A stretch of 64,000 nt of DNA, from assembly GCF_017948595.1 (NCBI RefSeq), contig NZ_JAGFBV010000002.1, positions 186,001-250,000 on the forward strand, written 5' to 3'. Of the stretch, positions 1 through 64,000 are shown piece by piece. The position numbers were made by a program, and so were the translations under genes. Each line of letters begins with the position of its first letter. The stretch's first letter is position 1. The notes beneath the pieces were generated by a model. That model made no database searches. It had not been told where the DNA came from and worked only from the letters and a program-made list of their open reading frames with translations. Source of the stretch: Flavobacterium geliluteum. Its GTDB lineage: Bacteria; Bacteroidota; Bacteroidia; Flavobacteriales; Flavobacteriaceae.

Positions 1-933
1 TCTTAAGCTGTAGCCAGCATGTTCACCATTTTTATTCAAAGCAATAAAACCTACTTGCAGGTATTCCATGTCTTTATGGTTTTTATGTTTGTTATAAATG
101 CGTTCTGTAATTTCCTTACAGGCATCGTAAGGCGATTTTCCCTGGCGCATTAATTCGACAACCATTGCACTTCCGGCCGTTCTAATAACAGCTTCTCCGA
201 GACCGGTTGCTGCTGCGGCACCTACTTCGTTGTCCAGAAAAAGACCCGCGCCGATGATTGGGGAGTCACCGACGCGACCATGCATCTTCCAGGCGGCACC
301 ACTGGTCGTACAGCCACCGGCAAGATTGCCGTCTTTATCCAACATTAACATACTAATTGTATCGTGATTTTCTATATTGATAACTGGTTTGTATTTTGAA
401 TCTTCCAGCCATTTTTTCCAATCTTTTTCTGACTCAGGAGTTAATAAATTTTCTTCTTTAAATCCTTCTGAAAGAGCAAACTGCAAAGCACCTTGGCCTG
501 CTAACATGACATGAGGCGTATTTTGTAGTACTCTTTTAGCCACCGAAATAGGATGTTTGATTCCTTGCAAAAAACAAACAGAGCCGCAGTTGCTGTTATG
601 ATCCATAATACACGCATCCAAAGTTACTTTTCCTTCACGGTCAGGATATCCTCCATAACCTACACTGCGAATATTAGGATCTGCTTCTGGGATTTTCATG
701 CCCGCCTCAATAGCGTCTAAGGCTGATTTTCCTGCTTTTAATTGTTTCCAACTTTCTTCATTTGCCGGAAGGCCATGATTCCATGTTGAAATAATTACGG
801 GCTTTTTTTGTTTTTTACCAGTATTCTCCGTTACATTTTCCTTGTCGTTAGCAAATCCGCTATACCCCAAAGAAGCACTTAGAGCAAATGTCCCTAAAGT
901 GGTTTTTTTTATAAAATCTCTTCTATTCGACAT
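1..933 (-). CDS. N(4)-(beta-N-acetylglucosaminyl)-L-asparaginase (glycosylasparaginase), 3' end cut by window edge
   Basis: The 311 codons visible read from an ATG at 933 and run off the window, so the C-terminus is missing. The N-terminus MSNRRDFIKK plus a hydrophobic stretch looks like a Tat-type signal. Residues 188-195 (IENHDTIS) contain the Asp-Thr bond that Ntn-hydrolases of this family cleave autocatalytically, which makes Thr192 the predicted nucleophile; the downstream GNLAGGCTTSG and GRVGDSPIIGAG segments are also typical. The family hydrolyses the GlcNAc-Asn link of N-glycoproteins. It is the last visible gene of a minus-strand run with mannosidase and mannoside phosphorylase genes, which supports the N-glycan role. 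The 88-bp gap to the next gene leaves open whether it has its own promoter. Confidence 0.92.
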   Translation of the reverse strand, partial: MSNRRDFIKKTTLGTFALSASLGYSGFANDKENVTENTGKKQKKPVIISTWNHGLPANEESWKQLKAGKSALDAIEAGMKIPEADPNIRSVGYGGYPDREGKVTLDACIMDHNSNCGSVCFLQGIKHPISVAKRVLQNTPHVMLAGQGALQFALSEGFKEENLLTPESEKDWKKWLEDSKYKPVINIENHDTISMLMLDKDGNLAGGCTTSGAAWKMHGRVGDSPIIGAGLFLDNEVGAAAATGLGEAVIRTAGSAMVVELMRQGKSPYDACKEITERIYNKHKNHKDMEYLQVGFIALNKNGEHAGYSLR

Positions 934-1021
934 AATTTTATTTTTTATGAAACATTTCGGATGAAAAGTTATGCAATTATGTCTACTTAAATAAGCGATA
1001 TTGATAACTATTTCGAATCAT

Positions 1022-2101
1022 TTATTTCAAAATGGCTTTTGTTGCTGCAATGGTTTTTAAATTACTATCGGATAAAGCATTACCATCAAAAAAAGAAACC
1101 CCTTTGGCTCCATTTTCTTTGGCTAGTAGGATTGCTTCCCTTAATTCTTTATCTGATTTTAATCCTGGAATGTAAATTCCGGTGTTTATTTTGATCTTTT
1201 TTTCCTCTAAATCTGCTACTCCTTGTTGGGTTGCATAACCTACCCAGTCAATTTCTTCATTATAAAAACTGTGATAAATCATCGGATATACCTCATCAAT
1301 GTTCCACTTGTCCCAACGTTGGCGTACCATGTGATCTGCCATTTCTGGATAAGGAAATACTGCAGCCGTTAAGTTTTTGTTGTATTTATGAGCAATTTTG
1401 TAAGCATCATTTACCACCGATTTTATAGCATTCAATCTAAAGTTTTTCCACTCCATATCGATAGAAGTATTGTGGCTCTTTTTTGGATTTTTATGATGAA
1501 TTTTTTCAAAAGCTTTGATACATTCATCACAATAACAAAAATCAAATTGCGGTAATTCTTCGTCTTGAACTAAATTGTATTTTGGCAATAAACTAATTGG
1601 TAAAAAAATATCTGGAAACCGAATATAATCCAGATGTACACTTTCTATACCTTCTACTTTTGCCAATTCTTCCACCAAGCCCAAAACATGTTCTCTGGAC
1701 TCTTTTCTTGTTGGGCATAACCATTGATAATAATCGACATACGGACGATTATCAAAACATGATTTTCCCTCTTTACTCACCATGTACCAATCAGGATGTT
1801 GCAATGCAATTGAATCTCCAGGTCGGTTCATGGCCATGATCCATGCATGAACTTTTAAACCTTCTTTTGTAGCCAGTGGTACTAATCTTTTTAGCAATTT
1901 TGGATCTGTTCCCGTATTGATTAATACTTCGTCAATTCCGCCAGCTTTGTATTTTTTAAATTCTTTTGTGTATTCCGAATCTGCTTTTTTAGCATCAGCG
2001 GTAGTCCAAACCCCAAATTTAAAAGTAGTTTTTTCGTCTTTATTTACACATGAAATAGTACTTATTACCAGAAAAAAAAGTAATAATTGAGATAGTTTCA
2101 T
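1022..2101 (-). CDS. GH10-like (GHL10/DUF187-type) glycosyl hydrolase lipoprotein
   Basis: The protein has 359 aa from the ATG at 2101. A longer reading from 2131 would overlap the upstream gene; the 2101 start leaves 7 bp after that stop and gives a clean lipoprotein signal with lipobox TISC. The body looks like a TIM barrel of the glycosyl-hydrolase-like 10 family: VHAWIMAMNR near residue 90, and HLDYIRFPD near 160, which matches the family hallmark (hLDYIRYP). A FCYCDEC cysteine cluster sits near 190. The substrate is unknown. Context (GH130, CBM9-like, glycosylasparaginase) suggests a surface or periplasmic glycan-processing role. Confidence 0.8.
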   Translation of the reverse strand: MKLSQLLLFFLVISTISCVNKDEKTTFKFGVWTTADAKKADSEYTKEFKKYKAGGIDEVLINTGTDPKLLKRLVPLATKEGLKVHAWIMAMNRPGDSIALQHPDWYMVSKEGKSCFDNRPYVDYYQWLCPTRKESREHVLGLVEELAKVEGIESVHLDYIRFPDIFLPISLLPKYNLVQDEELPQFDFCYCDECIKAFEKIHHKNPKKSHNTSIDMEWKNFRLNAIKSVVNDAYKIAHKYNKNLTAAVFPYPEMADHMVRQRWDKWNIDEVYPMIYHSFYNEEIDWVGYATQQGVADLEEKKIKINTGIYIPGLKSDKELREAILLAKENGAKGVSFFDGNALSDSNLKTIAATKAILK

Positions 2102-2108
2102 GGTTATT

Positions 2109-3173
2109 TTAGTTGGATATGATTTGACCATCTTGTTTGATAATTAAGGTTTTATTGGAAAAAGGACTTTTTATTGTTATGTTGTATCCTGCCGAATGAT
2201 TTTCTACTATTGGTTTCAAAATTTTACCATCAACGCTGATGGTTTCTTTAGTAAGACTCGTTAAAGACTTTGCCCATGTTTTATGTTTTTGATAATATTC
2301 TTTCTGAGCCCGATACAAATTGTACAGCTCCCATCTTACTTTTTCTTCCTGCGGAATTGTAAAAATTTCTTTTTCTTTGGATGAAAAATAAACATAACCC
2401 CATTTTTCTGGCTCGTGCATATTGATGACACCCATTGGTGACCAAACCCAATTGTACTCGGGCAAAAATTTTCCGTCGGCATCTTTCTTGCGCATGTAAC
2501 TGCCATTTTTTACAGTATGTTGCCAATTTACTCTTGAAAAATTGACCCTCCAAAATTTATCTTCAGGTACATTATTTTCGTTATTAGATTTTCTATAAGA
2601 TGCCCAGGGAATTGCCATTTCTAATACCCAACCCTGATCGATATCGTTTGGATTGTTTAGCGTTCCGTTGATTTTAACTGCCGATTTTAGACCCGGAATA
2701 TTCCAGTCATTTAAAACAACATTATCATTTTCTCTGTAAGGTTTTGACAAAAATAGATCCCAAGCGGTGTTTAAGGCGTTTATCTCTAATTCGTAATAGT
2801 TGAAAGTGTCGCTATCGGGATCTATGAAAACTTCAAAATCGTTGTTGTAAAAAATAATAGTATCGCGCTGTTTCAAATTGGCCCAAACATGTGGCTCCTC
2901 CATTTTTGCCAGTATGTAAAAATTGGTATCATCCCAGAGCATTTTAACTTGTGTTGCATATTTAGGTTTTTCGTTATTCTCTATGTCTTCAAAAAGATCG
3001 GTCCAATCTGCTTTATTCCAAGAAACATCCGATTCTTCTCCATCAATTACAATAATATCACTGGTTTTAGTGGCCACATAGGTTTTGGGCGTAATGGTTT
3101 TATTCGATTGTGAATACCCCATTATCGAAAGAAATGCTAAAATGACGGTTAACCATTGAAATTTTGAACCCAT
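2109..3173 (-). CDS. Carbohydrate-binding family 9-like (CBM9-like) exported protein
   Basis: The protein has 354 aa starting at the ATG at 3173. The longer reading from 3218 overlaps the GH130 gene and hides the signal peptide. An N-terminal signal (WLTVILAFLSIMGYSQ) is followed by a beta-sandwich with the CBM9-like pattern: IDGEESDVSWNKADW near residue 40, TQVKMLWDDTNFYILAKMEEP near 75, DFEVFIDPD near 110 and YYELEINALNTAWDL near 120. It has no catalytic motif, so it probably binds carbohydrate at the surface or in the periplasm. It lies 7 bp from each neighbour, so it is very likely co-transcribed with GH130 and the GH10-like gene. Confidence 0.8.
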   Translation of the reverse strand: MGSKFQWLTVILAFLSIMGYSQSNKTITPKTYVATKTSDIIVIDGEESDVSWNKADWTDLFEDIENNEKPKYATQVKMLWDDTNFYILAKMEEPHVWANLKQRDTIIFYNNDFEVFIDPDSDTFNYYELEINALNTAWDLFLSKPYRENDNVVLNDWNIPGLKSAVKINGTLNNPNDIDQGWVLEMAIPWASYRKSNNENNVPEDKFWRVNFSRVNWQHTVKNGSYMRKKDADGKFLPEYNWVWSPMGVINMHEPEKWGYVYFSSKEKEIFTIPQEEKVRWELYNLYRAQKEYYQKHKTWAKSLTSLTKETISVDGKILKPIVENHSAGYNITIKSPFSNKTLIIKQDGQIISN

Positions 3174-3180
3174 ATTTTTT

Positions 3181-4146
3181 CTATAAACTATTATCTTTTG
3201 TAAACTGAACAACTTCACTTAATTTACCAAATGCCATGGCCACCACAGTATCTGCAGCACCATAATAAACGGCCAATTTATCTTCTTCTGTATCGTGCAA
3301 AGCTGCACAAGGAAATACGACATTGGGTACATCGCCAACTTGCTCATAAATTTCTGCAGGTCCAAGTAAATAAGGCTGTGTTCTGTATTTTACATTCTCA
3401 GGTGCATCAACCTCTAAGAGGGCTGCTCCCATTGCATAACGAAAACCATTGCAAGTATTAATCACGCCGTGATATAACATCAACCAGCCTTCATTAGTTA
3501 GAATCGGGATGGCCCCTGCTCCCACTTTGGTACATTGCCAGGCACTTTGCTCAAAAGGACTTGGTTTCATTACTAATCGGTGTTCTCCCCAATATTTCAT
3601 GTCTGGGCTGTAACTGATCCAAATATCTCCAAAAGGCGTATGACCATTATCACTCGGACGACTTAACATCGCGTATTTTCCGTTTATTTTTTGAGGGAAT
3701 AATACCCCATTTCTGTTAAAAGGTAAAAAAGCATTTTCGCACTGAAAAAATTCTTTAAAATCAAAAGTATACCCAATTCCGATTGTGGGTCCGTTATAAC
3801 CATTACACCATGTAATCCAGTAGCGATCTTCGATAAAAACAACGCGAGGGTCATATTTATAAGCCGATTCTATCATTTCTGTATTCCCCGATTGCATTAC
3901 AATTGGCTCGTGATTAATATCCCAATCGATTCCGTTTTTACTAAAACCAGCAAAAATATTCATTTGAACCGCTTTGTTATCACATCTAAAAACACCTGCA
4001 AAGCCATCTCCAAAAGGAACAACTGCGCTGTTAAAAAGACTATTTGATGAAGGTATTGCATATCTTTCTATAATGGGATTATTAGAATATCTCCACATTA
4101 CATCATTGTTGTTTTCTGGTCTGTCTTGCCAAGGAATTGTGCTCAT
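3181..4146 (-). CDS. GH130 beta-mannoside phosphorylase
   Basis: The protein is 321 aa with no signal peptide, so it is cytoplasmic. It shows the five-bladed propeller layout of GH130: an early [17 protein letters not shown] segment, [18 protein letters not shown] with the conserved Asp (D99) that acts as proton donor in the family, and a late GWLMLYHGV segment. Family members phosphorolyse or hydrolyse beta-mannosides. Beside GH92 and glycosylasparaginase, the likely substrate is Man-beta-1,4-GlcNAc from the N-glycan core, giving mannose-1-phosphate and GlcNAc. The exact specificity cannot be settled by eye; beta-1,2-mannosidase or another mannoside phosphorylase remains possible. Confidence 0.88.
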
Positions 4147-4291
4147 TTTGCTTTATTTTGTTTGTTTTTTATATTAAATATTTTTTAACACAATCAAAAC
4201 CAATGCTTCTATGTGTTACATTTTTATTTCTAAAAACTTTGTAAAAGTTTGAATCTTTAATAAAGTTTTATATTCTTACTACTCCACTCAA

Positions 4292-4397
4292 TTTGTCATC
4301 CTGACGAAGGAAGGATCTGCGCAAGAAGCTCCTCGTGAAAATTAGCCAATCTTTGTAGAGTTTCTCTCTAAGATTCCTCGTTCCTCGGAAAGACAAA
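4292..4397. repeat. 106-bp intergenic repeat with imperfect terminal inverted repeats
   Basis: The element begins TTTGTCATCCTGACGAAGG and ends TTCCTCGGAAAGACAAA. The two 26-bp ends are imperfect inverted repeats, and the body contains GAAGCTCCTCGTGAAAATTAGCC. It sits in the 287-bp gap between the symporter and GH130 genes and carries no ORF. From memory, this sequence resembles a dispersed intergenic repeat seen in many Flavobacterium-type genomes, but copy number cannot be checked in a single window. Confidence 0.7.
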
Positions 4398-4433
4398 CTT
4401 TGGCGTGAAACTTTGACACAATTGCTATAAGTA

Positions 4434-6311
4434 TTAATCCTCTATTTTCCGAACCTTATCTAACCAAGTAAATTTTAATATCGTTGTTGTCACTAAAAAC
4501 ACTACTAATGCTGTAATTGCTTTCGGATAATCTTTAATAATAAAAAATATCGGAAGTAAAATCATACTCGATTGCCACACAATCCCGATGACACAATTGA
4601 GCATATCTCGGAAGAAATCATTGTTTTTTTCGAAAGACTGATCTTCTAATTTTAGTGTTTTGTATACGGGATTCCACCATCCCCAAGGTCTTACATTTTT
4701 GTAAAAAGATCTTAAAACGTCCATATCTGTTGGTTTACTGAGAAAAGTTCCGAGAAGGCAACCTAAAATAGAAAAACCAAATATTACCGGAAATAAATAA
4801 ATAGCCTGTACCTCTGACAAATCATATAAAAATGATCCCGGTGTAAAATTTCCTTTATTTTGCCCTAAAACAAACTGAAAAGAAGCTACCAATAAACCAG
4901 CAAACATTCCCCAGAAATATCCCCATCCGTTAAAACGCCACCAAATCCATTTTAAAAAATTGGCGGCTACATAACCACCGTACAAGGCACTGGTAATCCA
5001 TAAAGTTAGTGAGTTGATTGAGTCTGCAAAAAAACCCATGAATACTCCTAAACCTACCACCAAAAAAGAAGAAATCTGACTCACTTTTATATAATGAGCA
5101 TTTGTGGCCACAGGTTTGAAATATTTTTTATAAATATCATTTACAATATAGGCCGGCCCGGCGTTTACAAAAGCTGAAAATCCCGACATAAATGCAGCCA
5201 ATAAGCCCGCTAATAAAATTCCCTTTATTCCAACAGGAATATATAAATTGACCACTTTGGGCATTAATAACTCTAAGTCAGCACCTGTCAAACCAGTATT
5301 TGCATTTAGTTCCGGAGCTAAATTCATCAAAGCAATTACCACAATTCCGGTAATTAATAAATACCTCGGAATAAACAAAATCAGGTTGGTAAAACCACTC
5401 ATATAAGCCGCTTCTTTTACCGATTTGGTAGAAAGAATACGTTGTAAATCGTAACTTGGCGTTGGCCCGGCAATACTGGCAAAAAAGCCTTTAAACAAGG
5501 TCATTCCGATAAAAGCGCCAAACATTTTGTAGCCTTCAGAATCAATGAGATTATTAAAGGTCTGAAACTTATCGCTCCACTGGGGTTCGAACTGCCATCC
5601 GAAGAAAACATTTTTCCATTCTTCGGTTATAACCGAATTAATTTGAACATCTGTATAATTGACAAATGCGTAACCGGCAATTAAAACACCCGCAATAATC
5701 ATGATTAAATATTGTACCACTTCTGTGGCTACTACAGAAAACATTCCGCCTTTTACGGTGTAAATTGTAGTTAAAAGAATAATTATTAACGCATAAGAAC
5801 GCTCAGAAGTCAGCAAAATTAAATCTCCGTAATGAAGCGTTAAATCCCAAGGAAGAATAATAGTTACAAATTTCCCGATTCCTTCAAAAAAGTAAGCGAT
5901 AAAACCAATTGTAGAAATAATGGCAAAAATAGCTACTATAATGTGTGATGCTTTTCCGGCTCTGTCGCTTCCAAATCGGGTTAAAATCCACTCAGAACCT
6001 GTCATTACTTTCGATCTTCGTATCCAAACGGCGAGGAACATCATTACAAAAATCTGATTCCAAATTGGCCAAAGCCACATAAACATAAAACTTTTTACAC
6101 CATATAAAAACAAGACGCCAATCATCCAGGAAGTCCCCGAAACATCAAACATTCCAGATCCGTTACTTAGCCCTAAGAAATACCATTTGATTGTTTTTCC
6201 ACCAAGGAAATAATCATCCAAGCCTTTCGAAGCCTTTCTCGAAATCCAGATTCCTATGCCCACTGAGAGGAGAATATAAGCTACGATAATTGATACGTCA
6301 ATAATGTCCAT
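4434..6311 (-). CDS. Sodium:solute symporter (SSS family)
   Basis: The 625-aa protein has about 13-14 hydrophobic segments across its length and begins with the SSS-type first helix (DVSIIVAYILLSVGIGIWISRKA). Further family features are the YFLGGKTIKWYFLGLS loop near residue 35, the VKGGMFSVVATEVVQ segment near 185 and the LLAGLLAAFMSGFSAFVN segment near 365. It sits in the inner membrane and should import a sugar or oligosaccharide with sodium. Its place between GH92 and GH130 suggests a mannose-containing disaccharide or GlcNAc-type substrate. The 32-bp gap to GH92 supports one transcript. Confidence 0.88.
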   Translation of the reverse strand: MDIIDVSIIVAYILLSVGIGIWISRKASKGLDDYFLGGKTIKWYFLGLSNGSGMFDVSGTSWMIGVLFLYGVKSFMFMWLWPIWNQIFVMMFLAVWIRRSKVMTGSEWILTRFGSDRAGKASHIIVAIFAIISTIGFIAYFFEGIGKFVTIILPWDLTLHYGDLILLTSERSYALIIILLTTIYTVKGGMFSVVATEVVQYLIMIIAGVLIAGYAFVNYTDVQINSVITEEWKNVFFGWQFEPQWSDKFQTFNNLIDSEGYKMFGAFIGMTLFKGFFASIAGPTPSYDLQRILSTKSVKEAAYMSGFTNLILFIPRYLLITGIVVIALMNLAPELNANTGLTGADLELLMPKVVNLYIPVGIKGILLAGLLAAFMSGFSAFVNAGPAYIVNDIYKKYFKPVATNAHYIKVSQISSFLVVGLGVFMGFFADSINSLTLWITSALYGGYVAANFLKWIWWRFNGWGYFWGMFAGLLVASFQFVLGQNKGNFTPGSFLYDLSEVQAIYLFPVIFGFSILGCLLGTFLSKPTDMDVLRSFYKNVRPWGWWNPVYKTLKLEDQSFEKNNDFFRDMLNCVIGIVWQSSMILLPIFFIIKDYPKAITALVVFLVTTTILKFTWLDKVRKIED

Positions 6312-6343
6312 TAATTAATTTTATTAGTTAGTTACGCTTGTTT

Positions 6344-8587
6344 TTATTTTTTAATTCCCCAGTTTTTATTGGGTTCCGCTCCCATCACAAAGTGTAGAAT
6401 TCCGCCTTGCAGTATTTGCTTATGCGTGATGAGTGTTTTGTTGAATGGAACACCGTTTAATGTTGCCGATTGAATGTAAAAATTTTTATCGGAAACATTT
6501 TCTGCTTCGATTACAAAGGTTTTTCCGCCTTGAAGATGTATCGTTGATTTTTCGAAAATTGGACTTCCGATTTCGTATTCTCCCGAAGCCGGATTCATTG
6601 GATAAAATCCTAATGAACTAAAAACATACCAAGCCGACATCTGACCGCAATCTTCATTACCGCTCAATCCGTTTGGCGTTGTATTGTATTGTGTGTCTAA
6701 AATATGACGTACCCAATATTGTGTTCTCCAAGGCTCATTGGCTTTATTAAACATATAAGCAATATGATGACTTGGCTCGTTGCCGTGCGCATATTGCCCA
6801 ATTAAACCCGAAATATCAGCCGAAACATTGTTTCCTGTAATTTCTGAACTCTCCGTAAAAAGTTGCTCCAAACGTTTGGTAAAAATGGCATCACTTCCGT
6901 GAAGTGAGATAAAATCCTCTACATTTTGCGGTACAAACCAACTGTGTTGCCATGCATTTCCTTCAGTATAATCGGTATGCTCTCTATGGTTCGAATGTTT
7001 AGGATCAAAAGGTTCGTTCCATGACTTTCCATCTTCCGATTTACCTCTCATAAAACCTGTTTTCGAATCAAATAAATATTGATAGGCTTTAGAACGATTT
7101 AGAAAAAATTGATAATCATCATTTTTCCCTAAAGCTTTTGCCATTTGTGCCACACACCAATCATCAAAAGCATATTCTAAAGTAATAGTAACCGATTCGT
7201 CTAATAAATTATACGGAATATAGCCGTATTTTTTGTAGAAATTTAATCCCCGTTCGTCTTGCATCATTGTGGCTTTCATAGCTTCGTAAGCTTTTTCCGC
7301 ATCAAAACCTTTAATTCCTTTTAGATATGCATCTACAATTACAGGAATAGAATGATAGCCCGTCATTGTATTGGTTTCATTGGCATAAAGTGTCCAAACG
7401 GGCAATATTTTTTTTGTATCATAATAGGCGAGCATCGAGTTTACCATATCCGAAACCTTGTCTGGAGCCAATAAAGTCAACAGAGGATTTTCGGCCCTAA
7501 AAGTATCCCATAGTGATAAGGTCGAGTAAGCAGTATAATCATTTGCTGTAACAATTTGATCATCTTCTCTCCTAAACTGACCGTTTTTATCACTATAGGT
7601 TACAGGGGCAATCTGAGCGTGATACATCGCCGTATAAAAAATGGTTTTTAAAGAATCTGTGGGAGTTTCCACAGTAATTGTACTCAAAGCAGTGTTCCAA
7701 ATTTTGGTAGCTTTTGATTTTGCTTTTTCAAAGTTAGAATTATCACCCTCCAGATTATCTTTGGCATTAGCCACACTCACAGAAGACAGCGCTACTTTTA
7801 CCAATAATTTATCTGTATTTGCGGGATCAAAAAATAACTGAGCCGCAGTATCTTCTCCTTCTGCACTATTGCCGGTAATAACACTTTTATTAGCAATTAA
7901 AACAGATTCTGCAATAGGTTTTGAAAATTGAGCGACAAAAAATACTTTCTGATTTTTTGCCCAACCTGTACTGTAGCGATAGCCACTAATGGTATATTTA
8001 TCTTCAACTTTAAGGGATGTTTTTAAGGCTTTGTCCCAGTTGATTGCAAAACCAAGATCGATCACGACCGATTGCTTGTCGCCTTTAGTAAAGGTATATT
8101 TATGAAAAGCAGTGCGTTGTGATGCTGTTAACTCTACATTAATTTTAGGATCTTCAAGAAAAACCTGGTAATAACCCGGTGTTGTTTTTTCGTTAACATG
8201 ATTGTATGATGATTTATAAGGTAATTGATCTCTAGAAGTTGTTTTGGTCGTCAAATCGACTTTTTTATTAATGGGCATGAATAGAATGTCTGCCAAATCA
8301 CCAATTCCGGTACCACTTAAATGCAAATGGCTAAAACCAGCCACAGTAGCATCAGAATAATGATATCCCGAGCACCAATCCCAGTTTGAAATACCATTAT
8401 CGGGACTCACCTGCAACATCCCGAAAGGAACAGTTGCGCCGGGATAGGTATGGCCGTGACCACCTGTACCAATAAGCGGATCAACATGGTTGGTAAAAAG
8501 TGTTTGCTGATGAGTATTTTTATTTACATTTATTTTGCAACTTGCAACTAAAATAATCAACAAAACTAGCAGTGTAAAATTCTTCAT
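6344..8587 (-). CDS. GH92 alpha-mannosidase lipoprotein
   Basis: The protein has 747 aa from the ATG at 8587. A TTG three codons upstream is less likely because the lipoprotein signal begins at MKNFTLL, with lipobox LVASC. Family signatures are clear: DPLIGTGGHGHTYPGATVPFG near residue 37, the aromatic-rich DNGISNWDWCSGYHY, GNEPSHHIAY near 603 and SGNEDCGQMSAWYVFSSLGF near 642. The last two lie where characterised GH92 enzymes carry their catalytic acid and base. GH92 enzymes are calcium-dependent exo-alpha-mannosidases. As the first gene of the minus-strand run, it would trim alpha-mannose from N-glycans in the periplasm or at the surface. Confidence 0.93.
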   Translation of the reverse strand: MKNFTLLVLLIILVASCKINVNKNTHQQTLFTNHVDPLIGTGGHGHTYPGATVPFGMLQVSPDNGISNWDWCSGYHYSDATVAGFSHLHLSGTGIGDLADILFMPINKKVDLTTKTTSRDQLPYKSSYNHVNEKTTPGYYQVFLEDPKINVELTASQRTAFHKYTFTKGDKQSVVIDLGFAINWDKALKTSLKVEDKYTISGYRYSTGWAKNQKVFFVAQFSKPIAESVLIANKSVITGNSAEGEDTAAQLFFDPANTDKLLVKVALSSVSVANAKDNLEGDNSNFEKAKSKATKIWNTALSTITVETPTDSLKTIFYTAMYHAQIAPVTYSDKNGQFRREDDQIVTANDYTAYSTLSLWDTFRAENPLLTLLAPDKVSDMVNSMLAYYDTKKILPVWTLYANETNTMTGYHSIPVIVDAYLKGIKGFDAEKAYEAMKATMMQDERGLNFYKKYGYIPYNLLDESVTITLEYAFDDWCVAQMAKALGKNDDYQFFLNRSKAYQYLFDSKTGFMRGKSEDGKSWNEPFDPKHSNHREHTDYTEGNAWQHSWFVPQNVEDFISLHGSDAIFTKRLEQLFTESSEITGNNVSADISGLIGQYAHGNEPSHHIAYMFNKANEPWRTQYWVRHILDTQYNTTPNGLSGNEDCGQMSAWYVFSSLGFYPMNPASGEYEIGSPIFEKSTIHLQGGKTFVIEAENVSDKNFYIQSATLNGVPFNKTLITHKQILQGGILHFVMGAEPNKNWGIKK

Positions 8588-8708
8588 AGAGCACAATGTT
8601 AATTTAACTTTAAATTTAGATAAATTTGATTTTTATTAAAAGTAATTTAGACGGACAACACTTAAACTTAGATAAACATCAAAAAAAGTCACAAAAAATA
8701 CTATAATT

Positions 8709-9767
8709 ATGAATTTCAATTCCGGCAAATTATATCGAATACCGCTTCATTATCATATCATCTTTTGGCTGACTTATTTTTTATTTAATACCTTTCGATG
8801 GGGAAGCTATTTTAATGATTATCTATATTCCTTTAAAACAAATTTATTAGGATTTCCGATTCACATGACGTTGTGTTATTTGAATATTTTAATTTTTATG
8901 CCATATTTGGTATATCGAAAAAAATATATCTTGTATATTATTTCGGTTTTAGCGGCTATATTTATGATGGTGATCGTAAAATTTAACCTTACCTATTTAT
9001 TAATAACCCATGAAGTTTGGCCCGAAGGTCCTGAAACCATAGATAAATTAACGCTCAACTATACCATCGACATGATGATGGGAGAACTGTATGTCATTAC
9101 TTTTGTAACGGCAATAAAAATCACTTTGGATTTTTTAAAAGAACAAAAAAGAGTTACTGATCTTGAAAGATCACAGTTAGAGACCGAATTGCTTTTTTTA
9201 AAATCTCAGATTTCTCCGCATTTCTTCTTTAATACGCTTAATAACATTTATTCTTTATCGGTAGAAAAATCAAACAAAACACCTAAAATAGTTCTAAAAT
9301 TATCTGAATTAATGCGTTACATGTTATACGAAACAAAAAGTAAGCGCCAAACTTTAGAAAACGAGATACTTTGCATTCAAAATTACCTTGATTTAGAAAG
9401 AATTAGAAATGATGATCGCCTTGAGGTAAACATGTCTATTTCCGGAGACATTCACGATAAAGAAATATCTCCAATTATATTATTGACCTTTATTGAGAAT
9501 GCTTTCAAACATGGCGTTAATAAAAACACCGGAAAAGTAGTTATAAATATTAATTTTAAAATTAAAGGAGATTTTCTACATTTTACAATTTCGAACCCAA
9601 CGCCAGAAATTACACAACACAAAGAAAATTTTAACAAGTCAAGTGGCATAGGTATAGAAAATGTTAAAAAAAGACTTGAACTTGGCTATAATAAAAATGA
9701 TTATAAGCTTTCATTTAAAAATAAAAAGGATATTTTTGTTGTTAAACTTGTCATTAAAGTCTCTTGA
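8709..9767 (+). CDS. LytS/YehU-type sensor histidine kinase
   Basis: The protein is 352 aa with four hydrophobic segments in residues 14-135 and a short linker. The His_kinase domain (PF06580-like) has QISPHFFFNTLNNIYSLS with phospho-acceptor His171, and an ATPase domain with LLTFIENAFKHGVNK and SSGIGIENVKKRLEL. This family pairs with LytTR regulators, one of which lies 69 bp downstream. The gene diverges from the GH92 operon, separated by 121 bp, so it may sense a glycan-derived signal and control that operon; this is inference from position. Confidence 0.9.
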   Translation: MNFNSGKLYRIPLHYHIIFWLTYFLFNTFRWGSYFNDYLYSFKTNLLGFPIHMTLCYLNILIFMPYLVYRKKYILYIISVLAAIFMMVIVKFNLTYLLITHEVWPEGPETIDKLTLNYTIDMMMGELYVITFVTAIKITLDFLKEQKRVTDLERSQLETELLFLKSQISPHFFFNTLNNIYSLSVEKSNKTPKIVLKLSELMRYMLYETKSKRQTLENEILCIQNYLDLERIRNDDRLEVNMSISGDIHDKEISPIILLTFIENAFKHGVNKNTGKVVININFKIKGDFLHFTISNPTPEITQHKENFNKSSGIGIENVKKRLELGYNKNDYKLSFKNKKDIFVVKLVIKVS

Positions 9768-9836
9768 GACACACTGCTTTTTTTCTAAAAAGTCATCGTT
9801 ACAAAAATTATTTCGCTCAAATAATAACAACCAGAA

Positions 9837-10550
9837 ATGAAAATAAATTGCCTAATTATAGATGATGAGCCATTGGCTATTAATGTTATTAAAAATTATT
9901 TAGATCCTATTGAAAATTTTGAGGTAATCAATACTTTTAGTAATCCAATAGAAGGTCTTAATTTTTTGAAAAACAACAAGGTAGATGTGATTTTTCTTGA
10001 CATCAATATGCCTGTTCTTGATGGTATTAATTTTATTAAAAGTCTGGATAACCCGCCATTACTTATTATTACGAGCGCATATAGTCAGTTTGCGATCGAA
10101 ACTTACGAATTAGACGTGTTGGATTATCTGGTAAAACCAATTGAGTTTCCGAGATTGATGAAGGCATTAAATAAGGTAAGTAAAAGACTGGAAAACAACA
10201 CCCAAGTAATTACAGAAAATAATCCTGAAAGCCCTTTTATTTTTGTTAAAATTGACAAAAAAAGAATGAAGAAAATTTTCTTTAATGAAATTCTAGTCAT
10301 AGAAAGCCTGAAGGATTATTTAAAAATAAACACTTTAACAGGCAAATACATCATACACAGCACATTATCTGATTTTACAGAATTATTACCCGAAAGAAAT
10401 TTTTTAAGAATACACCGATCTTACACGATCGCCATCGATAAAATTGATGCTGTTGAAGGAAACAGTATTGAGATTGAAGGCCTTAGATATGTTATCGGTA
10501 GATCTTATATCGACCATGTAAAACAAAGAATTTTAAATTCTCCTATGTAA
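9837..10550 (+). CDS. LytTR-family response regulator
   Basis: The 237-aa protein has a receiver domain (residues 1-120) with acidic pair D9-D10, phospho-acceptor Asp55 in FLDINMP and Lys in YLVKP. A LytTR DNA-binding domain follows (about 130-230; LKDYLKINTLTGKYIIHS, FLRIHRSYTIAIDKI). It should be phosphorylated by the LytS-type kinase just upstream and bind direct-repeat sites. A strong hairpin follows the stop, so the pair forms a two-gene operon. Confidence 0.92.
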   Translation: MKINCLIIDDEPLAINVIKNYLDPIENFEVINTFSNPIEGLNFLKNNKVDVIFLDINMPVLDGINFIKSLDNPPLLIITSAYSQFAIETYELDVLDYLVKPIEFPRLMKALNKVSKRLENNTQVITENNPESPFIFVKIDKKRMKKIFFNEILVIESLKDYLKINTLTGKYIIHSTLSDFTELLPERNFLRIHRSYTIAIDKIDAVEGNSIEIEGLRYVIGRSYIDHVKQRILNSPM

Positions 10551-10573
10551 AAAAAAATTAAGTTCTCCTTCTT

Positions 10574-10599
10574 AAAAGCGTACCGTTTTGCGCTTTTTT
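10574..10599 (+). terminator. Rho-independent terminator after the LytTR regulator
   Basis: A 7-bp stem (AAAAGCG / CGCTTTT) with a 10-nt loop is followed by a T-run, 24 bp after the regulator stop codon. Confidence 0.75.
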
Positions 10600-10634
10600 C
10601 TACACTAGATTTATAACATCTCTATAAAACAAAA

Positions 10635-10662
10635 AAAATGCAACCATAAATGATTGCATTTT
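10635..10662 (-). terminator. Terminator after the nagB fusion gene
   Basis: A perfect 9-bp stem (AAAATGCAA / TTGCATTTT) has a 10-nt loop; the minus-strand side continues into a T-run (plus-strand A-run at 10631-10638). It lies 69 bp beyond the nagB stop and faces the convergent regulator terminator. Confidence 0.75.
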
Positions 10663-10730
10663 AAACATATAGGTAACTAACCAAATAAACCACATGAAAT
10701 AGTTTATTAATTTTCTAAAACAATACCAAC

Positions 10731-12644
10731 CTAAAAATGGTATCGTTTAAATGCTTCAATTGCCGAGTAATCAGCCAGTCCTAAAGCATGATATTTTTCT
10801 GCTGTCAATCTGTTTCGATCTTCAACTCTTACCCAAAATTCTCTACTGTCATCTCCCTGAAACATCACTCCATCTTTTTGAGATTGGTGATAGAAAATAG
10901 CATGACGTTTTTTAAGCACCTGATCCGGACTCATCGGAACTGCCATCTCAATCTGATAGGACTCCCATTCGTGCCAAGCCCCTCTATACAGCCAAACCCA
11001 GCAATCATTCATAAAACTATTGTGTTTTAGTCTTTTTAGAGCTTCAAATAAGCTATCCAGGCAAACTTTATGTGTTCCGTGTGGATCTGCCAGATCTCCG
11101 GCGGCATAAATTTGATGTGGTTTTACTCTTTCAATAATGTCACACATAATTTGTATATCTTCCTCTCCGAGATTATTTTTCTTTACTGTTCCTGTTTCAT
11201 AAAAAGGCAAATCAAGGAAATTTACATTTGAATCTGGCACGCCTAAATATCTCGTCGCAGCAAGAGATTCGCTTCTTCTAATTAACCCTTTTAATTTTCT
11301 AACTTCCAGCGAATCAATATCATTCTCTTTTTTAGTTTTTAAAAAGTTGATAATATCTTCAGACTCATTAGAATTTGCATTTAATGCCTTTGAAATTTCG
11401 GCAAACTTTAAAGCCTCTTCATTAGAAACTGCTATGTTTCCTGAAGTTTGATAGGCAATATGTACATCGTGTCCCTGTTCTACAAGTCGATCAAAAGTTC
11501 CTCCCATCGAAATAACATCATCATCAGGATGCGGGCTAAAAATGATAATCCTTTTTCTCTCAGGCGTAGCACGTTCAGGCCTGTAAGTATCATCAGCATT
11601 GGGTTTTCCACCTGGCCAGCCAGTAATGGTCTGCTGCATTTTGTTAAACATTTTAATATTCAAATCGTATGCAGTTCCTTCTTCTGTCAAAAGACTAGAC
11701 ATTCCATTATCGTTATAATCTTTATCCGTTAGTTTAAGAAAAGGCTTTTTAGTCAATTCGCTCAACCAAGCCACAGCTTTAAGTTTTAACTCTTCTGTCC
11801 AAACAATTGATTTAACTAACCAAGGTGTTTTTACTCGAGTCAACTCTGATGAAGCTTCGGTATCTAAAACAAACGTTGTATTTTTATGTTCTTGCAAATA
11901 CGTTGCTGGCACTCTCGAAGATATTGCTCCTTCGATAGTCTCTTTGATGATATCCGCCTTACTAATTCCCCATCCAAGAAGAACAATTCTTTTGGCATTT
12001 TTTACAGTACCAATTCCCATAGTAATCGCTTTTCGAGGCACATTATCAATTCCTAAAAATGATGATGCAGCATCTTGGCGTGTCAAATGATCTAGCGTTA
12101 TACTTCTTGTACCAGAATTAACATGAGATCCAGGCTCATTAAATCCGATATGACCTGTTCTTCCAATACCTAATAACTGAAAATCCAATCCGCCATAGGC
12201 CTTAATTTTCATTTCATAATCTATACAATATTGCTGTAGCTCTTCACTACTTATCTTTCCGTCAGGAATGTTGATATTTCCCTCCAAAATATTCACATGA
12301 TCAAAAAGATGCTCATGCATAAAATGATGATAACTTTGAATATTATTGCGATCCATCGGATAATACTCATCGAGATTAAAAGTTACCACATTAGCAAAAC
12401 TTAAACCTTCCTCTTTATGTAGTCGGACTAATTCTTCGTAAACTTTTATTGGTGAAGACCCTGTTGCTAAGCCTAAAACGCAAGGTTCATTCAACTCTTC
12501 TTTTCTTTGAATGATGTTGGCTATTTCTTGCGCTACTAATATTGAAGCTTCATGAGACGATTCGAAAATAACGTTATGAATCTTTTCAAAACGAGTTTCT
12601 TCAAACTTTCCAGCCTCACTAAAATTTATGCCTTCCTTAATCAT
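10731..12644 (-). CDS. nagB: Glucosamine-6-phosphate deaminase fused to a PIG-L-type deacetylase domain
   Basis: The 637-aa protein has two domains. Residues about 30-285 form the NagB domain: VLGLATGSSPIKVYEEL, TFNLDEYYPMD and LLGIGRTGHIGFNEPGS carry the substrate and catalytic positions of GlcN-6-P deaminase. Residues about 365-637 form a PIG-L/LmbE-like domain with zinc-ligand motif SPHPDDDVISMGG and DPHGTHKV. The fusion is common in Bacteroidota. The N-terminal half converts GlcN-6-P to fructose-6-P and ammonia. The C-terminal half could deacetylate a GlcNAc derivative but its substrate is not established. It links GlcNAc released by the neighbouring glycan enzymes to glycolysis. No signal peptide, so cytoplasmic. 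Confidence 0.93.
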   Translation of the reverse strand: MIKEGINFSEAGKFEETRFEKIHNVIFESSHEASILVAQEIANIIQRKEELNEPCVLGLATGSSPIKVYEELVRLHKEEGLSFANVVTFNLDEYYPMDRNNIQSYHHFMHEHLFDHVNILEGNINIPDGKISSEELQQYCIDYEMKIKAYGGLDFQLLGIGRTGHIGFNEPGSHVNSGTRSITLDHLTRQDAASSFLGIDNVPRKAITMGIGTVKNAKRIVLLGWGISKADIIKETIEGAISSRVPATYLQEHKNTTFVLDTEASSELTRVKTPWLVKSIVWTEELKLKAVAWLSELTKKPFLKLTDKDYNDNGMSSLLTEEGTAYDLNIKMFNKMQQTITGWPGGKPNADDTYRPERATPERKRIIIFSPHPDDDVISMGGTFDRLVEQGHDVHIAYQTSGNIAVSNEEALKFAEISKALNANSNESEDIINFLKTKKENDIDSLEVRKLKGLIRRSESLAATRYLGVPDSNVNFLDLPFYETGTVKKNNLGEEDIQIMCDIIERVKPHQIYAAGDLADPHGTHKVCLDSLFEALKRLKHNSFMNDCWVWLYRGAWHEWESYQIEMAVPMSPDQVLKKRHAIFYHQSQKDGVMFQGDDSREFWVRVEDRNRLTAEKYHALGLADYSAIEAFKRYHF

Positions 12645-12786
12645 TTAATGCTATTTCGTTTATCATTAGTATAAAATTAAGAATTAGCCTATCGATTAAA
12701 TCAAAAATTCGACCAATAACCTGTCAACTTCGGCAAAAGACATTTTTTTAGACTTGTATTTTATTCAATCCCTAAAACAGAAATAA

Positions 12787-14880
12787 TTACTCCACAATAC
12801 TAAGCTCTCCAATAGTTACAGTCTTACATCTGTCAAGACCTGATTTAGCTACAAAACGTAAATATCTTGTTCTTACCGGATCGAATGTTTTGATTTGCTC
12901 TATTGGGTTATTCTTTATATTTGAATACTCGCCTTCTGATTGTTTAGTCCAAATTTTTCCGTCTATACTACTATAAAATTCATAGTTCGAAATTAAATTA
13001 AGAGGATTGCCTACTTGTTGCGGAGTGTAAGTAAACCCTTTTATGGTGATCTCGTTTCCTAAATCAATAATTACTTCTTGTGCATGTTGATTGACATCTT
13101 CTTCAAAACCCCAGGTTGTGCCAGGATTACCATCAATAATTTTATTCACTGTTTTTAAGTCACCACTGGAAGCTGAAACAATTTTCCAATTTTCTTTAGA
13201 AACACCATACTTAACAATTCGAATAGCACTACTTATTTTCTCTTTATTATGTAATGAAATAGCCTTTATTTCGACTGCTTTATCATACTTAAAAGAACCA
13301 CTGTATTTAAAGCTTTTTGCAGTAGGTTTTGTCCCATCAAGAGTATAATAAATCGTGTTTTCTGCTTCGGAATCCATAGAAACCATTCCATTTTTATCTC
13401 TTTGTACAGCTGGCATTCGCACAAAAGTAGGCGCATTAAAGGCCTGAATATTAGAAATCACAATACTTGATTTAGAATCGGTAATATTAATCCTAAGCGC
13501 AGAAGCTGTCACTCTTTTTGTTCTCAATATTCTTTTGTAACCAATAGTTGTTTCATTGGCAATAGTTTGCCATTCTCCATCTACTTTTGCTTCAACTGTA
13601 AATACTTTAACCCGCTGTCCTAATTTTATATATTCTTGCAATAAAATCCGATTGAAAGCTGTTGGTTTTTTAAATGTAAATAATATAGAAGCTTTTTTTA
13701 CATTATCATCCGTTGCCCAATACGTTTCTTTATTTCCGTCAATTGTATTTTTAGCAGCATATTCTGTACTATTACCTCTCCAATTACTGGCACTAACTTT
13801 ACTTTTTGCAAGTACTTCTGTCTTGAAATCCTTTTTAATAATGGCTGCATATTCTTTTAATCTTTGAATATCATTTTCATGAATCAATCCTCTTTTATCA
13901 GGAGGAATATTCAATAAAAAAGTAGAATTACGACCTATAGAATGATAATAAAAATCTACCATTTCGTCTAGTGTGTGCACTTTATCATCTTCTACAGCAT
14001 GATAAAACCAACCTGGTCGTATCGAAACATTGGTTTCTCCAGGAACCCATTTTTCGCCATCTTCATGACCAGACATGTATTCTGTATAATGCACTTTTCC
14101 AGCTAAGTCATCTTTTTGACGTAAGAGACTCCAATTGGTTTCATGGGCATAACCTTCCTCGTTGCCTATCCATCTGGCCTCCGAAGGTCCAATACCCCAA
14201 ACCAATGTTTTGGGTGCTATTTTATATATTAACTCATAAGTTTCATCCCAATTGTAATATTCTAAAGTATTTATTTTTCTAATTTCATTAGCACCTCCAT
14301 AGTAACCATCGCCACCATTTGCTCCGTCAAACCACATTTCAAAAACATCTCCATAATTGGTTAGTAATTCTTTTAATTGATTTCTAAAATAAGTAATATA
14401 GGCAGGTTTACCATAATCAGGATTATTTCTATCCCAAGGTGAAAGATACAACCCTAATTTAAGTCCATATTCTTTACATGCAGCAGCCAATTCTTTAACC
14501 AAATCACCTTTGCCATTTTTCCAAGGAGAATTTTTCACAGAGCGTTCTGTGTACGCCGAAGGCCACAAGCAAAATCCATCATGATGCTTTGCGACCAATA
14601 TAATTCCTTTCATTCCAGCTTCTTTAGCAGTACGAGCCCATTGACGTACATCCAAATCACTTGGATCGAACAATTGTGGAGATTCATCACCATACCCCCA
14701 TTCTTTATTTGTAAACGTATTTAATGAAAAATGAATAAATGCATAGAATTGCATTTCGTGCCAGTCCAATTGTTTTTGCGTTGGTAAAGGGCCAAACGGC
14801 TCAGGAGGTGTAACCCGTTTCTGACCATAAATTGGAGTTAGTAAAATAAAAAAACTTAGTAATAGAAAAATATTTTTCAT
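12787..14880 (-). CDS. GH29 alpha-L-fucosidase with discoidin-type C-terminal domains
   Basis: The protein has 697 aa from the ATG at 14880; the 15 codons available upstream only delay the signal peptide (MKNIFLLLSFFILLTPIYGQ). The catalytic TIM barrel (about 30-340) includes MKGIILVAKHHDGFCLWPS and EMWFDGANGGDG, where Asp185 matches the GH29 nucleophile. Two F5/8-type carbohydrate-binding modules (about 355-470 and 560-697) flank a CHB_HEX-like domain (TIYYTLDGTKP). It removes alpha-fucose, plausibly from core-fucosylated N-glycans or mucin-type glycans, in the periplasm or outside. It lies 142 bp upstream of nagB on the same strand, possibly co-transcribed. Confidence 0.92.
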   Translation of the reverse strand: MKNIFLLLSFFILLTPIYGQKRVTPPEPFGPLPTQKQLDWHEMQFYAFIHFSLNTFTNKEWGYGDESPQLFDPSDLDVRQWARTAKEAGMKGIILVAKHHDGFCLWPSAYTERSVKNSPWKNGKGDLVKELAAACKEYGLKLGLYLSPWDRNNPDYGKPAYITYFRNQLKELLTNYGDVFEMWFDGANGGDGYYGGANEIRKINTLEYYNWDETYELIYKIAPKTLVWGIGPSEARWIGNEEGYAHETNWSLLRQKDDLAGKVHYTEYMSGHEDGEKWVPGETNVSIRPGWFYHAVEDDKVHTLDEMVDFYYHSIGRNSTFLLNIPPDKRGLIHENDIQRLKEYAAIIKKDFKTEVLAKSKVSASNWRGNSTEYAAKNTIDGNKETYWATDDNVKKASILFTFKKPTAFNRILLQEYIKLGQRVKVFTVEAKVDGEWQTIANETTIGYKRILRTKRVTASALRINITDSKSSIVISNIQAFNAPTFVRMPAVQRDKNGMVSMDSEAENTIYYTLDGTKPTAKSFKYSGSFKYDKAVEIKAISLHNKEKISSAIRIVKYGVSKENWKIVSASSGDLKTVNKIIDGNPGTTWGFEEDVNQHAQEVIIDLGNEITIKGFTYTPQQVGNPLNLISNYEFYSSIDGKIWTKQSEGEYSNIKNNPIEQIKTFDPVRTRYLRFVAKSGLDRCKTVTIGELSIVE

Positions 14881-15060
14881 CGCAGTTTTGATTAACATTT
14901 TGTTATTAAAGTAGTAACAACACAATATTAAGCAAAAAGACTTCTCTGATAAATACTATTTCGACCAACAACCTTTTTAAAAGAGTTTTGGTAAAATTTA
15001 GATGTTAAAAAAAATCCACAAGAAAAATATGATTTAAAAAAAAGAGGAAATCAAGGTAAC

Positions 15061-16230
15061 TCAACCATTAAAAATAATTTTAAAAGTGGTTCCTTTTCCT
15101 AATTGACTCTCAACAGTCACTCGCCCATTCATGGACTCAATCTGATTTTTCGTTATGTAAAGCCCTATACCATTGGCATTTTCGTGCTTGTGAAATGTTT
15201 TGTACATTCCAAACAACAGATGTCCGTACTTTTCCAGATCAATCCCTAAACCATTGTCTTTTATGGTAAACACTTTCTGTTCGTTTTCTACAAAAAAATT
15301 AAATTCAATTATTAAAGACTTTTCAGGATTGGCATATTTAATTGCATTCGTACATAAATTTTGCAAAACACTTTCAAGATAGGCGGGATTAAAATTAATC
15401 GTAGCATCTTTAGGCACATTATTTACAATGGTAGCATTATTTTTATAACTGTAAGCACTAACAATATTAAGCACTCTACTTAAATAATCGTTCAAATTGA
15501 GAGGTTTTACAACAATATCCTTACTGTTCTGTATATTGACTATTTGAGATAAATCTTCAATTGTTTTATTTAAATCATTAGAAACAATTCGAAGATACTT
15601 CATCGTCTCCCGTTTTTGAGCAAAATTATCCTCCAAATCAAACATATCCAAAAGAAGCTTAAAATTGCCCGCATGCGAATTTAAATTATGTGATACAATA
15701 TGTGAAAAATTCAGTAATCTGTTATTGTTTTGGCTGGATAACTCCGTTCTATTTATCACCTTTGATTCTTCTTTTCCCTTTTGGGATGAATCATCTATAG
15801 GAATGTCTGTACGCTGTATTTTAGAATCTGTTATATCTGTAATTCGTCCGTAAAAAGTAATACTTTGATCACTATTTATCTCACTTGTTGAGGAAATTTT
15901 AAACCAACATAACCCTTTGATGGGTAATTCTACCCTAAAAATAGTGTCCCATCTTTTTCCTTCTTTGACCGAGTCAAATAAAGATTGTTTCACAAGTTTC
16001 TTATCTTCCTGATGAATTTGATTATAAATATAAAATACTTTATTTATAAAAATCTCATCTTCTGATATTTCAAACATTTCATACACCGAATCATTTACAA
16101 ATGGCAGATCGTAATCATTACTTGGCGATACCGTTAATACAAAAAATGCATCTTGGATGTTGTCAAACAATTTTACTTTCAATTGATTAACAGTGTTTTC
16201 TATTTTCGTTTTATAAAAATTGAATTCCAT
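15061..16230 (-). CDS. PAS-domain sensor histidine kinase, cytoplasmic
   Basis: The 389-aa protein has no membrane segment. A PAS fold covers about residues 15-140, ending WFKISSTSEINSDQSITFYGRITDITD. An H-box FSHIVSHNLNSHAGNF lies near residue 180 and an ATPase domain with QNLCTNAIKYANPEK, DNGLGIDL and NGIGLYITKNQIESMNG. The H-box variant (SHNLxSHAGN) is typical of Bacteroidota PAS kinases. It is the third gene of a minus-strand operon after another kinase and a NarL-type regulator, so it may feed the same regulator. No terminator was recognised after it. Confidence 0.88.
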   Translation of the reverse strand: MEFNFYKTKIENTVNQLKVKLFDNIQDAFFVLTVSPSNDYDLPFVNDSVYEMFEISEDEIFINKVFYIYNQIHQEDKKLVKQSLFDSVKEGKRWDTIFRVELPIKGLCWFKISSTSEINSDQSITFYGRITDITDSKIQRTDIPIDDSSQKGKEESKVINRTELSSQNNNRLLNFSHIVSHNLNSHAGNFKLLLDMFDLEDNFAQKRETMKYLRIVSNDLNKTIEDLSQIVNIQNSKDIVVKPLNLNDYLSRVLNIVSAYSYKNNATIVNNVPKDATINFNPAYLESVLQNLCTNAIKYANPEKSLIIEFNFFVENEQKVFTIKDNGLGIDLEKYGHLLFGMYKTFHKHENANGIGLYITKNQIESMNGRVTVESQLGKGTTFKIIFNG

Positions 16231-16282
16231 AATTGTACTTTTTATAAATTAATAAATTTCTACATATTCTCTTGATTAGTTA

Positions 16283-16939
16283 TTATATTTTTTCTTCAAA
16301 ATACAACTGAAAAAGGTTAATTAAATCAGGTAAATTATCTATTCCAAGTTTTTCAAAAATTCTGTTTTTATAGCTATTAACTGTAATAATATCTTTTTTT
16401 GACTTTAATAATTCCAGAATTTCTAAGTTTCCATATCCTTTGATTAACAATCTTGCGACTTCAATTTCTTGATTTGATAAAATATCCAACGGATTTACTA
16501 TTGTTTTTGAAATAAAAGAATCTAAGATTCTCTCTTTTATATTTTGACTAATATATTGCCCTGATGAAATCATAGTATTAATTGCAAATTTCATTTCATC
16601 TTCTGAACTTCCTTTATTCAAATAGCCTGATGCCCCATTATTCAGGTAGCGCATAGCATAAATATTTTCATCACAGGCAGAAAATACAAGTATTTTAATA
16701 TCTGGTTGGATTGCTTTTATTTCTGCCAGAATATTCAAACTATTGCCATCCGGAAAATGAACATCCAGAACCAATAAATCAACGTAAACTTCACTTAATA
16801 TTTTAAAAATATCTTTGAAAGATCCTGCTTTAAAAACCTCAGCATTTAAAAATAAATCCTTAAATATCAAAGAAATACCTTGACGCACTACGCTGTGATC
16901 ATCGGCAATTAAAAAATTATATTGATCTGATGATTTCAT
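16283..16939 (-). CDS. NarL/LuxR-type response regulator
   Basis: The 218-aa protein has a receiver domain (about 8-125) with acidic pair DD at 13-14, phospho-acceptor Asp59 in LLVLDVHFPDG and a GASGYLNKG Lys. A LuxR-type helix-turn-helix (about 150-215; LSNQEIEVARLLIKGYGNLEI, TVNSYKNRIFEKLGI) follows. It is clearly paralogous to the orphan regulator at 44258-44884, sharing NPLD-LS...GNLEI and the YKNR...EKL recognition region. It sits between two kinases in one operon next to the adhesin locus, whose genes it may control. Confidence 0.9.
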   Translation of the reverse strand: MKSSDQYNFLIADDHSVVRQGISLIFKDLFLNAEVFKAGSFKDIFKILSEVYVDLLVLDVHFPDGNSLNILAEIKAIQPDIKILVFSACDENIYAMRYLNNGASGYLNKGSSEDEMKFAINTMISSGQYISQNIKERILDSFISKTIVNPLDILSNQEIEVARLLIKGYGNLEILELLKSKKDIITVNSYKNRIFEKLGIDNLPDLINLFQLYFEEKI

Positions 16940-17025
16940 TTGTAATTAAATTATTGCAACTCTGTTCACTAACTCATCAACTATTCTAGAAATGTTTACT
17001 CGAAACAATCATAGGTCTTTAAAAT

Positions 17026-18777
17026 TTATACCAGATTTAATATTAAATTAAAAGTAACCTTGGTACCTTTGCGTTCTTTACTTTCTACATGTATTTCTCC
17101 TCCAAATAATTCGACTATTTCCTTACACAGGTTCAAGCCTAAACCTACACCTAAATCATTGACTTTTGTCGAGACTGTTCCTTGATAATATAGCTCAAAT
17201 ATGTTTTTTAAGTCATTTTCGGCAATACCAATTCCTTGATCTTGAACTTCTATTTTTAAGTTCAGTTTAGTACCCGAAATATAGTCCAGATCAATAGTAA
17301 TTATTATCAATCCATTTTCTGAAAACTTATTTGCGTTACCAATTATGTTATAAAAAAGCTGATGAATTTTTATAGCATCTGACAGTACTTCATAATCAAA
17401 ATCTAAGTTGGAATTTACCTTTATTTTATTTCCTTTGGTTTCGACCAACGAAGCCATAGAAGAAATAATCTGCTTGATTTCTGTTTGTAAATAAAACTTC
17501 TTGTCATTTAATTTTGGTTTATGATTTTCATCTTTAGAATACTCTAAAATCTGATTCGCTAAAAGTTGCAGTGAATTAGTGGTAAACTGGATAGATTTGA
17601 AAGTTTCTTTTATTTCAATATCTTTTATCGAGGAACTTATCATTTTACTATAAATAGAAATAATACTCAAGGGAGACCTAATTTCATGGCTTATCATACC
17701 CATAATTCTATTCTTAAAATTCAGGCTTTGTAGTATCTTATTCTGCGCATTTGTTAATCTTTTTTCATATCCAAAAGCCATTCGTGTAAAACTGAAAAGT
17801 ATAATTGATATTACAAACATTAATACTAAAAGCAGGATTATAGAATAATTTCTAACTGTGATATTTGATTTGTATCTGTCCTCCAGCTGTTTTTGAGTGT
17901 TCTGTTGAAGCGCACTCAAAGAATTACTGTAATTAGGTATTATTTGTCCTTGCAAGTCAAGGAGTTTGCTATTAAGTTGGGTCAATTTTGAGTCTTGATT
18001 TGTCAAACTCGAAAAAGACTTTTTTAAGCTATTAAATTCATTTTCATAATATTTATTGGTAGCATTAAAAACATTTTCTACCTGATCTTCAATACTTCCT
18101 GAAACTACTTTATCATTATATTTCATAGTGACAATGATATTAAGATGCTCTTTTTGTACATCAATTTTACCAGCTAATGCATCTCCAAGTCTTAAGAACA
18201 ATCCTTTGCGTGATACACTGTCAACTTTTATATAAAAATCTGTTTTAATACTGTCTAAAATCTTTTTATATTCAAATTTATTGAGCTTAAATGAGTCTGA
18301 TGAATATTTTTTATCGGGATTAATTTGTATTGCTATAATAGAATCAATATCAGATTTTAAAGATAAAATATCAGATTCTGACTTGCTCTTTTCCATCAAA
18401 ATCCTTTTAAATTCCTGATTTTTTTCGGTAAATAAACTCAAACTATCCACTAGACGATTTATCTCGTTAAGAGAACCCGTATAGTTTTGAAAAGAAACCT
18501 CATCTTTATAATTTATATAATCATTAAAATACTTTTGAGAATTAATGAAGGACCTATTTACTTTATTGGTTACAAGTGAAATTTTATTTAAGGTGTTGAT
18601 AGAGTCAAAAGCTTTCGCAATCTGGACTTCATTTGAAGTTTCGTTATACCAGAGGATAATGACAACAACTTGCAAAAAAACAACACATGCCAGCAAAGTA
18701 TAATGAATTACTTTCCTGTGTCTAAATTTTAGTTTTATAAAACTAAACGTATTACCTATAAAATGCTTTCTGATCAA
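17026..18777 (-). CDS. Membrane-bound sensor histidine kinase with large extracytoplasmic coiled-coil domain
   Basis: The 583-aa protein has one membrane helix at about 23-44, a helical, coiled-coil-rich extracytoplasmic region at 45-308 and a second helix at about 311-331. The HisKA motif MISHEIRSPLS has His364, and the ATPase domain includes IIGNANKFSENG, DQGIGIAEND and GVGLGLNLCKEIVELFGG. No HAMP domain is obvious. It is the first gene of the kinase-regulator-kinase operon, and its promoter region carries the palindrome shared with the giant adhesin gene. It could report on envelope or surface state. Confidence 0.9.
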   Translation of the reverse strand: MIRKHFIGNTFSFIKLKFRHRKVIHYTLLACVVFLQVVVIILWYNETSNEVQIAKAFDSINTLNKISLVTNKVNRSFINSQKYFNDYINYKDEVSFQNYTGSLNEINRLVDSLSLFTEKNQEFKRILMEKSKSESDILSLKSDIDSIIAIQINPDKKYSSDSFKLNKFEYKKILDSIKTDFYIKVDSVSRKGLFLRLGDALAGKIDVQKEHLNIIVTMKYNDKVVSGSIEDQVENVFNATNKYYENEFNSLKKSFSSLTNQDSKLTQLNSKLLDLQGQIIPNYSNSLSALQQNTQKQLEDRYKSNITVRNYSIILLLVLMFVISIILFSFTRMAFGYEKRLTNAQNKILQSLNFKNRIMGMISHEIRSPLSIISIYSKMISSSIKDIEIKETFKSIQFTTNSLQLLANQILEYSKDENHKPKLNDKKFYLQTEIKQIISSMASLVETKGNKIKVNSNLDFDYEVLSDAIKIHQLFYNIIGNANKFSENGLIIITIDLDYISGTKLNLKIEVQDQGIGIAENDLKNIFELYYQGTVSTKVNDLGVGLGLNLCKEIVELFGGEIHVESKERKGTKVTFNLILNLV

Positions 18778-18835
18778 AATTTATATTTTAATTCAATTTT
18801 TGAATTTATATTTATTTTTATTTATGAGTTGAAGG

Positions 18836-18904
18836 CAAAAGTACTTCTCTAAAGCAAAACGTTTTGTAGTACGTTTGACAATCCCATGTAGAACTTGTTC
18901 TACA
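18836..18904 (-). promoter_or_regulatory. Predicted promoter and operator of the kinase operon (GTAGAA-N4-TTCTAC palindrome)
   Basis: On the minus strand TACTTTTG (plus 18836-18843) matches the Bacteroidota -7 box TAnnTTTG. Plus-strand half-site GTAG is at 18866. A perfect palindrome GTAGAACTTGTTCTAC lies at 18888-18903, extended to 9-bp-flanked TGTAGAAC-TT-GTTCTACA at 18887-18904. No good -33 element is visible, which fits activator dependence. The layout recurs at 43759-43826. The sequence is observed; promoter function is inferred. Confidence 0.55.
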
Positions 18905-18968
18905 ATTTATTTTGTTATTAACGCTACTTCTGGGCAGAATTAACAAAAATCATGACGCATATTTATCT

Positions 18969-20903
18969 TTACAAAACAGATATAATAAATTCGCTCCTTC
19001 TGTTCATCTGATGTTCTTCCTCGGTACATTTTACATTATCAGAGCACTTATTTACAAGTTGATTTTCTCCATAACCTTTGGCTATTAATCTGTTGGAAGC
19101 AATCCCGTTTTTTACGAGCCATTCCTTTGTTAGTCTAGCTCGTTTGTCTGATAAATTCTGGTTGTATTGAGCCGTTTGGCGGCTATCTGTATGTGAACGA
19201 ATATCTAATTGCATTTTTGGATATTGATTCAAGACATCTAATATTTTTTCAAGATCTAAAGCGGCTACTGTGCTTATAGTAGATTTATCGACCTCAAAAT
19301 AAATCATTTTTATACCAAAACATTTACCAAGATCATCACCAACCGTTACCACGCAATCTGCCTTTTCCATGAAAATGGGTAAATTCGTTTTTCCGTTTTG
19401 TTTCGAGATACTAACACTTTGTTCCTTGGTTGTATATTCCTCCTTTTCAACTCTTAGGACATACGTCATATTACATTCGACAGTAAAAGTATAATTGCCG
19501 TTTTGATCAGAATAAGTACTACTTACCGTCTTAAAATCAGCATCATACAAAGTCAGTTTTGTGTTTGGTAAAGCCTCGCCGGTTGCAACATCTTTTAGCA
19601 CTCCGCTTAATTCTTGGGAACAATCTAAACTTCTTGTTTCCAAAAATTGGTAAATATCATCAGAGCCTAGTCCGCCATCTTTATTTGATGAAAAAAAGCC
19701 TCTTCGGGATTTAGAATCGATGATGTAGGCAAAATCATCTTTAGGAGAATTTACATCGGCTCCAATATTCTGAATATTACTTATGCCTTTGTCGTCAATT
19801 TTGCCAAGAAATAAGTCCAATCCTCCAAGTCCAGGATGCCCGTCTGAAGCGAAATAGATTTCATTTTGATCGGTTACATAAGGAAAAGTCTCTTTTCCTT
19901 CGGTATTGATTCCATGTCCAAGATTTACAGGAGTACCAAAATTACCGCTGTTGTCTATACTCACTTTATAAATATCTGATTGACCAATAGTTCCCGGCAT
20001 ATCAGATGCAAAATACAATGTTTTTTCATCGGGACTTAATGCGGGATGCGCCGTACTGTAGTTGTCGCTACTAAACGGAACTTCTGTTACATTGACCCAT
20101 TTATTATTTTCAAGTGTAGCTCTGTATATTTTTACTAAAGTGTGTTTGTTTTCATCTTTTCCTTTTCTTCCATGAATGTAATTATTTCGAGTAAAATAAA
20201 CCGTTTTGCCATCTTTTGTAAAAGTGGGAGTCGACTCATGAAATTTTGTATTAATTTTTGATTTTACCTTTTTCGGTGTATTCAGATTAAAATCAGTATC
20301 AATATCCGATTGATATAAATTTGTAAAATATTCGCCAGTCCATTTGTGTTTTCGCTGCGTAAAATTTCCAGTATCTCTTGCAGAGGTAAAAACTATTTTA
20401 TCTAGATAAAAAGCAGTTCCGTAATCCGAATATGGGGTATTTATTTTTGAATTTTGGATGATATAACGACCAGAATTGGCTTTGATCTCCTCAAGATAAT
20501 TTCTATCTTCCTGATACAATTTTGATCGAGTATCATTTCCGGATTTTTGATTGAATAAATCAATCATTTGAGTCGATTTTTCTATATTTCCAATCGATTT
20601 TAAAGATTGAGCGTAACGATAATAATATTCTGGTTCTGCTTCACTATTCATTGCAAATAATTCCCCGTACCATTTTGCTGCCTTATCAAACTGAGAGTTG
20701 AAATAAAAAGAATTACCTAGCTTTTTAAACATACTTTCAGATTTATATCCTTTCTCCGCTATTCGTTCATAAGTTTTAATTGCATCTACATAAGCATAGT
20801 TATAGTAATTCTTATCAGACGAAGCTATTTTGCTTTGTTGTGCATACGTATTAAATGAAAAAGCACTAATTATTGTGACGTAAAGGAGTATATATTTTTT
20901 CAT
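18969..20903 (-). CDS. OmpA-family protein with TPR, PD40 and carboxypeptidase-regulatory domains (PorE-like)
   Basis: The 644-aa protein has a signal peptide (1-21), TPR-like helices (about 25-130), PD40/WD40-like repeats (about 195-430; LSPDEKTLYFASDMPG, IYFASDGHPGLGGLD, GFFSSNKDGGLGSDDIY), a CarboxypepD_reg-type domain (about 437-515) and an OmpA peptidoglycan-binding domain (about 535-644; IYFEVDKSTIS, IRSHTDSRQ, YNQNLSDKRARLT). This architecture is that of PorE-like proteins, which tether type IX secretion components to peptidoglycan. It lies 12 bp downstream of a PorP/SprF gene. A shorter paralogue at 33044-34846 pairs with the second PorP/SprF gene. Confidence 0.9.
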   Translation of the reverse strand: MKKYILLYVTIISAFSFNTYAQQSKIASSDKNYYNYAYVDAIKTYERIAEKGYKSESMFKKLGNSFYFNSQFDKAAKWYGELFAMNSEAEPEYYYRYAQSLKSIGNIEKSTQMIDLFNQKSGNDTRSKLYQEDRNYLEEIKANSGRYIIQNSKINTPYSDYGTAFYLDKIVFTSARDTGNFTQRKHKWTGEYFTNLYQSDIDTDFNLNTPKKVKSKINTKFHESTPTFTKDGKTVYFTRNNYIHGRKGKDENKHTLVKIYRATLENNKWVNVTEVPFSSDNYSTAHPALSPDEKTLYFASDMPGTIGQSDIYKVSIDNSGNFGTPVNLGHGINTEGKETFPYVTDQNEIYFASDGHPGLGGLDLFLGKIDDKGISNIQNIGADVNSPKDDFAYIIDSKSRRGFFSSNKDGGLGSDDIYQFLETRSLDCSQELSGVLKDVATGEALPNTKLTLYDADFKTVSSTYSDQNGNYTFTVECNMTYVLRVEKEEYTTKEQSVSISKQNGKTNLPIFMEKADCVVTVGDDLGKCFGIKMIYFEVDKSTISTVAALDLEKILDVLNQYPKMQLDIRSHTDSRQTAQYNQNLSDKRARLTKEWLVKNGIASNRLIAKGYGENQLVNKCSDNVKCTEEEHQMNRRSEFIISVL

Positions 20904-20915
20904 AATAAATATTTT

Positions 20916-21833
20916 TTAGAAAAAACGTGGAGTTGTCATTTTATTATTATTTTTAAATAATTCATAACGCAGGAAAATTTCATGTGATCCTGAATTATAG
21001 TTATTTAACTGAGTCGTTTCACGATCATAACCATAACCGATATACATTGCATCGTTGATTTGAAACCCTGCCATGGCGCTCAATGACGCATTCCATCTAT
21101 AAGCAGCTCCAACTACAAACTTGTCCATAAACATGAAATTGGCAGAAATATCTGCTTGAAAAGGTGCGCCTTCTACCATTTTTGCGAGTACAGCTGGTTT
21201 GAATTTGATAGAACCATAATCGTCCAGATTAAAAACTAGACCTCCCATAAGATAATAATTGATTTTATCCCTGTAGATTGCTACATCATTATCATTATAA
21301 CGATTAGTTTCAATAAAATTCGGCACTGATAAACCAATATAGGCCTTACTAGAATGCCAATAAACCCCTGCCCCTATGTTTGGAGAAAATTTGCTATCAA
21401 AGTCCTGAAACTGAATATCGCCCTGATTTTCAGGATTTAATTTATTAATGTCGAGATTAAATAAGTTCCCGGTTCCTTTTATACCAAAGGATAGTTTAAA
21501 ATCAGCAGAAGTTTGTACTGTATAGGAAAGATCTATAGAAAAATTATTCTCATTGGTTGGACCAATTTTATCATTGACTAATGAAATTCCTACTCCCAAA
21601 TTACTATTGTTTATTGGAGTATTTATAGAAAAACTAGTTGTTTCTGGTGCTCCGTCAAGCCCAACCCATTGCGTACAATATAAACCAAAAATACTTAAAG
21701 CTCCGCGTGAACCCGCATAGGCTGGATTAATATTTATAGTGTTGTACATATATTGTGTAAATTGAGCATCTTGCTGAGCGTGACTTACAATAGCTGTGAA
21801 GATCAAAACGAAAGAAAATAATTTTGTTCTCAT
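20916..21833 (-). CDS. PorP/SprF family type IX secretion outer-membrane protein
   Basis: The 305-aa protein has a signal peptide (1-19) and the family start QDAQFTQYMYNTININPAYAGSRG, then an outer-membrane beta-barrel pattern with GLYCTQWVGLDGAPETTSFS and a C-terminal SGSHEIFLRYELF. SprF-like proteins are needed for secretion or surface attachment of particular type-B CTD proteins, usually encoded next door. Here the upstream gene (21971-23215) has such a CTD. A paralogue is at 34860-35771. Confidence 0.92.
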   Translation of the reverse strand: MRTKLFSFVLIFTAIVSHAQQDAQFTQYMYNTININPAYAGSRGALSIFGLYCTQWVGLDGAPETTSFSINTPINNSNLGVGISLVNDKIGPTNENNFSIDLSYTVQTSADFKLSFGIKGTGNLFNLDINKLNPENQGDIQFQDFDSKFSPNIGAGVYWHSSKAYIGLSVPNFIETNRYNDNDVAIYRDKINYYLMGGLVFNLDDYGSIKFKPAVLAKMVEGAPFQADISANFMFMDKFVVGAAYRWNASLSAMAGFQINDAMYIGYGYDRETTQLNNYNSGSHEIFLRYELFKNNNKMTTPRFF

Positions 21834-21890
21834 AATAGATATTTATTATTTTATTGAAGCTAGTTGAGTCAAATAATAAGAAAAGCCAAT

Positions 21891-21915
21891 CTAAAAACAG
21901 CACTTTATTGTTTTA
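21891..21915 (-). terminator. Weak hairpin between the type-B CTD gene and porP/sprF
   Basis: CTAAAAACA and TGTTTTAG form a short stem with a 9-nt loop; on the minus strand the right arm runs into TTTTTAG. It lies in the 137-bp gap and could reduce transcription into the porP-like gene. It is a weak structure and could be chance in AT-rich DNA. Confidence 0.3.
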
Positions 21916-21970
21916 GCATAATTCAAAGCTGTTATTAAATTTACTATTTTTTTTACTCCACTATTTTAAT

Positions 21971-23215
21971 CTATTGTTTGTTAATATATAGATACCCTGA
22001 TTTTTCAATCATTCTGCTTCCTGTATTGTATTTCAAAATATAAAAGTAAGTTCCTGCAGGAAGTCCTTCCCCTCTATCGATAGTTGTTCGCCCATCAGAA
22101 TATCCTCTAAACATTACATCGCTTTCATTATATGAATTTGCCGCAAATACCCTTATTCCCCAACGATTGTATATTTCAACTCTATTATCTGGGTATTTAT
22201 CAATTCCTTTAATATAAAAACGATCATTGACGCCGTCTGCGTTAAGAGACAGCGCATTATAGATAATTAAATCACTTTCTACGACAGGTACCTTTTTAAC
22301 AAGTGCTATTGTAAAAAGACCATATCCGGAAACTTGTGCCGTAATTAATTTAGAATAACTTTCTCCAACGGAAGCATCACTGACTATTCCTTTTTCATTG
22401 ATCCATTTTGATTGTATGTCATCCCAACGCACAATAGCCAGTTCTGTTTCCGCAGTTTCTGAAAAAAATAAAGATGGTGTTGTATTTGTATCTAAAGTGA
22501 TACTTAAAACAATCTTTTCGCTCCCCTGCTCTTGTATTACACTCCAGTATTCAACCTCATCAGTAGACAAAATTGTATCCTCCTTGTTGGTATAAGGATG
22601 AAGACTACCTGTATTTTCATGAAAATATTGAGTTGTGTAGGCGTTACTACTATTGGTGCCTGTTCCATTATAAGAAGGTCTAAAGAATACATTATCTCCA
22701 ACAGGAAATTCAAATATTTCACTTCCTATTTTTTCTACTTTACCGTCTACAAAGCTCAAATCACTAACATTAGAGTGAAAAGCATTTTCATTAAAAATCA
22801 TTTTACCGTTAAAACTGGCAGCATCAACAATCCCAGTGTTAAACTCTGCCTGATTACCAATTGCGATTGTTGTAGCTAAATGAATGGGAATTAATGAGGT
22901 TTTATTATCAAAAACAATATTCTGGAAATGCGAAATTTGTGTTCCCTCTATTAACTGTTGCTGCAAACCAATAAAAAAGGTTTTACCGTTACTCGAATTA
23001 CTATAAGTTGTTAATCCGTCGTTTTTAAAATTTGCATAAACAATGCAATTCCCATCATTTAAAAAATCTCCAGTTGCTGTATTATTAAAATCAAATAATG
23101 TTACAAACTGTGTATTAGGTGCAATAGATAAATCTCCAATATTGACTGTTTGCGCAGCAACTTCACCCATCAGAAAAAGTAATAATACAACTATTTTTAT
23201 ATAAATTTTGTCCAT
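21971..23215 (-). CDS. Secreted protein with type-B (CHU_C) T9SS C-terminal domain
   Basis: The 414-aa protein has a signal peptide (1-21) and a beta-rich body without recognisable catalytic motifs. The C-terminal region (about 320-414) is the gliding-motility-associated CHU_C domain: YNALSLNADGVNDRFYIKGI, VEIYNRWGIRVF and GTYFYILKYN with a final GYLYINK. It should be secreted by T9SS and held at the surface with help from the adjacent PorP/SprF protein. It lies 108 bp downstream of the 823-codon Ig-like gene, with a terminator-like hairpin between. The body's function is unknown. Confidence 0.85.
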   Translation of the reverse strand: MDKIYIKIVVLLLFLMGEVAAQTVNIGDLSIAPNTQFVTLFDFNNTATGDFLNDGNCIVYANFKNDGLTTYSNSSNGKTFFIGLQQQLIEGTQISHFQNIVFDNKTSLIPIHLATTIAIGNQAEFNTGIVDAASFNGKMIFNENAFHSNVSDLSFVDGKVEKIGSEIFEFPVGDNVFFRPSYNGTGTNSSNAYTTQYFHENTGSLHPYTNKEDTILSTDEVEYWSVIQEQGSEKIVLSITLDTNTTPSLFFSETAETELAIVRWDDIQSKWINEKGIVSDASVGESYSKLITAQVSGYGLFTIALVKKVPVVESDLIIYNALSLNADGVNDRFYIKGIDKYPDNRVEIYNRWGIRVFAANSYNESDVMFRGYSDGRTTIDRGEGLPAGTYFYILKYNTGSRMIEKSGYLYINKQ

Positions 23216-23270
23216 GTTTTTTAATTAAAATAAATCTATAAGACATTAATAAAAATCATCTAGTTTATTA

Positions 23271-23311
23271 AAACACCTCGATTATGAAGCTCATAAAAGA
23301 GGTGCTTTTTT
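23271..23311 (-). terminator. Terminator after the Ig-like repeat gene
   Basis: AACACCTC (23272-23279) pairs with GAGGTGCTT (23299-23307), and the minus-strand transcript continues GTGTTTTAATAAA. It lies just beyond the stop at 23324, before the CHU_C gene, whose own promoter would then be in the short gap. Confidence 0.65.
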
Positions 23312-23323
23312 ATTTAACTATTT

Positions 23324-25729
23324 TTAAGGAATAACATAAGCAGAGTTTATGTTTGCTTGTACATATTTAATTGCCCATGCCATGGTATTAGCATACATAA
23401 TACTATTGTATACCGTAATCCCGGAATCATACGCTTTTGTTAAGGGTAATCCTGTCGAACTCATTTTTGCTGGATAAATAGTCGTTGCGGCATTTGTTGC
23501 ATCACCTGCTGTCCATCCCGAATCACCCACATAGATATATCCTAAAGTAGTATGTTTAAAAGAAAATATTCTCGTTGCATTACCATTTTGAGTAGATAAA
23601 CTAGTCACATTTGCAGGTAAACCAGTTGCGTAATAAGAGATATTTACATCTGAACCTAAATTGAATCCTTTTATATCTCCAAATGGCCCTTCCAAAATTG
23701 AATCAGAAATATTCAAAATTGGATTTGTATAAGTAGTTCCCGTTGAAGCGATAGCGACTGTTGTAGAACCACAAATAGTATTAACTAAATTCACAACATT
23801 TGCGGCATCATTTTCTTGAGAATGAATAAGAACCCCTTTCTTGTTTTTAACAAAATTATTCAGAACCGTAATAGTAGCTGCATCTGGAGTATAATTATAA
23901 CCGATCACAACAATATCAATATTGTTGGTGTTAATTAAATTTCGTAATGCAGTGCCATAACTATATGCTCCATCAAATATCGTGATACCTTGTACAGGAA
24001 AAGTACCTGTAGCACTAAAGTTTGCTGTTGAGGCCAATATTGCTCGAGAAGAATTTGCTGCACCTGAGGATCCTGGCTGATAAACACCGCCTCCAAGCCC
24101 CAATATCCTCATAGTACGAAAAATAAAAGTGATGCTTTTATTACAAGCTGTAGCTCCATTGGTACTATTTGCTGAAACTGCATAAGAAAAAATCCCTCCA
24201 GATACTGGCGTACCAGTTGCCGTCATGACTACATTTTGAGCACCTGTTGCCGTAAATGTTCCTGTTGCTGCGAAACTAACTCCATTTACTGAATTTGTTG
24301 TAATGGTATAAGCTCCAACATAAGTTACATTAACAGGAACAGTCATCGTATTTGTTGCAGTCATTGCTATTCCCGGAGCATAGCTGCCACTCGTCGTAAT
24401 TCCTGCACAATTTGTTGTATAGGTTACAGGTTGTGGAGCGATAGTTACATTGAGAGAACACGTTGCTGATGCACCCGGAGCTCCAGAAACTGTTAGAATC
24501 GTTGTTCCGGCAGATGAGGGCATTCCTGTACCAGTTAACGTTACGTTTTGGAGCCCTAAAGTTGATAAATTGACTAATCCAGAAGTAAATGAGATTCCAT
24601 TTGCTGTAGTAGTTGTAATAGTAGTTTGACCCGTTGCGGTCACATTAATCGGGAGCGTTATAGTATTTGAAGCAGACAGTGCAACATCTTGCATATATAC
24701 TCCATTTTGAGTTGCTGTAGCACAATCAATTGTGTAAGCTACTGTAGAAACAGTTACAGGAATACCTGTGCAAGAACCCGTTGCTGTTGTGCTGGCATTA
24801 GAAGAAAGATTAAAACTATTTGTACCAGATGCGACTGGTGTGCCAGTCCCTAATAATTCGACACTTTGATTAGGTGTTGTATTATTAAATGTTCCTGTCC
24901 CACTAAAGGAATATCCATTTACGGTGTTAGTAGTCATACTCCAAAAACCAATAGTTGTGGGATTTACAGTTAATGTAATTTTATTTGAAGATGTCAAAGG
25001 AATTCCTATAAAATAGTCTCCTAATGGACTTATACTTCCACAATTTATTACAAAATCAACACTCGCTTTTTCTACAAAAATATTTGGCACACAAGAACTA
25101 TCCACTCCGTTTAGCGAAATATTTACAGGATCTCCTGGATCTCCAATAGTATAGCCATTATTAGGTGTACCTGTACCGGGTAAATTCAAAATATAAGAAC
25201 CTGCACTTGGAAAAGTACCATTCGTATTAAAATAATATCCATTTGTTGTGGTCGCAGAAACCGAATAAACTCCTGGCTGTGTGACTGTGACCGGAATGGA
25301 TAAATAATTTGATAAATTCAAAGAAACACCTTGTTTAAAATTTCCAGATGCTGCTACTTGGGTACATTGTGTTAGAGAAATATCAAAAATCGCCGGAGGT
25401 AATGTCCCGCAAATACTTAACCATATATTTTGTATTTGACTCCAATAATCAAAGCATCCAGTAGTCAAATTATACAGTAATAATCCATCTGTCAAATTAG
25501 CTGGCGGAATAGCATCTCTTTGAGCCGTTGTTAATCTCGAAGTTAACATTCCTTTATTGTTACTCTCTAATTCAAATATGGCTCCCGCCTTCGCTTTTTC
25601 AGCCCCTGTACTTACTGTTCCGTCTTTTATTTTAGTATTATTTACTTGCGCAAAAATCGAAGAGAAACTGAATAAACTAAATACTATTAGAAATAGTTTT
25701 TTTTGTATTTTATGTATTTTTATTTTCAT
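23324..25729 (-). CDS. Large secreted protein: four Ig-like repeats plus a GATase/ThuA-like C-terminal domain
   Basis: The protein has 801 aa from the ATG at 25729; 22 codons upstream are also open but precede the signal peptide (MKIKIHKIQKKLFLIVFSL...FAQ). Residues about 25-110 resemble the N-terminal module of Flavobacterium surface proteins (GAIFELESNNKGMLTSRLT, LLLYNLTTGCFDYW). Four roughly 95-aa beta-sandwich repeats follow, each starting with Cys and containing TVNGxSFxxxGTF and TGTPV. The last 250 residues look like a Rossmann-type fold (MRILGLGGGVYQPG, NIDIVVIGYNYTPD, KGVLIHSQEN) reminiscent of glutamine-amidotransferase/ThuA proteins, which is inference. No CHU_C or type-A sorting tail was recognised. 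Confidence 0.75.
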   Translation of the reverse strand: MKIKIHKIQKKLFLIVFSLFSFSSIFAQVNNTKIKDGTVSTGAEKAKAGAIFELESNNKGMLTSRLTTAQRDAIPPANLTDGLLLYNLTTGCFDYWSQIQNIWLSICGTLPPAIFDISLTQCTQVAASGNFKQGVSLNLSNYLSIPVTVTQPGVYSVSATTTNGYYFNTNGTFPSAGSYILNLPGTGTPNNGYTIGDPGDPVNISLNGVDSSCVPNIFVEKASVDFVINCGSISPLGDYFIGIPLTSSNKITLTVNPTTIGFWSMTTNTVNGYSFSGTGTFNNTTPNQSVELLGTGTPVASGTNSFNLSSNASTTATGSCTGIPVTVSTVAYTIDCATATQNGVYMQDVALSASNTITLPINVTATGQTTITTTTANGISFTSGLVNLSTLGLQNVTLTGTGMPSSAGTTILTVSGAPGASATCSLNVTIAPQPVTYTTNCAGITTSGSYAPGIAMTATNTMTVPVNVTYVGAYTITTNSVNGVSFAATGTFTATGAQNVVMTATGTPVSGGIFSYAVSANSTNGATACNKSITFIFRTMRILGLGGGVYQPGSSGAANSSRAILASTANFSATGTFPVQGITIFDGAYSYGTALRNLINTNNIDIVVIGYNYTPDAATITVLNNFVKNKKGVLIHSQENDAANVVNLVNTICGSTTVAIASTGTTYTNPILNISDSILEGPFGDIKGFNLGSDVNISYYATGLPANVTSLSTQNGNATRIFSFKHTTLGYIYVGDSGWTAGDATNAATTIYPAKMSSTGLPLTKAYDSGITVYNSIMYANTMAWAIKYVQANINSAYVIP

Positions 25730-25811
25730 AATCGTGCTATTTAAATCTAGAATAATATGAATTGTTCCTAAGAATTTCAAGTTGTGAATACTCAAAATCC
25801 AGTAATTGTTT

Positions 25812-28800
25812 TTACTTCTTTTGTTCTACTATTAATTTTTCTAGTTTCTCAAGACGCTGATTCAGTGAGTTAGAAGCTTCTTTTAATTCTTTAATTTCTT
25901 TATTTTTTTCTTCAATTTTTTTACTTTGAATTTCGTTTATTTTGTTCTGCTCGATAATATGCAGATAAAGTTCTTCTGTCTTTTCTAATAATTGAACTGA
26001 TAATTCGGATATATTAAATGAATAGCCTTCTTTTGTCTTAACTAATTCTTTGATAGACGTTATTCCAGGAAGATGATTGTTCTCTTTAATAAATTTCTCC
26101 GTTTCTGATAAAGGTTTGAATTTGTAATCCTTCTTAATATTTGAAAATCCATTAAAATAATCCTCAAATACATAATCTGCATAGTAACTGTTTACGGTAG
26201 TTATTGCGCCGTTAACTCTTAGTTTTTCATTAATAGCAGCAGATGGAGATGTATAACCAATTCCTACCCATCCATTTGTATAAATATCCTCTGTATTTAA
26301 AGTAGCGCCAATATTAGTTGTTGTACTAAACCAAGGTTCTTTTACAAGAACACCAAGATTCAGTTGATGTAATTGTGTGTCTTCGTCAGTATAATCTAAT
26401 GTTCCAGCTGTTGTATTGACTTCCAATTTGGTTAATGTCTCAGCATCTCCAATTAAATCAATCATTTTAAATTCTGATGAAATGCCCTTTTCATCTTTAT
26501 AAATTAATGACTGATTGGCACCATCATAGACTAATGAGGTCAAGGTTTCTACTCCTTTGACTAAAATTTCTAAATCTATAGGATTAGGTGTATTTGTTTC
26601 ATCAGTGTAAGTCAGAGTATGTAAATCAAATACTTGTCCAAGCGGATCAGTACTTTGCGTTACAACGTCTCTCAGAGACGTAACAGTCTCTTTAATATCA
26701 ACGGGAACTCCTCCTGCTTCATTGGTATAATTCGCAATAGTATTTCCTGCTGTCACAACTGGTACTATTGTCGTCAGCGTTTCATTGGCCTTGATAACAG
26801 CATTATCAATAAATCCACCTCCATCGGTTCCCACGCCGATAAGGTTGCCAGCAGAGGTGCTCACTACTTGCGAGGTTACTGCTGTGCCTGCTTCATTGGT
26901 ATACGTGATCGCTCCTGTGCTAGTGTTTTGTGCCTGAGTTGTTAGTGTTTCATTGGCTTTAATAACTGCATTATCAATAAAACCACCTCCATCGGTTCCA
27001 ACACCAATAAGGTTGCCAGCAGACGCACTCACAACTTGCGAAGTCACTGCCGTGCCTGCTTCATTGGTATAGGTGATGGCTCCTGTGCTAGTGTTTTGTG
27101 CCTGAGTTGTTAGTGTTTCATTGGCTTTGATAACTGCATTATCAATGAAACCTCCTCCATCGGTTCCCACGCCGATAAGGTTGCCAGCAGACGTACTCAC
27201 TACTTGCGAAGTCACTGCCGTTACTTCTTCATTGGTGTACGTGATCGCTCCTGTGCTCGTGTTTTGTGCCTGAGTCGTTAGTGTTTCATTGGCTTTGATA
27301 ACTGCATTATCAATAAATCCACCTCCATCGGTTCCAACACCAATAAGGTTGCCAGCAGAAGCACTCACGACTTGTGAAGTTACTCCCGTGCCTGCTTCAT
27401 TGGTATACGTGATCGCTCCTGTGCTCGTATTTTGAACTTGGGTCGTTAGTGTTTCATTGGCTTTGATAACTGCATTATCAATAAAACCTCCTCCATCGGT
27501 TCCCACTCCGATAAGGTTGCCAGCAGAGGCGCTCACTACTTGCGAAGTCACTGTCGTTCCTGCTTCATTGGTATAGGTGATGGCTCCTGTGCTAGTGTTT
27601 TGTGCCTGAGTTGTTAGTGTTTCATTGGCTTTGATAACTGCATTATCAATAAATCCACCTCCATCGGTACCCACGCCGATAAGGTTGCCAGCAGACGTAC
27701 TCACTACTTGCGAAGTCACTGCCGTTCCTGCTTCATTGGTGTACGTGATCGCTCCTGTGATAGTGTTTTGTGCCTGAGTCGTTAGTGTTTCATTGGCTTT
27801 GATAACTGCATTATCAATAAATCCACCTCCATCGGTTCCAACGCCGATAAGGTTGCCAGCAGACGCACTCACAACTTGCGAAGTCACTGCCGTTCCTGCT
27901 TCATTGGTATACGTGATCGCTCCTGTGCTAGTGTTTTGTGCCTGAGTTGTTAGTGTTTCATTAGCTTTGATAACTGCATTATCAATGAAACCTCCTCCAT
28001 CGGTTCCAACTCCGATAAGGTTGCCAGCAGAGGTACTTACTACTTGTGAAGTTACTGCTGTGCCTGCTTCATTGGTGTACGTAATCGCTCCAGTGATAGT
28101 GTTTTGAGCTTGGGTCGTTAATGTTTCATTGGCTTTGATAACTGCATTATCAATAAATCCACCTCCATCGGTTCCCACGCCGATAAGGTTACCAGCAGAG
28201 GCGCTCACTACTTGCGAGGTTACTGCCGTGCCTGCTTCATTGGTATAGGTAATGGCTCCTGTACTCGTATTTTGAGCTTGGGTCGTTAGTGTTTCATTGG
28301 CTTTGATAACTGCATTATCGATAAATCCTCCTCCATCGGTTCCAACACCAATAAGGTTACCAGCAGTTGCACTCACAACTTGCGAAGTCACTGCCGTGCC
28401 TGCTTCATTGGTATAGGTGATCGCTCCAGTGCTCGTATTTTGAGCTTGGGTCGTTAATGTTTCATTGGCTTTAATAACTGCATTATCAATAAATCCTCCT
28501 CCATCGGTTCCAACTCCGATAAGGTTGCCAGCAGAGGTACTTACTACTTGTGAAGTTACTGCTGTGCCTGCTTCATTGGTGTACGTAATCGCTCCAGTGA
28601 TAGTGTTTTGAGCTTGGGTCGTTAATGTTTCATTGGCTTTGATAACTGCATTATCAATAAATCCACCTCCATCGGTTCCCACGCCGATAAGGTTACCAGC
28701 AGAGGCGCTCACTACTTGCGAGGTTACTGCCGTGCCTGCTTCATTGGTATAGGTAATGGCTCCTGTACTCGTATTTTGAGCTTGGGTCGTTAGTGTTTCA

Positions 28801-30215
28801 TTGGCTTTGATAACTGCATTATCAATGAAACCTCCTCCATCGGTTCCCACGCCGATAAGGTTGCCAGCAGACGTACTCACTACTTGCGAAGTCACTGCCG
28901 TGCCTGCTTCATTGGTATAGGTGATCGCTCCAGTGCTCGTATTTTGAGCTTGGGTCGTTAATGTTTCATTGGCTTTAATAACTGCATTATCAATAAAACC
29001 TCCTCCATCGGTTCCAACTCCGATAAGGTTGCCAGCAGACGCACTCACAACTTGCGAAGTCACTGCCGTGCCTGCTTCATTGGTATACGTGATCGCTCCA
29101 GTACTCGTGTTTTGTGCCTGAGTTGTTAGTGTTTCATTGGCTTTAATAACTGCATTATCGATAAATCCTCCTCCATCGGTACCCACGCCGATAAGGTTAC
29201 CAGCAGAGGCGCTCACTACTTGCGAGGTTACTGCCGTTCCTGCTTCATTGGTATACGTGATCGCTCCTGTGCTAGTGTTTTGTGCCTGAGTTGTTAGTGT
29301 TTCATTGGCTTTGATAACTGCATTATCAATGAAACCTCCTCCATCGGTTCCCACGCCGATAAGGTTGCCAGCAGACGTACTCACTACTTGCGAAGTCACT
29401 GCCGTTCCTGCTTCATTGGTGTACGTGATCGCTCCTGTGCTCGTGTTTTGTGCCTGAGTCGTTAGTGTTTCATTGGCTTTGATAACTGCATTATCAATAA
29501 ATCCACCTCCATCGGTTCCAACACCAATAAGGTTACCAGCAGAGGCGCTCACTACTTGCGAGGTTACTGCCGTGCCTGCTTCATTGGTATAGGTAATGGC
29601 TCCTGTACTCGTATTTTGAGCTTGGGTCGTTAGTGTTTCATTGGCTTTGATAACTGCATTATCGATAAATCCTCCTCCATCGGTTCCAACACCAATAAGG
29701 TTACCAGCAGAGGCGCTCACTACTTGCGAGGTTACTGCCGTGCCTGCTTCATTGGTATAGGTAATGGCTCCTGTACTCGTATTTTGAGCTTGGGTCGTTA
29801 GTGTTTCATTGGCTTTGATAATTGTTCTAATATCAACAATTTGTGTAGTCCCCGATCCGTCTACATAAGTAAATTCTTGAGTAGAGGGATTATAAATAAC
29901 TGTATTAGGAATCGAAGCAATTTCACTTGAAACAACAATTCTGTTCCATTTATTATTGTACCAATAGTAATAACCTGGTGTTATATCTGAAATAATCTCT
30001 GTATTAAAAACTAATAAGCTATTTATATTACCGTTTAGAATTGTTGTTACATCTGTTGAACCAGTTAACTTTATTCTCGGAATTAATACACCTTTATCAT
30101 TAGAAACAACTTCTAATTGAGAAGAAGTATTTGGCATAGAAGTTCCGATACCAACCTGAGAATAAGCTGCAAAACTACCTGAAAATAAAATTAAAAAAAG
30201 TAATTTATTCTTCAT
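25812..30215 (-). CDS. Surface protein with 18 near-identical 56-aa repeats and C-terminal coiled coil
   Basis: The 1467-aa protein has a signal peptide (1-19), then a module GVLIPRIKLTGSTDV seen in related surface proteins. From about residue 134 there are 18 tandem units of exactly 56 aa (KANETLTTQAQNTSTGAITY... ending GGGFIDNAVI). More diverged repeats follow (ETLTSLVYDGANQSLIYKDE, ETLTKLEVNTTAGTLDYTDE). The C-terminal 150 residues include NNHLPGITSIKEL and a long Glu/Lys coiled coil, like the tail-fibre chaperone-like ends of many Bacteroidota surface proteins. The repeats look like a fibrous stalk. Probably an adhesin; no sorting domain is visible. It lies between two PorP/OmpA pairs. 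Confidence 0.82.
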   Translation of the reverse strand: MKNKLLFLILFSGSFAAYSQVGIGTSMPNTSSQLEVVSNDKGVLIPRIKLTGSTDVTTILNGNINSLLVFNTEIISDITPGYYYWYNNKWNRIVVSSEIASIPNTVIYNPSTQEFTYVDGSGTTQIVDIRTIIKANETLTTQAQNTSTGAITYTNEAGTAVTSQVVSASAGNLIGVGTDGGGFIDNAVIKANETLTTQAQNTSTGAITYTNEAGTAVTSQVVSASAGNLIGVGTDGGGFIDNAVIKANETLTTQAQNTSTGAITYTNEAGTAVTSQVVSTSAGNLIGVGTDGGGFIDNAVIKANETLTTQAQNTSTGAITYTNEAGTAVTSQVVSASAGNLIGVGTDGGGFIDNAVIKANETLTTQAQNTSTGAITYTNEAGTAVTSQVVSASAGNLIGVGTDGGGFIDNAVIKANETLTTQAQNTSTGAITYTNEAGTAVTSQVVSTSAGNLIGVGTDGGGFIDNAVIKANETLTTQAQNTSTGAITYTNEAGTAVTSQVVSASAGNLIGVGTDGGGFIDNAVIKANETLTTQAQNTITGAITYTNEAGTAVTSQVVSTSAGNLIGVGTDGGGFIDNAVIKANETLTTQAQNTSTGAITYTNEAGTAVTSQVVSATAGNLIGVGTDGGGFIDNAVIKANETLTTQAQNTSTGAITYTNEAGTAVTSQVVSASAGNLIGVGTDGGGFIDNAVIKANETLTTQAQNTITGAITYTNEAGTAVTSQVVSTSAGNLIGVGTDGGGFIDNAVIKANETLTTQAQNTSTGAITYTNEAGTAVTSQVVSASAGNLIGVGTDGGGFIDNAVIKANETLTTQAQNTITGAITYTNEAGTAVTSQVVSTSAGNLIGVGTDGGGFIDNAVIKANETLTTQAQNTSTGAITYTNEAGTTVTSQVVSASAGNLIGVGTDGGGFIDNAVIKANETLTTQVQNTSTGAITYTNEAGTGVTSQVVSASAGNLIGVGTDGGGFIDNAVIKANETLTTQAQNTSTGAITYTNEEVTAVTSQVVSTSAGNLIGVGTDGGGFIDNAVIKANETLTTQAQNTSTGAITYTNEAGTAVTSQVVSASAGNLIGVGTDGGGFIDNAVIKANETLTTQAQNTSTGAITYTNEAGTAVTSQVVSTSAGNLIGVGTDGGGFIDNAVIKANETLTTIVPVVTAGNTIANYTNEAGGVPVDIKETVTSLRDVVTQSTDPLGQVFDLHTLTYTDETNTPNPIDLEILVKGVETLTSLVYDGANQSLIYKDEKGISSEFKMIDLIGDAETLTKLEVNTTAGTLDYTDEDTQLHQLNLGVLVKEPWFSTTTNIGATLNTEDIYTNGWVGIGYTSPSAAINEKLRVNGAITTVNSYYADYVFEDYFNGFSNIKKDYKFKPLSETEKFIKENNHLPGITSIKELVKTKEGYSFNISELSVQLLEKTEELYLHIIEQNKINEIQSKKIEEKNKEIKELKEASNSLNQRLEKLEKLIVEQKK
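26793..29816 (-). repeat. 18 x 168-bp in-frame tandem repeat array
   Basis: There are exactly 3,024 bp of 168-bp units (56 codons each) inside the 1467-aa gene. Units differ at a few positions: Ser/Thr in VVS(A/T)SAG, Ser/Ile in NT(S/I)TG, and synonymous sites. A block of about 330 bp at 27991-28319 recurs without visible difference 504 bp (three units) later, showing recent multi-unit duplication. Confidence 0.95.
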
Positions 30216-30575
30216 AAGATTGAATTATTAGAGTTATAACAATTTATTATAATGAAAATCTAAAAATGAAATAAAAAAAATCGAATGCTTTTTCTATTAA
30301 GTATCCTCAAAAAATCATACGCTACAAAATATTTAATGGCAGAAAAAAATTAAGGTTTGAAAAAACTTTATTTATATCTACAAAATGGGCAAAAAAAACT
30401 ACTTAATAACAAGTAATTTCGTAGATGATATTTTCAATAGAAAAATTCAATAACAAAAAAGATGTGTTCTAAAAATTATTATTTTAAAACAACTAATAAG
30501 AAAAAAGACAAGCATCTCATCTCCATTGAGACACTTGCCTTTTTACAAAAATCATGGTTTGATTTTATAGAATAC
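30216..30575. other. 360-bp intergenic region with an imperfect inverted repeat
   Basis: No convincing gene. ATCTACAAAAT (30376-30386) and ATTTCGTAGAT (30416-30426) form a 10-of-11 inverted repeat upstream of the repeat-protein gene, a possible operator. The terminator of the upstream gene is at 30506-30545. Confidence 0.5.
30506..30545 (-). terminator. Terminator after the propeller/Calx-beta gene
   Basis: A 14-bp imperfect stem (GACAAGCATCTCA pairing with TGAGACACTTGCC, G-U and two mismatches) has a 7-nt loop, flanked by A-run and T-run on the two sides, so it may work in both directions. It ends about 30 bp beyond the stop at 30576. Confidence 0.7.
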
Positions 30576-33017
30576 TTATTTATTGAACAATACTGTCGCC
30601 ATCGCTTTGTCTTGTTTTTGAGAAATGTTAATAATACCTGCTGTTGATAAACTATCAACCCCTGTTAGTTTTAAGGCAATGTTCTTGTCGCCTTTTTGTT
30701 CTACGTCTGGAATAACAAGTACCTGAATATCGGCTTCCATATTGTCACAGTTTCCGGCAATAACTAGATCGTGGCTATTTAAAATCACAAAATCTTTATT
30801 TAGTACTGCTGTAGTATTGGTTGCATCAACATCAAATTTAACTCGAATGTCCGAGCCAGAGCAATTCACTAGCTGCTTACCGTCACTTACTTTAGTAAAA
30901 AATACTTTGAACATGGCTACTGGCAAAACACTAGACTCGTTTCTATTAGATAATTTTGAAATTTGTAATTCAGCAGCCTGATCTTTTATTTTTTGGATAT
31001 GAGAAATCGTTCTAGCACCTCCTAGGAATTCTACCATCGACTCTACACTATTTGATTCTACTCCTGTCAAAACTAGTTGAACAGATTCGACATCTTCAAA
31101 TAAATTATCATCTTTAGTTTTTACTGATAATTTTGCAGAAGATTGATCTACAGGTATTTTTAATACAGTTTTAGTATCTCCAAAAAAGTCCTGACCTTCA
31201 GTTGCCGATCCATTTCCAAACATATAATTAAGCTGTAAAGCTTTTGAAGTTTTGTTCACCAAAGGCTTTCCATCTTGACTAAATAAACCCAATTCATAAC
31301 TTAAAGATCCTTTCTCCTCTGCATCCGAACCTCCTACAAAACGAACTACGGCTGCTTGATTGATGATATTTATTTTAGCTTCTTCTTTGGCTATGTAGGT
31401 ATATTCTGGTGAAGATAATTTCACATTAAAATACTCCGAATCCTCAAAATAAGAATCGCTTTTAATTGGAATCTCAATCGTCTTTTCAATCAAAGAGCCA
31501 GTTGCAAAATCAGATGGTAGAAACGATAAAACTCCTTCCGATGGCAAATAATCTTCTCCTGAAGCGGTTCCGTCTGAAAGACATTTATAACTTATCTTAA
31601 CAGGCATTCTCACTCCGTCTTTACGTAGGAAACCAGACAATATTACTCGTACACTTGCTGTCATAATACCATTTAATGGCTCCGACACAGAAATATCATT
31701 AATCGTTGCTCCTTGACTTATTTTGGTTATTCTACCTCCAATATTTGTACCTGTTCCTAAAGCAATCATCTCTCCTGTTGGCAAGATGATTAAGGAAGCA
31801 TAATGTCCTTCTTTACTACCTTTTACATAATTTTTATCAAATACAAGATTTCCTTTAGTATCAAATTTTACAATACTAAAATCTTTTGCTGTTGTCGCAT
31901 AAATATCGTTATCCTCAGACACATACAATTCTTTTAAGGCATGAGCTATTTTTTTTTCAAAAATAAGTTTACCATTTTGTTTAGTTTTTATCACTACACC
32001 TTGCCCTTCTTTCCCTCCAATAGCAACAATATTGGTGTCTTCACCTCTTTTTATTGATGTTAATGGTGTGTCTGTTTCCTGATTGAAAACCATAGTACCA
32101 TCGAATCGCAATCCTAACATACGCCCTCGATCAAATTCTTCTGCCGATGCATATATGTAGCCAGAAGGATCTACCTCTAGAGCAGTAAAAATACCATCTA
32201 CATTACTATAGGTTTTGTCAAAAATAACTTGACCATCCATCCGAATACGTGTTATTCTTGGAGAATTCCCTGAACCGTATCCACCACCACCGATAGCTAA
32301 CAAACTCTCATCTTCTAAGAGTTTAAACTCTTTATAAACTCCTCCGGCAATAGGCGAAATCTGATGAAAAATTTCAACTCCTGAGGTATCTAATTTTAGT
32401 AAAACACCTGATCCATTGCTATTATCTACTGAGCTCCCCATCGAAAGAATATTATTGTTCTCATCTATGATTAGACCGTGAAGTACTGTACTATTGTCAA
32501 AAAATTTATCGAAGATAATTTTTCCTTCCAAAGTAAATTTTACAATTCGCCCCTGTTGCAAAATGCCTCCGGACACCCCAACTGCTATAAAGTTACCTTC
32601 TAAATCTTCTTTGACTGTGGTGAAATAACCTCCATCATTTTCTCCAAAAACTTTATCAAAAACAGGTGTTCCTTTAGAATCAAAAAGAGAAATTCTTCCG
32701 GCACCTACATTTAATGTTCCTCCACCAACTGCCAAAAAGGAACCCTTTTTAGTAACAACAATATCACGATAGGAATCTATTCCACGATTTACTATGGTTC
32801 GTTCAAAGAGCACTTTTCCGTCTTCCGATAATTTAGTTATATACGCTTTTGAGCTACCTCCACCTGCAATGATCAGATCACCTGATTCTAGAGGAACTAC
32901 TTTATTTACGGTACTATTTCCTTCGCTTAAATTCTTATTAAAAACTACGGGCATCTCCTGAGCATAAGTGGCAAAGCAGCCAATCATAATCAATAATTGT
33001 GTAAATTTTTTTATCAT
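30576..33017 (-). CDS. Secreted protein: beta-propeller-like repeats plus Calx-beta-like domains
   Basis: The 813-aa protein has a signal peptide (1-19). Residues about 25-440 carry about nine repeats of the type ITKLSEDGKVLFERTI / IVKFDTKGNLVFDKNY, spaced about 45 aa and probably forming a propeller. The rest holds three Calx-beta-like beta-sandwiches (for example GTASGEDYLPSEGVLSF and GSATEGQDFFGDTKTVLKIP). No CHU_C tail was seen. It lies 26 bp downstream of the OmpA-PD40 gene, so it belongs to the operon with PorP/SprF and the giant adhesin. A surface or cell-contact role is inferred from that context. Confidence 0.75.
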   Translation of the reverse strand: MIKKFTQLLIMIGCFATYAQEMPVVFNKNLSEGNSTVNKVVPLESGDLIIAGGGSSKAYITKLSEDGKVLFERTIVNRGIDSYRDIVVTKKGSFLAVGGGTLNVGAGRISLFDSKGTPVFDKVFGENDGGYFTTVKEDLEGNFIAVGVSGGILQQGRIVKFTLEGKIIFDKFFDNSTVLHGLIIDENNNILSMGSSVDNSNGSGVLLKLDTSGVEIFHQISPIAGGVYKEFKLLEDESLLAIGGGGYGSGNSPRITRIRMDGQVIFDKTYSNVDGIFTALEVDPSGYIYASAEEFDRGRMLGLRFDGTMVFNQETDTPLTSIKRGEDTNIVAIGGKEGQGVVIKTKQNGKLIFEKKIAHALKELYVSEDNDIYATTAKDFSIVKFDTKGNLVFDKNYVKGSKEGHYASLIILPTGEMIALGTGTNIGGRITKISQGATINDISVSEPLNGIMTASVRVILSGFLRKDGVRMPVKISYKCLSDGTASGEDYLPSEGVLSFLPSDFATGSLIEKTIEIPIKSDSYFEDSEYFNVKLSSPEYTYIAKEEAKINIINQAAVVRFVGGSDAEEKGSLSYELGLFSQDGKPLVNKTSKALQLNYMFGNGSATEGQDFFGDTKTVLKIPVDQSSAKLSVKTKDDNLFEDVESVQLVLTGVESNSVESMVEFLGGARTISHIQKIKDQAAELQISKLSNRNESSVLPVAMFKVFFTKVSDGKQLVNCSGSDIRVKFDVDATNTTAVLNKDFVILNSHDLVIAGNCDNMEADIQVLVIPDVEQKGDKNIALKLTGVDSLSTAGIINISQKQDKAMATVLFNK

Positions 33018-33043
33018 GTTAAAGGATTTATTTGTTTAATTTA

Positions 33044-34846
33044 TTATTTTAAAGTAATAACAGTTCTCCTGTTCTCTCTTGAAATTTGTTCAATTTCATT
33101 TTCTGACATTCCGGGTTGAATGCGTCTCAAAGGATTATTATCCCCATTGTATCGAAGAATGAATGATTCACTAGGAATCCCTTTTGCCATCAAGTAATTT
33201 CGAACAACTTCTGCTCTTCTTTTGGATAACTCCAGATTATATAATTCTGTTCCTACTGTATCTGTATTACCACTGAGGTCAATTACTGCTTTTTTATTTA
33301 AAGTCCACAATTGATAAATATTATCCAAAATAAATAATTCCTCTGTCTTCAAAGTTGCCTTATTAAAATCAAAATGTACTAATTTGTATATTTCTTCATC
33401 TGGAAGAGCAACCAGTTCTTCAACAACTTTCGATCCTACACCAGAACCACCAATAGGTCCAGCTTTAACAGTTTTATTAAAGGCATCCATAATTGAAAGC
33501 ATCGGATCAGGAGATTCGACTATATAAACACATTTGTTTGTCAGATTATCCTCTTCGCTGTTTTTTCGATCAGAAGAAAAATAATATTTCTTATTGATTA
33601 CATCATAAACAGGGTTCGAATCATCAAAATGAGTATTGATTGGGTATGGAAAATGAAATATTGTTGCATCTGCTTCTTTTAAGTTCGTAACAAAAATATC
33701 CTGACCTCCATATCCTTTGTGACCATTAGATGAAAAATGCAAGCTGTTTCCTTCTACATAAGGAAATAATTCATCTCCATTAGTATTGATTTTTGGCCCT
33801 AAGTTTACTGGCTTACCAAAATTCTTCCGCTTTTTATCATAATCTACATAATAAATATCCACTCCTCCATATCCTCCCGGCATATCCGAGGCAAAATATA
33901 AACGGCTTCCATCTTCTGAAATACTTGGATGCAAAAAAGAATATTTATTAGATTTTGGACAGAAATTTTTTGAAATTATTACCGGTCGAGACCATTTGTC
34001 ACTCCCTTCTTTTCTGTTTTCTACATACAATTGCAAATTGTTAATCTCTCCAAAAGGCTTATCGCCTATCTTAGAGGAGCGCAATTTGTTTAGCGTAAAA
34101 ATAACTGAGTTACCATTGTTATAAAAAGAAACTGGCCCAGCCTGAAAAATAGTTCTTAATTCTGAGAAAGGAACGATTTCTCCAGTGCTTGTAAATCGAT
34201 ACAACTTTGAATTAGTACTTAACGATTTTAATCTGAATTTGTCTACCTCATTTGCCAGAAAAACAATTCCGCCTTGGTAAGGAGCTACTCCATACACGTA
34301 ACTACCATCGACTATAGATCCAAATTCGAATTTACTAACTATCAATCCTGTATTTCTAGCCTGATCGCCATAATACTGATAGTATTCTAATAAAGATTTC
34401 TCTAAATTATTAAAACGTACATTTCCTCGCATATTCTTATGATAATATTTTACCACTTCAACACCTCTGGAAATTGATCCGTTTCGTTTTAATAAATCCA
34501 GATATAGACACACATCATTTGGTGTGAATCCACGATTATGCTCATTATGCAAACTATTGTATAATTCTAAACTCTTGGCATACTCATTAATATCATTGTA
34601 TACCCTTGCCAGTAAAAGGGCTGACTCTCCTACTTCATATTTTGAAGAAGATTCACTGACTATCGAATAATTAAGTATTTTTATTGCACGTTCATAATTT
34701 TTTAGTTCGAAAGCTCTCAGAGCCCTTTTATAGGAAGATCCTAATTTTCCTGGCGGCACTTTTTTGAAATCCGCTTTTAAATCAGACGAAAAAGTCAATT
34801 GTGTAAAAGCGAGTAAGGCTAAAAATAATATATTTTTTCTTTTCAT
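33044..34846 (-). CDS. OmpA-family protein with PD40 repeats (PorE-like), second copy
   Basis: The 600-aa protein has a signal peptide (1-20), helical TPR-like repeats (about 35-160), PD40-type segments (about 300-440; ISEDGSRLYFASDMPGG, HFSSNGHKGYGGQDI, YYFSSDRKN) and an OmpA domain (about 490-600; VHFDFNKATLK, DLSGNTDTVG, YNLELSKRRAEVV). Unlike the paralogue at 18969-20903 it lacks the carboxypeptidase-regulatory-like domain between the PD40 and OmpA parts. It lies 13 bp downstream of a PorP/SprF gene and should anchor that outer-membrane complex to peptidoglycan. Confidence 0.88.
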   Translation of the reverse strand: MKRKNILFLALLAFTQLTFSSDLKADFKKVPPGKLGSSYKRALRAFELKNYERAIKILNYSIVSESSSKYEVGESALLLARVYNDINEYAKSLELYNSLHNEHNRGFTPNDVCLYLDLLKRNGSISRGVEVVKYYHKNMRGNVRFNNLEKSLLEYYQYYGDQARNTGLIVSKFEFGSIVDGSYVYGVAPYQGGIVFLANEVDKFRLKSLSTNSKLYRFTSTGEIVPFSELRTIFQAGPVSFYNNGNSVIFTLNKLRSSKIGDKPFGEINNLQLYVENRKEGSDKWSRPVIISKNFCPKSNKYSFLHPSISEDGSRLYFASDMPGGYGGVDIYYVDYDKKRKNFGKPVNLGPKINTNGDELFPYVEGNSLHFSSNGHKGYGGQDIFVTNLKEADATIFHFPYPINTHFDDSNPVYDVINKKYYFSSDRKNSEEDNLTNKCVYIVESPDPMLSIMDAFNKTVKAGPIGGSGVGSKVVEELVALPDEEIYKLVHFDFNKATLKTEELFILDNIYQLWTLNKKAVIDLSGNTDTVGTELYNLELSKRRAEVVRNYLMAKGIPSESFILRYNGDNNPLRRIQPGMSENEIEQISRENRRTVITLK

Positions 34847-34859
34847 TTTTATATAGTTT

Positions 34860-35771
34860 TTAAAAGTATGACGGTCTTACAATTTTTTCTCTATTACTAA
34901 ATCGGTAACTTAATGAAAACTCATGTGAGCCTGAATTTATCCTGTTTAATTTTCCTATTTGTCCATAATCATAGGAATAACTAAACTTTAACCCCGGGGT
35001 TAACTGAAATTGTGTTAAAAACAATATTGATTCATCTTGGCGCCAACCAGCTCCTATCCAAAAAAAATCATGTATCAAAAAATTAGCTTGTGCTTCTGCC
35101 TGAATGTCAAAATTTCCTTTCTTTAATAAAACAGACGGCCTAAATTTTAAATCTCCACTAAGATCAAATAAATAACCTGTGTAGAAATACATTACTTTCT
35201 CACTATCCAACTTAAAATCATTATTAGATGACACATCTATTTTTGAAAATGATGGTATCGAGAATCCTGCAAAAAAACGATCTGAAAAATAATTAATACC
35301 AAAACCTATATCGCCTCTTGTAAAATTTCTTGGCTCGTTAAATCGGGGATCATTATCTACATTGTTAAGCAAATTATTATCTTCCTTAAATACCCCAATT
35401 CCCGTTGTAAAACCTAACGCCAGAAAGGAATTGTCTCCTAGTCTAACATTTTGTGACAGTAATACATTTATTTTTGTATCGCTGTCAACACCAATTTCGT
35501 CGCGAGAAACAATAGCGCCTAAACTAGTCTTTCCACCTCCTACTGGAGTATAAAAACTTACTACTCCTGTTTTAGGTGCACCTGGTACTCCAACCCATTG
35601 GTACCGATACATTACATTTACACTAGAATATTCATCCATAGACATAAATGCGGGATTAATTAGAGAACTGTTGTAGATGTATTGTGAATATAAAGGAGAC
35701 TGCTGAGCATTTACACCTACGCTAAATAATCCTATTAAAAACAAAATTTTTGATTTTTTAAGAATTTTCAT
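34860..35771 (-). CDS. PorP/SprF family type IX secretion outer-membrane protein, second copy
   Basis: The 303-aa protein has a signal peptide (1-22), family start QQSPLYSQYIYNSSLINPAF, the MYRYQWVGVPGAPKTGVVSF segment and C-terminal SGSHEFSLSYRFSNRE, as in its paralogue at 20916-21833. It follows the giant type-B CTD adhesin gene by 152 bp, so it is the expected partner for secreting or anchoring that adhesin. Because the adhesin is disrupted in this sequence, this gene may have lost its client or serve other CTD proteins. Confidence 0.92.
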   Translation of the reverse strand: MKILKKSKILFLIGLFSVGVNAQQSPLYSQYIYNSSLINPAFMSMDEYSSVNVMYRYQWVGVPGAPKTGVVSFYTPVGGGKTSLGAIVSRDEIGVDSDTKINVLLSQNVRLGDNSFLALGFTTGIGVFKEDNNLLNNVDNDPRFNEPRNFTRGDIGFGINYFSDRFFAGFSIPSFSKIDVSSNNDFKLDSEKVMYFYTGYLFDLSGDLKFRPSVLLKKGNFDIQAEAQANFLIHDFFWIGAGWRQDESILFLTQFQLTPGLKFSYSYDYGQIGKLNRINSGSHEFSLSYRFSNREKIVRPSYF

Positions 35772-35871
35772 GTTATTTTTTTTATTATGAATAATTTTAT
35801 TTTTTATCTAATTCTCTTATTTAAGTACATGTTTTGAAAGAGAGAATTTGAAAATTTTTGTGTGGAAATGA

Positions 35872-35913
35872 ATTACTGACAGTGTAAGGATTTAAGACCT
35901 TACACCACCAGTA
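35872..35913 (-). other. Stem-loop between giant adhesin and porP/sprF
   Basis: ATTACTGACAGTGTAAGG and CCTTACACCACCAGTAAT form an 18-bp stem with two mismatches and an 8-nt loop, starting 11 bp after the adhesin stop. The minus-strand side lacks a proper T-run, so an attenuator or mRNA-stabilising hairpin is as likely as a terminator. Confidence 0.6.
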
Positions 35914-35923
35914 ATCTATTTTT

Positions 35924-36604
35924 TTATCTTTTTAGAACTAAAAATCCTTTGTATTGATGTTCAACTTGTTTACGAACAATTGTGATGAAATAGAAATAGG
36001 TTCCGTTTTCTAAATCTTTACCTCTAAATTGTCCATCAAAGATTGTAGATTGATTATCATAACCTCTTACTTTGAAAACTTCTACTCCCCAACGATCAAC
36101 AATAGTAACGGTGTTATCTTTATATTTCTCTATATTTCCAATAGCGAAGTAGTCATTTATTCCGTCTCCATTTGCCGAAACAGCATCTGCAACTTCTATC
36201 AAATCATTTTTGACGATAACCTTACCTGGTTCCAAAGTGAATTCATAAGAAGGTAGTTCGTTTTCACGTGTCTCAAAAATTACGTCATTCACGTTACCTT
36301 TTATTTCTATGCTCTCATTGTTCTTTCTTTTGCTTCCAACTTTTACTTCAAACTCAGCTGAATTTTGACCCGCTGGAATGATCACAAATTTGCTCATACT
36401 TAAGTCGCTGTAAGAACTAAATACGTTATCTAGATTTACATAAATATCTTCAGTAGCCGTTATTCCACTAGGCAAACTGGCTGTTAAAATTACAGATTCT
36501 TCATCTAGGTAAGCTGTCCCTGAAGAAATACTTATGATTCTATTGTTTGCATCTTCTCGCTCTAAGTCTATGATAGCTATCGAAGCTTTATTCGCAAAAA
36601 TATC
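35924..36604 (-). CDS. C-terminal fragment of the disrupted adhesin (last repeat and CHU_C domain)
   Basis: It continues in the same frame directly after the TAG. It reads DIFANKASIAIIDLERED, completes a final Calx-beta-like unit (SISSGTAYLDEESVILTASL), then gives the type-B CTD with DAVSANGDGINDYF and WGVEVFKVRGYDN. No ATG exists near its start, so it is expressed only by readthrough or repair of the stop. Confidence 0.75.
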   Translation of the reverse strand, partial: DIFANKASIAIIDLEREDANNRIISISSGTAYLDEESVILTASLPSGITATEDIYVNLDNVFSSYSDLSMSKFVIIPAGQNSAEFEVKVGSKRKNNESIEIKGNVNDVIFETRENELPSYEFTLEPGKVIVKNDLIEVADAVSANGDGINDYFAIGNIEKYKDNTVTIVDRWGVEVFKVRGYDNQSTIFDGQFRGKDLENGTYFYFITIVRKQVEHQYKGFLVLKR

Positions 36605-39600
36605 CTAGGTAAAACCTGTTGTAGCTGCTCCTTCAAGTTCTACTGTCTCATCCGACTCTAAAACACGATCTGTTAATGCTCTTACAGGAATAGTAACCGA
36701 ATTGGATCCTGCTGGAATAGTTGCCGTTCCTGTTAAAGTGGAATAATCCACACCGTCATCCGTTGTCCCTCCAATATTATAATTAACTACCTGCGCAACT
36801 CCTGTAGTTATTCCTGAAGGCAAACTAATTACCAAATTGGTACTTGAACCTTCGCTAATACTACTAATCTCTGGTAAAATACTTAGCACTTTATTTGCTG
36901 GATTATTTCCTGTTTCATCCGTAATGGTAATTGTTGAAACATTATTTGATCCCCAAGTAAATCCATTAGTAGCAGCACCTGTTACAACAATCGTTTCATC
37001 TGATTCAAGAACCAAATCATTCAAAGTAGTAACATCCAGATTAACTGAATTTGCTCCTGCAGGAATTGTTACTTTACCCGTTAAACTTCCAAAATCTGAA
37101 TCTTTTGAGGCTGTACCTCCTATTGCATAATTTACAATGAGACTATTGTCTGTCGTTATTCCATTTGGTAAGCTTATTATTAATGAAGTACTATTTCCCT
37201 CAGAAACATTCATTGTAGCTGGTAAAATACTCAATACTTTATTAGCTGGATTGTTGCCTGTTTCATCTGTAATAGTGACAGTCGCAACATTTCTCACACC
37301 CCAAGTAAAACTAGATGTCTCTGCACCTGTAAATACTATGGTTTCTGGAGATTCAATTGCACCGTCATTCAAAGCCTCAACAGGAATGGTGAAAGAACCA
37401 GAACCAGCTGGAATTATTACCGTACCAGTTAAAGGTCTAAAATCTGATATTCCTGCTGTACCACTTAATGTGTAATTTACATTCAGATCTTGAGCTGTCG
37501 TGATTCCTGTTGGTAAACTTACTGTCAAATTAGTAGTAGCACCTTCAGCTACGGTAGCTGTAGTGGGAATAATACTCAATACTTTATTTGCTGGATTGTT
37601 TCCTGTAGCATCTGTAATAGTTACAATAGCAGTATTTGCAGCAACATTCCACGTAAAGCTTGGAGTAGTTCCTCCAGTTAGAATTACGGTTTCATCAGTC
37701 TCTATGACACCATCTGCTAAAGTTGATATACTAATTGTTGCTGAATTTTGACCTGCTCCAATAGTTACAGTTCCGTTCAACAACCTATAATCTGAAGCGC
37801 TCAGAGCTGTTCCCGATATTGTATAATTAACAGCTAAGGCAACTGCCGTACTTACTCCTGTTGGCAAACTTACGGTAATTGTACTGAGACCACCTTCGAG
37901 TACACTTGTTGTTATAGGAGAGAAACTCAAAACCTTATTAGCAGGATCATCTACATTTTTAATTGTCACTGTAGAAGTATTAACAGATGGGTTCCATGTA
38001 AATCCTGAAGTAATAGCACCCGTTACTACAATAGTTTCATCAGATTCAATTGCTGAATCAGTTAAAGCCGCTACGTTTATTGTAGCAGAACTAGAACCTG
38101 CGGGAATCGTTACAGAACCTGTCAAGGCAGTAAAATCAGTTCCACTTGTAGCAGTACCAGAAACTGTATAATTTACAATCAATGGATTAGCTGTTATAAT
38201 ACTATTTGGTAAACTCACTGTCAAAGTAGTAGCCATACCCTCGTCCACATTAACCGTATCTGGTGTAATAGTCAACACCTTATTAGCAGGATTATTTCCT
38301 GTAGCATCATTTATTGTTACTGTAGAAACATTATTTATACCCCAAGTATATCCATTGGTGGTAGCTCCAGTTAATACTACCGTTTCGTTTGATTCCAGAA
38401 TGTTATCCGTTAAACCTGATACATTAAGCGTAGCCGAATTTTGACCAGCTGCAATGGTTACAGTTCCGCTCAATGCTGCATAATCTGTAGTACCAGTTGC
38501 TGTTCCCGAAACCGTGTAATTTACTAATAATAAACTTGATACTGTAATTCCTGTTGGCAAACTGACCGTCAAATTAGTACTAGTACCTTCGACTACATTT
38601 GTTGTAGTTGGCAAAATACTTAGTACTTTATTGGCAGGATTATTTCCTGTAGCATCCGTAAGCGTTACCGTTGCACTATTAGCAGAAGCATTCCATGTAA
38701 ATCCTGGAGTAACTCCTTCTGTTAAAATTACAGTTTCGTCTGATTCAATAACACCATCTGTTAAAGCAGAAACATTAATGGTTCCAGAATTTTGCCCTGC
38801 TCCAATAGTTACCGTTCCACTCAATGCTGTATAATCGGACCCACTTGTAGCGGTTCCTGAAACTGTATAATTGACAACAACAGCAGTAGCAGTAGTAATA
38901 CCTGTTGGTAGACTTACTGTTATCAAACTACTACTTCCTTCAGCAGTACTTATGGTTATTGGAGAAAAACTCAATACCTTACTAGCTGGGTCGTCTACAT
39001 TCGTAATTGTTACTGTTGAAATGTTGTTAGTCGGACTCCATGTAAATCCGGCTGTTGTAGCTCCTGTAACCACAAGTGTTTCATCAGATTCGATTGCCGA
39101 ATCACTTAAAGCAGCAATCGTTATTGTAGCCGAACCAGAACCAGCAGGAATTGTTACACTTCCCGTTAAAGCAGTATAATCTGTAGCGCTTGTAGCTGTT
39201 CCTGCAATGGTATAATTGACAATAAGGGCAGCAGCGGTAGTTACTCCCGTTGGCAAACTTACCGTTAAGTCGGTACTAGTACCTTCATCAGTACTCACTG
39301 ATGTTGGATTTATGCTCAATACTCTGCTAGCAACACTAGTTACATCTGTTATTGTAACAGTAGAGCTACTGGCAGATGGGCTCCAAGTAAAACCAGCTGT
39401 TGTAGCTCCTGTTACAGTAACCGTTTCACTTGACTCTATAATGCTATCGCTTGAAGATGAAACATTAATAGTAGCTGATCCTTGTCCTGCTGGAATTGTT
39501 ACACTTCCTGTTAAGGCAGTATAATCGGTATCACTTGTAGCAGTGCCTCCTATAGTATAATTAACTAGCAATGCATTAGCAGTAGTTACCCCTGTTGGTA

Positions 39601-39664
39601 AACTCACAGTTAAAGCAGTATTACTTCCCTCTGCAACGTTTACTGTTGTTGGTGTAATACTCAA
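36605..39664 (-). CDS. Middle fragment of the disrupted adhesin (about nine Calx-beta repeats)
   Basis: This is 1,019 codons open from a TTG at 39664 to the TAG at 36605. The TTG is the Leu of the repeat motif VLSITP, there is no signal peptide, and no promoter space precedes it. It is therefore a continuation of the upstream fragment and not a separate gene. Confidence 0.7.
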   Translation of the reverse strand: MSITPTTVNVAEGSNTALTVSLPTGVTTANALLVNYTIGGTATSDTDYTALTGSVTIPAGQGSATINVSSSSDSIIESSETVTVTGATTAGFTWSPSASSSTVTITDVTSVASRVLSINPTSVSTDEGTSTDLTVSLPTGVTTAAALIVNYTIAGTATSATDYTALTGSVTIPAGSGSATITIAALSDSAIESDETLVVTGATTAGFTWSPTNNISTVTITNVDDPASKVLSFSPITISTAEGSSSLITVSLPTGITTATAVVVNYTVSGTATSGSDYTALSGTVTIGAGQNSGTINVSALTDGVIESDETVILTEGVTPGFTWNASANSATVTLTDATGNNPANKVLSILPTTTNVVEGTSTNLTVSLPTGITVSSLLLVNYTVSGTATGTTDYAALSGTVTIAAGQNSATLNVSGLTDNILESNETVVLTGATTNGYTWGINNVSTVTINDATGNNPANKVLTITPDTVNVDEGMATTLTVSLPNSIITANPLIVNYTVSGTATSGTDFTALTGSVTIPAGSSSATINVAALTDSAIESDETIVVTGAITSGFTWNPSVNTSTVTIKNVDDPANKVLSFSPITTSVLEGGLSTITVSLPTGVSTAVALAVNYTISGTALSASDYRLLNGTVTIGAGQNSATISISTLADGVIETDETVILTGGTTPSFTWNVAANTAIVTITDATGNNPANKVLSIIPTTATVAEGATTNLTVSLPTGITTAQDLNVNYTLSGTAGISDFRPLTGTVIIPAGSGSFTIPVEALNDGAIESPETIVFTGAETSSFTWGVRNVATVTITDETGNNPANKVLSILPATMNVSEGNSTSLIISLPNGITTDNSLIVNYAIGGTASKDSDFGSLTGKVTIPAGANSVNLDVTTLNDLVLESDETIVVTGAATNGFTWGSNNVSTITITDETGNNPANKVLSILPEISSISEGSSTNLVISLPSGITTGVAQVVNYNIGGTTDDGVDYSTLTGTATIPAGSNSVTIPVRALTDRVLESDETVELEGAATTGFT

Positions 39665-42600
39665 TACTTTTTATTAGCTGCACTAGTTACATCAGTTATT
39701 GTTACTGTGGATGAACTCGCTGAAGGACTCCAAGTAAAACCAGATGTTGTACCGCCTGTAACTACAACTGTCTCGTCAGATTCTATAATTCCGTCGGTTA
39801 AGGCTGATACATTAATTGTGGCAGACCCTTGTCCAACAGGAATGGTTACACTTCCTGACAATGCGGTATAATCTGTAGCACTAGTTGCTGTTCCTGAAAC
39901 TATATAATTAACAACAATTGAAGTAGCAGTAGTAATACCAGTTGGTAAACTTACCGTTAAAACAGTAGCTGTTCCTTCAGCTGTACTTACCGTTGCTGGC
40001 GTGATACTTAATACTTTATTCGCTGCATTAGTTACATCTGTTATTGTGATTGTTGCAATATTTGCAGATGGATTCCATGTAAATCCTGCTGTTGTTGCAC
40101 CTGTAATTATTACTGTTTCACTAGATTCAATTAAACTATCCGCTGAAGCTGCTAATGTTATAGTGGCAGAACCCTGCCCAGCTGGAATTGTTACACTTCC
40201 TGTCAAAGCCGTATAATCTGTACCACTAATAGCAGTTCCTGATACCGTATAATTAACAGCAAGAGCATTAGCTGTTGTTACTCCTGTTGGCAAACTAATG
40301 GTTAAAATAGTATTACTTCCTTCTGCAACATCTACAGTTGATGGTGTAATGCTTAATACCTTACTTGCTGGATCACTTACGTCTGTGATGGTTACAGTAG
40401 CGGTATTTGCTGAAACATTCCAAGTAAAACCTGTTAAAGGAGTAGCTGTAATTGTTCCACCAGTAAGAATTACTGTTTCGTTGGATTCTATTGCCCCATC
40501 TGTCAAAGCCGACATATTAATTGTAATCGAATTTTGTCCTGCTGGAATTGTTACACTTCCAGTCAAAGCAGTATAATCAGTTCCACTGGTAGCAGTACCT
40601 GTCACAGTATAATCTGCCGTAATCGGAGAAGTACTTGTTATTCCAGTTGGTAAACTTACTGTTAAAACTGTCGTTGTTCCTTCTGCTGTACTTACAGTAG
40701 TTGGGCTAAAACTTAATGTTTTGTTTGCTGGACTTGTTACATCGGTAATTGTGACTGTTGAATTACTTGCAGAAGCATTCCATGTAAATCCTGACGTCGT
40801 ACCACCTGTTAATATTACCGTTTCATCTGGTTCTATTGAGATATCGCTTAAACTAGCAACCGTAATAGTGGTAGAACCTGATCCTGCGGGTATAATTACC
40901 GTACCGCTCAAAGCGTTATAGTCTGTAGCGCTTGTCGCCGTTCCTGATATCGTATAACTTACAGTTAGCGGACTTGCTACAATGACCCCTGTAGGCAAAC
41001 TAATTGTTAAAGTTGTGCTGCCTCCTTCTACAATGCTTACTGTTGCAGGTGTTATACTCAACACTTTACTTGCTGCATTACTTACATCTGTAATAGTTAC
41101 TGTAGCTACATCGCTGCTTCCCCAAGTATAACCAGCAGTTGTACCTCCTGTTACAATTACCGTTTCGTTTGCCTCTATCAAACTATCCGTTAGAGCAGCT
41201 ACTGTTATCGTCGCTGAACCGGAACCAGCTGGAATCGTTACGGATCCTGTTAAAGCGGTATAGTCTGTAACACTTGTAGCCGTTCCTGATACTGTATAAC
41301 TCACCACAAGCGGACTTGCAACAGTTATACCTGTAGGCAGACTTACTGTTAAAGTAGTAGGACTTCCCTCGGCAACACTTACCGCAGTAGGGGTAATATT
41401 TAGTATCTTACTTGCTGCACTCGTGACATCCGTAATGGTAATTGTACTTGTATTTGCTGAGCTACTCCATGTAAATCCAGTTAAAGGGCTTCCTGTTATA
41501 GCTCCTCCTGTCAAGATAATCGTCTCATTCGGTTCTATAATACTATCGGTCAAAGGTGTTACAGCTATTGATACAGAATTTTGTCCTGCAACTATAGTAC
41601 CTGTACCACTTAAAGCAGTAAAATCACTGCCGCTACTTGCCGTACCACTAACTGCATAATTGAATGTAATATCATTCACTGCCGTAATACCTGATGGTAA
41701 ACTTACTACAACCGAAGTAGCTGTACCTTCTGGTGTGCTGATGGTTGTGGGTACAAAACTTAAAAACTTATCTGATGCTGGATTTGCATCTGTTATGGTT
41801 ACGGTAGTGGTTTTATTTGCTGCTACAGTAGTCCATTCTGAACCTTCTATAGATGTAACTGTCGTTCCTGTTAGAGTAATAGTTTCATTTGTTTCTAAAA
41901 CATTATCAGACAATGCCGCCACATTTATATCTACTGAATTTTGACCTGCAGGAATTGTTACAGAACCAGAAAGTGTGGTGCAATCTGTACCATTTATACC
42001 TGTTCCTGTTATAGTGTAATCAGCAATTGTATTGGTGACCAAAGTGATCCCTGTAGGAAAGCCTACTTTGATAATTTGAGTTGAACCTTCAGCAACAGTT
42101 GCAGTAGCTGGAGTAATACTCAATGCGATAGTGGCTGGATTAGTATTGGTTGCCAATGTAAAAAAATCTCCAGTATTGAAGTTAATATCACATGCCAAAT
42201 AAGCTATTGAACCTACAGTATAAGTAGTCAGAGGAATGTATTCGTCTCCTGCATCAAAAGTTGGATTGGTTGAACGAACCAAATAAACTTTTCCACTAGC
42301 TCCTATTGTCGAAGGAACTGCAAATTTAACGATCCCTACATTTCCTGTTTCCTGAATTTTCCAAATTCTTGTGTAGCGAGTGTCTACTCCATGACCATTA
42401 GTCGTAGGAGTACTAAAAGTAGCCGCTGCACCATCATCTCCCCAAACCATAAAGTTTTTATCCGATCCAAAAGCAGCAGTATTACCTGCATTGGTCGGTT
42501 CTATGGTTGTCAAACCTATCGTTACCTGAAAACCTGTGTTTACAGATTGACTTTCTTTTTGGTTTAGACTACTTAAATCGTCTCTACCAATACCTGCTAT

Positions 42601-43458
42601 ATTTTTTCCGTACGCAGCATTAGCAGTCGCATTCCATATAATACCAGAACCAGAATCTAAATAATTCTGTGCTACTGTTTGATCTAAACTTACTCCATAT
42701 TTTATTCCCAGATAAGAGTTCACGCGTTGTTTCTCAGCAAGCGTCAACTCTCTTTCATAGGCAATAACCTCTTGCATAAGACCATTAAATTCTTCTGGCT
42801 GTGACCCTAATATAGCACCTTGTGCTGTTTGTATAAAATCAGGATTAGGAGTTGTTGACGCATTTTTACCATCAAGAGATAATATTCCGGAACCTGTAAC
42901 ATTATAGCGCCAAGAAAACCCTTGTATGTGAGTTTTTCCTGCGGTCATTGGGATACTAGGAGCATTAGGCCAATCTCCATCATACCAATAAGGATTCCCC
43001 CCAGTTGCACCCATAACTGGAGTATTTGCAGTTCCTGGAGCTGCTAATGTGGTTGAACCTCCAAATCCAAAAGTATCTTGAGCACCTGCCACACTTGTTT
43101 TATTAAGAACTACATGAAGGGTTCCGTTAAGATTATCAGCCGTAAAGGGAGCATTTGTTACTACTCTACTTCGCAAAAATTTATTTGTAACAAAATTAAT
43201 AGCGGGATGAAAATTATAAACTGCTGCTGCTGCTGTAAGTGTAGGTTGAGCAGTAGCATTTGTTTGATCAAAATTATTAGGGGTAGCAATTCCTGATTGA
43301 TCTGCCCAATTGCTTACATTGGTTCCCGAGGTTGTAATACCCACTTCTGGTTTTAGCCAAATACGTAAATTAGCACTTACACCTCCGGGAGCCGTTTGGG
43401 AAAATCCCGCCATGCTACATTGTAGCAAGAATATGATAATTCGTAATTTTAATTTCAT
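39661..43458 (-). CDS. N-terminal fragment of the disrupted adhesin (signal peptide, N-terminal module, seven Calx-beta repeats)
   Basis: This is the 1,265-aa piece with the native ATG and signal peptide. It ends ANKKY-stop, where intact repeats read NKVLSITP. If translated alone it would be exported by Sec but lack the CHU_C domain needed for T9SS passage, so it would probably stay periplasmic and be degraded. Confidence 0.8.
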   Translation of the reverse strand: MKLKLRIIIFLLQCSMAGFSQTAPGGVSANLRIWLKPEVGITTSGTNVSNWADQSGIATPNNFDQTNATAQPTLTAAAAVYNFHPAINFVTNKFLRSRVVTNAPFTADNLNGTLHVVLNKTSVAGAQDTFGFGGSTTLAAPGTANTPVMGATGGNPYWYDGDWPNAPSIPMTAGKTHIQGFSWRYNVTGSGILSLDGKNASTTPNPDFIQTAQGAILGSQPEEFNGLMQEVIAYERELTLAEKQRVNSYLGIKYGVSLDQTVAQNYLDSGSGIIWNATANAAYGKNIAGIGRDDLSSLNQKESQSVNTGFQVTIGLTTIEPTNAGNTAAFGSDKNFMVWGDDGAAATFSTPTTNGHGVDTRYTRIWKIQETGNVGIVKFAVPSTIGASGKVYLVRSTNPTFDAGDEYIPLTTYTVGSIAYLACDINFNTGDFFTLATNTNPATIALSITPATATVAEGSTQIIKVGFPTGITLVTNTIADYTITGTGINGTDCTTLSGSVTIPAGQNSVDINVAALSDNVLETNETITLTGTTVTSIEGSEWTTVAANKTTTVTITDANPASDKFLSFVPTTISTPEGTATSVVVSLPSGITAVNDITFNYAVSGTASSGSDFTALSGTGTIVAGQNSVSIAVTPLTDSIIEPNETIILTGGAITGSPLTGFTWSSSANTSTITITDVTSAASKILNITPTAVSVAEGSPTTLTVSLPTGITVASPLVVSYTVSGTATSVTDYTALTGSVTIPAGSGSATITVAALTDSLIEANETVIVTGGTTAGYTWGSSDVATVTITDVSNAASKVLSITPATVSIVEGGSTTLTISLPTGVIVASPLTVSYTISGTATSATDYNALSGTVIIPAGSGSTTITVASLSDISIEPDETVILTGGTTSGFTWNASASNSTVTITDVTSPANKTLSFSPTTVSTAEGTTTVLTVSLPTGITSTSPITADYTVTGTATSGTDYTALTGSVTIPAGQNSITINMSALTDGAIESNETVILTGGTITATPLTGFTWNVSANTATVTITDVSDPASKVLSITPSTVDVAEGSNTILTISLPTGVTTANALAVNYTVSGTAISGTDYTALTGSVTIPAGQGSATITLAASADSLIESSETVIITGATTAGFTWNPSANIATITITDVTNAANKVLSITPATVSTAEGTATVLTVSLPTGITTATSIVVNYIVSGTATSATDYTALSGSVTIPVGQGSATINVSALTDGIIESDETVVVTGGTTSGFTWSPSASSSTVTITDVTSAANKKY

Positions 43459-44257
43459 ATTTATTGGTTTTTAAAATTTAATGATTAGTAATTATTTTGT
43501 TATGCTTTCTTAGCTATAAAATTTAGATATTGCCTTATCTCAACTTCTTGTCTTATTAATTGTTTATCAATTTTTGTCCTTAATATTATAATGCTCAAAT
43601 CCCAAAACAAAAAAGAGCTTTTAGCATTTTAAATTCAATTATATATAAGAAACAAATCAGAATAAAATCATAATTTTTATATGTGAACAAATTTCTCCTC
43701 TCCAATCATTCACAAATCAAAATAGTCAATATATTAAAGACATAACGATCATTTAAAGCAAAGGTAAATACAATAAAACCAATAGTTTGTAGAAAAAAAA
43801 CAGTTTTTAGTAGAATTAATTCTACAAAAAACCGTTACTTTTTTCTTAAAAAAATGTAAGAAATATTTGGAGTGAAATTTTAAATTTTTATAATTGCAAC
43901 TCGAATAACAGTAAAATAAGATTACGAGCTTTATTACCTTGCTTAAAAAAGCATGGCAAACACAATAGAGAAAAATCTAGAGAAAAAATCAGGAAGACTT
44001 ATTGTAAAAAATTTATACCTATATATAAGAGAGAAAATATTCTTAGTTTGCTATTTGGTATCTTATAATCACAGCACGATAAAGCAAACTAACAAATTGG
44101 CCTAAAAGAATAAAGCCCAAGTACTTTAATTGCAATAAAAAAATTAGAAAAGTGAATTTTATATGACTCTAAAAAAGAAATTAGAATCATGACTTTACAA
44201 ATTAGATCTAGGTAAAACGGGGATAATCGAGAAATAAGAAAGTTGTTTTGCTTCAAG
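43459..44257. other. 800-bp intergenic region upstream of the giant adhesin
   Basis: No gene seen. It is strongly AT-rich and holds the predicted adhesin promoter and operator at 43759-43826, leaving a leader of nearly 300 nt before the ATG at 43458. A weak hairpin (CCTTGCTT / AAGCATGG) lies near 43936-43956. Confidence 0.5.
43759..43826 (-). promoter_or_regulatory. Predicted promoter and operator of the giant adhesin (GTAGAA-N4-TTCTAC palindrome)
   Basis: Minus-strand TACCTTTG (plus 43759-43766) fits the -7 box TAnnTTTG. Plus-strand half-site GTAGAA is at 43789-43794 and the perfect palindrome GTAGAATTAATTCTAC at 43810-43825. The flanks extend the dyad to 19 bp per arm with two mismatches. 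The -7 box to GTAG distance (22 bp between them) equals that at 18836-18904; half-site to palindrome is 21 bp here and 22 there. Function is inferred. Confidence 0.55.
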
Positions 44258-44884
44258 TTAATAAATATTCATCTTAAAGACATCGATAAGTTCTACCAAA
44301 GTACGTATTTTAAGTTTCTCGTACATTCTATTCTTATACGTGCTTACTGTAGACATCTGAATATTTAATTTATTTGCAATTTCGAGATTGCCATTACCAA
44401 TTACGAGTAATTCGGCAATTTCAAATTCTCTTTTTGACAAAACATCCAATGGGTTCATTTCTATTTTGTGCAGTGCTGCCTGAATTATTTTTTCGACAAT
44501 TTCAGCCGAAATATAACTGCCGCCTTCTAAAATAGTTTTTACGGCCGTTACTATTATTTTTTCACAAGACAGTTTATTTAAATAGCCGTGAGCACCTAAA
44601 AGAATATATTTGTAAGCACTTCGCTGATCATACGTTGAAAAGATTAAAATTTTAATATTAGGTTGTATTACTTTTATTTCAGCGAGTATTTCTCTACTTT
44701 TTCCTCCGGAAATATTAATTTCTAAAATTAAGAGGTCAAAAGTTTCTTGCTTTAAAAGCGTAATTGTTTCACAGAAACTTTCTGCATTTGAAATATTAAC
44801 ATCTTCGATCTGGTCTTTAAGAACCATACCAACCCCAATCCTTACAACCAGATGATCATCGACTATTAAAATTTTAAATGCCAT
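44258..44884 (-). CDS. Orphan NarL/LuxR-type response regulator with Glu at the phospho-acceptor site
   Basis: The 208-aa protein has a receiver domain with D9-D10 and a LuxR-type helix-turn-helix (about 142-205; LSKREFEIAELLVIGNGNLEI, TVSTYKNRMYEKLKI). At the phospho-acceptor position the sequence is FDLLILEINISGG, so Glu55 replaces the usual Asp and the following Pro is Ser. The Thr and Lys switch positions (FSTYD, GYLNK) remain. Glu can mimic phosphorylation in some regulators, so it may be constitutively active or respond to another signal. No kinase is adjacent. It is paralogous to the regulator at 16283-16939 and is the gene just upstream of the adhesin promoter, which it may control. 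Confidence 0.88.
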   Translation of the reverse strand: MAFKILIVDDHLVVRIGVGMVLKDQIEDVNISNAESFCETITLLKQETFDLLILEINISGGKSREILAEIKVIQPNIKILIFSTYDQRSAYKYILLGAHGYLNKLSCEKIIVTAVKTILEGGSYISAEIVEKIIQAALHKIEMNPLDVLSKREFEIAELLVIGNGNLEIANKLNIQMSTVSTYKNRMYEKLKIRTLVELIDVFKMNIY

Positions 44885-45354
44885 TTGTTAAGCTTATTTA
44901 AATTACTTAGTATTGAAAAAATTCCTTACATACTTTTAAAAATCAAAAGAAAATCATGCTTTAAAATTCTTCTAATATTCTAACAAAAAACAAATTATTT
45001 TACTTGAGGATAAAACAAAAAACCAATATTAATATTTAACATATAATGCTAAAGTACAAATTAAATGTTAAGACATCTTACAAAATAAAAAAAAATTAAC
45101 ATTATATCGTTGATACACAGATATTAATAGCTAAAAATAAATAATATTTCTTACAATTATTGTAATTTTAATAAAATAAAAGTGGGTAATACAATATTGT
45201 CTTACTAAAATGGGATTGCTCTTCTGTAATAATAATGAGTTAATTTTTGTACCAAATTACATTTGTGCATTCATAGACAACGAAAAAGCCATAGTAAATT
45301 CTTTAAAAAAGATAATAAAATTATAATATAATCATATTTTAGACTTTATTTTAA
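44885..45354. other. 470-bp AT-rich intergenic region
   Basis: No gene recognised. It contains a short perfect dyad TTACAATTATTGTAA (45151-45165) and ACAATATTGT (45191-45200), possible regulator sites upstream of the orphan regulator, but such dyads are easily formed by chance in AT-rich DNA. Confidence 0.4.
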
Positions 45355-46455
45355 TTATTTTTCAAGAATTTGGAGAGGTGGGCCTTTCATCTCTGGATCT
45401 TTTGCTTTAGGATCAAATAAATGTAATACCGTTGGCGCAATTTGATTACTAAAAATCTGTTCACTAGAAATTACTTCTCCCTTTGGTTGAATACCGTTTC
45501 CAAAAATCACTAACCAAACCTGATCTGCACCGGCAATTTTTGAGCCATGGCTCTTCCACTCATCCAATGGATCTGTGCCACGGCCATGATCTGTCGATAC
45601 AATAAAAATAGTGTTGTCTTTGTAAAAAGAATCTTTTTGGGTAAAATTCCATAATTCCTGAATCAGGCCATCGCTGGCATTCGCCGATTTTAGGTAGGCC
45701 TGATAATTGCCATCATGAGCAAAATCATCTGTTTCTCCCAAAGAAATATACACCAATTCGGGATGTTCTTTTTTCATGTATTCCAGCGCGTAATTTGAAG
45801 TAAAAGCATCAAATCGAACAGAGTCCCAAGGCGAAGGAACCTTAGTTTGCATTTCGTTTAAAAACATCTCTCGAGGAGAAAGTTCACCTTCCTTTGCGGC
45901 TTCAAAACCTGCATTTACAGGTATTCCCGAGCGTTCTTCGTTGATGATAAAAGGAAAAACATCCCAACTTCCAAAAGCAGCTACTTTGCCCTTATATTTA
46001 GGAAGCTTATTGATTTTTTCTAAAATCGTTGTATTTGGATTATTAATTTTATCATTACTATTAATTCGGATATCATCAGCAGAACCTGTTAAAATCTCGT
46101 TGTAACCCGGATATGAAAACCACATAGAATTGGTCAAATTTACATTACTTCCTTGGTTTCTATTGCCGTGTAATTCTCCCATTTTACTCACTTCATTCCA
46201 AAAAAAAGGCATTAGCGCTACTCTTCTTTCTTCAGCGGTTTTTCTCCAAAACTTTTCTTTTAGACCAATTGTATCCTCTACGTATTTTTTATTTGCAATA
46301 AGTTTGTTGTCTGCACCGGTAAATAATTCTTGCCAGCGAAAACCATCCAAAGTAATTACGATAACTTTTGGATTCTTTAACTCTTTTTTTTGCTGGGCGA
46401 TTGCACCAAAAAAGCTCATAAAACATAACGCTATTAGTACACTTGATTTTTTCAT
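45355..46455 (-). CDS. Alkaline phosphatase/phosphodiesterase superfamily exported enzyme
   Basis: The 366-aa protein has a signal peptide (MKKSSVLIALCFMSFFGAIAQ). It has the alkaline-phosphatase-like metal-site motifs: VIVITLDGFRWQELFTGAD near residue 32 (first Asp), NSMWFSYPGYNEILTG near 108, LGETDDFAHDGNYQAY near 240 (Asp/His) and FIVSTDHGRG near 285 (Asp-His). It should hydrolyse a phosphate or phosphodiester in the periplasm or outside; the substrate is not predictable. It stands alone, between the orphan regulator and the small-protein cassette. Confidence 0.8.
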   Translation of the reverse strand: MKKSSVLIALCFMSFFGAIAQQKKELKNPKVIVITLDGFRWQELFTGADNKLIANKKYVEDTIGLKEKFWRKTAEERRVALMPFFWNEVSKMGELHGNRNQGSNVNLTNSMWFSYPGYNEILTGSADDIRINSNDKINNPNTTILEKINKLPKYKGKVAAFGSWDVFPFIINEERSGIPVNAGFEAAKEGELSPREMFLNEMQTKVPSPWDSVRFDAFTSNYALEYMKKEHPELVYISLGETDDFAHDGNYQAYLKSANASDGLIQELWNFTQKDSFYKDNTIFIVSTDHGRGTDPLDEWKSHGSKIAGADQVWLVIFGNGIQPKGEVISSEQIFSNQIAPTVLHLFDPKAKDPEMKGPPLQILEK

Positions 46456-46509
46456 TTTATTTACTTTTAATCTTTAAATAATTGTATTTCTTCTTTTCAA
46501 ACAAAGCTT

Positions 46510-46554
46510 CTGTTTTATAATTTTATAAAAAAGTTTTATTAAATTATAAAACAG
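46510..46554. repeat. Near-perfect 21-bp hairpin with 3-nt loop
   Basis: The left arm starts CTGTTTTATAATTT and the right arm ends AAATTATAAAACAG. The outer 14 bp are perfect and the inner 7 bp have one mismatch. It lies 55 bp upstream of the phosphatase-like ATG, so it is in the leader or promoter region. It could be an mRNA hairpin, an operator or the remnant of a small mobile repeat. Confidence 0.65.
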
Positions 46555-46745
46555 GACAATTCCTCGCTATCAGCGATTTTTCATCACGTAAATATGTAAA
46601 AATATTAAACGTGAATCACCTTATTGGTTTTAAGAAATCTTTACCAAGCCTTTATCCTATCTTCAATTTAATGTTACCTTAAAAAAACAGAATTTTAATT
46701 GTGATCAAAATATCAAAAAGCGTTAAAGTATTTGTAAAACAACAA

Positions 46746-46775
46746 AAAACCGACTGATAGATAAAGGTCGGTTTT
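46746..46775 (-). terminator. Terminator after the SGNH hydrolase gene
   Basis: A perfect 9-bp stem (AAAACCGAC / GTCGGTTTT) with a 12-nt loop lies just beyond the stop at 46782, with T-runs on both sides. It marks the end of the seven-gene cassette. Confidence 0.85.
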
Positions 46776-46781
46776 ATTTTT

Positions 46782-48020
46782 TTAAAAAGTAACACGGGTC
46801 GATAACCTCCTGGCACCTGCTGAATTGGGATGAATTTCATCTCTCCAAAATTCTGATGCATTCAAAAGTCCACGGTAATCAATGATTCGGCACTGAAAAC
46901 GATATCCATTATTAATAAAACGATTTTTAATCTGACACAGAAGCGCATAAAATCGGTCTAATAATCGAATAATAATATAACATCTTAAGATTTCGTCAGC
47001 AATTCCAAGGCGATCAAAAACTGGTTTTATCCAAGGTCCCAAAGGCAGATCGACACCCACAATTGATGGTCGTACTCCCAGTTTGAATAAAGGATAATCG
47101 TATGTATGCATATAAAATATTGTATTTGCTGTAACATGCGCATTTACAATACTTCCAAAACCAAGGTAATTACGCAAAATAGTATTAAAAATGGCATTGA
47201 GATTGACCGTATTAAAAAGCGTAGCATCAAAAGCATTGGTGTTTAAATATCTTTTATAAAGAATACATTTTTGATACAGAACATCGCCAGAAGGCAAACT
47301 TTTAAGCTCATTTAATTTTGACTGATCTGTAAAGAAACCCGAATTAAAAGAGGTAACTCCGGGGTTTAAAATTCTTCCAAGTTGAGGAAAAACATCATTT
47401 CCGCCTCCGCTAAAATAAATTCGATCAATACGATAACCGCTAATATACTGTACAAAATGAGTTTTATCTGCATACATCTGCGACGTTGTTTCACCAAATT
47501 TTGCCAAGTGAAGGCAGTTGAGATTAAGCCTTTGATTTCGATCTGTAATCGTATCATATAAATCCAAAACCCTTGGTACGGGATAATCTAACCAAGAATC
47601 TCCCTCAAAAATCACATTTAGCGTATTTGTATTTGAGGCATTTCTTCTAAACAAAAATGAATTGGTCAAAAAAGGCTGATGGAGCGATTCATCCTCACTT
47701 TCTGCCAGCGAAACACCTGTCAAGTTTAATTGTTTTAATGCTTTATGCGTCGCATCATTTGGACGAATGAGACCGCTAATCACGATTTTATTATTAGCTT
47801 GAAAATTCAGAATAGAGATAATAGTAACGTCTGTTTTATCATTTACAATACTACCATTAGCCTGCACAGGATAACCAAGTGTTCTCAAATAAGTCTGAAT
47901 TTGCACGACATCTGATGCATTATTTACAGCATTCAGTCCAACGCTATTCGTTAATTCTGTTACTAAGCTCGGGATTTGATTTATGACTGGGGGATTGGCA
48001 ATTAAATTTTCCATGATCAT
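46782..48020 (-). CDS. SGNH/GDSL-type hydrolase with N-terminal peptidoglycan-binding-like domain
   Basis: The 412-aa protein has no signal peptide. Residues about 25-100 resemble a PG_binding_1 three-helix module (DVVQIQTYLRTLGYPVQANG...FQANNKI). The hydrolase part has block I FEGDSWLDYP (Ser142), a GGGNDVF Gly/Asn block and block V DEIH (Asp394, His397), a complete SGNH triad. Likely an esterase or lipase acting on an acyl ester. It is the last gene of the cassette, 6 bp after the subtilase gene. A signal-less enzyme with a wall-binding-like domain is unusual; export would need another route. Confidence 0.8.
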   Translation of the reverse strand: MIMENLIANPPVINQIPSLVTELTNSVGLNAVNNASDVVQIQTYLRTLGYPVQANGSIVNDKTDVTIISILNFQANNKIVISGLIRPNDATHKALKQLNLTGVSLAESEDESLHQPFLTNSFLFRRNASNTNTLNVIFEGDSWLDYPVPRVLDLYDTITDRNQRLNLNCLHLAKFGETTSQMYADKTHFVQYISGYRIDRIYFSGGGNDVFPQLGRILNPGVTSFNSGFFTDQSKLNELKSLPSGDVLYQKCILYKRYLNTNAFDATLFNTVNLNAIFNTILRNYLGFGSIVNAHVTANTIFYMHTYDYPLFKLGVRPSIVGVDLPLGPWIKPVFDRLGIADEILRCYIIIRLLDRFYALLCQIKNRFINNGYRFQCRIIDYRGLLNASEFWRDEIHPNSAGARRLSTRVTF

Positions 48021-48026
48021 CTTTAT

Positions 48027-49700
48027 TTAGATTAATTTATTTGGATTAATGTAGCCATGACCGGCTCTAAAAATCTCAAAACTGTTGTCTTTAAAAGAAG
48101 CTGTATCGCAAGCACTAAAAAGTTTTTTTCGTATTGAAATAATATCCAGATCAGGCTCTTTTTCGAGTATTTTAACGACTAAAGAAGCAACATAAGGCGC
48201 CGCCATACTGCTTCCGCTTTTAGACGTTAGCTTGTTTGAAGCCCTATTTTCTCTATTAGAAGACGAGCAGGACGATTTTATCTTAAAACCAGGTGCCACA
48301 AGCTCTGGCTTCATACGCCCATCGGCCGTGGGACCGGAACTACTGAAAGACAATATAGATTTTGCCTCCTCATTTTGATTGTAAGCACCCACAACAATAC
48401 TATATTTTGAATTACAGATCGAATTGGTGGTATGCGTTTTGTTCGCAATTGCAGGCAAAAAGATAGATTGGCCTCCGTCATCTCGTTCGATGTAACAATG
48501 GTAGCGGCCATTTTTGACCGTTCTCCCAACTAATTCGATCTCCCAAAATTTTGAATTTAATTTGCCATTAATCAAAATATTAATTTGATTTTTATTTGTA
48601 TTTGGCTCATTGCTTCTGTGTAGACAAATGCCTACCTCAGCGCCATCTTTTAGAATCAATTCATCTTTAAAAGGCGTTGATGCAAGCAGTAGTTTTTTAT
48701 TATCATCATAAATATTGATACTTAAAATATCATCTCCGTGATACCAAATTTCCATTTCATTGGGTGTACGATCATATTTCTTAAACATCCACGGAATTTT
48801 AATTTTCTGATTGACTTTTATATCGCCATAGGTATGCACATTTGATTGATGATAATTGCCGGTACTCTGCACTATTGCCGTACCTTTTCTCGTAGTAAGA
48901 ATATGATCAATAGCTTGTTCTACGAGAGTTTGTCCCGTATGAGCATCGCCATGACCTCCTAAGCTCATATTGATCACAATGGGTCGCTGGCCTGCTTCGG
49001 TTAACAAAAAATCAATGCCTTCGATTAGTTTTACCGAATCGCCCAAAGACAAATTTGATCCGTTTACGAGATTGGTTCCCATATCGACCGCTATGATAGA
49101 AGCATTTGGCGCAAAGCTTTTTGGTGCTACTGCCCCATTTCCGCAGGCAATTCCGAGAACATGAGTTCCATGAGTTCCGTTTCCAAACAAATCTGATTTT
49201 CCCGGATGGTAGCCCAATTTTTTAAACGGTAAATCATCAAGTAAACTTTCATCAAGCTGAGTTTGATTAATGATCCTTCCATAACTATATTTGTTTCGAT
49301 CGCAGCGATCAGATTGTACCCAAATTTTTTCGAAACGGGTTTTGCCATTATTGATAAAATCTGGATGCGTAAAATCGAAACCAAAATCAATAATTCCAAA
49401 TACAACTTTCGAAACACTGTTGGTAAGAACCTCATTTTTTTGATCTAAAACATGAGTTTGAGGATCTACCTCAACACGATCATTAGCAGGAACCACACTT
49501 GGAGCTTTTAAACTTTTTAGTTTTTTGCTGTTATAGATAGCGCATAAAAAACGACGCTTTGTTCTGATACTTACAATTTTTCCGAACTCTGAAATAATTT
49601 TACAATGATCCGGATATTCATTCTCTTTTTCGAGACGCATTAACAGCGATAATTCTTCGTCAGGATTGCCGTATAATATAACTTTGAGTCTTGGATCCAT
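48027..49700 (-). CDS. Subtilisin-like (S8) serine protease without signal peptide
   Basis: The 557-aa protein has the complete subtilase triad: Asp105 in FGIIDFGFDFTHPDF, His177 in NGTHGTHVLG and Ser498 in SKSGSSMAAPYVAS. Residues 1-90 may be a short prodomain. Between His and Ser is an insert of about 130 aa (near residues 290-420; beta-rich, with MEIWYHGDDILSINIYDD), recalling the jelly-roll insert of Csp-type subtilases; that comparison is inference. No Sec, Tat or T9SS signal is visible. It probably matures or degrades other cassette products. It lies 18 bp after the 150-aa gene and 6 bp before the SGNH gene. Confidence 0.88.
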   Translation of the reverse strand: MDPRLKVILYGNPDEELSLLMRLEKENEYPDHCKIISEFGKIVSIRTKRRFLCAIYNSKKLKSLKAPSVVPANDRVEVDPQTHVLDQKNEVLTNSVSKVVFGIIDFGFDFTHPDFINNGKTRFEKIWVQSDRCDRNKYSYGRIINQTQLDESLLDDLPFKKLGYHPGKSDLFGNGTHGTHVLGIACGNGAVAPKSFAPNASIIAVDMGTNLVNGSNLSLGDSVKLIEGIDFLLTEAGQRPIVINMSLGGHGDAHTGQTLVEQAIDHILTTRKGTAIVQSTGNYHQSNVHTYGDIKVNQKIKIPWMFKKYDRTPNEMEIWYHGDDILSINIYDDNKKLLLASTPFKDELILKDGAEVGICLHRSNEPNTNKNQINILINGKLNSKFWEIELVGRTVKNGRYHCYIERDDGGQSIFLPAIANKTHTTNSICNSKYSIVVGAYNQNEEAKSILSFSSSGPTADGRMKPELVAPGFKIKSSCSSSNRENRASNKLTSKSGSSMAAPYVASLVVKILEKEPDLDIISIRKKLFSACDTASFKDNSFEIFRAGHGYINPNKLI

Positions 49701-49718
49701 GAGTTTTTGTTTTAGAGA

Positions 49719-50171
49719 TTAATTCAGATTTAATAATTTTGTTTCAATATCATTTAATTCTTGATACAAAAGCATAAAGTATAAATTCTCATCAATCACA
49801 TTAAGAAAGGCCTCTTCAAAATCTCCAGCATTAGACAGATAAGCTTTGATTTCTCGAACATACTGACTATTTATAAATCCTATTTTTTCTAATCCTAAAA
49901 TAAAGTCCTGATCTTCTTCTTGAAGTTTAGAAAAATTAGTATTCGTAAAAATCTGGACAAATAATTCGTTGGTTTTTTCAATTAAAATGATTTTTTTTGA
50001 AACTAAATTTTTAAGTAAAAAAGCTTTTTCTTCTTGTGCCTTTTTGGAAAATTTAAAACTTTTTTTTAGAAGATTAGGTCGAATCTGATTTATCTTTTTT
50101 AGAATTTGCGTCACGTTTTTTTCAATTTTATTCAAACTGATGGTTTCTTGGTTAGTTATTTCAGCCTTCAT
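49719..50171 (-). CDS. Unrecognised Lys/Glu-rich helical protein
   Basis: The 150-aa protein is predicted entirely helical with heptad-like patterns (ISLNKIEKNVTQILKKINQI; LVSKKIILIEKTNELFVQIF). It has no signal peptide, Cys or recognisable domain. I do not recognise the family. It sits between the 107-aa protein and the subtilase, and may be a structural or chaperone-like partner in the cassette. Confidence 0.7.
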   Translation of the reverse strand: MKAEITNQETISLNKIEKNVTQILKKINQIRPNLLKKSFKFSKKAQEEKAFLLKNLVSKKIILIEKTNELFVQIFTNTNFSKLQEEDQDFILGLEKIGFINSQYVREIKAYLSNAGDFEEAFLNVIDENLYFMLLYQELNDIETKLLNLN

Positions 50172-50307
50172 TTTTGTTGGTTTTTATTGTTTTTTTTCTG
50201 AACTTTTTAATTAGTAATAATAGTGGATTCTCTTTATTTGTAACTGATGATTAAAATGTCTTAGCATCTTAATCATCTTCCTTTTAAGTCACTTTCTGAA
50301 GATTTTT

Positions 50308-50631
50308 TTATGCAGTTTGACCAGCCCCTTCTACACCCTCTATTGTTAGATTGTTTTTTTTATCATCATTTGTTTCTTTTAAGCCAGCGATTGGGTGAGT
50401 AATAATAGCTGTATCATGAGTTGCTTCAGTTACTTTTCTAGCAGCAGCGCTAAACTTCTCGCCTTCGCTTTTGGCTTTGTTATCAATGATTAAATAGCTC
50501 ATCAAGGGATTTTCTGAAATCATACCCGCCAAAAGTGCCGTATTGGTTATTTCCTGATTTCCGGGAACATTATAAAAAGTGGCTCTGCTATTGGCTATAA
50601 CGTAACTGATTAATAAATTAAATGGATTCAT
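50308..50631 (-). CDS. Unrecognised small protein of the cassette
   Basis: The 107-aa protein is taken from the ATG at 50631 (MNPFNLLISYVIANS). A longer reading from 50679 would begin inside the upstream terminator hairpin and is rejected. It has a hydrophobic N-terminal third, then a polar Lys/Thr/Asn-rich tail ending EGVEGAGQTA. No known domain. A terminator before it and a 136-bp gap after it suggest possible separate expression levels within the cassette. Confidence 0.65.
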   Translation of the reverse strand: MNPFNLLISYVIANSRATFYNVPGNQEITNTALLAGMISENPLMSYLIIDNKAKSEGEKFSAAARKVTEATHDTAIITHPIAGLKETNDDKKNNLTIEGVEGAGQTA

Positions 50632-50660
50632 TGTTTCGTATTTTAAATTAATAGAAATAA

Positions 50661-50690
50661 AAGGGCAATTGGGTAACAACTGCCCTTTTT
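50661..50690 (-). terminator. Terminator inside the cassette, after the Met-rich protein
   Basis: AAGGGCA (50661-50667) pairs with TGCCCTT (50681-50687), with T-runs on both sides. It begins 5 bp after the stop at 50695 and overlaps the 5' extension of the next ORF, which decides that gene's start at 50631. Confidence 0.75.
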
Positions 50691-50694
50691 ACAT

Positions 50695-51423
50695 TTACTT
50701 ATTCATCATCATCATCATGACAATTGGCAACATGTTGTTGGATTCTGTCGAGTTGTTTTTATTTTGCTCAGAAATTAATAAAACCATCGGCAACATCATA
50801 TTCATATTGTCTGATTTACCTGAGCCCGAATCTCCCATAGTAGTCATCATTGGCAACAATAAAGACATTGTCTGATCTACATAAATAGCTTTTGCATCCT
50901 TTTTTTCAATGATGTGTGCAGGTATCTTTACGCCTTTTTCAGTACTAGCTTCAGGAACAAATTCCAAATTTTCAGGTTTTAGTTTTGGCTGATTCAACAA
51001 AGATCCCATCATACTCATCATTTGCATATTTTTCAAAACTTTAGTTTGGTTGTCGCCTTTTCGGGCGTCAATTTTTGCAAATTCGGTATGTTTTTGATCT
51101 AAAGCCACCAACGCTTTATTAGTAGCCAGCGAAGTCTTTTTAAGCTCATTCACTTGGTTAGAAATCGAATCTAACGATTTCTTCAGTTCACTTTTGGTCG
51201 CATAATCATTAGCTCTTCCGCTCAGGGTCTTTCCAAAATTAGATCTTTGTTTTACCGCCGAGCTCACATTAGGTCTGATTCCTTTTATGGATGGTCTTCT
51301 GCGTCTTGCAGCCTCATCAAAGCTTTCGTCGTAGCTTTCTAATAAATCTTCGCCTAAAAGATCCTCGTTGTAGTAATCTTCATTTAATAAATCTTCGTCT
51401 AAATAACTTTCGAAATAATTCAT
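50695..51423 (-). CDS. Unrecognised protein with acidic leader-like N-terminus, coiled coil and Met-rich tail
   Basis: The 242-aa protein has an unusual composition. Residues 1-35 are strongly acidic with repeated EDLL/NED motifs, followed by ARRRRPSIKG, a possible processing site. Residues about 75-125 are a helical coiled coil (KSELKKSLDSISNQVNELKK). The C-terminal half is Met-rich with repeated hydrophobic segments (NMQMMSMMGSLLNQP, LLLPMMTTMG, MLPMVLLISE) and ends MLPIVMMMMMNK. It has no signal peptide. I do not recognise the family. The acidic head resembles that of the 289-aa protein at the start of the cassette. Confidence 0.7.
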   Translation of the reverse strand: MNYFESYLDEDLLNEDYYNEDLLGEDLLESYDESFDEAARRRRPSIKGIRPNVSSAVKQRSNFGKTLSGRANDYATKSELKKSLDSISNQVNELKKTSLATNKALVALDQKHTEFAKIDARKGDNQTKVLKNMQMMSMMGSLLNQPKLKPENLEFVPEASTEKGVKIPAHIIEKKDAKAIYVDQTMSLLLPMMTTMGDSGSGKSDNMNMMLPMVLLISEQNKNNSTESNNMLPIVMMMMMNK

Positions 51424-51441
51424 AATTTTAAATATTAATGG

Positions 51442-51846
51442 TTAATTTTTATTGAAATAATGTTTGTTATATTTCTGGATGGCCGGCTGAATATATTTAT
51501 TAAAAAGAATAAAATCAGGAATGCCGTTGCCTGGTTTTCCGGTTCCGAAACATGCTGAGCACTCATTATCTTCGCCAAAACATTCCGTGCAGGCACCAAT
51601 GGCTTTTGCCAAATCATCGTTCTGATTTAACTCAAATTCCAACTGCAACTTTAGATTTTCGATCATGGCAAAAAGTTTGTGATTGATTTTTTTGAGTTTT
51701 TTAATTCTTTCCTCAACTTCTAAATCAATTCTTGGAATTTCTTTTCCTTCTTCCACTTCATTTTTTCCCATCATGGGTTGCATAAGCTCAAAATATTTAG
51801 CCATTTCAGGATTATGTTCTTTCAAATATTCTAAATAAGCCTCCAT
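51442..51846 (-). CDS. Small protein with two CxxC motifs (zinc-ribbon-like)
   Basis: The 134-aa protein begins MEAYLEYLKEHNPEMAKYFE and has a helical middle (VEERIKKLKKINHKLFAMIE). A CTECFGEDNECSACFGTGKP segment near residue 88 has two CxxC pairs and a CxGxG-like end, reminiscent of one DnaJ-type zinc repeat. It has no signal peptide. Possibly a chaperone-like or scaffold partner of the neighbouring proteins; function unknown. Confidence 0.7.
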   Translation of the reverse strand: MEAYLEYLKEHNPEMAKYFELMQPMMGKNEVEEGKEIPRIDLEVEERIKKLKKINHKLFAMIENLKLQLEFELNQNDDLAKAIGACTECFGEDNECSACFGTGKPGNGIPDFILFNKYIQPAIQKYNKHYFNKN

Positions 51847-51864
51847 TAGTATAACTTTTAGGTT

Positions 51865-52734
51865 TTATAAATTTGCAATAGAATTTTCAAGTCTATTGAT
51901 TCGGTTAGGAGTGTTGGTACCCACAAATTGGCCATATTGGTCCACGTAATAATCTTCGGTCGGAATTAATCCTCCGTTGTAATATTCATACAAAATATTC
52001 TCGGTCAGGTAATTTACACTTTCGATTAATTCTGCAAAAGAATGGCTTTCTATTGGCGAATTTGGGCTTGCCGTTCCTAAACTTTGCTGTGCCTGACCCG
52101 CCTGAAATTGTGGATTATTTATCACACCACCCAGTTGGTTGTACAACCCTTGTACTCTGCCAATATCCTGCGCTGCCTGCGGACGAAGCACAACCGGATT
52201 ATCCTGCACATACTGCTGAATAGCCGGAAGAGCCGCTCTGCCTGCATCGGCCAAATATCGGGTTGTATTGCTCCAGGCTTGCCCCACTGGCGAAGGCGCT
52301 TGTCTGCGTCTGTAATTGTTATTATTTGCCGGTCTGCGCTGTTGCTGTGGAGGTGCTGGTCTGCGTTGTTGTTGCTGACGATTATTGTCTAAAGCAGTAC
52401 TTGCAGATCCCGCCAAATTACTTACCAAACCACCAACTGCTCCCCCAATTTGCGGGGCTCCAAAATAAGTACCCACCGCAGTGCCTACAATAGGAGCAAC
52501 TGCAGAAACGCCACGTAACACTCCCGAACCAATATTGCTGGCCACATTACCTAAGCTTGACCAAAATCCTTCTGCTTCACTTTCAGACATTAGATCTACT
52601 CGTGACAGCAGGACATCTTCTAGTTCATTTTCACTTAAATTAGAATATTCCGGCCCCAATACATATCGTACAGCTTCAAAATAATTGTCTTCGCTGAATG
52701 ATTCTCCCTGAAAAACTTCATGATATAAACTCAT
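51865..52734 (-). CDS. Unrecognised first cassette protein: acidic head, Gly/Ala-rich hydrophobic core, Gln/Arg-rich linker
   Basis: The 289-aa protein's residues 1-57 are acidic (GESFSEDNYFEAVRYVLG, SEDEL-like stretches, SESEAEGFW). Residues about 58-115 are small-residue hydrophobic (VLRGVSAVAPIVGTAVGTYF), like a membrane-inserting or self-assembling segment. Residues about 120-155 are Gln/Pro/Arg/Asn-rich (QQQQRRPAPPQQQRRPA). The rest is mixed, with a C-terminal DYYVDQYGQFVGTNTPNRI. No Sec signal. It is the first gene after the divergent promoter region, so probably the most expressed member of the cassette. I do not recognise the family. Confidence 0.7.
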   Translation of the reverse strand: MSLYHEVFQGESFSEDNYFEAVRYVLGPEYSNLSENELEDVLLSRVDLMSESEAEGFWSSLGNVASNIGSGVLRGVSAVAPIVGTAVGTYFGAPQIGGAVGGLVSNLAGSASTALDNNRQQQQRRPAPPQQQRRPANNNNYRRRQAPSPVGQAWSNTTRYLADAGRAALPAIQQYVQDNPVVLRPQAAQDIGRVQGLYNQLGGVINNPQFQAGQAQQSLGTASPNSPIESHSFAELIESVNYLTENILYEYYNGGLIPTEDYYVDQYGQFVGTNTPNRINRLENSIANL

Positions 52735-52858
52735 AATTCTTAGTATTATAATTAGCTCTTACTCTTTTATTAGGCTTTTCAGATTTCGCCTATTCATTTT
52801 GTGCACAAAAAGAACGATGTAAAATTGATTTATTATAATTTACTATAAAACAGTGTTT

Positions 52859-52940
52859 TACCCCAATTTTTTAAATAAATTTACCCTAAAAAAAAGGGTA
52901 TTTTCACCCTTGTAAACTTGGGCCGTTTAAAATAAATTTG
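52859..52940 (+). promoter_or_regulatory. Divergent regulatory region with TTTACCC repeats and a -7 box
   Basis: The 271-bp gap between the divergent operons holds three TTTACCC/TTCACCC-type copies (52859-52865, 52880-52886, 52903-52909) and an inverted AGGGTA forming TACCCT-N7-AGGGTA. TAAATTTG at 52933-52940 fits the TAnnTTTG box for the plus-strand operon, with TTG at 52910-52912 about 20 bp upstream. Operator role is inferred. Confidence 0.5.
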
Positions 52941-53005
52941 CTCATTACTATTGATGTAAACCACTATTTAACAATCAATAAAACCATTAACTATAAAAAA
53001 CGATT

Positions 53006-53464
53006 ATGAAAAACGAACCAGGAAGACCGGCACAATTAATTACAAAAAAATTTGCTAAAGAATTGCATTCTAATTTTATGAAGTACAGAGCCAGCATAAT
53101 AGCGAAGTACATTAAAAAAGAAGATGCTAACGCCGTTTGGTTTTCTGTAGAAGAGCTAGAAAATTATATTCATTACATCAAGTCTAAAGGCGCAAAAAAG
53201 GGTTTTGCTGTAAACGGAATCCGCTTTTATTTTGGAGTATATCCAGATGAAAAAAAATATGCTGATAAAGCAGGCTTGATGACCCTTTTTCTAACAGCTA
53301 CAGGAAAAAGAATTAGACCCGTTGCACTAAACAGTGTACAAACCTTTGCTTTGACTCGCGAAAATAATGATTCTGATGATCAAAATGATAACAATGAAGA
53401 CATACAAAGCATCGAACCAATGAATTACGGAAGCATTGGCAGACCACCGAGCTTATTATACTAG
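53006..53464 (+). CDS. Unrecognised 152-aa cytoplasmic protein in the regulator operon
   Basis: It begins MKNEPGRPAQLITKKFAKEL. The fold looks mixed alpha/beta with AVWFSVEELENYIHYIKSKG and GIRFYFGVYPDEKKY near the middle. The tail is acidic and Asn-rich (ENNDSDDQNDNNEDIQ). It has no signal or membrane segment. It is first in a four-gene operon ending in a two-component system and is transcribed away from the small-protein cassette. Function unknown; similar short proteins seem to recur in Bacteroidota, from memory. Confidence 0.75.
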   Translation: MKNEPGRPAQLITKKFAKELHSNFMKYRASIIAKYIKKEDANAVWFSVEELENYIHYIKSKGAKKGFAVNGIRFYFGVYPDEKKYADKAGLMTLFLTATGKRIRPVALNSVQTFALTRENNDSDDQNDNNEDIQSIEPMNYGSIGRPPSLLY

Positions 53465-53470
53465 AAAATT

Positions 53471-54118
53471 ATGTTCGAATTTTTAAGATTTTATATTGTT
53501 TATTTAGTCGTACTCTCCGGGATTATTGGCTTACTTTCATGGCATAAACTTCCTTCCAGAAAAGCTAAATTCTTGGTGATTCTAATTTGGTTTTCTGCTG
53601 TAATAGAGAAAGTTGGCTATTATTTTACCGAGTGGACAGGCCTGTTAAACTATCCTGTATTCAATTTTTACATGCTCGTTAGTTTTTGTGCTTATATCAT
53701 ACTTTTAAGGAGTCTTTTATCAAAAATAAAATATCGCATGATAGCGCTGCTTAGTTTGATACTATTTTTACTTTCCTTTTTTATAAATATTGTATACGTC
53801 AAAGAGTACCTAAACCACTCCTATACTTACAGTTACGCAACTGGCGTATTGCTTATTATGATATTATCTTGCTTGTATTTGGTAGAAATCTTTAATTCGG
53901 AGAAAATATTAAATTTTAAAAAATCGGTCTTTTTTTGGTACATATTAGGCATATTAGTTTTTCATGTACCTTTTTTGCCTTTCATGCTTGCTTTAAACTG
54001 TTTTTTGATCAAACAAGACGAATCTGTTTTTAGTTTAGTCGTATTTATTTTAAATGTTTTGGCCCACAGCTGCTATATTACCGGATTCTTATGGAGCGAA
54101 AAGAAATACAATTATTAG
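53471..54118 (+). CDS. Multi-pass membrane protein (about seven helices) upstream of a histidine kinase
   Basis: The 215-aa protein is almost wholly hydrophobic, with about seven segments (FYIVYLVVLSGIIGLLSW, MIALLSLILFLLSFFINIVY, FFWYILGILVFHVPFLPFML among them). It lies 6 bp after the 152-aa gene and overlaps the kinase gene by 28 bp, so translation is probably coupled. A membrane sensor or partner for the single-helix kinase is a reasonable inference, since that kinase has no input domain of its own. Confidence 0.78.
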   Translation: MFEFLRFYIVYLVVLSGIIGLLSWHKLPSRKAKFLVILIWFSAVIEKVGYYFTEWTGLLNYPVFNFYMLVSFCAYIILLRSLLSKIKYRMIALLSLILFLLSFFINIVYVKEYLNHSYTYSYATGVLLIMILSCLYLVEIFNSEKILNFKKSVFFWYILGILVFHVPFLPFMLALNCFLIKQDESVFSLVVFILNVLAHSCYITGFLWSEKKYNY

Positions 54119-54876
54119 TTATTTCGTTAGGTATTGTTTTTTTAACTTTACTCATAATTCTGCTTGTCATATTCTTTTATTTTTTGAAAAAGAAAAACAA
54201 TTATTTGGTCGAAAAAATGGAATCAGAACTCTATTTTCAATCCGAATTAATTAAGACAAGAATAGAGATTAAAGACCAGACCCTGAGCGAAATCAGTAAG
54301 GAACTGCACGATAATATAGGCCAAATTGTTTCTGTGGGCATTATGCATCTCAACATGTATCTGGACAGCGGAAAACCTGTACAGGTGAATGAATTACATG
54401 ATTTGAAAAAAATACTCGCCAAATCACTAGACGAAATTCGGATTTTGTCCCGAATCATCAACAAAGATAATTTACTGCAAAGCAATTTTATAGAAGCGAT
54501 CAAGCAAGATTTAGAACGTATAAAAAAACTAAAAAACATTCAATACAATTATAATCTTACGGGAGAAATCCCTGAGATTAGCCAAGAACATGATTTGTTT
54601 ATTTACCGAATTTTTCAGGAAGCACTGCACAACAGCCTCAAACATTCGCACAGTAATTTATTTGAAGTAAATATTCATACCACCGATACCGTTTTTCTTC
54701 TGGAAATAAAAGACTTCGGTATTGGTTATGACACAAGCCAGATCAACGCTGGATTGGGGTTGAGCAACATGAAATTAAGAGCCCGATTAATTGACGCTAA
54801 CTTAATAATGCAGTCAGATTCGTCAGGAACAACCGTAACTTTAGAATACTTTTTAAGCAAAACCAATGAAACCTAG
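54091..54876 (+). CDS. NarX/DegS-type sensor histidine kinase
   Basis: The 261-aa protein has one membrane helix (about 8-32), a short coiled coil, a HisKA_3-type dimerisation motif ISKELHDNIGQ with His73, and an ATPase domain (RIFQEALHNSLKHSHSN, KDFGIGYDTS, GLGLSNMKLRA). It has no periplasmic sensor domain. It overlaps the membrane protein upstream by 28 bp and the regulator downstream by 11 bp, so the three are co-expressed. It likely phosphorylates the NarL-type regulator and may control the divergent cassette. Confidence 0.9.
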   Translation: MERKEIQLLVISLGIVFLTLLIILLVIFFYFLKKKNNYLVEKMESELYFQSELIKTRIEIKDQTLSEISKELHDNIGQIVSVGIMHLNMYLDSGKPVQVNELHDLKKILAKSLDEIRILSRIINKDNLLQSNFIEAIKQDLERIKKLKNIQYNYNLTGEIPEISQEHDLFIYRIFQEALHNSLKHSHSNLFEVNIHTTDTVFLLEIKDFGIGYDTSQINAGLGLSNMKLRARLIDANLIMQSDSSGTTVTLEYFLSKTNET

Positions 54877-55516
54877 TACTAAAAACAAAATTATTATTGT
54901 AGATGATCATCAGTTATTTTCGCAATCTTTAGAACTGCTCATCAATAGTTTTAAAGATTTTGAAGTGATCAATCGTTTCGAAAACGGCAAAGTATTTCTT
55001 TCTTACCTGCAGGAGCAACCAGATGCAGAAGTAGACTTGATTTTATTAGATGTTAACATGCCCGTTTTAGACGGCGTAAGCACCATGAAATGGATAAAAG
55101 AAAACAGACCCGATCTTAAAGTGATTGCGCTCTCTGTAAATGATGATGAAGAAATTATTATCAAAATGATTACCAATGGCGCCAAAGGGTATTTACTAAA
55201 AGATACCTCGCCAGAAATCTTCAAAGAAGCGATCATTTCTGTCATCGAAAAAGGCTTTTATTTTACCGAGTTAGTCTCAGGCATGCTCGTTAAGAAAGCC
55301 AATGATGACTCGAAAAAAATCAATTTGAAAGAAAAAGAAATTGTTTTTATAAAACATGCCTGCACCGAAAAAACCTATAAAGAAATCGCCTCAGAAATGT
55401 GTTTAAGTCCGAAAACAATCGATGGATACCGGGAATGTTTGTTTGATAAACTCGAAATCAAAACCCGAATTGGGCTGGTCTTGTACGCCATCAAACACAA
55501 AATTGTCTTGGTATAA
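54866..55516 (+). CDS. NarL/LuxR-type response regulator
   Basis: The 216-aa protein's receiver domain has DD at 13-14, phospho-acceptor Asp62 in LILLDVNMPVLDG and Lys in KGYLLKDTS. A LuxR-type helix-turn-helix (about 148-212; LKEKEIVFIKHACTEKTYKEI, SPKTIDGYRECLFDKLEI) follows. It overlaps the kinase gene by 11 bp. It is the likely DNA-binding output for the divergent promoter region at 52735-53005. Confidence 0.92.
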   Translation: MKPSTKNKIIIVDDHQLFSQSLELLINSFKDFEVINRFENGKVFLSYLQEQPDAEVDLILLDVNMPVLDGVSTMKWIKENRPDLKVIALSVNDDEEIIIKMITNGAKGYLLKDTSPEIFKEAIISVIEKGFYFTELVSGMLVKKANDDSKKINLKEKEIVFIKHACTEKTYKEIASEMCLSPKTIDGYRECLFDKLEIKTRIGLVLYAIKHKIVLV

Positions 55517-55538
55517 AGCTTTTATCTGATGCTTTTTT
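55515..55538 (+). terminator. Possible weak terminator after the NarL-type regulator
   Basis: AAAGC and GCTTT form a 5-bp stem with an 11-nt loop, followed by TTT, directly at the regulator stop codon. Weak; the hairpins at 55654-55730 may serve instead. Confidence 0.35.
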
Positions 55539-55653
55539 GCCCTTTACACCTCTTTCCTATGCTATTTTATAGCCTTTACTTTGCGGGTTTCTGCGCCCGT
55601 ACGCTAATTCCTATCTTGTACTCCTCTATATCCGTGTATATCATAAGGTAACC

Positions 55654-55730
55654 CTAGAAGGTTTCAAAACTTTCTAGTTATGGCTTTTATTACAATTAAT
55701 ACCTACAAGGTCAAAAAAGACCTTGCAGGA
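55654..55730. repeat. Two short intergenic hairpins
   Basis: CTAGAAGGTTT...CTTTCTAG (55654-55677) and CTACAAGGTC-AAAAAA-GACCTTGCAG (55703-55728) are imperfect palindromes of the AAGGT/ACCTT type often scattered between genes in flavobacteria (from memory). They lie within the 711-bp gap between the regulator and the polyketide operon and carry no gene. Confidence 0.55.
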
Positions 55731-55752
55731 ATTCCAATTGCTTCTTAGAAAC

Positions 55753-55983
55753 GTAAAACTTTACGTCCGTCATGCGAAATTTCACGTCAGTGATGTGAAA
55801 CTTTACGTCTAACATTTGAAATTTAACGTCAGCGATGTGAAATTTTACGTCTGACATGTCAAATTTCACGTCAGCGATGTGAAACTTTACGTCTAACATT
55901 TGAAATTTCACGTCAGCGATGTAAAACTTTACGTCTAGCATGTGAAATTTCACGTCCATGATGTGAAATTTTACGTATGTAAT
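55753..55983. repeat. Array of eleven 21-bp palindromic tandem repeats
   Basis: There are eleven contiguous 21-bp units of the form GTGAAATTTCACGTCAGCGAT. Forms with TTTCACGTC-AGCGAT and CTTTACGTC-TAACAT alternate. Most units hold the dyad GTGAAA-TTTCAC or a near version. The frame stays open on the minus strand only because 21 is a multiple of three (repeated DVKFHIA), and I do not call it a gene. There are no spacers, so it is not CRISPR. The 21-bp period puts each dyad on the same face of the helix. Confidence 0.9.
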
Positions 55984-56106
55984 GCTAAACACTGAGTATG
56001 ACCTTATTTTGTTCTGAAATAAAACTCAAAATATGATGCAATACTGATACATTTTGTTTTGGATTACTAATCGCTATATCCCTTAGATTTTGACTACTGT
56101 AGTTAT

Positions 56107-56142
56107 CATTTTATAAGGGCAATAAAAGCACTTTATAAAATG
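56107..56142. promoter_or_regulatory. Inverted repeat upstream of the polyketide operon
   Basis: A perfect 10-bp inverted repeat CATTTTATAA / TTATAAAATG has a 16-nt spacer and ends 85 bp before the first ATG at 56228. It may be an operator. It is AT-rich, so chance occurrence cannot be excluded. Confidence 0.4.
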
Positions 56143-56227
56143 TATAAGATCTAGATTTTTATCAAAAACACATAATAATCTTACGTAAAGCACACTTTAT
56201 TGAGATTTTATCACTAAATTGGTAGGT

Positions 56228-57355
56228 ATGAAAACAAATTGTGATGTGCTGATTATTGGCGGCGGACTTGCCGGTTTAACCAGCGCCATAAATTTATCTA
56301 AAAAAGGCTTAGAGGTAATCCTGATAGAAAAATCAGCTTATCCGCGGCACAAGGTATGCGGTGAATATATTTCGAACGAAATTTTGCCGTACCTCAGCTG
56401 GCTTGGTGCAGATGTATCAGAATTACGTCCTACGACTATCACCAGATTTGAATTTACTTCCGGTAATGGAAAAACAGTAACCGCAAAACTTCCTTTAGGA
56501 GGATTTGGCATTAGCCGATATGCGCTTGATGATTTTTTATATCAAAAAGCATTGGCAAACAACTGTAACGTTATAAAAGATACTGTTACGGATATTTCTT
56601 TTGGCAATGACAGTTTTACGGTAAGCACTTCAGACCAAATTTTGACTGCCAAAATAGTCTTGGGCGCTTTTGGCAAACGATCTAATATTGATCAAGTTTT
56701 GGAACGGGATTTTATTAGTAAAAAATCGCCCTGGCTGGCTGTTAAGGCACATTATTCGGGTAAATTTGATCATGATCTCGTGGCTTTGCACAACTTCAAA
56801 GGCGGTTATTGCGGCGTTTCTAAGGTTGAAGATGATAGCATCAATATTTGTTATCTGGCCGATTATGCCACCTTTAAAAAATATAAAAATATCGAGGAGT
56901 ATCAGCAAAATGTGCTGTACAAAAACAAAAACCTGAAAGCTATTTTTGAAAACAGTACCCTTCTTTTTGAAAAACCACTCACGATAAGCCAAATTTCTTT
57001 TGATAAAAAACAGCCTGTAGAAAATCACATTCTGATGATTGGCGATACTGCAGGCCTGATTCATCCGCTGTGTGGTAACGGAATGGCAATGGCGATACAC
57101 GCTGCCAAAATAGCATCAGAACTGGTGCTGGAGTATTACAACGGTGAGATAACCTCTCGAGAATCATTAGAAAAAAAATATAAAAAGGAATGGAATACGC
57201 ATTTTGGCAAAAGAGTACGCATGGGTAGAATTCTGGCTCAACTACTTAAAAATAAAATCATCACCAACCAATTGGTCGGACTATTGGCATCATTACCATC
57301 ACTACTCCCTAAAATTATCAAACAAACGCACGGAAAACCAATAGCAATAAATTAA
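56228..57355 (+). CDS. FAD-dependent oxidoreductase (geranylgeranyl-reductase/hydroxylase type)
   Basis: The protein has 375 aa from the ATG at 56228; a TTG three codons earlier is less likely. The FAD fold begins CDVLIIGGGLAGLTSAINLSKKG with the GxGxxG dinucleotide motif, followed by PRHKVCGEYIS typical of geranylgeranyl-reductase-like and phenol-hydroxylase-like flavoproteins. GDTAGLIHPLCGNGMAMA near residue 275 is the second FAD motif. It is the first gene of a seven-gene polyketide operon. By analogy with Streptomyces SrsC it may hydroxylate the resorcinol ring to a quinone; reduction of a polyene chain is the alternative. Confidence 0.85.
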   Translation: MKTNCDVLIIGGGLAGLTSAINLSKKGLEVILIEKSAYPRHKVCGEYISNEILPYLSWLGADVSELRPTTITRFEFTSGNGKTVTAKLPLGGFGISRYALDDFLYQKALANNCNVIKDTVTDISFGNDSFTVSTSDQILTAKIVLGAFGKRSNIDQVLERDFISKKSPWLAVKAHYSGKFDHDLVALHNFKGGYCGVSKVEDDSINICYLADYATFKKYKNIEEYQQNVLYKNKNLKAIFENSTLLFEKPLTISQISFDKKQPVENHILMIGDTAGLIHPLCGNGMAMAIHAAKIASELVLEYYNGEITSRESLEKKYKKEWNTHFGKRVRMGRILAQLLKNKIITNQLVGLLASLPSLLPKIIKQTHGKPIAIN

Positions 57356-58069
57356 ATGGATATAAGTACCCAATACAGAACTCAGGAAACTGAGATAATG
57401 GATGATTTTTTGCTTGAAGGCGAAGAATTACGTGCTGCACTAGACCAAATTGCCAACATTAATCAGTTGCTGGGTGGCAACCACATTACTTTGAATGGAG
57501 TAAAAAAATTATTAAAAAAAACAGATATTACCAAAACAATCGTGATTGCAGATATTGGCTGCGGCAACGGAGACATGCTGCGCATGCTCGCACAATACGG
57601 ACTAAAGCATACTATAAACTTTAAACTGATCGGCATCGATGCAAATGAATATACGGTAAACTATGCCAAAACCCTCTCGGATGAATATTCAAACATAGAA
57701 TATGCATGTGTTGATATTTTTAGTGAAGATTTTAAGGCCATACAATATGACATTGTTTTGTGTACACTTACCCTGCACCATTTTACCAATGAGCAGATAT
57801 TAAATATAATCACTATCTTTAGTACTAATGCAACAACCGGAATCATAGTCAACGATTTGCATCGAAGCAAATTGGCTTACAGACTTTTTGAGATAGTTTG
57901 CACTATTTTTAACCTCAATAGGATGTCCCGAGAAGATGGACTGGTTTCTATTTTGAGAGGCTTTAAGAAAACCGAATTAGAGGAGTTTTCTAAAAAATTA
58001 AATCTAAAAAACTATACCATATACTGGAAATGGGCTTTTCGCTACCAATGGATAATTACAAAAAAATGA
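57356..58069 (+). CDS. Class I SAM-dependent methyltransferase
   Basis: The 237-aa protein has a SAM-binding motif VIADIGCGNGDMLRML near residue 60, GIDANEYTVNYA for the ribose-binding acid, and DIVLCTLTLHHFTNEQ near 135. It starts directly at the stop of the FAD gene and its stop overlaps the next gene (ATGA). Between the oxidoreductase and a type III polyketide synthase, it is likely to O- or C-methylate the phenolic product, as SrsB does in Streptomyces; substrate not proven. Confidence 0.87.
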   Translation: MDISTQYRTQETEIMDDFLLEGEELRAALDQIANINQLLGGNHITLNGVKKLLKKTDITKTIVIADIGCGNGDMLRMLAQYGLKHTINFKLIGIDANEYTVNYAKTLSDEYSNIEYACVDIFSEDFKAIQYDIVLCTLTLHHFTNEQILNIITIFSTNATTGIIVNDLHRSKLAYRLFEIVCTIFNLNRMSREDGLVSILRGFKKTELEEFSKKLNLKNYTIYWKWAFRYQWIITKK

Positions 58070-59118
58070 GTGTAAAAATAGTAACGGTTGCCAAGCAACT
58101 ACCAAAATATTCGCGCACCACAAACGATATACTTCCGCTTTTGGATGGATGGCTTGATGGAAAAGAAGAACGCTTTATAAAAAAAGTAAAAAAGATTTTC
58201 GAGGGCGCAGCTGTAGACCAACGTTACTCGATAATGGATCCCGCAGAGGTTTTTACAGCGACTTCGTTTGAAGATAAAAATGATATTTACACCAGAGAAG
58301 TCATTATTCTGGGAGAACAAGTACTAGAGAAAGCACTTAAAAAAGCAGGTTGGGATCCTACAACACTGGATTATATTATCACGGTAAGCTGCACCGGCAT
58401 CATGATCCCCTCATTAGATGCTTACCTTATCAATAAAATGAAACTGAAACAGGATATAGTGCGCCTCCCCGTAACAGAAATGGGTTGTGCCGCAGGAATA
58501 TCGGGCATCTTGTATGCTAAAAACTTTTTGAAATCTAATCCGGATAAACGAGCAGCAGTCATTGCGGTGGAGTCTCCAACAGCAACATTTCAGCTTGATG
58601 ATTTTTCGATGCCTAATATTGTCAGTGCGGCTATTTTTGGCGATGGAGCCGCCTGTTGTCTTTTGTCATCGTATGAAGAGGACAAGGGTCCAGAAATAAT
58701 TGACGAACAAATGTATCATTTTTATGATGCCGAACACATGATGGGCTTTAAGCTAACTAACAGTGGTTTACAAATGGTTTTGGATATTGAAGTTCCGGAC
58801 ACTATCGCCTCTCATTTTGGAGCTATTATTCATCCTTTCTTGCAACAAAACAATCTTGAAATCGCAGACATAAACCATATGATATTTCATCCCGGCGGAA
58901 AAAAAATAATCACAACAGTAGAGTCGCTGTTCTCGGGATTAGGCAAAAATATTGATGATACCAAAGAAGTTCTTAAGCGATACGGAAACATGTCGAGTGC
59001 AACTGTTTTGTACGTTTTAGAGCGCATCATGGATCGCAATCCGAAATCTGGCGAGAGAGGATTAATGTTAAGCTTTGGTCCCGGATTTTCGGCACAACGG
59101 GTTTTATTACAATGGTAA
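58066..59118 (+). CDS. Type III polyketide synthase (chalcone/stilbene synthase family)
   Basis: The protein has 350 aa from the ATG at 58066, which overlaps the methyltransferase stop in ATGA; an in-frame ATG at 58030 lies inside that gene and is less likely. The catalytic triad is complete: Cys141 in TEMGCAAGISG, His275 in MIFHPGGKK and Asn308 in RYGNMSSATV, with the C-terminal GPGFSAQRVLLQW. The family condenses an acyl starter with malonyl-CoA units to give alkylpyrones, alkylresorcinols or phloroglucinols. The co-encoded ACP, ketosynthase and dehydratase suggest an ACP-bound or dedicated fatty starter. Confidence 0.93.
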   Translation: MSVKIVTVAKQLPKYSRTTNDILPLLDGWLDGKEERFIKKVKKIFEGAAVDQRYSIMDPAEVFTATSFEDKNDIYTREVIILGEQVLEKALKKAGWDPTTLDYIITVSCTGIMIPSLDAYLINKMKLKQDIVRLPVTEMGCAAGISGILYAKNFLKSNPDKRAAVIAVESPTATFQLDDFSMPNIVSAAIFGDGAACCLLSSYEEDKGPEIIDEQMYHFYDAEHMMGFKLTNSGLQMVLDIEVPDTIASHFGAIIHPFLQQNNLEIADINHMIFHPGGKKIITTVESLFSGLGKNIDDTKEVLKRYGNMSSATVLYVLERIMDRNPKSGERGLMLSFGPGFSAQRVLLQW

Positions 59119-59137
59119 TTTTTCAGAAAAACAAATT

Positions 59138-59575
59138 ATGGAATTGACCGATATTATAGCCAAATTGCCTTATAGCGAGCCCTTTTTATTTGTAGACGAA
59201 ATAGTAGCTGCAGATGAAAACGGAATTACGGGCACTTATACCTTTAGAGAAGATTTATATTTTTATAAAGGACATTTTAAAGGGAATCCTGTCACTCCGG
59301 GTGTAATTCTCACCGAAACGATGGCTCAGATTGGCATGGTTTGCCTTGGTATTTATTTATTGAATGATGCTGCAAAAGAAGATACCGTGATAGCGTTTAC
59401 ATCGGCAGATATGCAGTTTTTAAAACGTGTATATCCTAATGAAAAAGTAACAGTAACTTCTCAAAAAACATTTTTCAGATTCGGCAAACTTAAATGCAAT
59501 GTTGTGATGAAAAACGAGGCGGGACAAGAAGTTTGTAAAGGTATTGTTGCGGGTATGATTACTACAAAATTATGA
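59138..59575 (+). CDS. FabZ-like (3R)-hydroxyacyl-ACP dehydratase, hotdog fold
   Basis: The protein has 145 aa from the ATG at 59138; an earlier in-frame start lies inside the synthase gene. YKGHFKGNPVTPGVILTE matches the FabZ/FabA active-site helix (GHFPxxPVxPG), with His46 and Glu60 as the catalytic pair. It probably dehydrates an acyl-ACP intermediate made by the neighbouring ketosynthase, giving an unsaturated starter chain. Its stop overlaps the next start (ATGA). Confidence 0.87.
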   Translation: MELTDIIAKLPYSEPFLFVDEIVAADENGITGTYTFREDLYFYKGHFKGNPVTPGVILTETMAQIGMVCLGIYLLNDAAKEDTVIAFTSADMQFLKRVYPNEKVTVTSQKTFFRFGKLKCNVVMKNEAGQEVCKGIVAGMITTKL

Positions 59576-60846
59576 AAAAGCGTGTCGTAATAACAGGTTT
59601 GGGAGTCGCTGCTCCTAACGGAGTGGGAATTCCTGCATTTACTGATGCCCTAAAAAACAGCGTATCAGGAATTCGTCATCATGCACAATTACAGGCGCTG
59701 CAGTTTTCTTGTCAGATAGCGGGTCAACCCCAAATATCAGACGAACTTAAAAATCAATATTTTACAGAACTTGAATTACGCGGTTTTAATAGCACGGGTA
59801 TTTTGTACGGCGTAATAGCTGGAATAGAAGCTTGGACAAATGCAGGATTGACAATCGAAACTAATAACGAACCGGATTGGCATAGCGGTACCATCTTTGG
59901 ATCTGGGACTTCGGGCATAGATAAATTTCGCGAAAGCATTTATAAAATAGATGATTTGCAAACCCGCAGGCTTGGTAGTACCGTTGTGGCTCAGACGATG
60001 AACAGCGGTATTAGTGCGTATCTTGGCGGTAAACTGGGGCTTGGCAATCAGGTAACAACAAATTCCTCGGCTTGTGCAACGGGTACCGAAGCTATCATGA
60101 TGGCCTATGATCGTATACAATCCGGGCAAGCAAAACGCATCCTTGCGGGAAGCACCGGCGATAGCGGTCCGTATATTTGGGCAGGATTTGATGCGCTTCG
60201 CGTATGCAGTTCAAAATACAACGATACTCCTGAGCTAGGTTCTCGTCCTATGAGTGCGAGCTCGGCTGGGTTTGTACCCGGCAGTGGCGCGGGAGCATTG
60301 GTCGTAGAAGAACTGGAAACTGCCCTAAAACGAGGTGCTACGATTTATGCTGAAATATTGGGTGGTAATGTAAACTCTGGCGGGCAGCGAGGCACTGGCA
60401 GCATGACCGCACCAAACAGTGAGGCGGTACAACAATGCATCAAAAATGCGCTGCGCAATGCCGGCATTTCTGCGAATGATATTGATGCTATAAACGGTCA
60501 TCTTACGGCAACCACAAAAGATAGTCTGGAGATTGAAAACTGGACCAAAGCATTGAACAGAAGCGGCAATGATTTTCCGTATATCAATTCCCTAAAAAGC
60601 ATGACAGGTCATTGCCTTAGTGCTGCCGGCAGTATCGAAAGTGTAGCCAGCGTTTTGCAACTTCATGAAGGCTTTATATTTGCTAATACCAATTGTGATG
60701 ACCTTCATCCCGAAATTGGTTCACAGATTGATCCGACAAAAGTAATTTTAAAAACGATTTATTCGCAACCCAATATAATTGCAAAAGCAAGTTTTGGTTT
60801 TGGCGATGTAAATGCGTGTATACTATTTAAAAAATTTGATAATTAA
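59572..60846 (+). CDS. Beta-ketoacyl-ACP synthase (KAS II/FabF-like)
   Basis: The 424-aa protein has the KAS triad: Cys168 in TTNSSACATGTEA, His310 in INGHLTATTKDSLE and His347 in KSMTGHCLSAAGS. The usual GT after the first His is LT here, a mild variation. It should elongate acyl chains on the adjacent ACP. No ketoreductase is encoded in the operon, so reduction would come from the housekeeping FabG, or the enzyme makes one dedicated extension. Confidence 0.92.
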   Translation: MKKRVVITGLGVAAPNGVGIPAFTDALKNSVSGIRHHAQLQALQFSCQIAGQPQISDELKNQYFTELELRGFNSTGILYGVIAGIEAWTNAGLTIETNNEPDWHSGTIFGSGTSGIDKFRESIYKIDDLQTRRLGSTVVAQTMNSGISAYLGGKLGLGNQVTTNSSACATGTEAIMMAYDRIQSGQAKRILAGSTGDSGPYIWAGFDALRVCSSKYNDTPELGSRPMSASSAGFVPGSGAGALVVEELETALKRGATIYAEILGGNVNSGGQRGTGSMTAPNSEAVQQCIKNALRNAGISANDIDAINGHLTATTKDSLEIENWTKALNRSGNDFPYINSLKSMTGHCLSAAGSIESVASVLQLHEGFIFANTNCDDLHPEIGSQIDPTKVILKTIYSQPNIIAKASFGFGDVNACILFKKFDN

Positions 60847-60851
60847 TTTAT

Positions 60852-61106
60852 ATGAATAAAGAAGAACTTATTTCGAAACTAAAAGTAATCATAAAGCCTT
60901 ATACAACAAACACCGAAGCTTATGACAATCTCACGGAAGACACTGATTTTATTAATGATCTAAACATTAATTCTGCCAATCTTGTTGATATTGTATTGGA
61001 TATTGAAGAGGCTTTTGATGTGGTAATCGATAATACAGATATGGAGCGCATGCTTGATGTTAAAACCTCTGTAGAAATCATCGAAACCAAACTGGCTGCA
61101 AAATGA
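60852..61106 (+). CDS. Acyl carrier protein
   Basis: The 84-aa acidic four-helix protein has DLNINSANLVDIVLDIEEAF; Ser41 is the expected phosphopantetheine site, although the usual DSL is NSA here. It lies 5 bp after the ketosynthase and overlaps the transferase gene by 4 bp. It is dedicated to this pathway by location. Confidence 0.9.
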   Translation: MNKEELISKLKVIIKPYTTNTEAYDNLTEDTDFINDLNINSANLVDIVLDIEEAFDVVIDNTDMERMLDVKTSVEIIETKLAAK

Positions 61107-61609
61107 TTGGCAATGATGTTATAGATCTTTTACAATCGCGCCAAGAAAGCAATTGGCAGCGTAAAGGTTTTATAAACAAAATTTTTACCGATGATGAACA
61201 AATAATCATATCAAATAGTTCTGATCCAGAAATTATGGTATGGGTGCTTTGGAGCATGAAAGAAGCGGCTTATAAAATTTACAACAGACAAACCAAAATC
61301 AGAGCCTATATTCCTAAAAAACTGATCTGTAGCATTAAGACTTATAAGAACAGTTCTGTAAAAGGTTTAGTGTTTTGTGATGAAAATATATATCACACAA
61401 AAACAATGCTTTCTAAGGACATTATTCATACTCTGGCAGCTGCTTCCTTAGAAGATTTAAATTGTATAATTGAAATTGAAAACAAAGATATTGTTAAAGA
61501 TAAGTATGGAATTCCTTATCTGAATGCTTATCCTGAAAATACATCGCAGAATGTCTCTATTAGCCATCATGGCCGGTTTGAAAAAGTGGTAACTATTAGA
61601 AACTTTTGA
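61103..61609 (+). CDS. 4'-phosphopantetheinyl transferase superfamily protein
   Basis: The 168-aa protein begins MIGNDVIDLLQSRQ, with the Asp-containing motif of this superfamily. WSMKEAAYKIYN near residue 50 is the Mg-binding WxxKEA(xxK) signature. It should load the phosphopantetheine arm onto the ACP encoded directly upstream. It is the last gene of the operon; a terminator follows. Confidence 0.87.
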   Translation: MIGNDVIDLLQSRQESNWQRKGFINKIFTDDEQIIISNSSDPEIMVWVLWSMKEAAYKIYNRQTKIRAYIPKKLICSIKTYKNSSVKGLVFCDENIYHTKTMLSKDIIHTLAAASLEDLNCIIEIENKDIVKDKYGIPYLNAYPENTSQNVSISHHGRFEKVVTIRNF

Positions 61610-61681
61610 ACGTTTATACTACGAAGATATTTTAAAAAAATGCAATAAAAAAAGCAGGTCTGAAAACGCAGATGATCTTAG

Positions 61682-61730
61682 ATCAGGCTATTGAGTTTGA
61701 ACAGCTGACAATCTGTTGCTTGATTTTTTA
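61682..61730 (+). terminator. Terminator of the polyketide operon
   Basis: ATCAGGC (61682-61688) pairs with GCTTGAT (61718-61724, one G-U). Inside is a second stem AACAG/CTGTT. Six or more T follow. It lies about 75 bp after the transferase stop. Confidence 0.6.
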
Positions 61731-61835
61731 AATTATAATACAACTCCATTGAAATTATAAAACATTCATTTGAATTTCTATAACACCATTGGCTCAAATT
61801 AATGATATTTTCGTAGAAAACTAAATCTACCACCG

Positions 61836-63344
61836 ATGTACGATAACGTATTGCTTTTGAAAAACATTGTGGATCACACCCCTTTGCCCATTGCTGTTTA
61901 CATAGGAGAAGAATTTAAAATAGAACTTATCAATCGTGCCATGATCGAAACCTGGGGAAAAGGAGATCAGGTGATCGGTAAAAAATACCTCGAAGTTCTT
62001 CCAGAGATTGAGAATCAGCATTTTTTTGAACAAGCGCTAGCTGTCTTTAAAACTGGAGTTCCTTTTCATGCCAAAGACAAAAAAGTCGATCTGGTAATGC
62101 ACGGCACGCTAAAAACGCATTACTTTAACTACAGTTTTATACCTCTTTTTGATATTCAGGGAAATGTTTTTGGTGTAATGAATAGTGGCGTTGACGTAAC
62201 AGATTTGCATGAGGCAAAACAGCAAATTGAAAGTGCTGAACAAAGGCTAAGAATGGCGATCGACTCATCAGGAATTGGCACCTATGAAATTGATCTTCAA
62301 ACAAAAAAAATTGCGACTTTCGGAAATTTTAAAAACATCTTTAGTACTGAAGATGAAATTGCCAGTGAACAACTCCTCAAAAAATTGCATCCTGATGATC
62401 AGGCATTATATCAGAAAGCACAAAAAGAAATTGAAACTACTGGAAAAATGTCTTATGAGGTTCGAATTATCAATGATGATAAGACCTTTAAATGGATTAA
62501 AATTAGTGGTAAAATGATTAAGAACGAAAATGATACTCCCACCACTATCATCGGAATCATTCAGGATATACATGAGCAAAAGCAGTTTGAAGAAGAATTA
62601 AAAAAACAGGTAGAAGAGCGCACGCACGAACTACAAAGATCCAACGATGATCTTTTGCATTTTGCCAATGTAGTAAGTCATGACTTAAAAGAACCTGTTC
62701 GAAAAATAAAAACCTTCAATAGTCTTTTGCAAGCTGAAAAAGAAACTAATTTTAATGATAATTCAAAAAAATACCTTCAAAAAATCGACCAATCTGCCTT
62801 ACGAATGCAGACCATTATTGAAGGAATCCTGGCCTACTCTACCTTAAATAAAAAAACACAACCCATCGAAAAGGTAAATCTCGATGATGTGATCGAAAAC
62901 ATAAAAACAGACCTGGAACTCATTATAAAAGAAAAAGGTGCGATACTGATTACCAGTGAGCTTCCAGAAATAGAAGGAGCCCCGATCTTAATTAATGAGC
63001 TATTTTACAACCTGATTCACAATGCTTTGAAATTTTCAAAAAGAGACCAGCCCCCAAGAGTTATTATATCTTCTGCCGAAATTGATCATAATGGTACTGA
63101 ATGTATTCGGATCGTTATTGAGGACAATGGTATTGGATTAGAAGCCAATTATTTTGAACGGATATTTGATGCATTTGAAAGACTTCACTCTAAAGATCAG
63201 TATGAAGGGAACGGTCTTGGTTTGGCCTTATGCAAAAAAATTGCTTCCCGCCACAATGGTATCATATCTGCCGATGGAAAGAAAGACAATGGAGCCGTTT
63301 TTACCGTTATCTTACCATTAAAACAAAATGGGGAAAGTCTTTAG
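61836..63344 (+). CDS. PAS-domain sensor histidine kinase, cytoplasmic
   Basis: The 502-aa protein has no membrane helix. Two PAS domains come first (about 10-125 with LPIAVYIGEEFKIELINRAM; about 135-250 with RMAIDSSGIGTYEIDLQ and IIGIIQDIHEQKQ). A coiled-coil linker leads to HisKA (FANVVSHDLKEPVRKIKTF near 285) and the ATPase domain (NLIHNALKFSKRDQ, DNGIGLEANY, GNGLGLALCKKIASRHNG). A convergent single-domain regulator lies 165 bp downstream and may be its partner. GTAGA-N8-TCTAC occurs just before the ATG (61813-61830). Confidence 0.9.
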   Translation: MYDNVLLLKNIVDHTPLPIAVYIGEEFKIELINRAMIETWGKGDQVIGKKYLEVLPEIENQHFFEQALAVFKTGVPFHAKDKKVDLVMHGTLKTHYFNYSFIPLFDIQGNVFGVMNSGVDVTDLHEAKQQIESAEQRLRMAIDSSGIGTYEIDLQTKKIATFGNFKNIFSTEDEIASEQLLKKLHPDDQALYQKAQKEIETTGKMSYEVRIINDDKTFKWIKISGKMIKNENDTPTTIIGIIQDIHEQKQFEEELKKQVEERTHELQRSNDDLLHFANVVSHDLKEPVRKIKTFNSLLQAEKETNFNDNSKKYLQKIDQSALRMQTIIEGILAYSTLNKKTQPIEKVNLDDVIENIKTDLELIIKEKGAILITSELPEIEGAPILINELFYNLIHNALKFSKRDQPPRVIISSAEIDHNGTECIRIVIEDNGIGLEANYFERIFDAFERLHSKDQYEGNGLGLALCKKIASRHNGIISADGKKDNGAVFTVILPLKQNGESL

Positions 63345-63371
63345 AAATTATTATTTTCTCCAGACTTTCCC
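63331..63371. terminator. Hairpin between convergent kinase and regulator
   Basis: A perfect 10-bp stem (GGGAAAGTCT / AGACTTTCCC) with a 21-nt loop overlaps the last codons of the kinase gene. It could stop transcripts from both sides; the T-run is better on the minus strand (CCCCATTTTGTTTT). Confidence 0.6.
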
Positions 63372-63509
63372 TATTAGTTAGAAACAAAACCCAATAAATT
63401 ATCTGTAAAAAAATTTATAGATGCAATCTATCGTAATTTTGTAGATTTATTTTGCGATTGTAAAAAGTATTATTCTGTAATTGTCCTTTTTGTTTCCAGT
63501 TAAAAAAAA

Positions 63510-63935
63510 CTATTTTACGTAATTGGGTGAAACACAATTTTGCCAGTATTCTACAATATTTTTTATCATCTCTTTCATTTCATTAAAATCAGATGGTTTT
63601 ACAAAAAAACCTTGAACAGATTTTGAATATGCATCGATAACATGCTGCTGCTCAGCAACAGTTGAGAAAAAGAGATAAGGAATTGATTTCATTCTCAAAT
63701 CTTCATTTTCGTGCACTTTTGTTCGTAATTCTATTCCATTTAGCCTTGGCATATTGATATCAGAGAATATAATAAAAGGCTCAATGATTGTAGCCGTAAG
63801 ATACTCAAGTGCCTGCTCTCCATCTCCAAAAAAAATGACTTCATTGGGATATTGCAGTCCTTTAAAAACCTCTGCCAAGAATTCCTGATCATCCAGATCA
63901 TCTTCTATAATTATTATCGGCCCACCTTTATTCAT
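63510..63935 (-). CDS. Single-domain (CheY-like) response regulator
   Basis: The 141-aa receiver-only protein has acidic residues E11-D12-D13, phospho-acceptor Asp59 in IFSDINMPRLNG, Thr in FFSTVAE and Lys in GFFVKPSD. It has no output domain, so it would act by protein contact or in a phosphorelay, plausibly with the PAS kinase that converges on it. Confidence 0.9.
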   Translation of the reverse strand: MNKGGPIIIIEDDLDDQEFLAEVFKGLQYPNEVIFFGDGEQALEYLTATIIEPFIIFSDINMPRLNGIELRTKVHENEDLRMKSIPYLFFSTVAEQQHVIDAYSKSVQGFFVKPSDFNEMKEMIKNIVEYWQNCVSPNYVK

Positions 63936-64000
63936 TATTTTTATTTTATGGTATTTGGTAGCAAGGTAGCGAATAAAACATCACTTTTTGGTACTATAAA

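What the first reader, a model, noticed from the sequence alone, without database searches (positions are those of the whole stretch)
46782..55516. Signal-less subtilase + SGNH hydrolase + five unknown small proteins, divergent from a membrane-protein/kinase/regulator operon
Seven closely spaced minus-strand genes encode a complete subtilase, a complete SGNH hydrolase with a peptidoglycan-binding-like domain, and five proteins I cannot place. None has a Sec, Tat or T9SS signal. Two of the unknowns share an acidic leader-like head; one is Met-rich and one has a Gly/Ala hydrophobic core like a self-inserting or self-assembling protein. Facing them is a four-gene operon with a seven-helix protein and a two-component system. 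A regulated cassette whose products are processed by its own protease is plausible: a secreted peptide system, a released particle or a lysis-type device. That function is inference.
Basis: partly seen in the sequence, partly recalled or inferred. Interest (0 to 1): 0.82.

Follow-up and report, generated by a model that had tools for sequence, protein, structure and literature searches.

The report
Cross-phylum signal-less wall-attack gene cassette
A block of genes found in the same order in four bacterial phyla encodes a protease, usually beside or fused to a predicted cell-wall-acting enzyme, plus small proteins of three families that match no curated family; it is predicted to form a device that would push these enzymes through a membrane, likely against other bacteria.

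Summary
The seven minus-strand genes and the facing four-gene regulatory operon are real. The core, p289 - p134 - p242 - subtilase, recurs in the 27 loci I compared: 24 Bacteroidota (22 of them chosen by p289, so p289 is no test there) and plasmids of Cupriavidus, Streptomyces and Gemmatirosa chosen by the subtilase. In Gemmatirosa p242 rests on position. In 398 Flavobacterium genomes the 15 with p134 are exactly the 15 with a full-length p289 match. A p134 tblastn (E up to 1) over 72,556 plasmids hits three records, the same three cassette plasmids. Three core families reach no curated cut-off. After the subtilase, or fused to it, comes exchangeable cargo, mostly predicted to be wall-directed. 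No phage, T6SS or (in 15 of 18 carriers) contractile-sheath gene was found with it. My reading: a regulated membrane-breaching device delivering a protease and wall-acting cargo, likely antibacterial. Gene set, co-inheritance and cargo exchange are shown; membrane breaching, delivery and target are inferred. Seven searches of an open-access library found no paper on it.

The parts
51865..52734 (-). p289: predicted helical N-terminal domain (1-70), glycine-zipper core (GxxxG run 71-102), basic/Pro/Gln linker, helical acidic C-terminus; predicted membrane-active carrier
51442..51846 (-). p134: coiled coil plus four-cysteine motif GAC..C.G....C..C.G.G..G...PD; predicted zinc-binding adaptor or chaperone (function inferred)
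   Evidence: 13 invariant columns in 10 sequences from three phyla
50695..51423 (-). p242: acidic head, Arg patch, long helix (77-143), three short Met-rich hydrophobic helices; predicted scaffold or membrane-active partner
50308..50631 (-). p123: poorly conserved gene in the slot before the subtilase; the slot gene in Cupriavidus has a PASTA domain
49719..50171 (-). p150: accessory gene seen only in Flavobacterium copies
   Evidence: 11 of 27 loci
48027..49700 (-). S8 subtilase with conserved N-terminal domain and intact triad
46782..48014 (-). SGNH hydrolase with N-terminal peptidoglycan-binding-like domain; the cargo of this copy
52735..53005 (.). Divergent intergenic region, 86% mean column identity in 12 Flavobacterium sequences
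52756..52792 (-). DUF805b RNA element in the p289 leader (40 bits, gathering 35.6)
53006..53464 (+). p152: conserved unknown; relatives in L025, L027, L028 and L065 have lipoprotein- or signal-anchor-like N-termini by eye; possible sensor partner
53471..54118 (+). TM7: membrane protein with seven hydrophobic segments
54091..54876 (+). Histidine kinase (HisKA_3, HATPase_c, one membrane segment)
54866..55516 (+). Response regulator (Response_reg and LuxR/GerE domains)

Best explanation
It is a conserved gene cassette whose core (p289, p134, p242 and a subtilase) recurs in the same order in four bacterial phyla (in one of them p242 is placed by position alone), and it likely works as a regulated, signal-peptide-independent device in which predicted membrane-active small proteins would carry the subtilase and its predicted wall-acting cargo across a membrane, likely to damage other bacteria. 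Steps: (1) the kinase and regulator, with the seven-segment protein and p152, would switch on the divergent promoter (inferred). (2) p134, with its cysteine motif, would keep the hydrophobic p289 and p242 soluble (inferred). (3) The glycine zipper of p289 and the Met-rich helices of p242 would insert or assemble in a membrane (inferred from sequence and low-confidence models). (4) The subtilase, which in L029, L046 and L063 is physically fused to wall-acting domains (shown), would travel with the cargo and may cut it free (inferred). (5) The cargo would act on the cell wall (inferred from its domains). Gene set, order, co-inheritance and cargo exchange are shown.
For:: of 27 loci (window; 21; G1040 and G1211; three plasmids), p289, p134 and S8 found in 27 and p242 in 26. 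Most Bacteroidota loci also trained these profiles or were chosen by p289, so the independent tests are: p134 trained on Bacteroidota alone scores 5e-21, 5e-18 and 8e-11 in Cupriavidus, Gemmatirosa and Streptomyces, nothing in 13 other loci or 30 shuffles; p242 3e-9 and 3e-5 in Cupriavidus and Streptomyces. Window p134 tblastn at E <= 1: 3 of 72,556 plasmids (4e-12, 4e-5, 0.06), the same three, beside S8. Genus: p134 in 15 of 398 genomes, the same 15 that have full-length p289. S8: over 1100 bits in 3 of 90 relatives, G000, G076, G077, which carry the cassette; the two other hits are 61-63 bits. Cargo: SGNH in 16 of 27 loci; S8 fused to VanY (L029), to peptidoglycan-binding domains (L046, L063); separate proteins with endolysin matches (L065); thermolysin after S8 (Streptomyces). 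PASTA domain in the Cupriavidus p123-slot protein.
Against: No immunity gene was identified. L019, L025 and L027 show no adjacent cargo. With the Bacteroidota-only profile p289 is weak elsewhere: 4e-3 in Streptomyces and Gemmatirosa, 2e-6 for a second Cupriavidus copy, the in-place Cupriavidus copy not listed; three other glycine-zipper proteins, fetched because they match p289, score better (1e-9 to 6e-8). p242 in Gemmatirosa fails (1.9) and the p123 profile finds nothing outside Bacteroidota. A whole-length S8 relative in Agrobacterium (99% covered, 32% identity) has no core genes beside it. The plasmid-borne and L063 copies lack the regulators nearby. Models of p289 and p242 are poor and match no fold; hydropathy finds no classical membrane segment in either. 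No experiment.
Confidence: 0.42

Rival explanations
1. Programmed self-lysis or release module: the small proteins act like a holin, the cargo like an endolysin, and induction by the two-component system opens the producer's own envelope.
For: Cargo of L065, L063 and L046 matches endolysin families; no immunity gene identified; the unit is linked to a two-component system in most loci.
Against: Cargo is varied (SGNH, VanY, thermolysin and others) and three loci show none; no PHROG hit below 0.01 for the five small proteins.
Confidence: 0.22
2. Anti-phage or stress-triggered suicide system: the sensor block detects envelope damage and the protease and cargo kill the infected cell.
For: S8 matches PADLOC subtilase (2e-24) and weakly IetS (3e-5) models; patchy spread.
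Against: Those matches are to the general subtilase fold; none of the nine other window proteins tested matches a PADLOC model; wall-binding cargo points to the envelope.
Confidence: 0.12
3. Non-classically exported degradative enzymes on a surface scaffold, serving nutrition or biofilm turnover.
For: Protease, esterase and thermolysin are ordinary degradative types; the genomes are mostly environmental by record title.
Against: Rare and patchy (15 of 398); wall-lytic cargo; no surface-anchor or T9SS domain listed.
Confidence: 0.11
4. Relic of a prophage or tail-like element.
For: Endolysin-like cargo; four weak S8 matches in phage records.
Against: p242 not in phage records; p242 and p134 not in viral contigs; order kept in 27 loci without capsid or tail genes seen.
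Confidence: 0.03

Closest known systems
Cdz contact-dependent glycine-zipper bacteriocins of Caulobacter (PMC5380434; passages seen)
   Same: Glycine-zipper proteins, divergent operons, patchy horizontal spread.
   Different: Cdz has 84-86-aa toxins, a type I exporter and an immunity gene; none was seen here, and here a protease and wall-acting cargo are added.
Polymorphic toxins (PMC3482391; passages seen)
   Same: Conserved part followed by exchangeable C-terminal enzyme domains; subtilisins listed among processing proteases.
   Different: No signal peptide or known trafficking domain identified, no immunity gene identified; the conserved part is the protease plus a separate small-protein set.
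eCIS (PMC8213781; passages seen)
   Same: Enzyme cargo at the 3' end; some eCIS operons have a histidine kinase and a GerE regulator.
   Different: No sheath, tube or baseplate genes; sheath family absent from 15 of 18 carriers.
Phage holin-endolysin cassettes (recalled)
   Same: Small predicted membrane-active protein plus peptidoglycan-binding hydrolase without a signal.
   Different: No phage family match of the core, protease present, found in bacterial genomes and plasmids with a two-component system.

Membership tests
S8 subtilase family | Peptidase_S8 profile and Asp/His/Ser triad | tested here: met
   121.6 bits; triad invariant in 13
SGNH hydrolase family | Ser, Gly/Asn and Asp-x-x-His blocks | tested here: met
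   Blocks invariant in 8 sequences; Pfam GDSL profile only 14.3 bits, cut-off 32.9
eCIS or tailocin | Contractile sheath (PF04984) | tested here: not met
   Absent from G000 and 15 of 18 carriers; one over cut-off (G254), two below
T6SS | VipB/TssC sheath (PF05943) | tested here: not met
   0 of 18; the control rang only in E. coli, so a divergent Bacteroidota sheath could be missed
Cdz-like bacteriocin | Type I exporter in the cluster | tested here: not met
   No exporter among the window cassette genes
Cdz-like bacteriocin | Dedicated immunity protein | tested here: inconclusive
   None identified; p150 and p123 are unassigned
Polymorphic toxin | Conserved N-terminal part with exchangeable C-terminal enzyme domains | tested here: met
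   S8 followed by VanY, peptidoglycan-binding or unnamed regions
Polymorphic toxin | Known trafficking domain and immunity gene | tested here: inconclusive
   None identified in the profile searches; no dedicated immunity search
Phage lysis cassette | Holin family match or phage neighbourhood | tested here: not met
T9SS cargo | C-terminal sorting domain | tested here: not met
   None listed in NCBIfam or Pfam for the window proteins

The most novel reading that the evidence does not exclude
A new class of bacterial delivery device, not built from phage or known secretion parts and shared by Gram-negative and Gram-positive phyla: a glycine-zipper and Met-rich protein assembly with its own cysteine-motif chaperone loads a subtilase, swaps wall-breaking enzymes on it (as a fused tail or as the next gene) and breaches membranes to deliver them.
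Probability: 0.35. Interest if true: 0.93.

Novelty: categorically new. Interest (0 to 1): 0.76.

Why it matters
A four-gene core kept in order from Bacteroidota to Streptomyces, Cupriavidus and Gemmatirosa plasmids, with three families below every curated cut-off tried, is unusual. If it moves enzymes through membranes without Sec, T9SS, T6SS or phage parts, it would be a new way for bacteria to attack or open cells and a possible protein-delivery tool. Even if it is only a lysis module, it defines one with testable parts.

Tried and rejected
Structure: models of p289 (pLDDT 52.7) and p242 (61.1) gave no Foldseek match at E <= 0.001. PDB sequence searches with the p134 and p242 profiles gave only weak coiled-coil-type hits. 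Two L065 cargo proteins hit the peptidoglycan-binding-like part of one PDB 'Effector protein' weakly (7e-4, 7e-3). RNA: 0 of 54 predicted leader pairs show a two-sided change, so I claim only the Rfam hit; the other DUF805b places in G000 precede unrelated genes, so no regulon is claimed. Three Bacteroidota glycine-zipper proteins (L055-L057) found with the wide p289 profile have other neighbours and were rejected as members. Of the 23 plasmid records with an S8 match I looked at seven; Agrobacterium, Sphingobium, Paenibacillus and Acaryochloris were rejected as members. Rhodobacterales-type p289-like proteins (P0217 and kin) could not be placed: no genomic context was available. GC gives no sign of recent transfer (34.9% in cassette and window). 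P0082 and P0167 look chimaeric and were not used. The G158 hit (9e-4, two stops inside) was dropped. L064 was dropped as a copy of L027. Papers: seven searches on the system and two on the DUF805 RNA (82, 86) found no description; the library is open-access PMC only.

Full report
What is there. The window lies in genome G000; its p289 and p242 relatives are mostly named Flavobacterium, so I take it for a Flavobacterium. Seven minus-strand genes (p289, p134, p242, p123, p150, S8 subtilase, SGNH hydrolase) lie 12-136 bp apart and face p152, a membrane protein with seven hydrophobic segments, a histidine kinase and a LuxR-type regulator. The region between has 86% mean column identity in 12 Flavobacterium sequences and holds a DUF805b RNA element over its gathering score.

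Known parts. S8 scores 121.6 bits to Peptidase_S8 and its triad is invariant in 13 sequences from four phyla. SGNH blocks are invariant in 8 sequences. The peptidoglycan-binding domain passes the Pfam cut-off in the L009 orthologue but not in the window protein; the other 14 SGNH loci were not scanned. p289, p134, p242, p123 and p150 reach no Pfam or NCBIfam cut-off, no PADLOC model at 0.01 and no PHROG at 0.01; S8 matches PHROG proteases.

A conserved unit. One scan of genome contigs with the p289 alignment gave 21 loci. Adding the window, G1040 and G1211 (found with p242) and three plasmids (found with S8) gives 27: p289, p134 and S8 in 27, p242 in 26, kinase in 22, p152, TM7 and regulator in 21 each, SGNH in 16 (a 17th hit, 5e-8 in L063, I take for its peptidoglycan-binding part), p150 in 11. 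These counts are by score; most Bacteroidota loci were chosen by p289 and several trained the profiles, so the cross-phylum and genus tests below carry the weight. For Cupriavidus the p289 score comes from a second copy. Without regulators nearby: L026, L063 and the three plasmids; L024 shows kinase and regulator only; L029 has p152, TM7 and kinase on the same strand downstream, near its contig end. The slot between p242 and S8 holds a poorly conserved gene in most loci and none in L027.

Other phyla. S8 tblastn over 72,556 plasmids gave 23 records; I inspected seven. Cupriavidus oxalaticus, Gemmatirosa kalamazoonensis and Streptomyces canus have the core in order upstream of S8; Agrobacterium, Sphingobium, Paenibacillus and Acaryochloris do not. 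With profiles trained on Bacteroidota alone, 13 other loci and 30 shuffles as background: p134 scores 5e-21, 5e-18, 8e-11 and nothing else; p242 3e-9 (Cupriavidus), 3e-5 (Streptomyces), 1.9 (Gemmatirosa); p289 2e-6 (second Cupriavidus copy), 4e-3, 4e-3, while three background proteins, fetched earlier because they match p289, score better; p123 nothing. Cupriavidus p289 finds the Gemmatirosa one in place by tblastn (7e-4, 24% covered). Window p134 at E <= 1 hits 3 of 72,556 plasmids (4e-12, 4e-5, 0.06), these three, in place.

Co-inheritance. In 398 Flavobacterium-genus genomes the p289 profile hits 16, one weakly with two stops inside; p134 hits 15, exactly the others. S8 is strong in 3 of 90 relatives, all carriers. 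p242 is in 2 of 395 genomes of the class and 3 of 299 of the family, own included. An apt gene flanks 13 of the 21 loci, pheT also in 12; the other 8 loci and the window do not show them, so the unit sits at several sites.

Exchangeable cargo. After S8 come SGNH (16 loci), or two proteins with peptidoglycan-binding-like N-termini (L026, L028, L065; sub-threshold in the three that I scanned; the two of L065 match endolysin families at 5e-5 and 1.5e-13; L028 and the second L026 protein judged by eye), or a thermolysin (Streptomyces). S8 is fused to VanY in L029 (54 bits; the stretch also matches a tape-measure family), to peptidoglycan-binding domains in L063 and Cupriavidus (in L063 also a sub-threshold CHAP and, by eye, the lysozyme-like part of L065), and to long unnamed regions in Streptomyces and Gemmatirosa. 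L019, L025 and L027 show no cargo. So 22 of 27 loci have predicted wall-directed cargo if all SGNH loci are counted for their peptidoglycan-binding part. A domain that stands alone in one species and is fused in another usually marks a functional link (established reasoning).

Not a known system. p242 is not in phage records or viral contigs, p134 not in viral contigs; S8 has four weak phage-record matches (23-27% identity). The contractile sheath is missing in 15 of 18 carriers and VipB in 18 of 18 (weak control for Bacteroidota). Nearest ideas in print are Cdz bacteriocins (PMC5380434), polymorphic toxins (PMC3482391) and eCIS (PMC8213781); of each I saw passages only.

Mechanism. I commit to a membrane-breaching delivery device, likely antibacterial (0.42). 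Patchy spread and cargo exchange favour a weapon; endolysin-like cargo and no identified immunity gene favour self-lysis (0.22). Both need p289 and p242 to be membrane-active, which is untested: the zipper is poorly modelled and hydropathy finds no classical membrane segment.

Noticed in passing
window 56219-60846: FAD-dependent oxidoreductase, a methyltransferase-like ORF (by eye), a chalcone-synthase-like and a ketoacyl-synthase gene in a row: likely a pigment or aryl-lipid cluster.
   Followed up: partly
window 55753-55976: Tandem array of a 21-base unit, about 10 copies, with 42- and 84-base higher orders, between the regulator and the next cluster.
   Followed up: partly
window 39661-43458: 1265-aa protein with seven Calx-beta stretches.
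   Followed up: no
L055 4605-9865; L056 4806-9989: Another glycine-zipper protein family lies near toxin-like genes: an eCIS-core-domain protein (PF13699, 1.9e-15) in L056 and a weak deaminase-like hit (0.006) in L055.
   Followed up: partly
L047 7250-19719: Agrobacterium leguminum plasmid: S8 relative beside a phospholipase-D-like gene and, further on, a caspase-family gene, without the core.
   Followed up: no
G000, eight places; one at window 52756-52792: DUF805b RNA elements (RF02914), four of eight over the cut-off, before unrelated genes.
   Followed up: partly
L028 7975-8853: Transposase-like ORF (by eye) between TM7 and p152 of the Galbibacter cassette.
   Followed up: no
L046 3108-3611: Second p289-like copy on the opposite strand upstream of the Cupriavidus cassette.
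   Followed up: no
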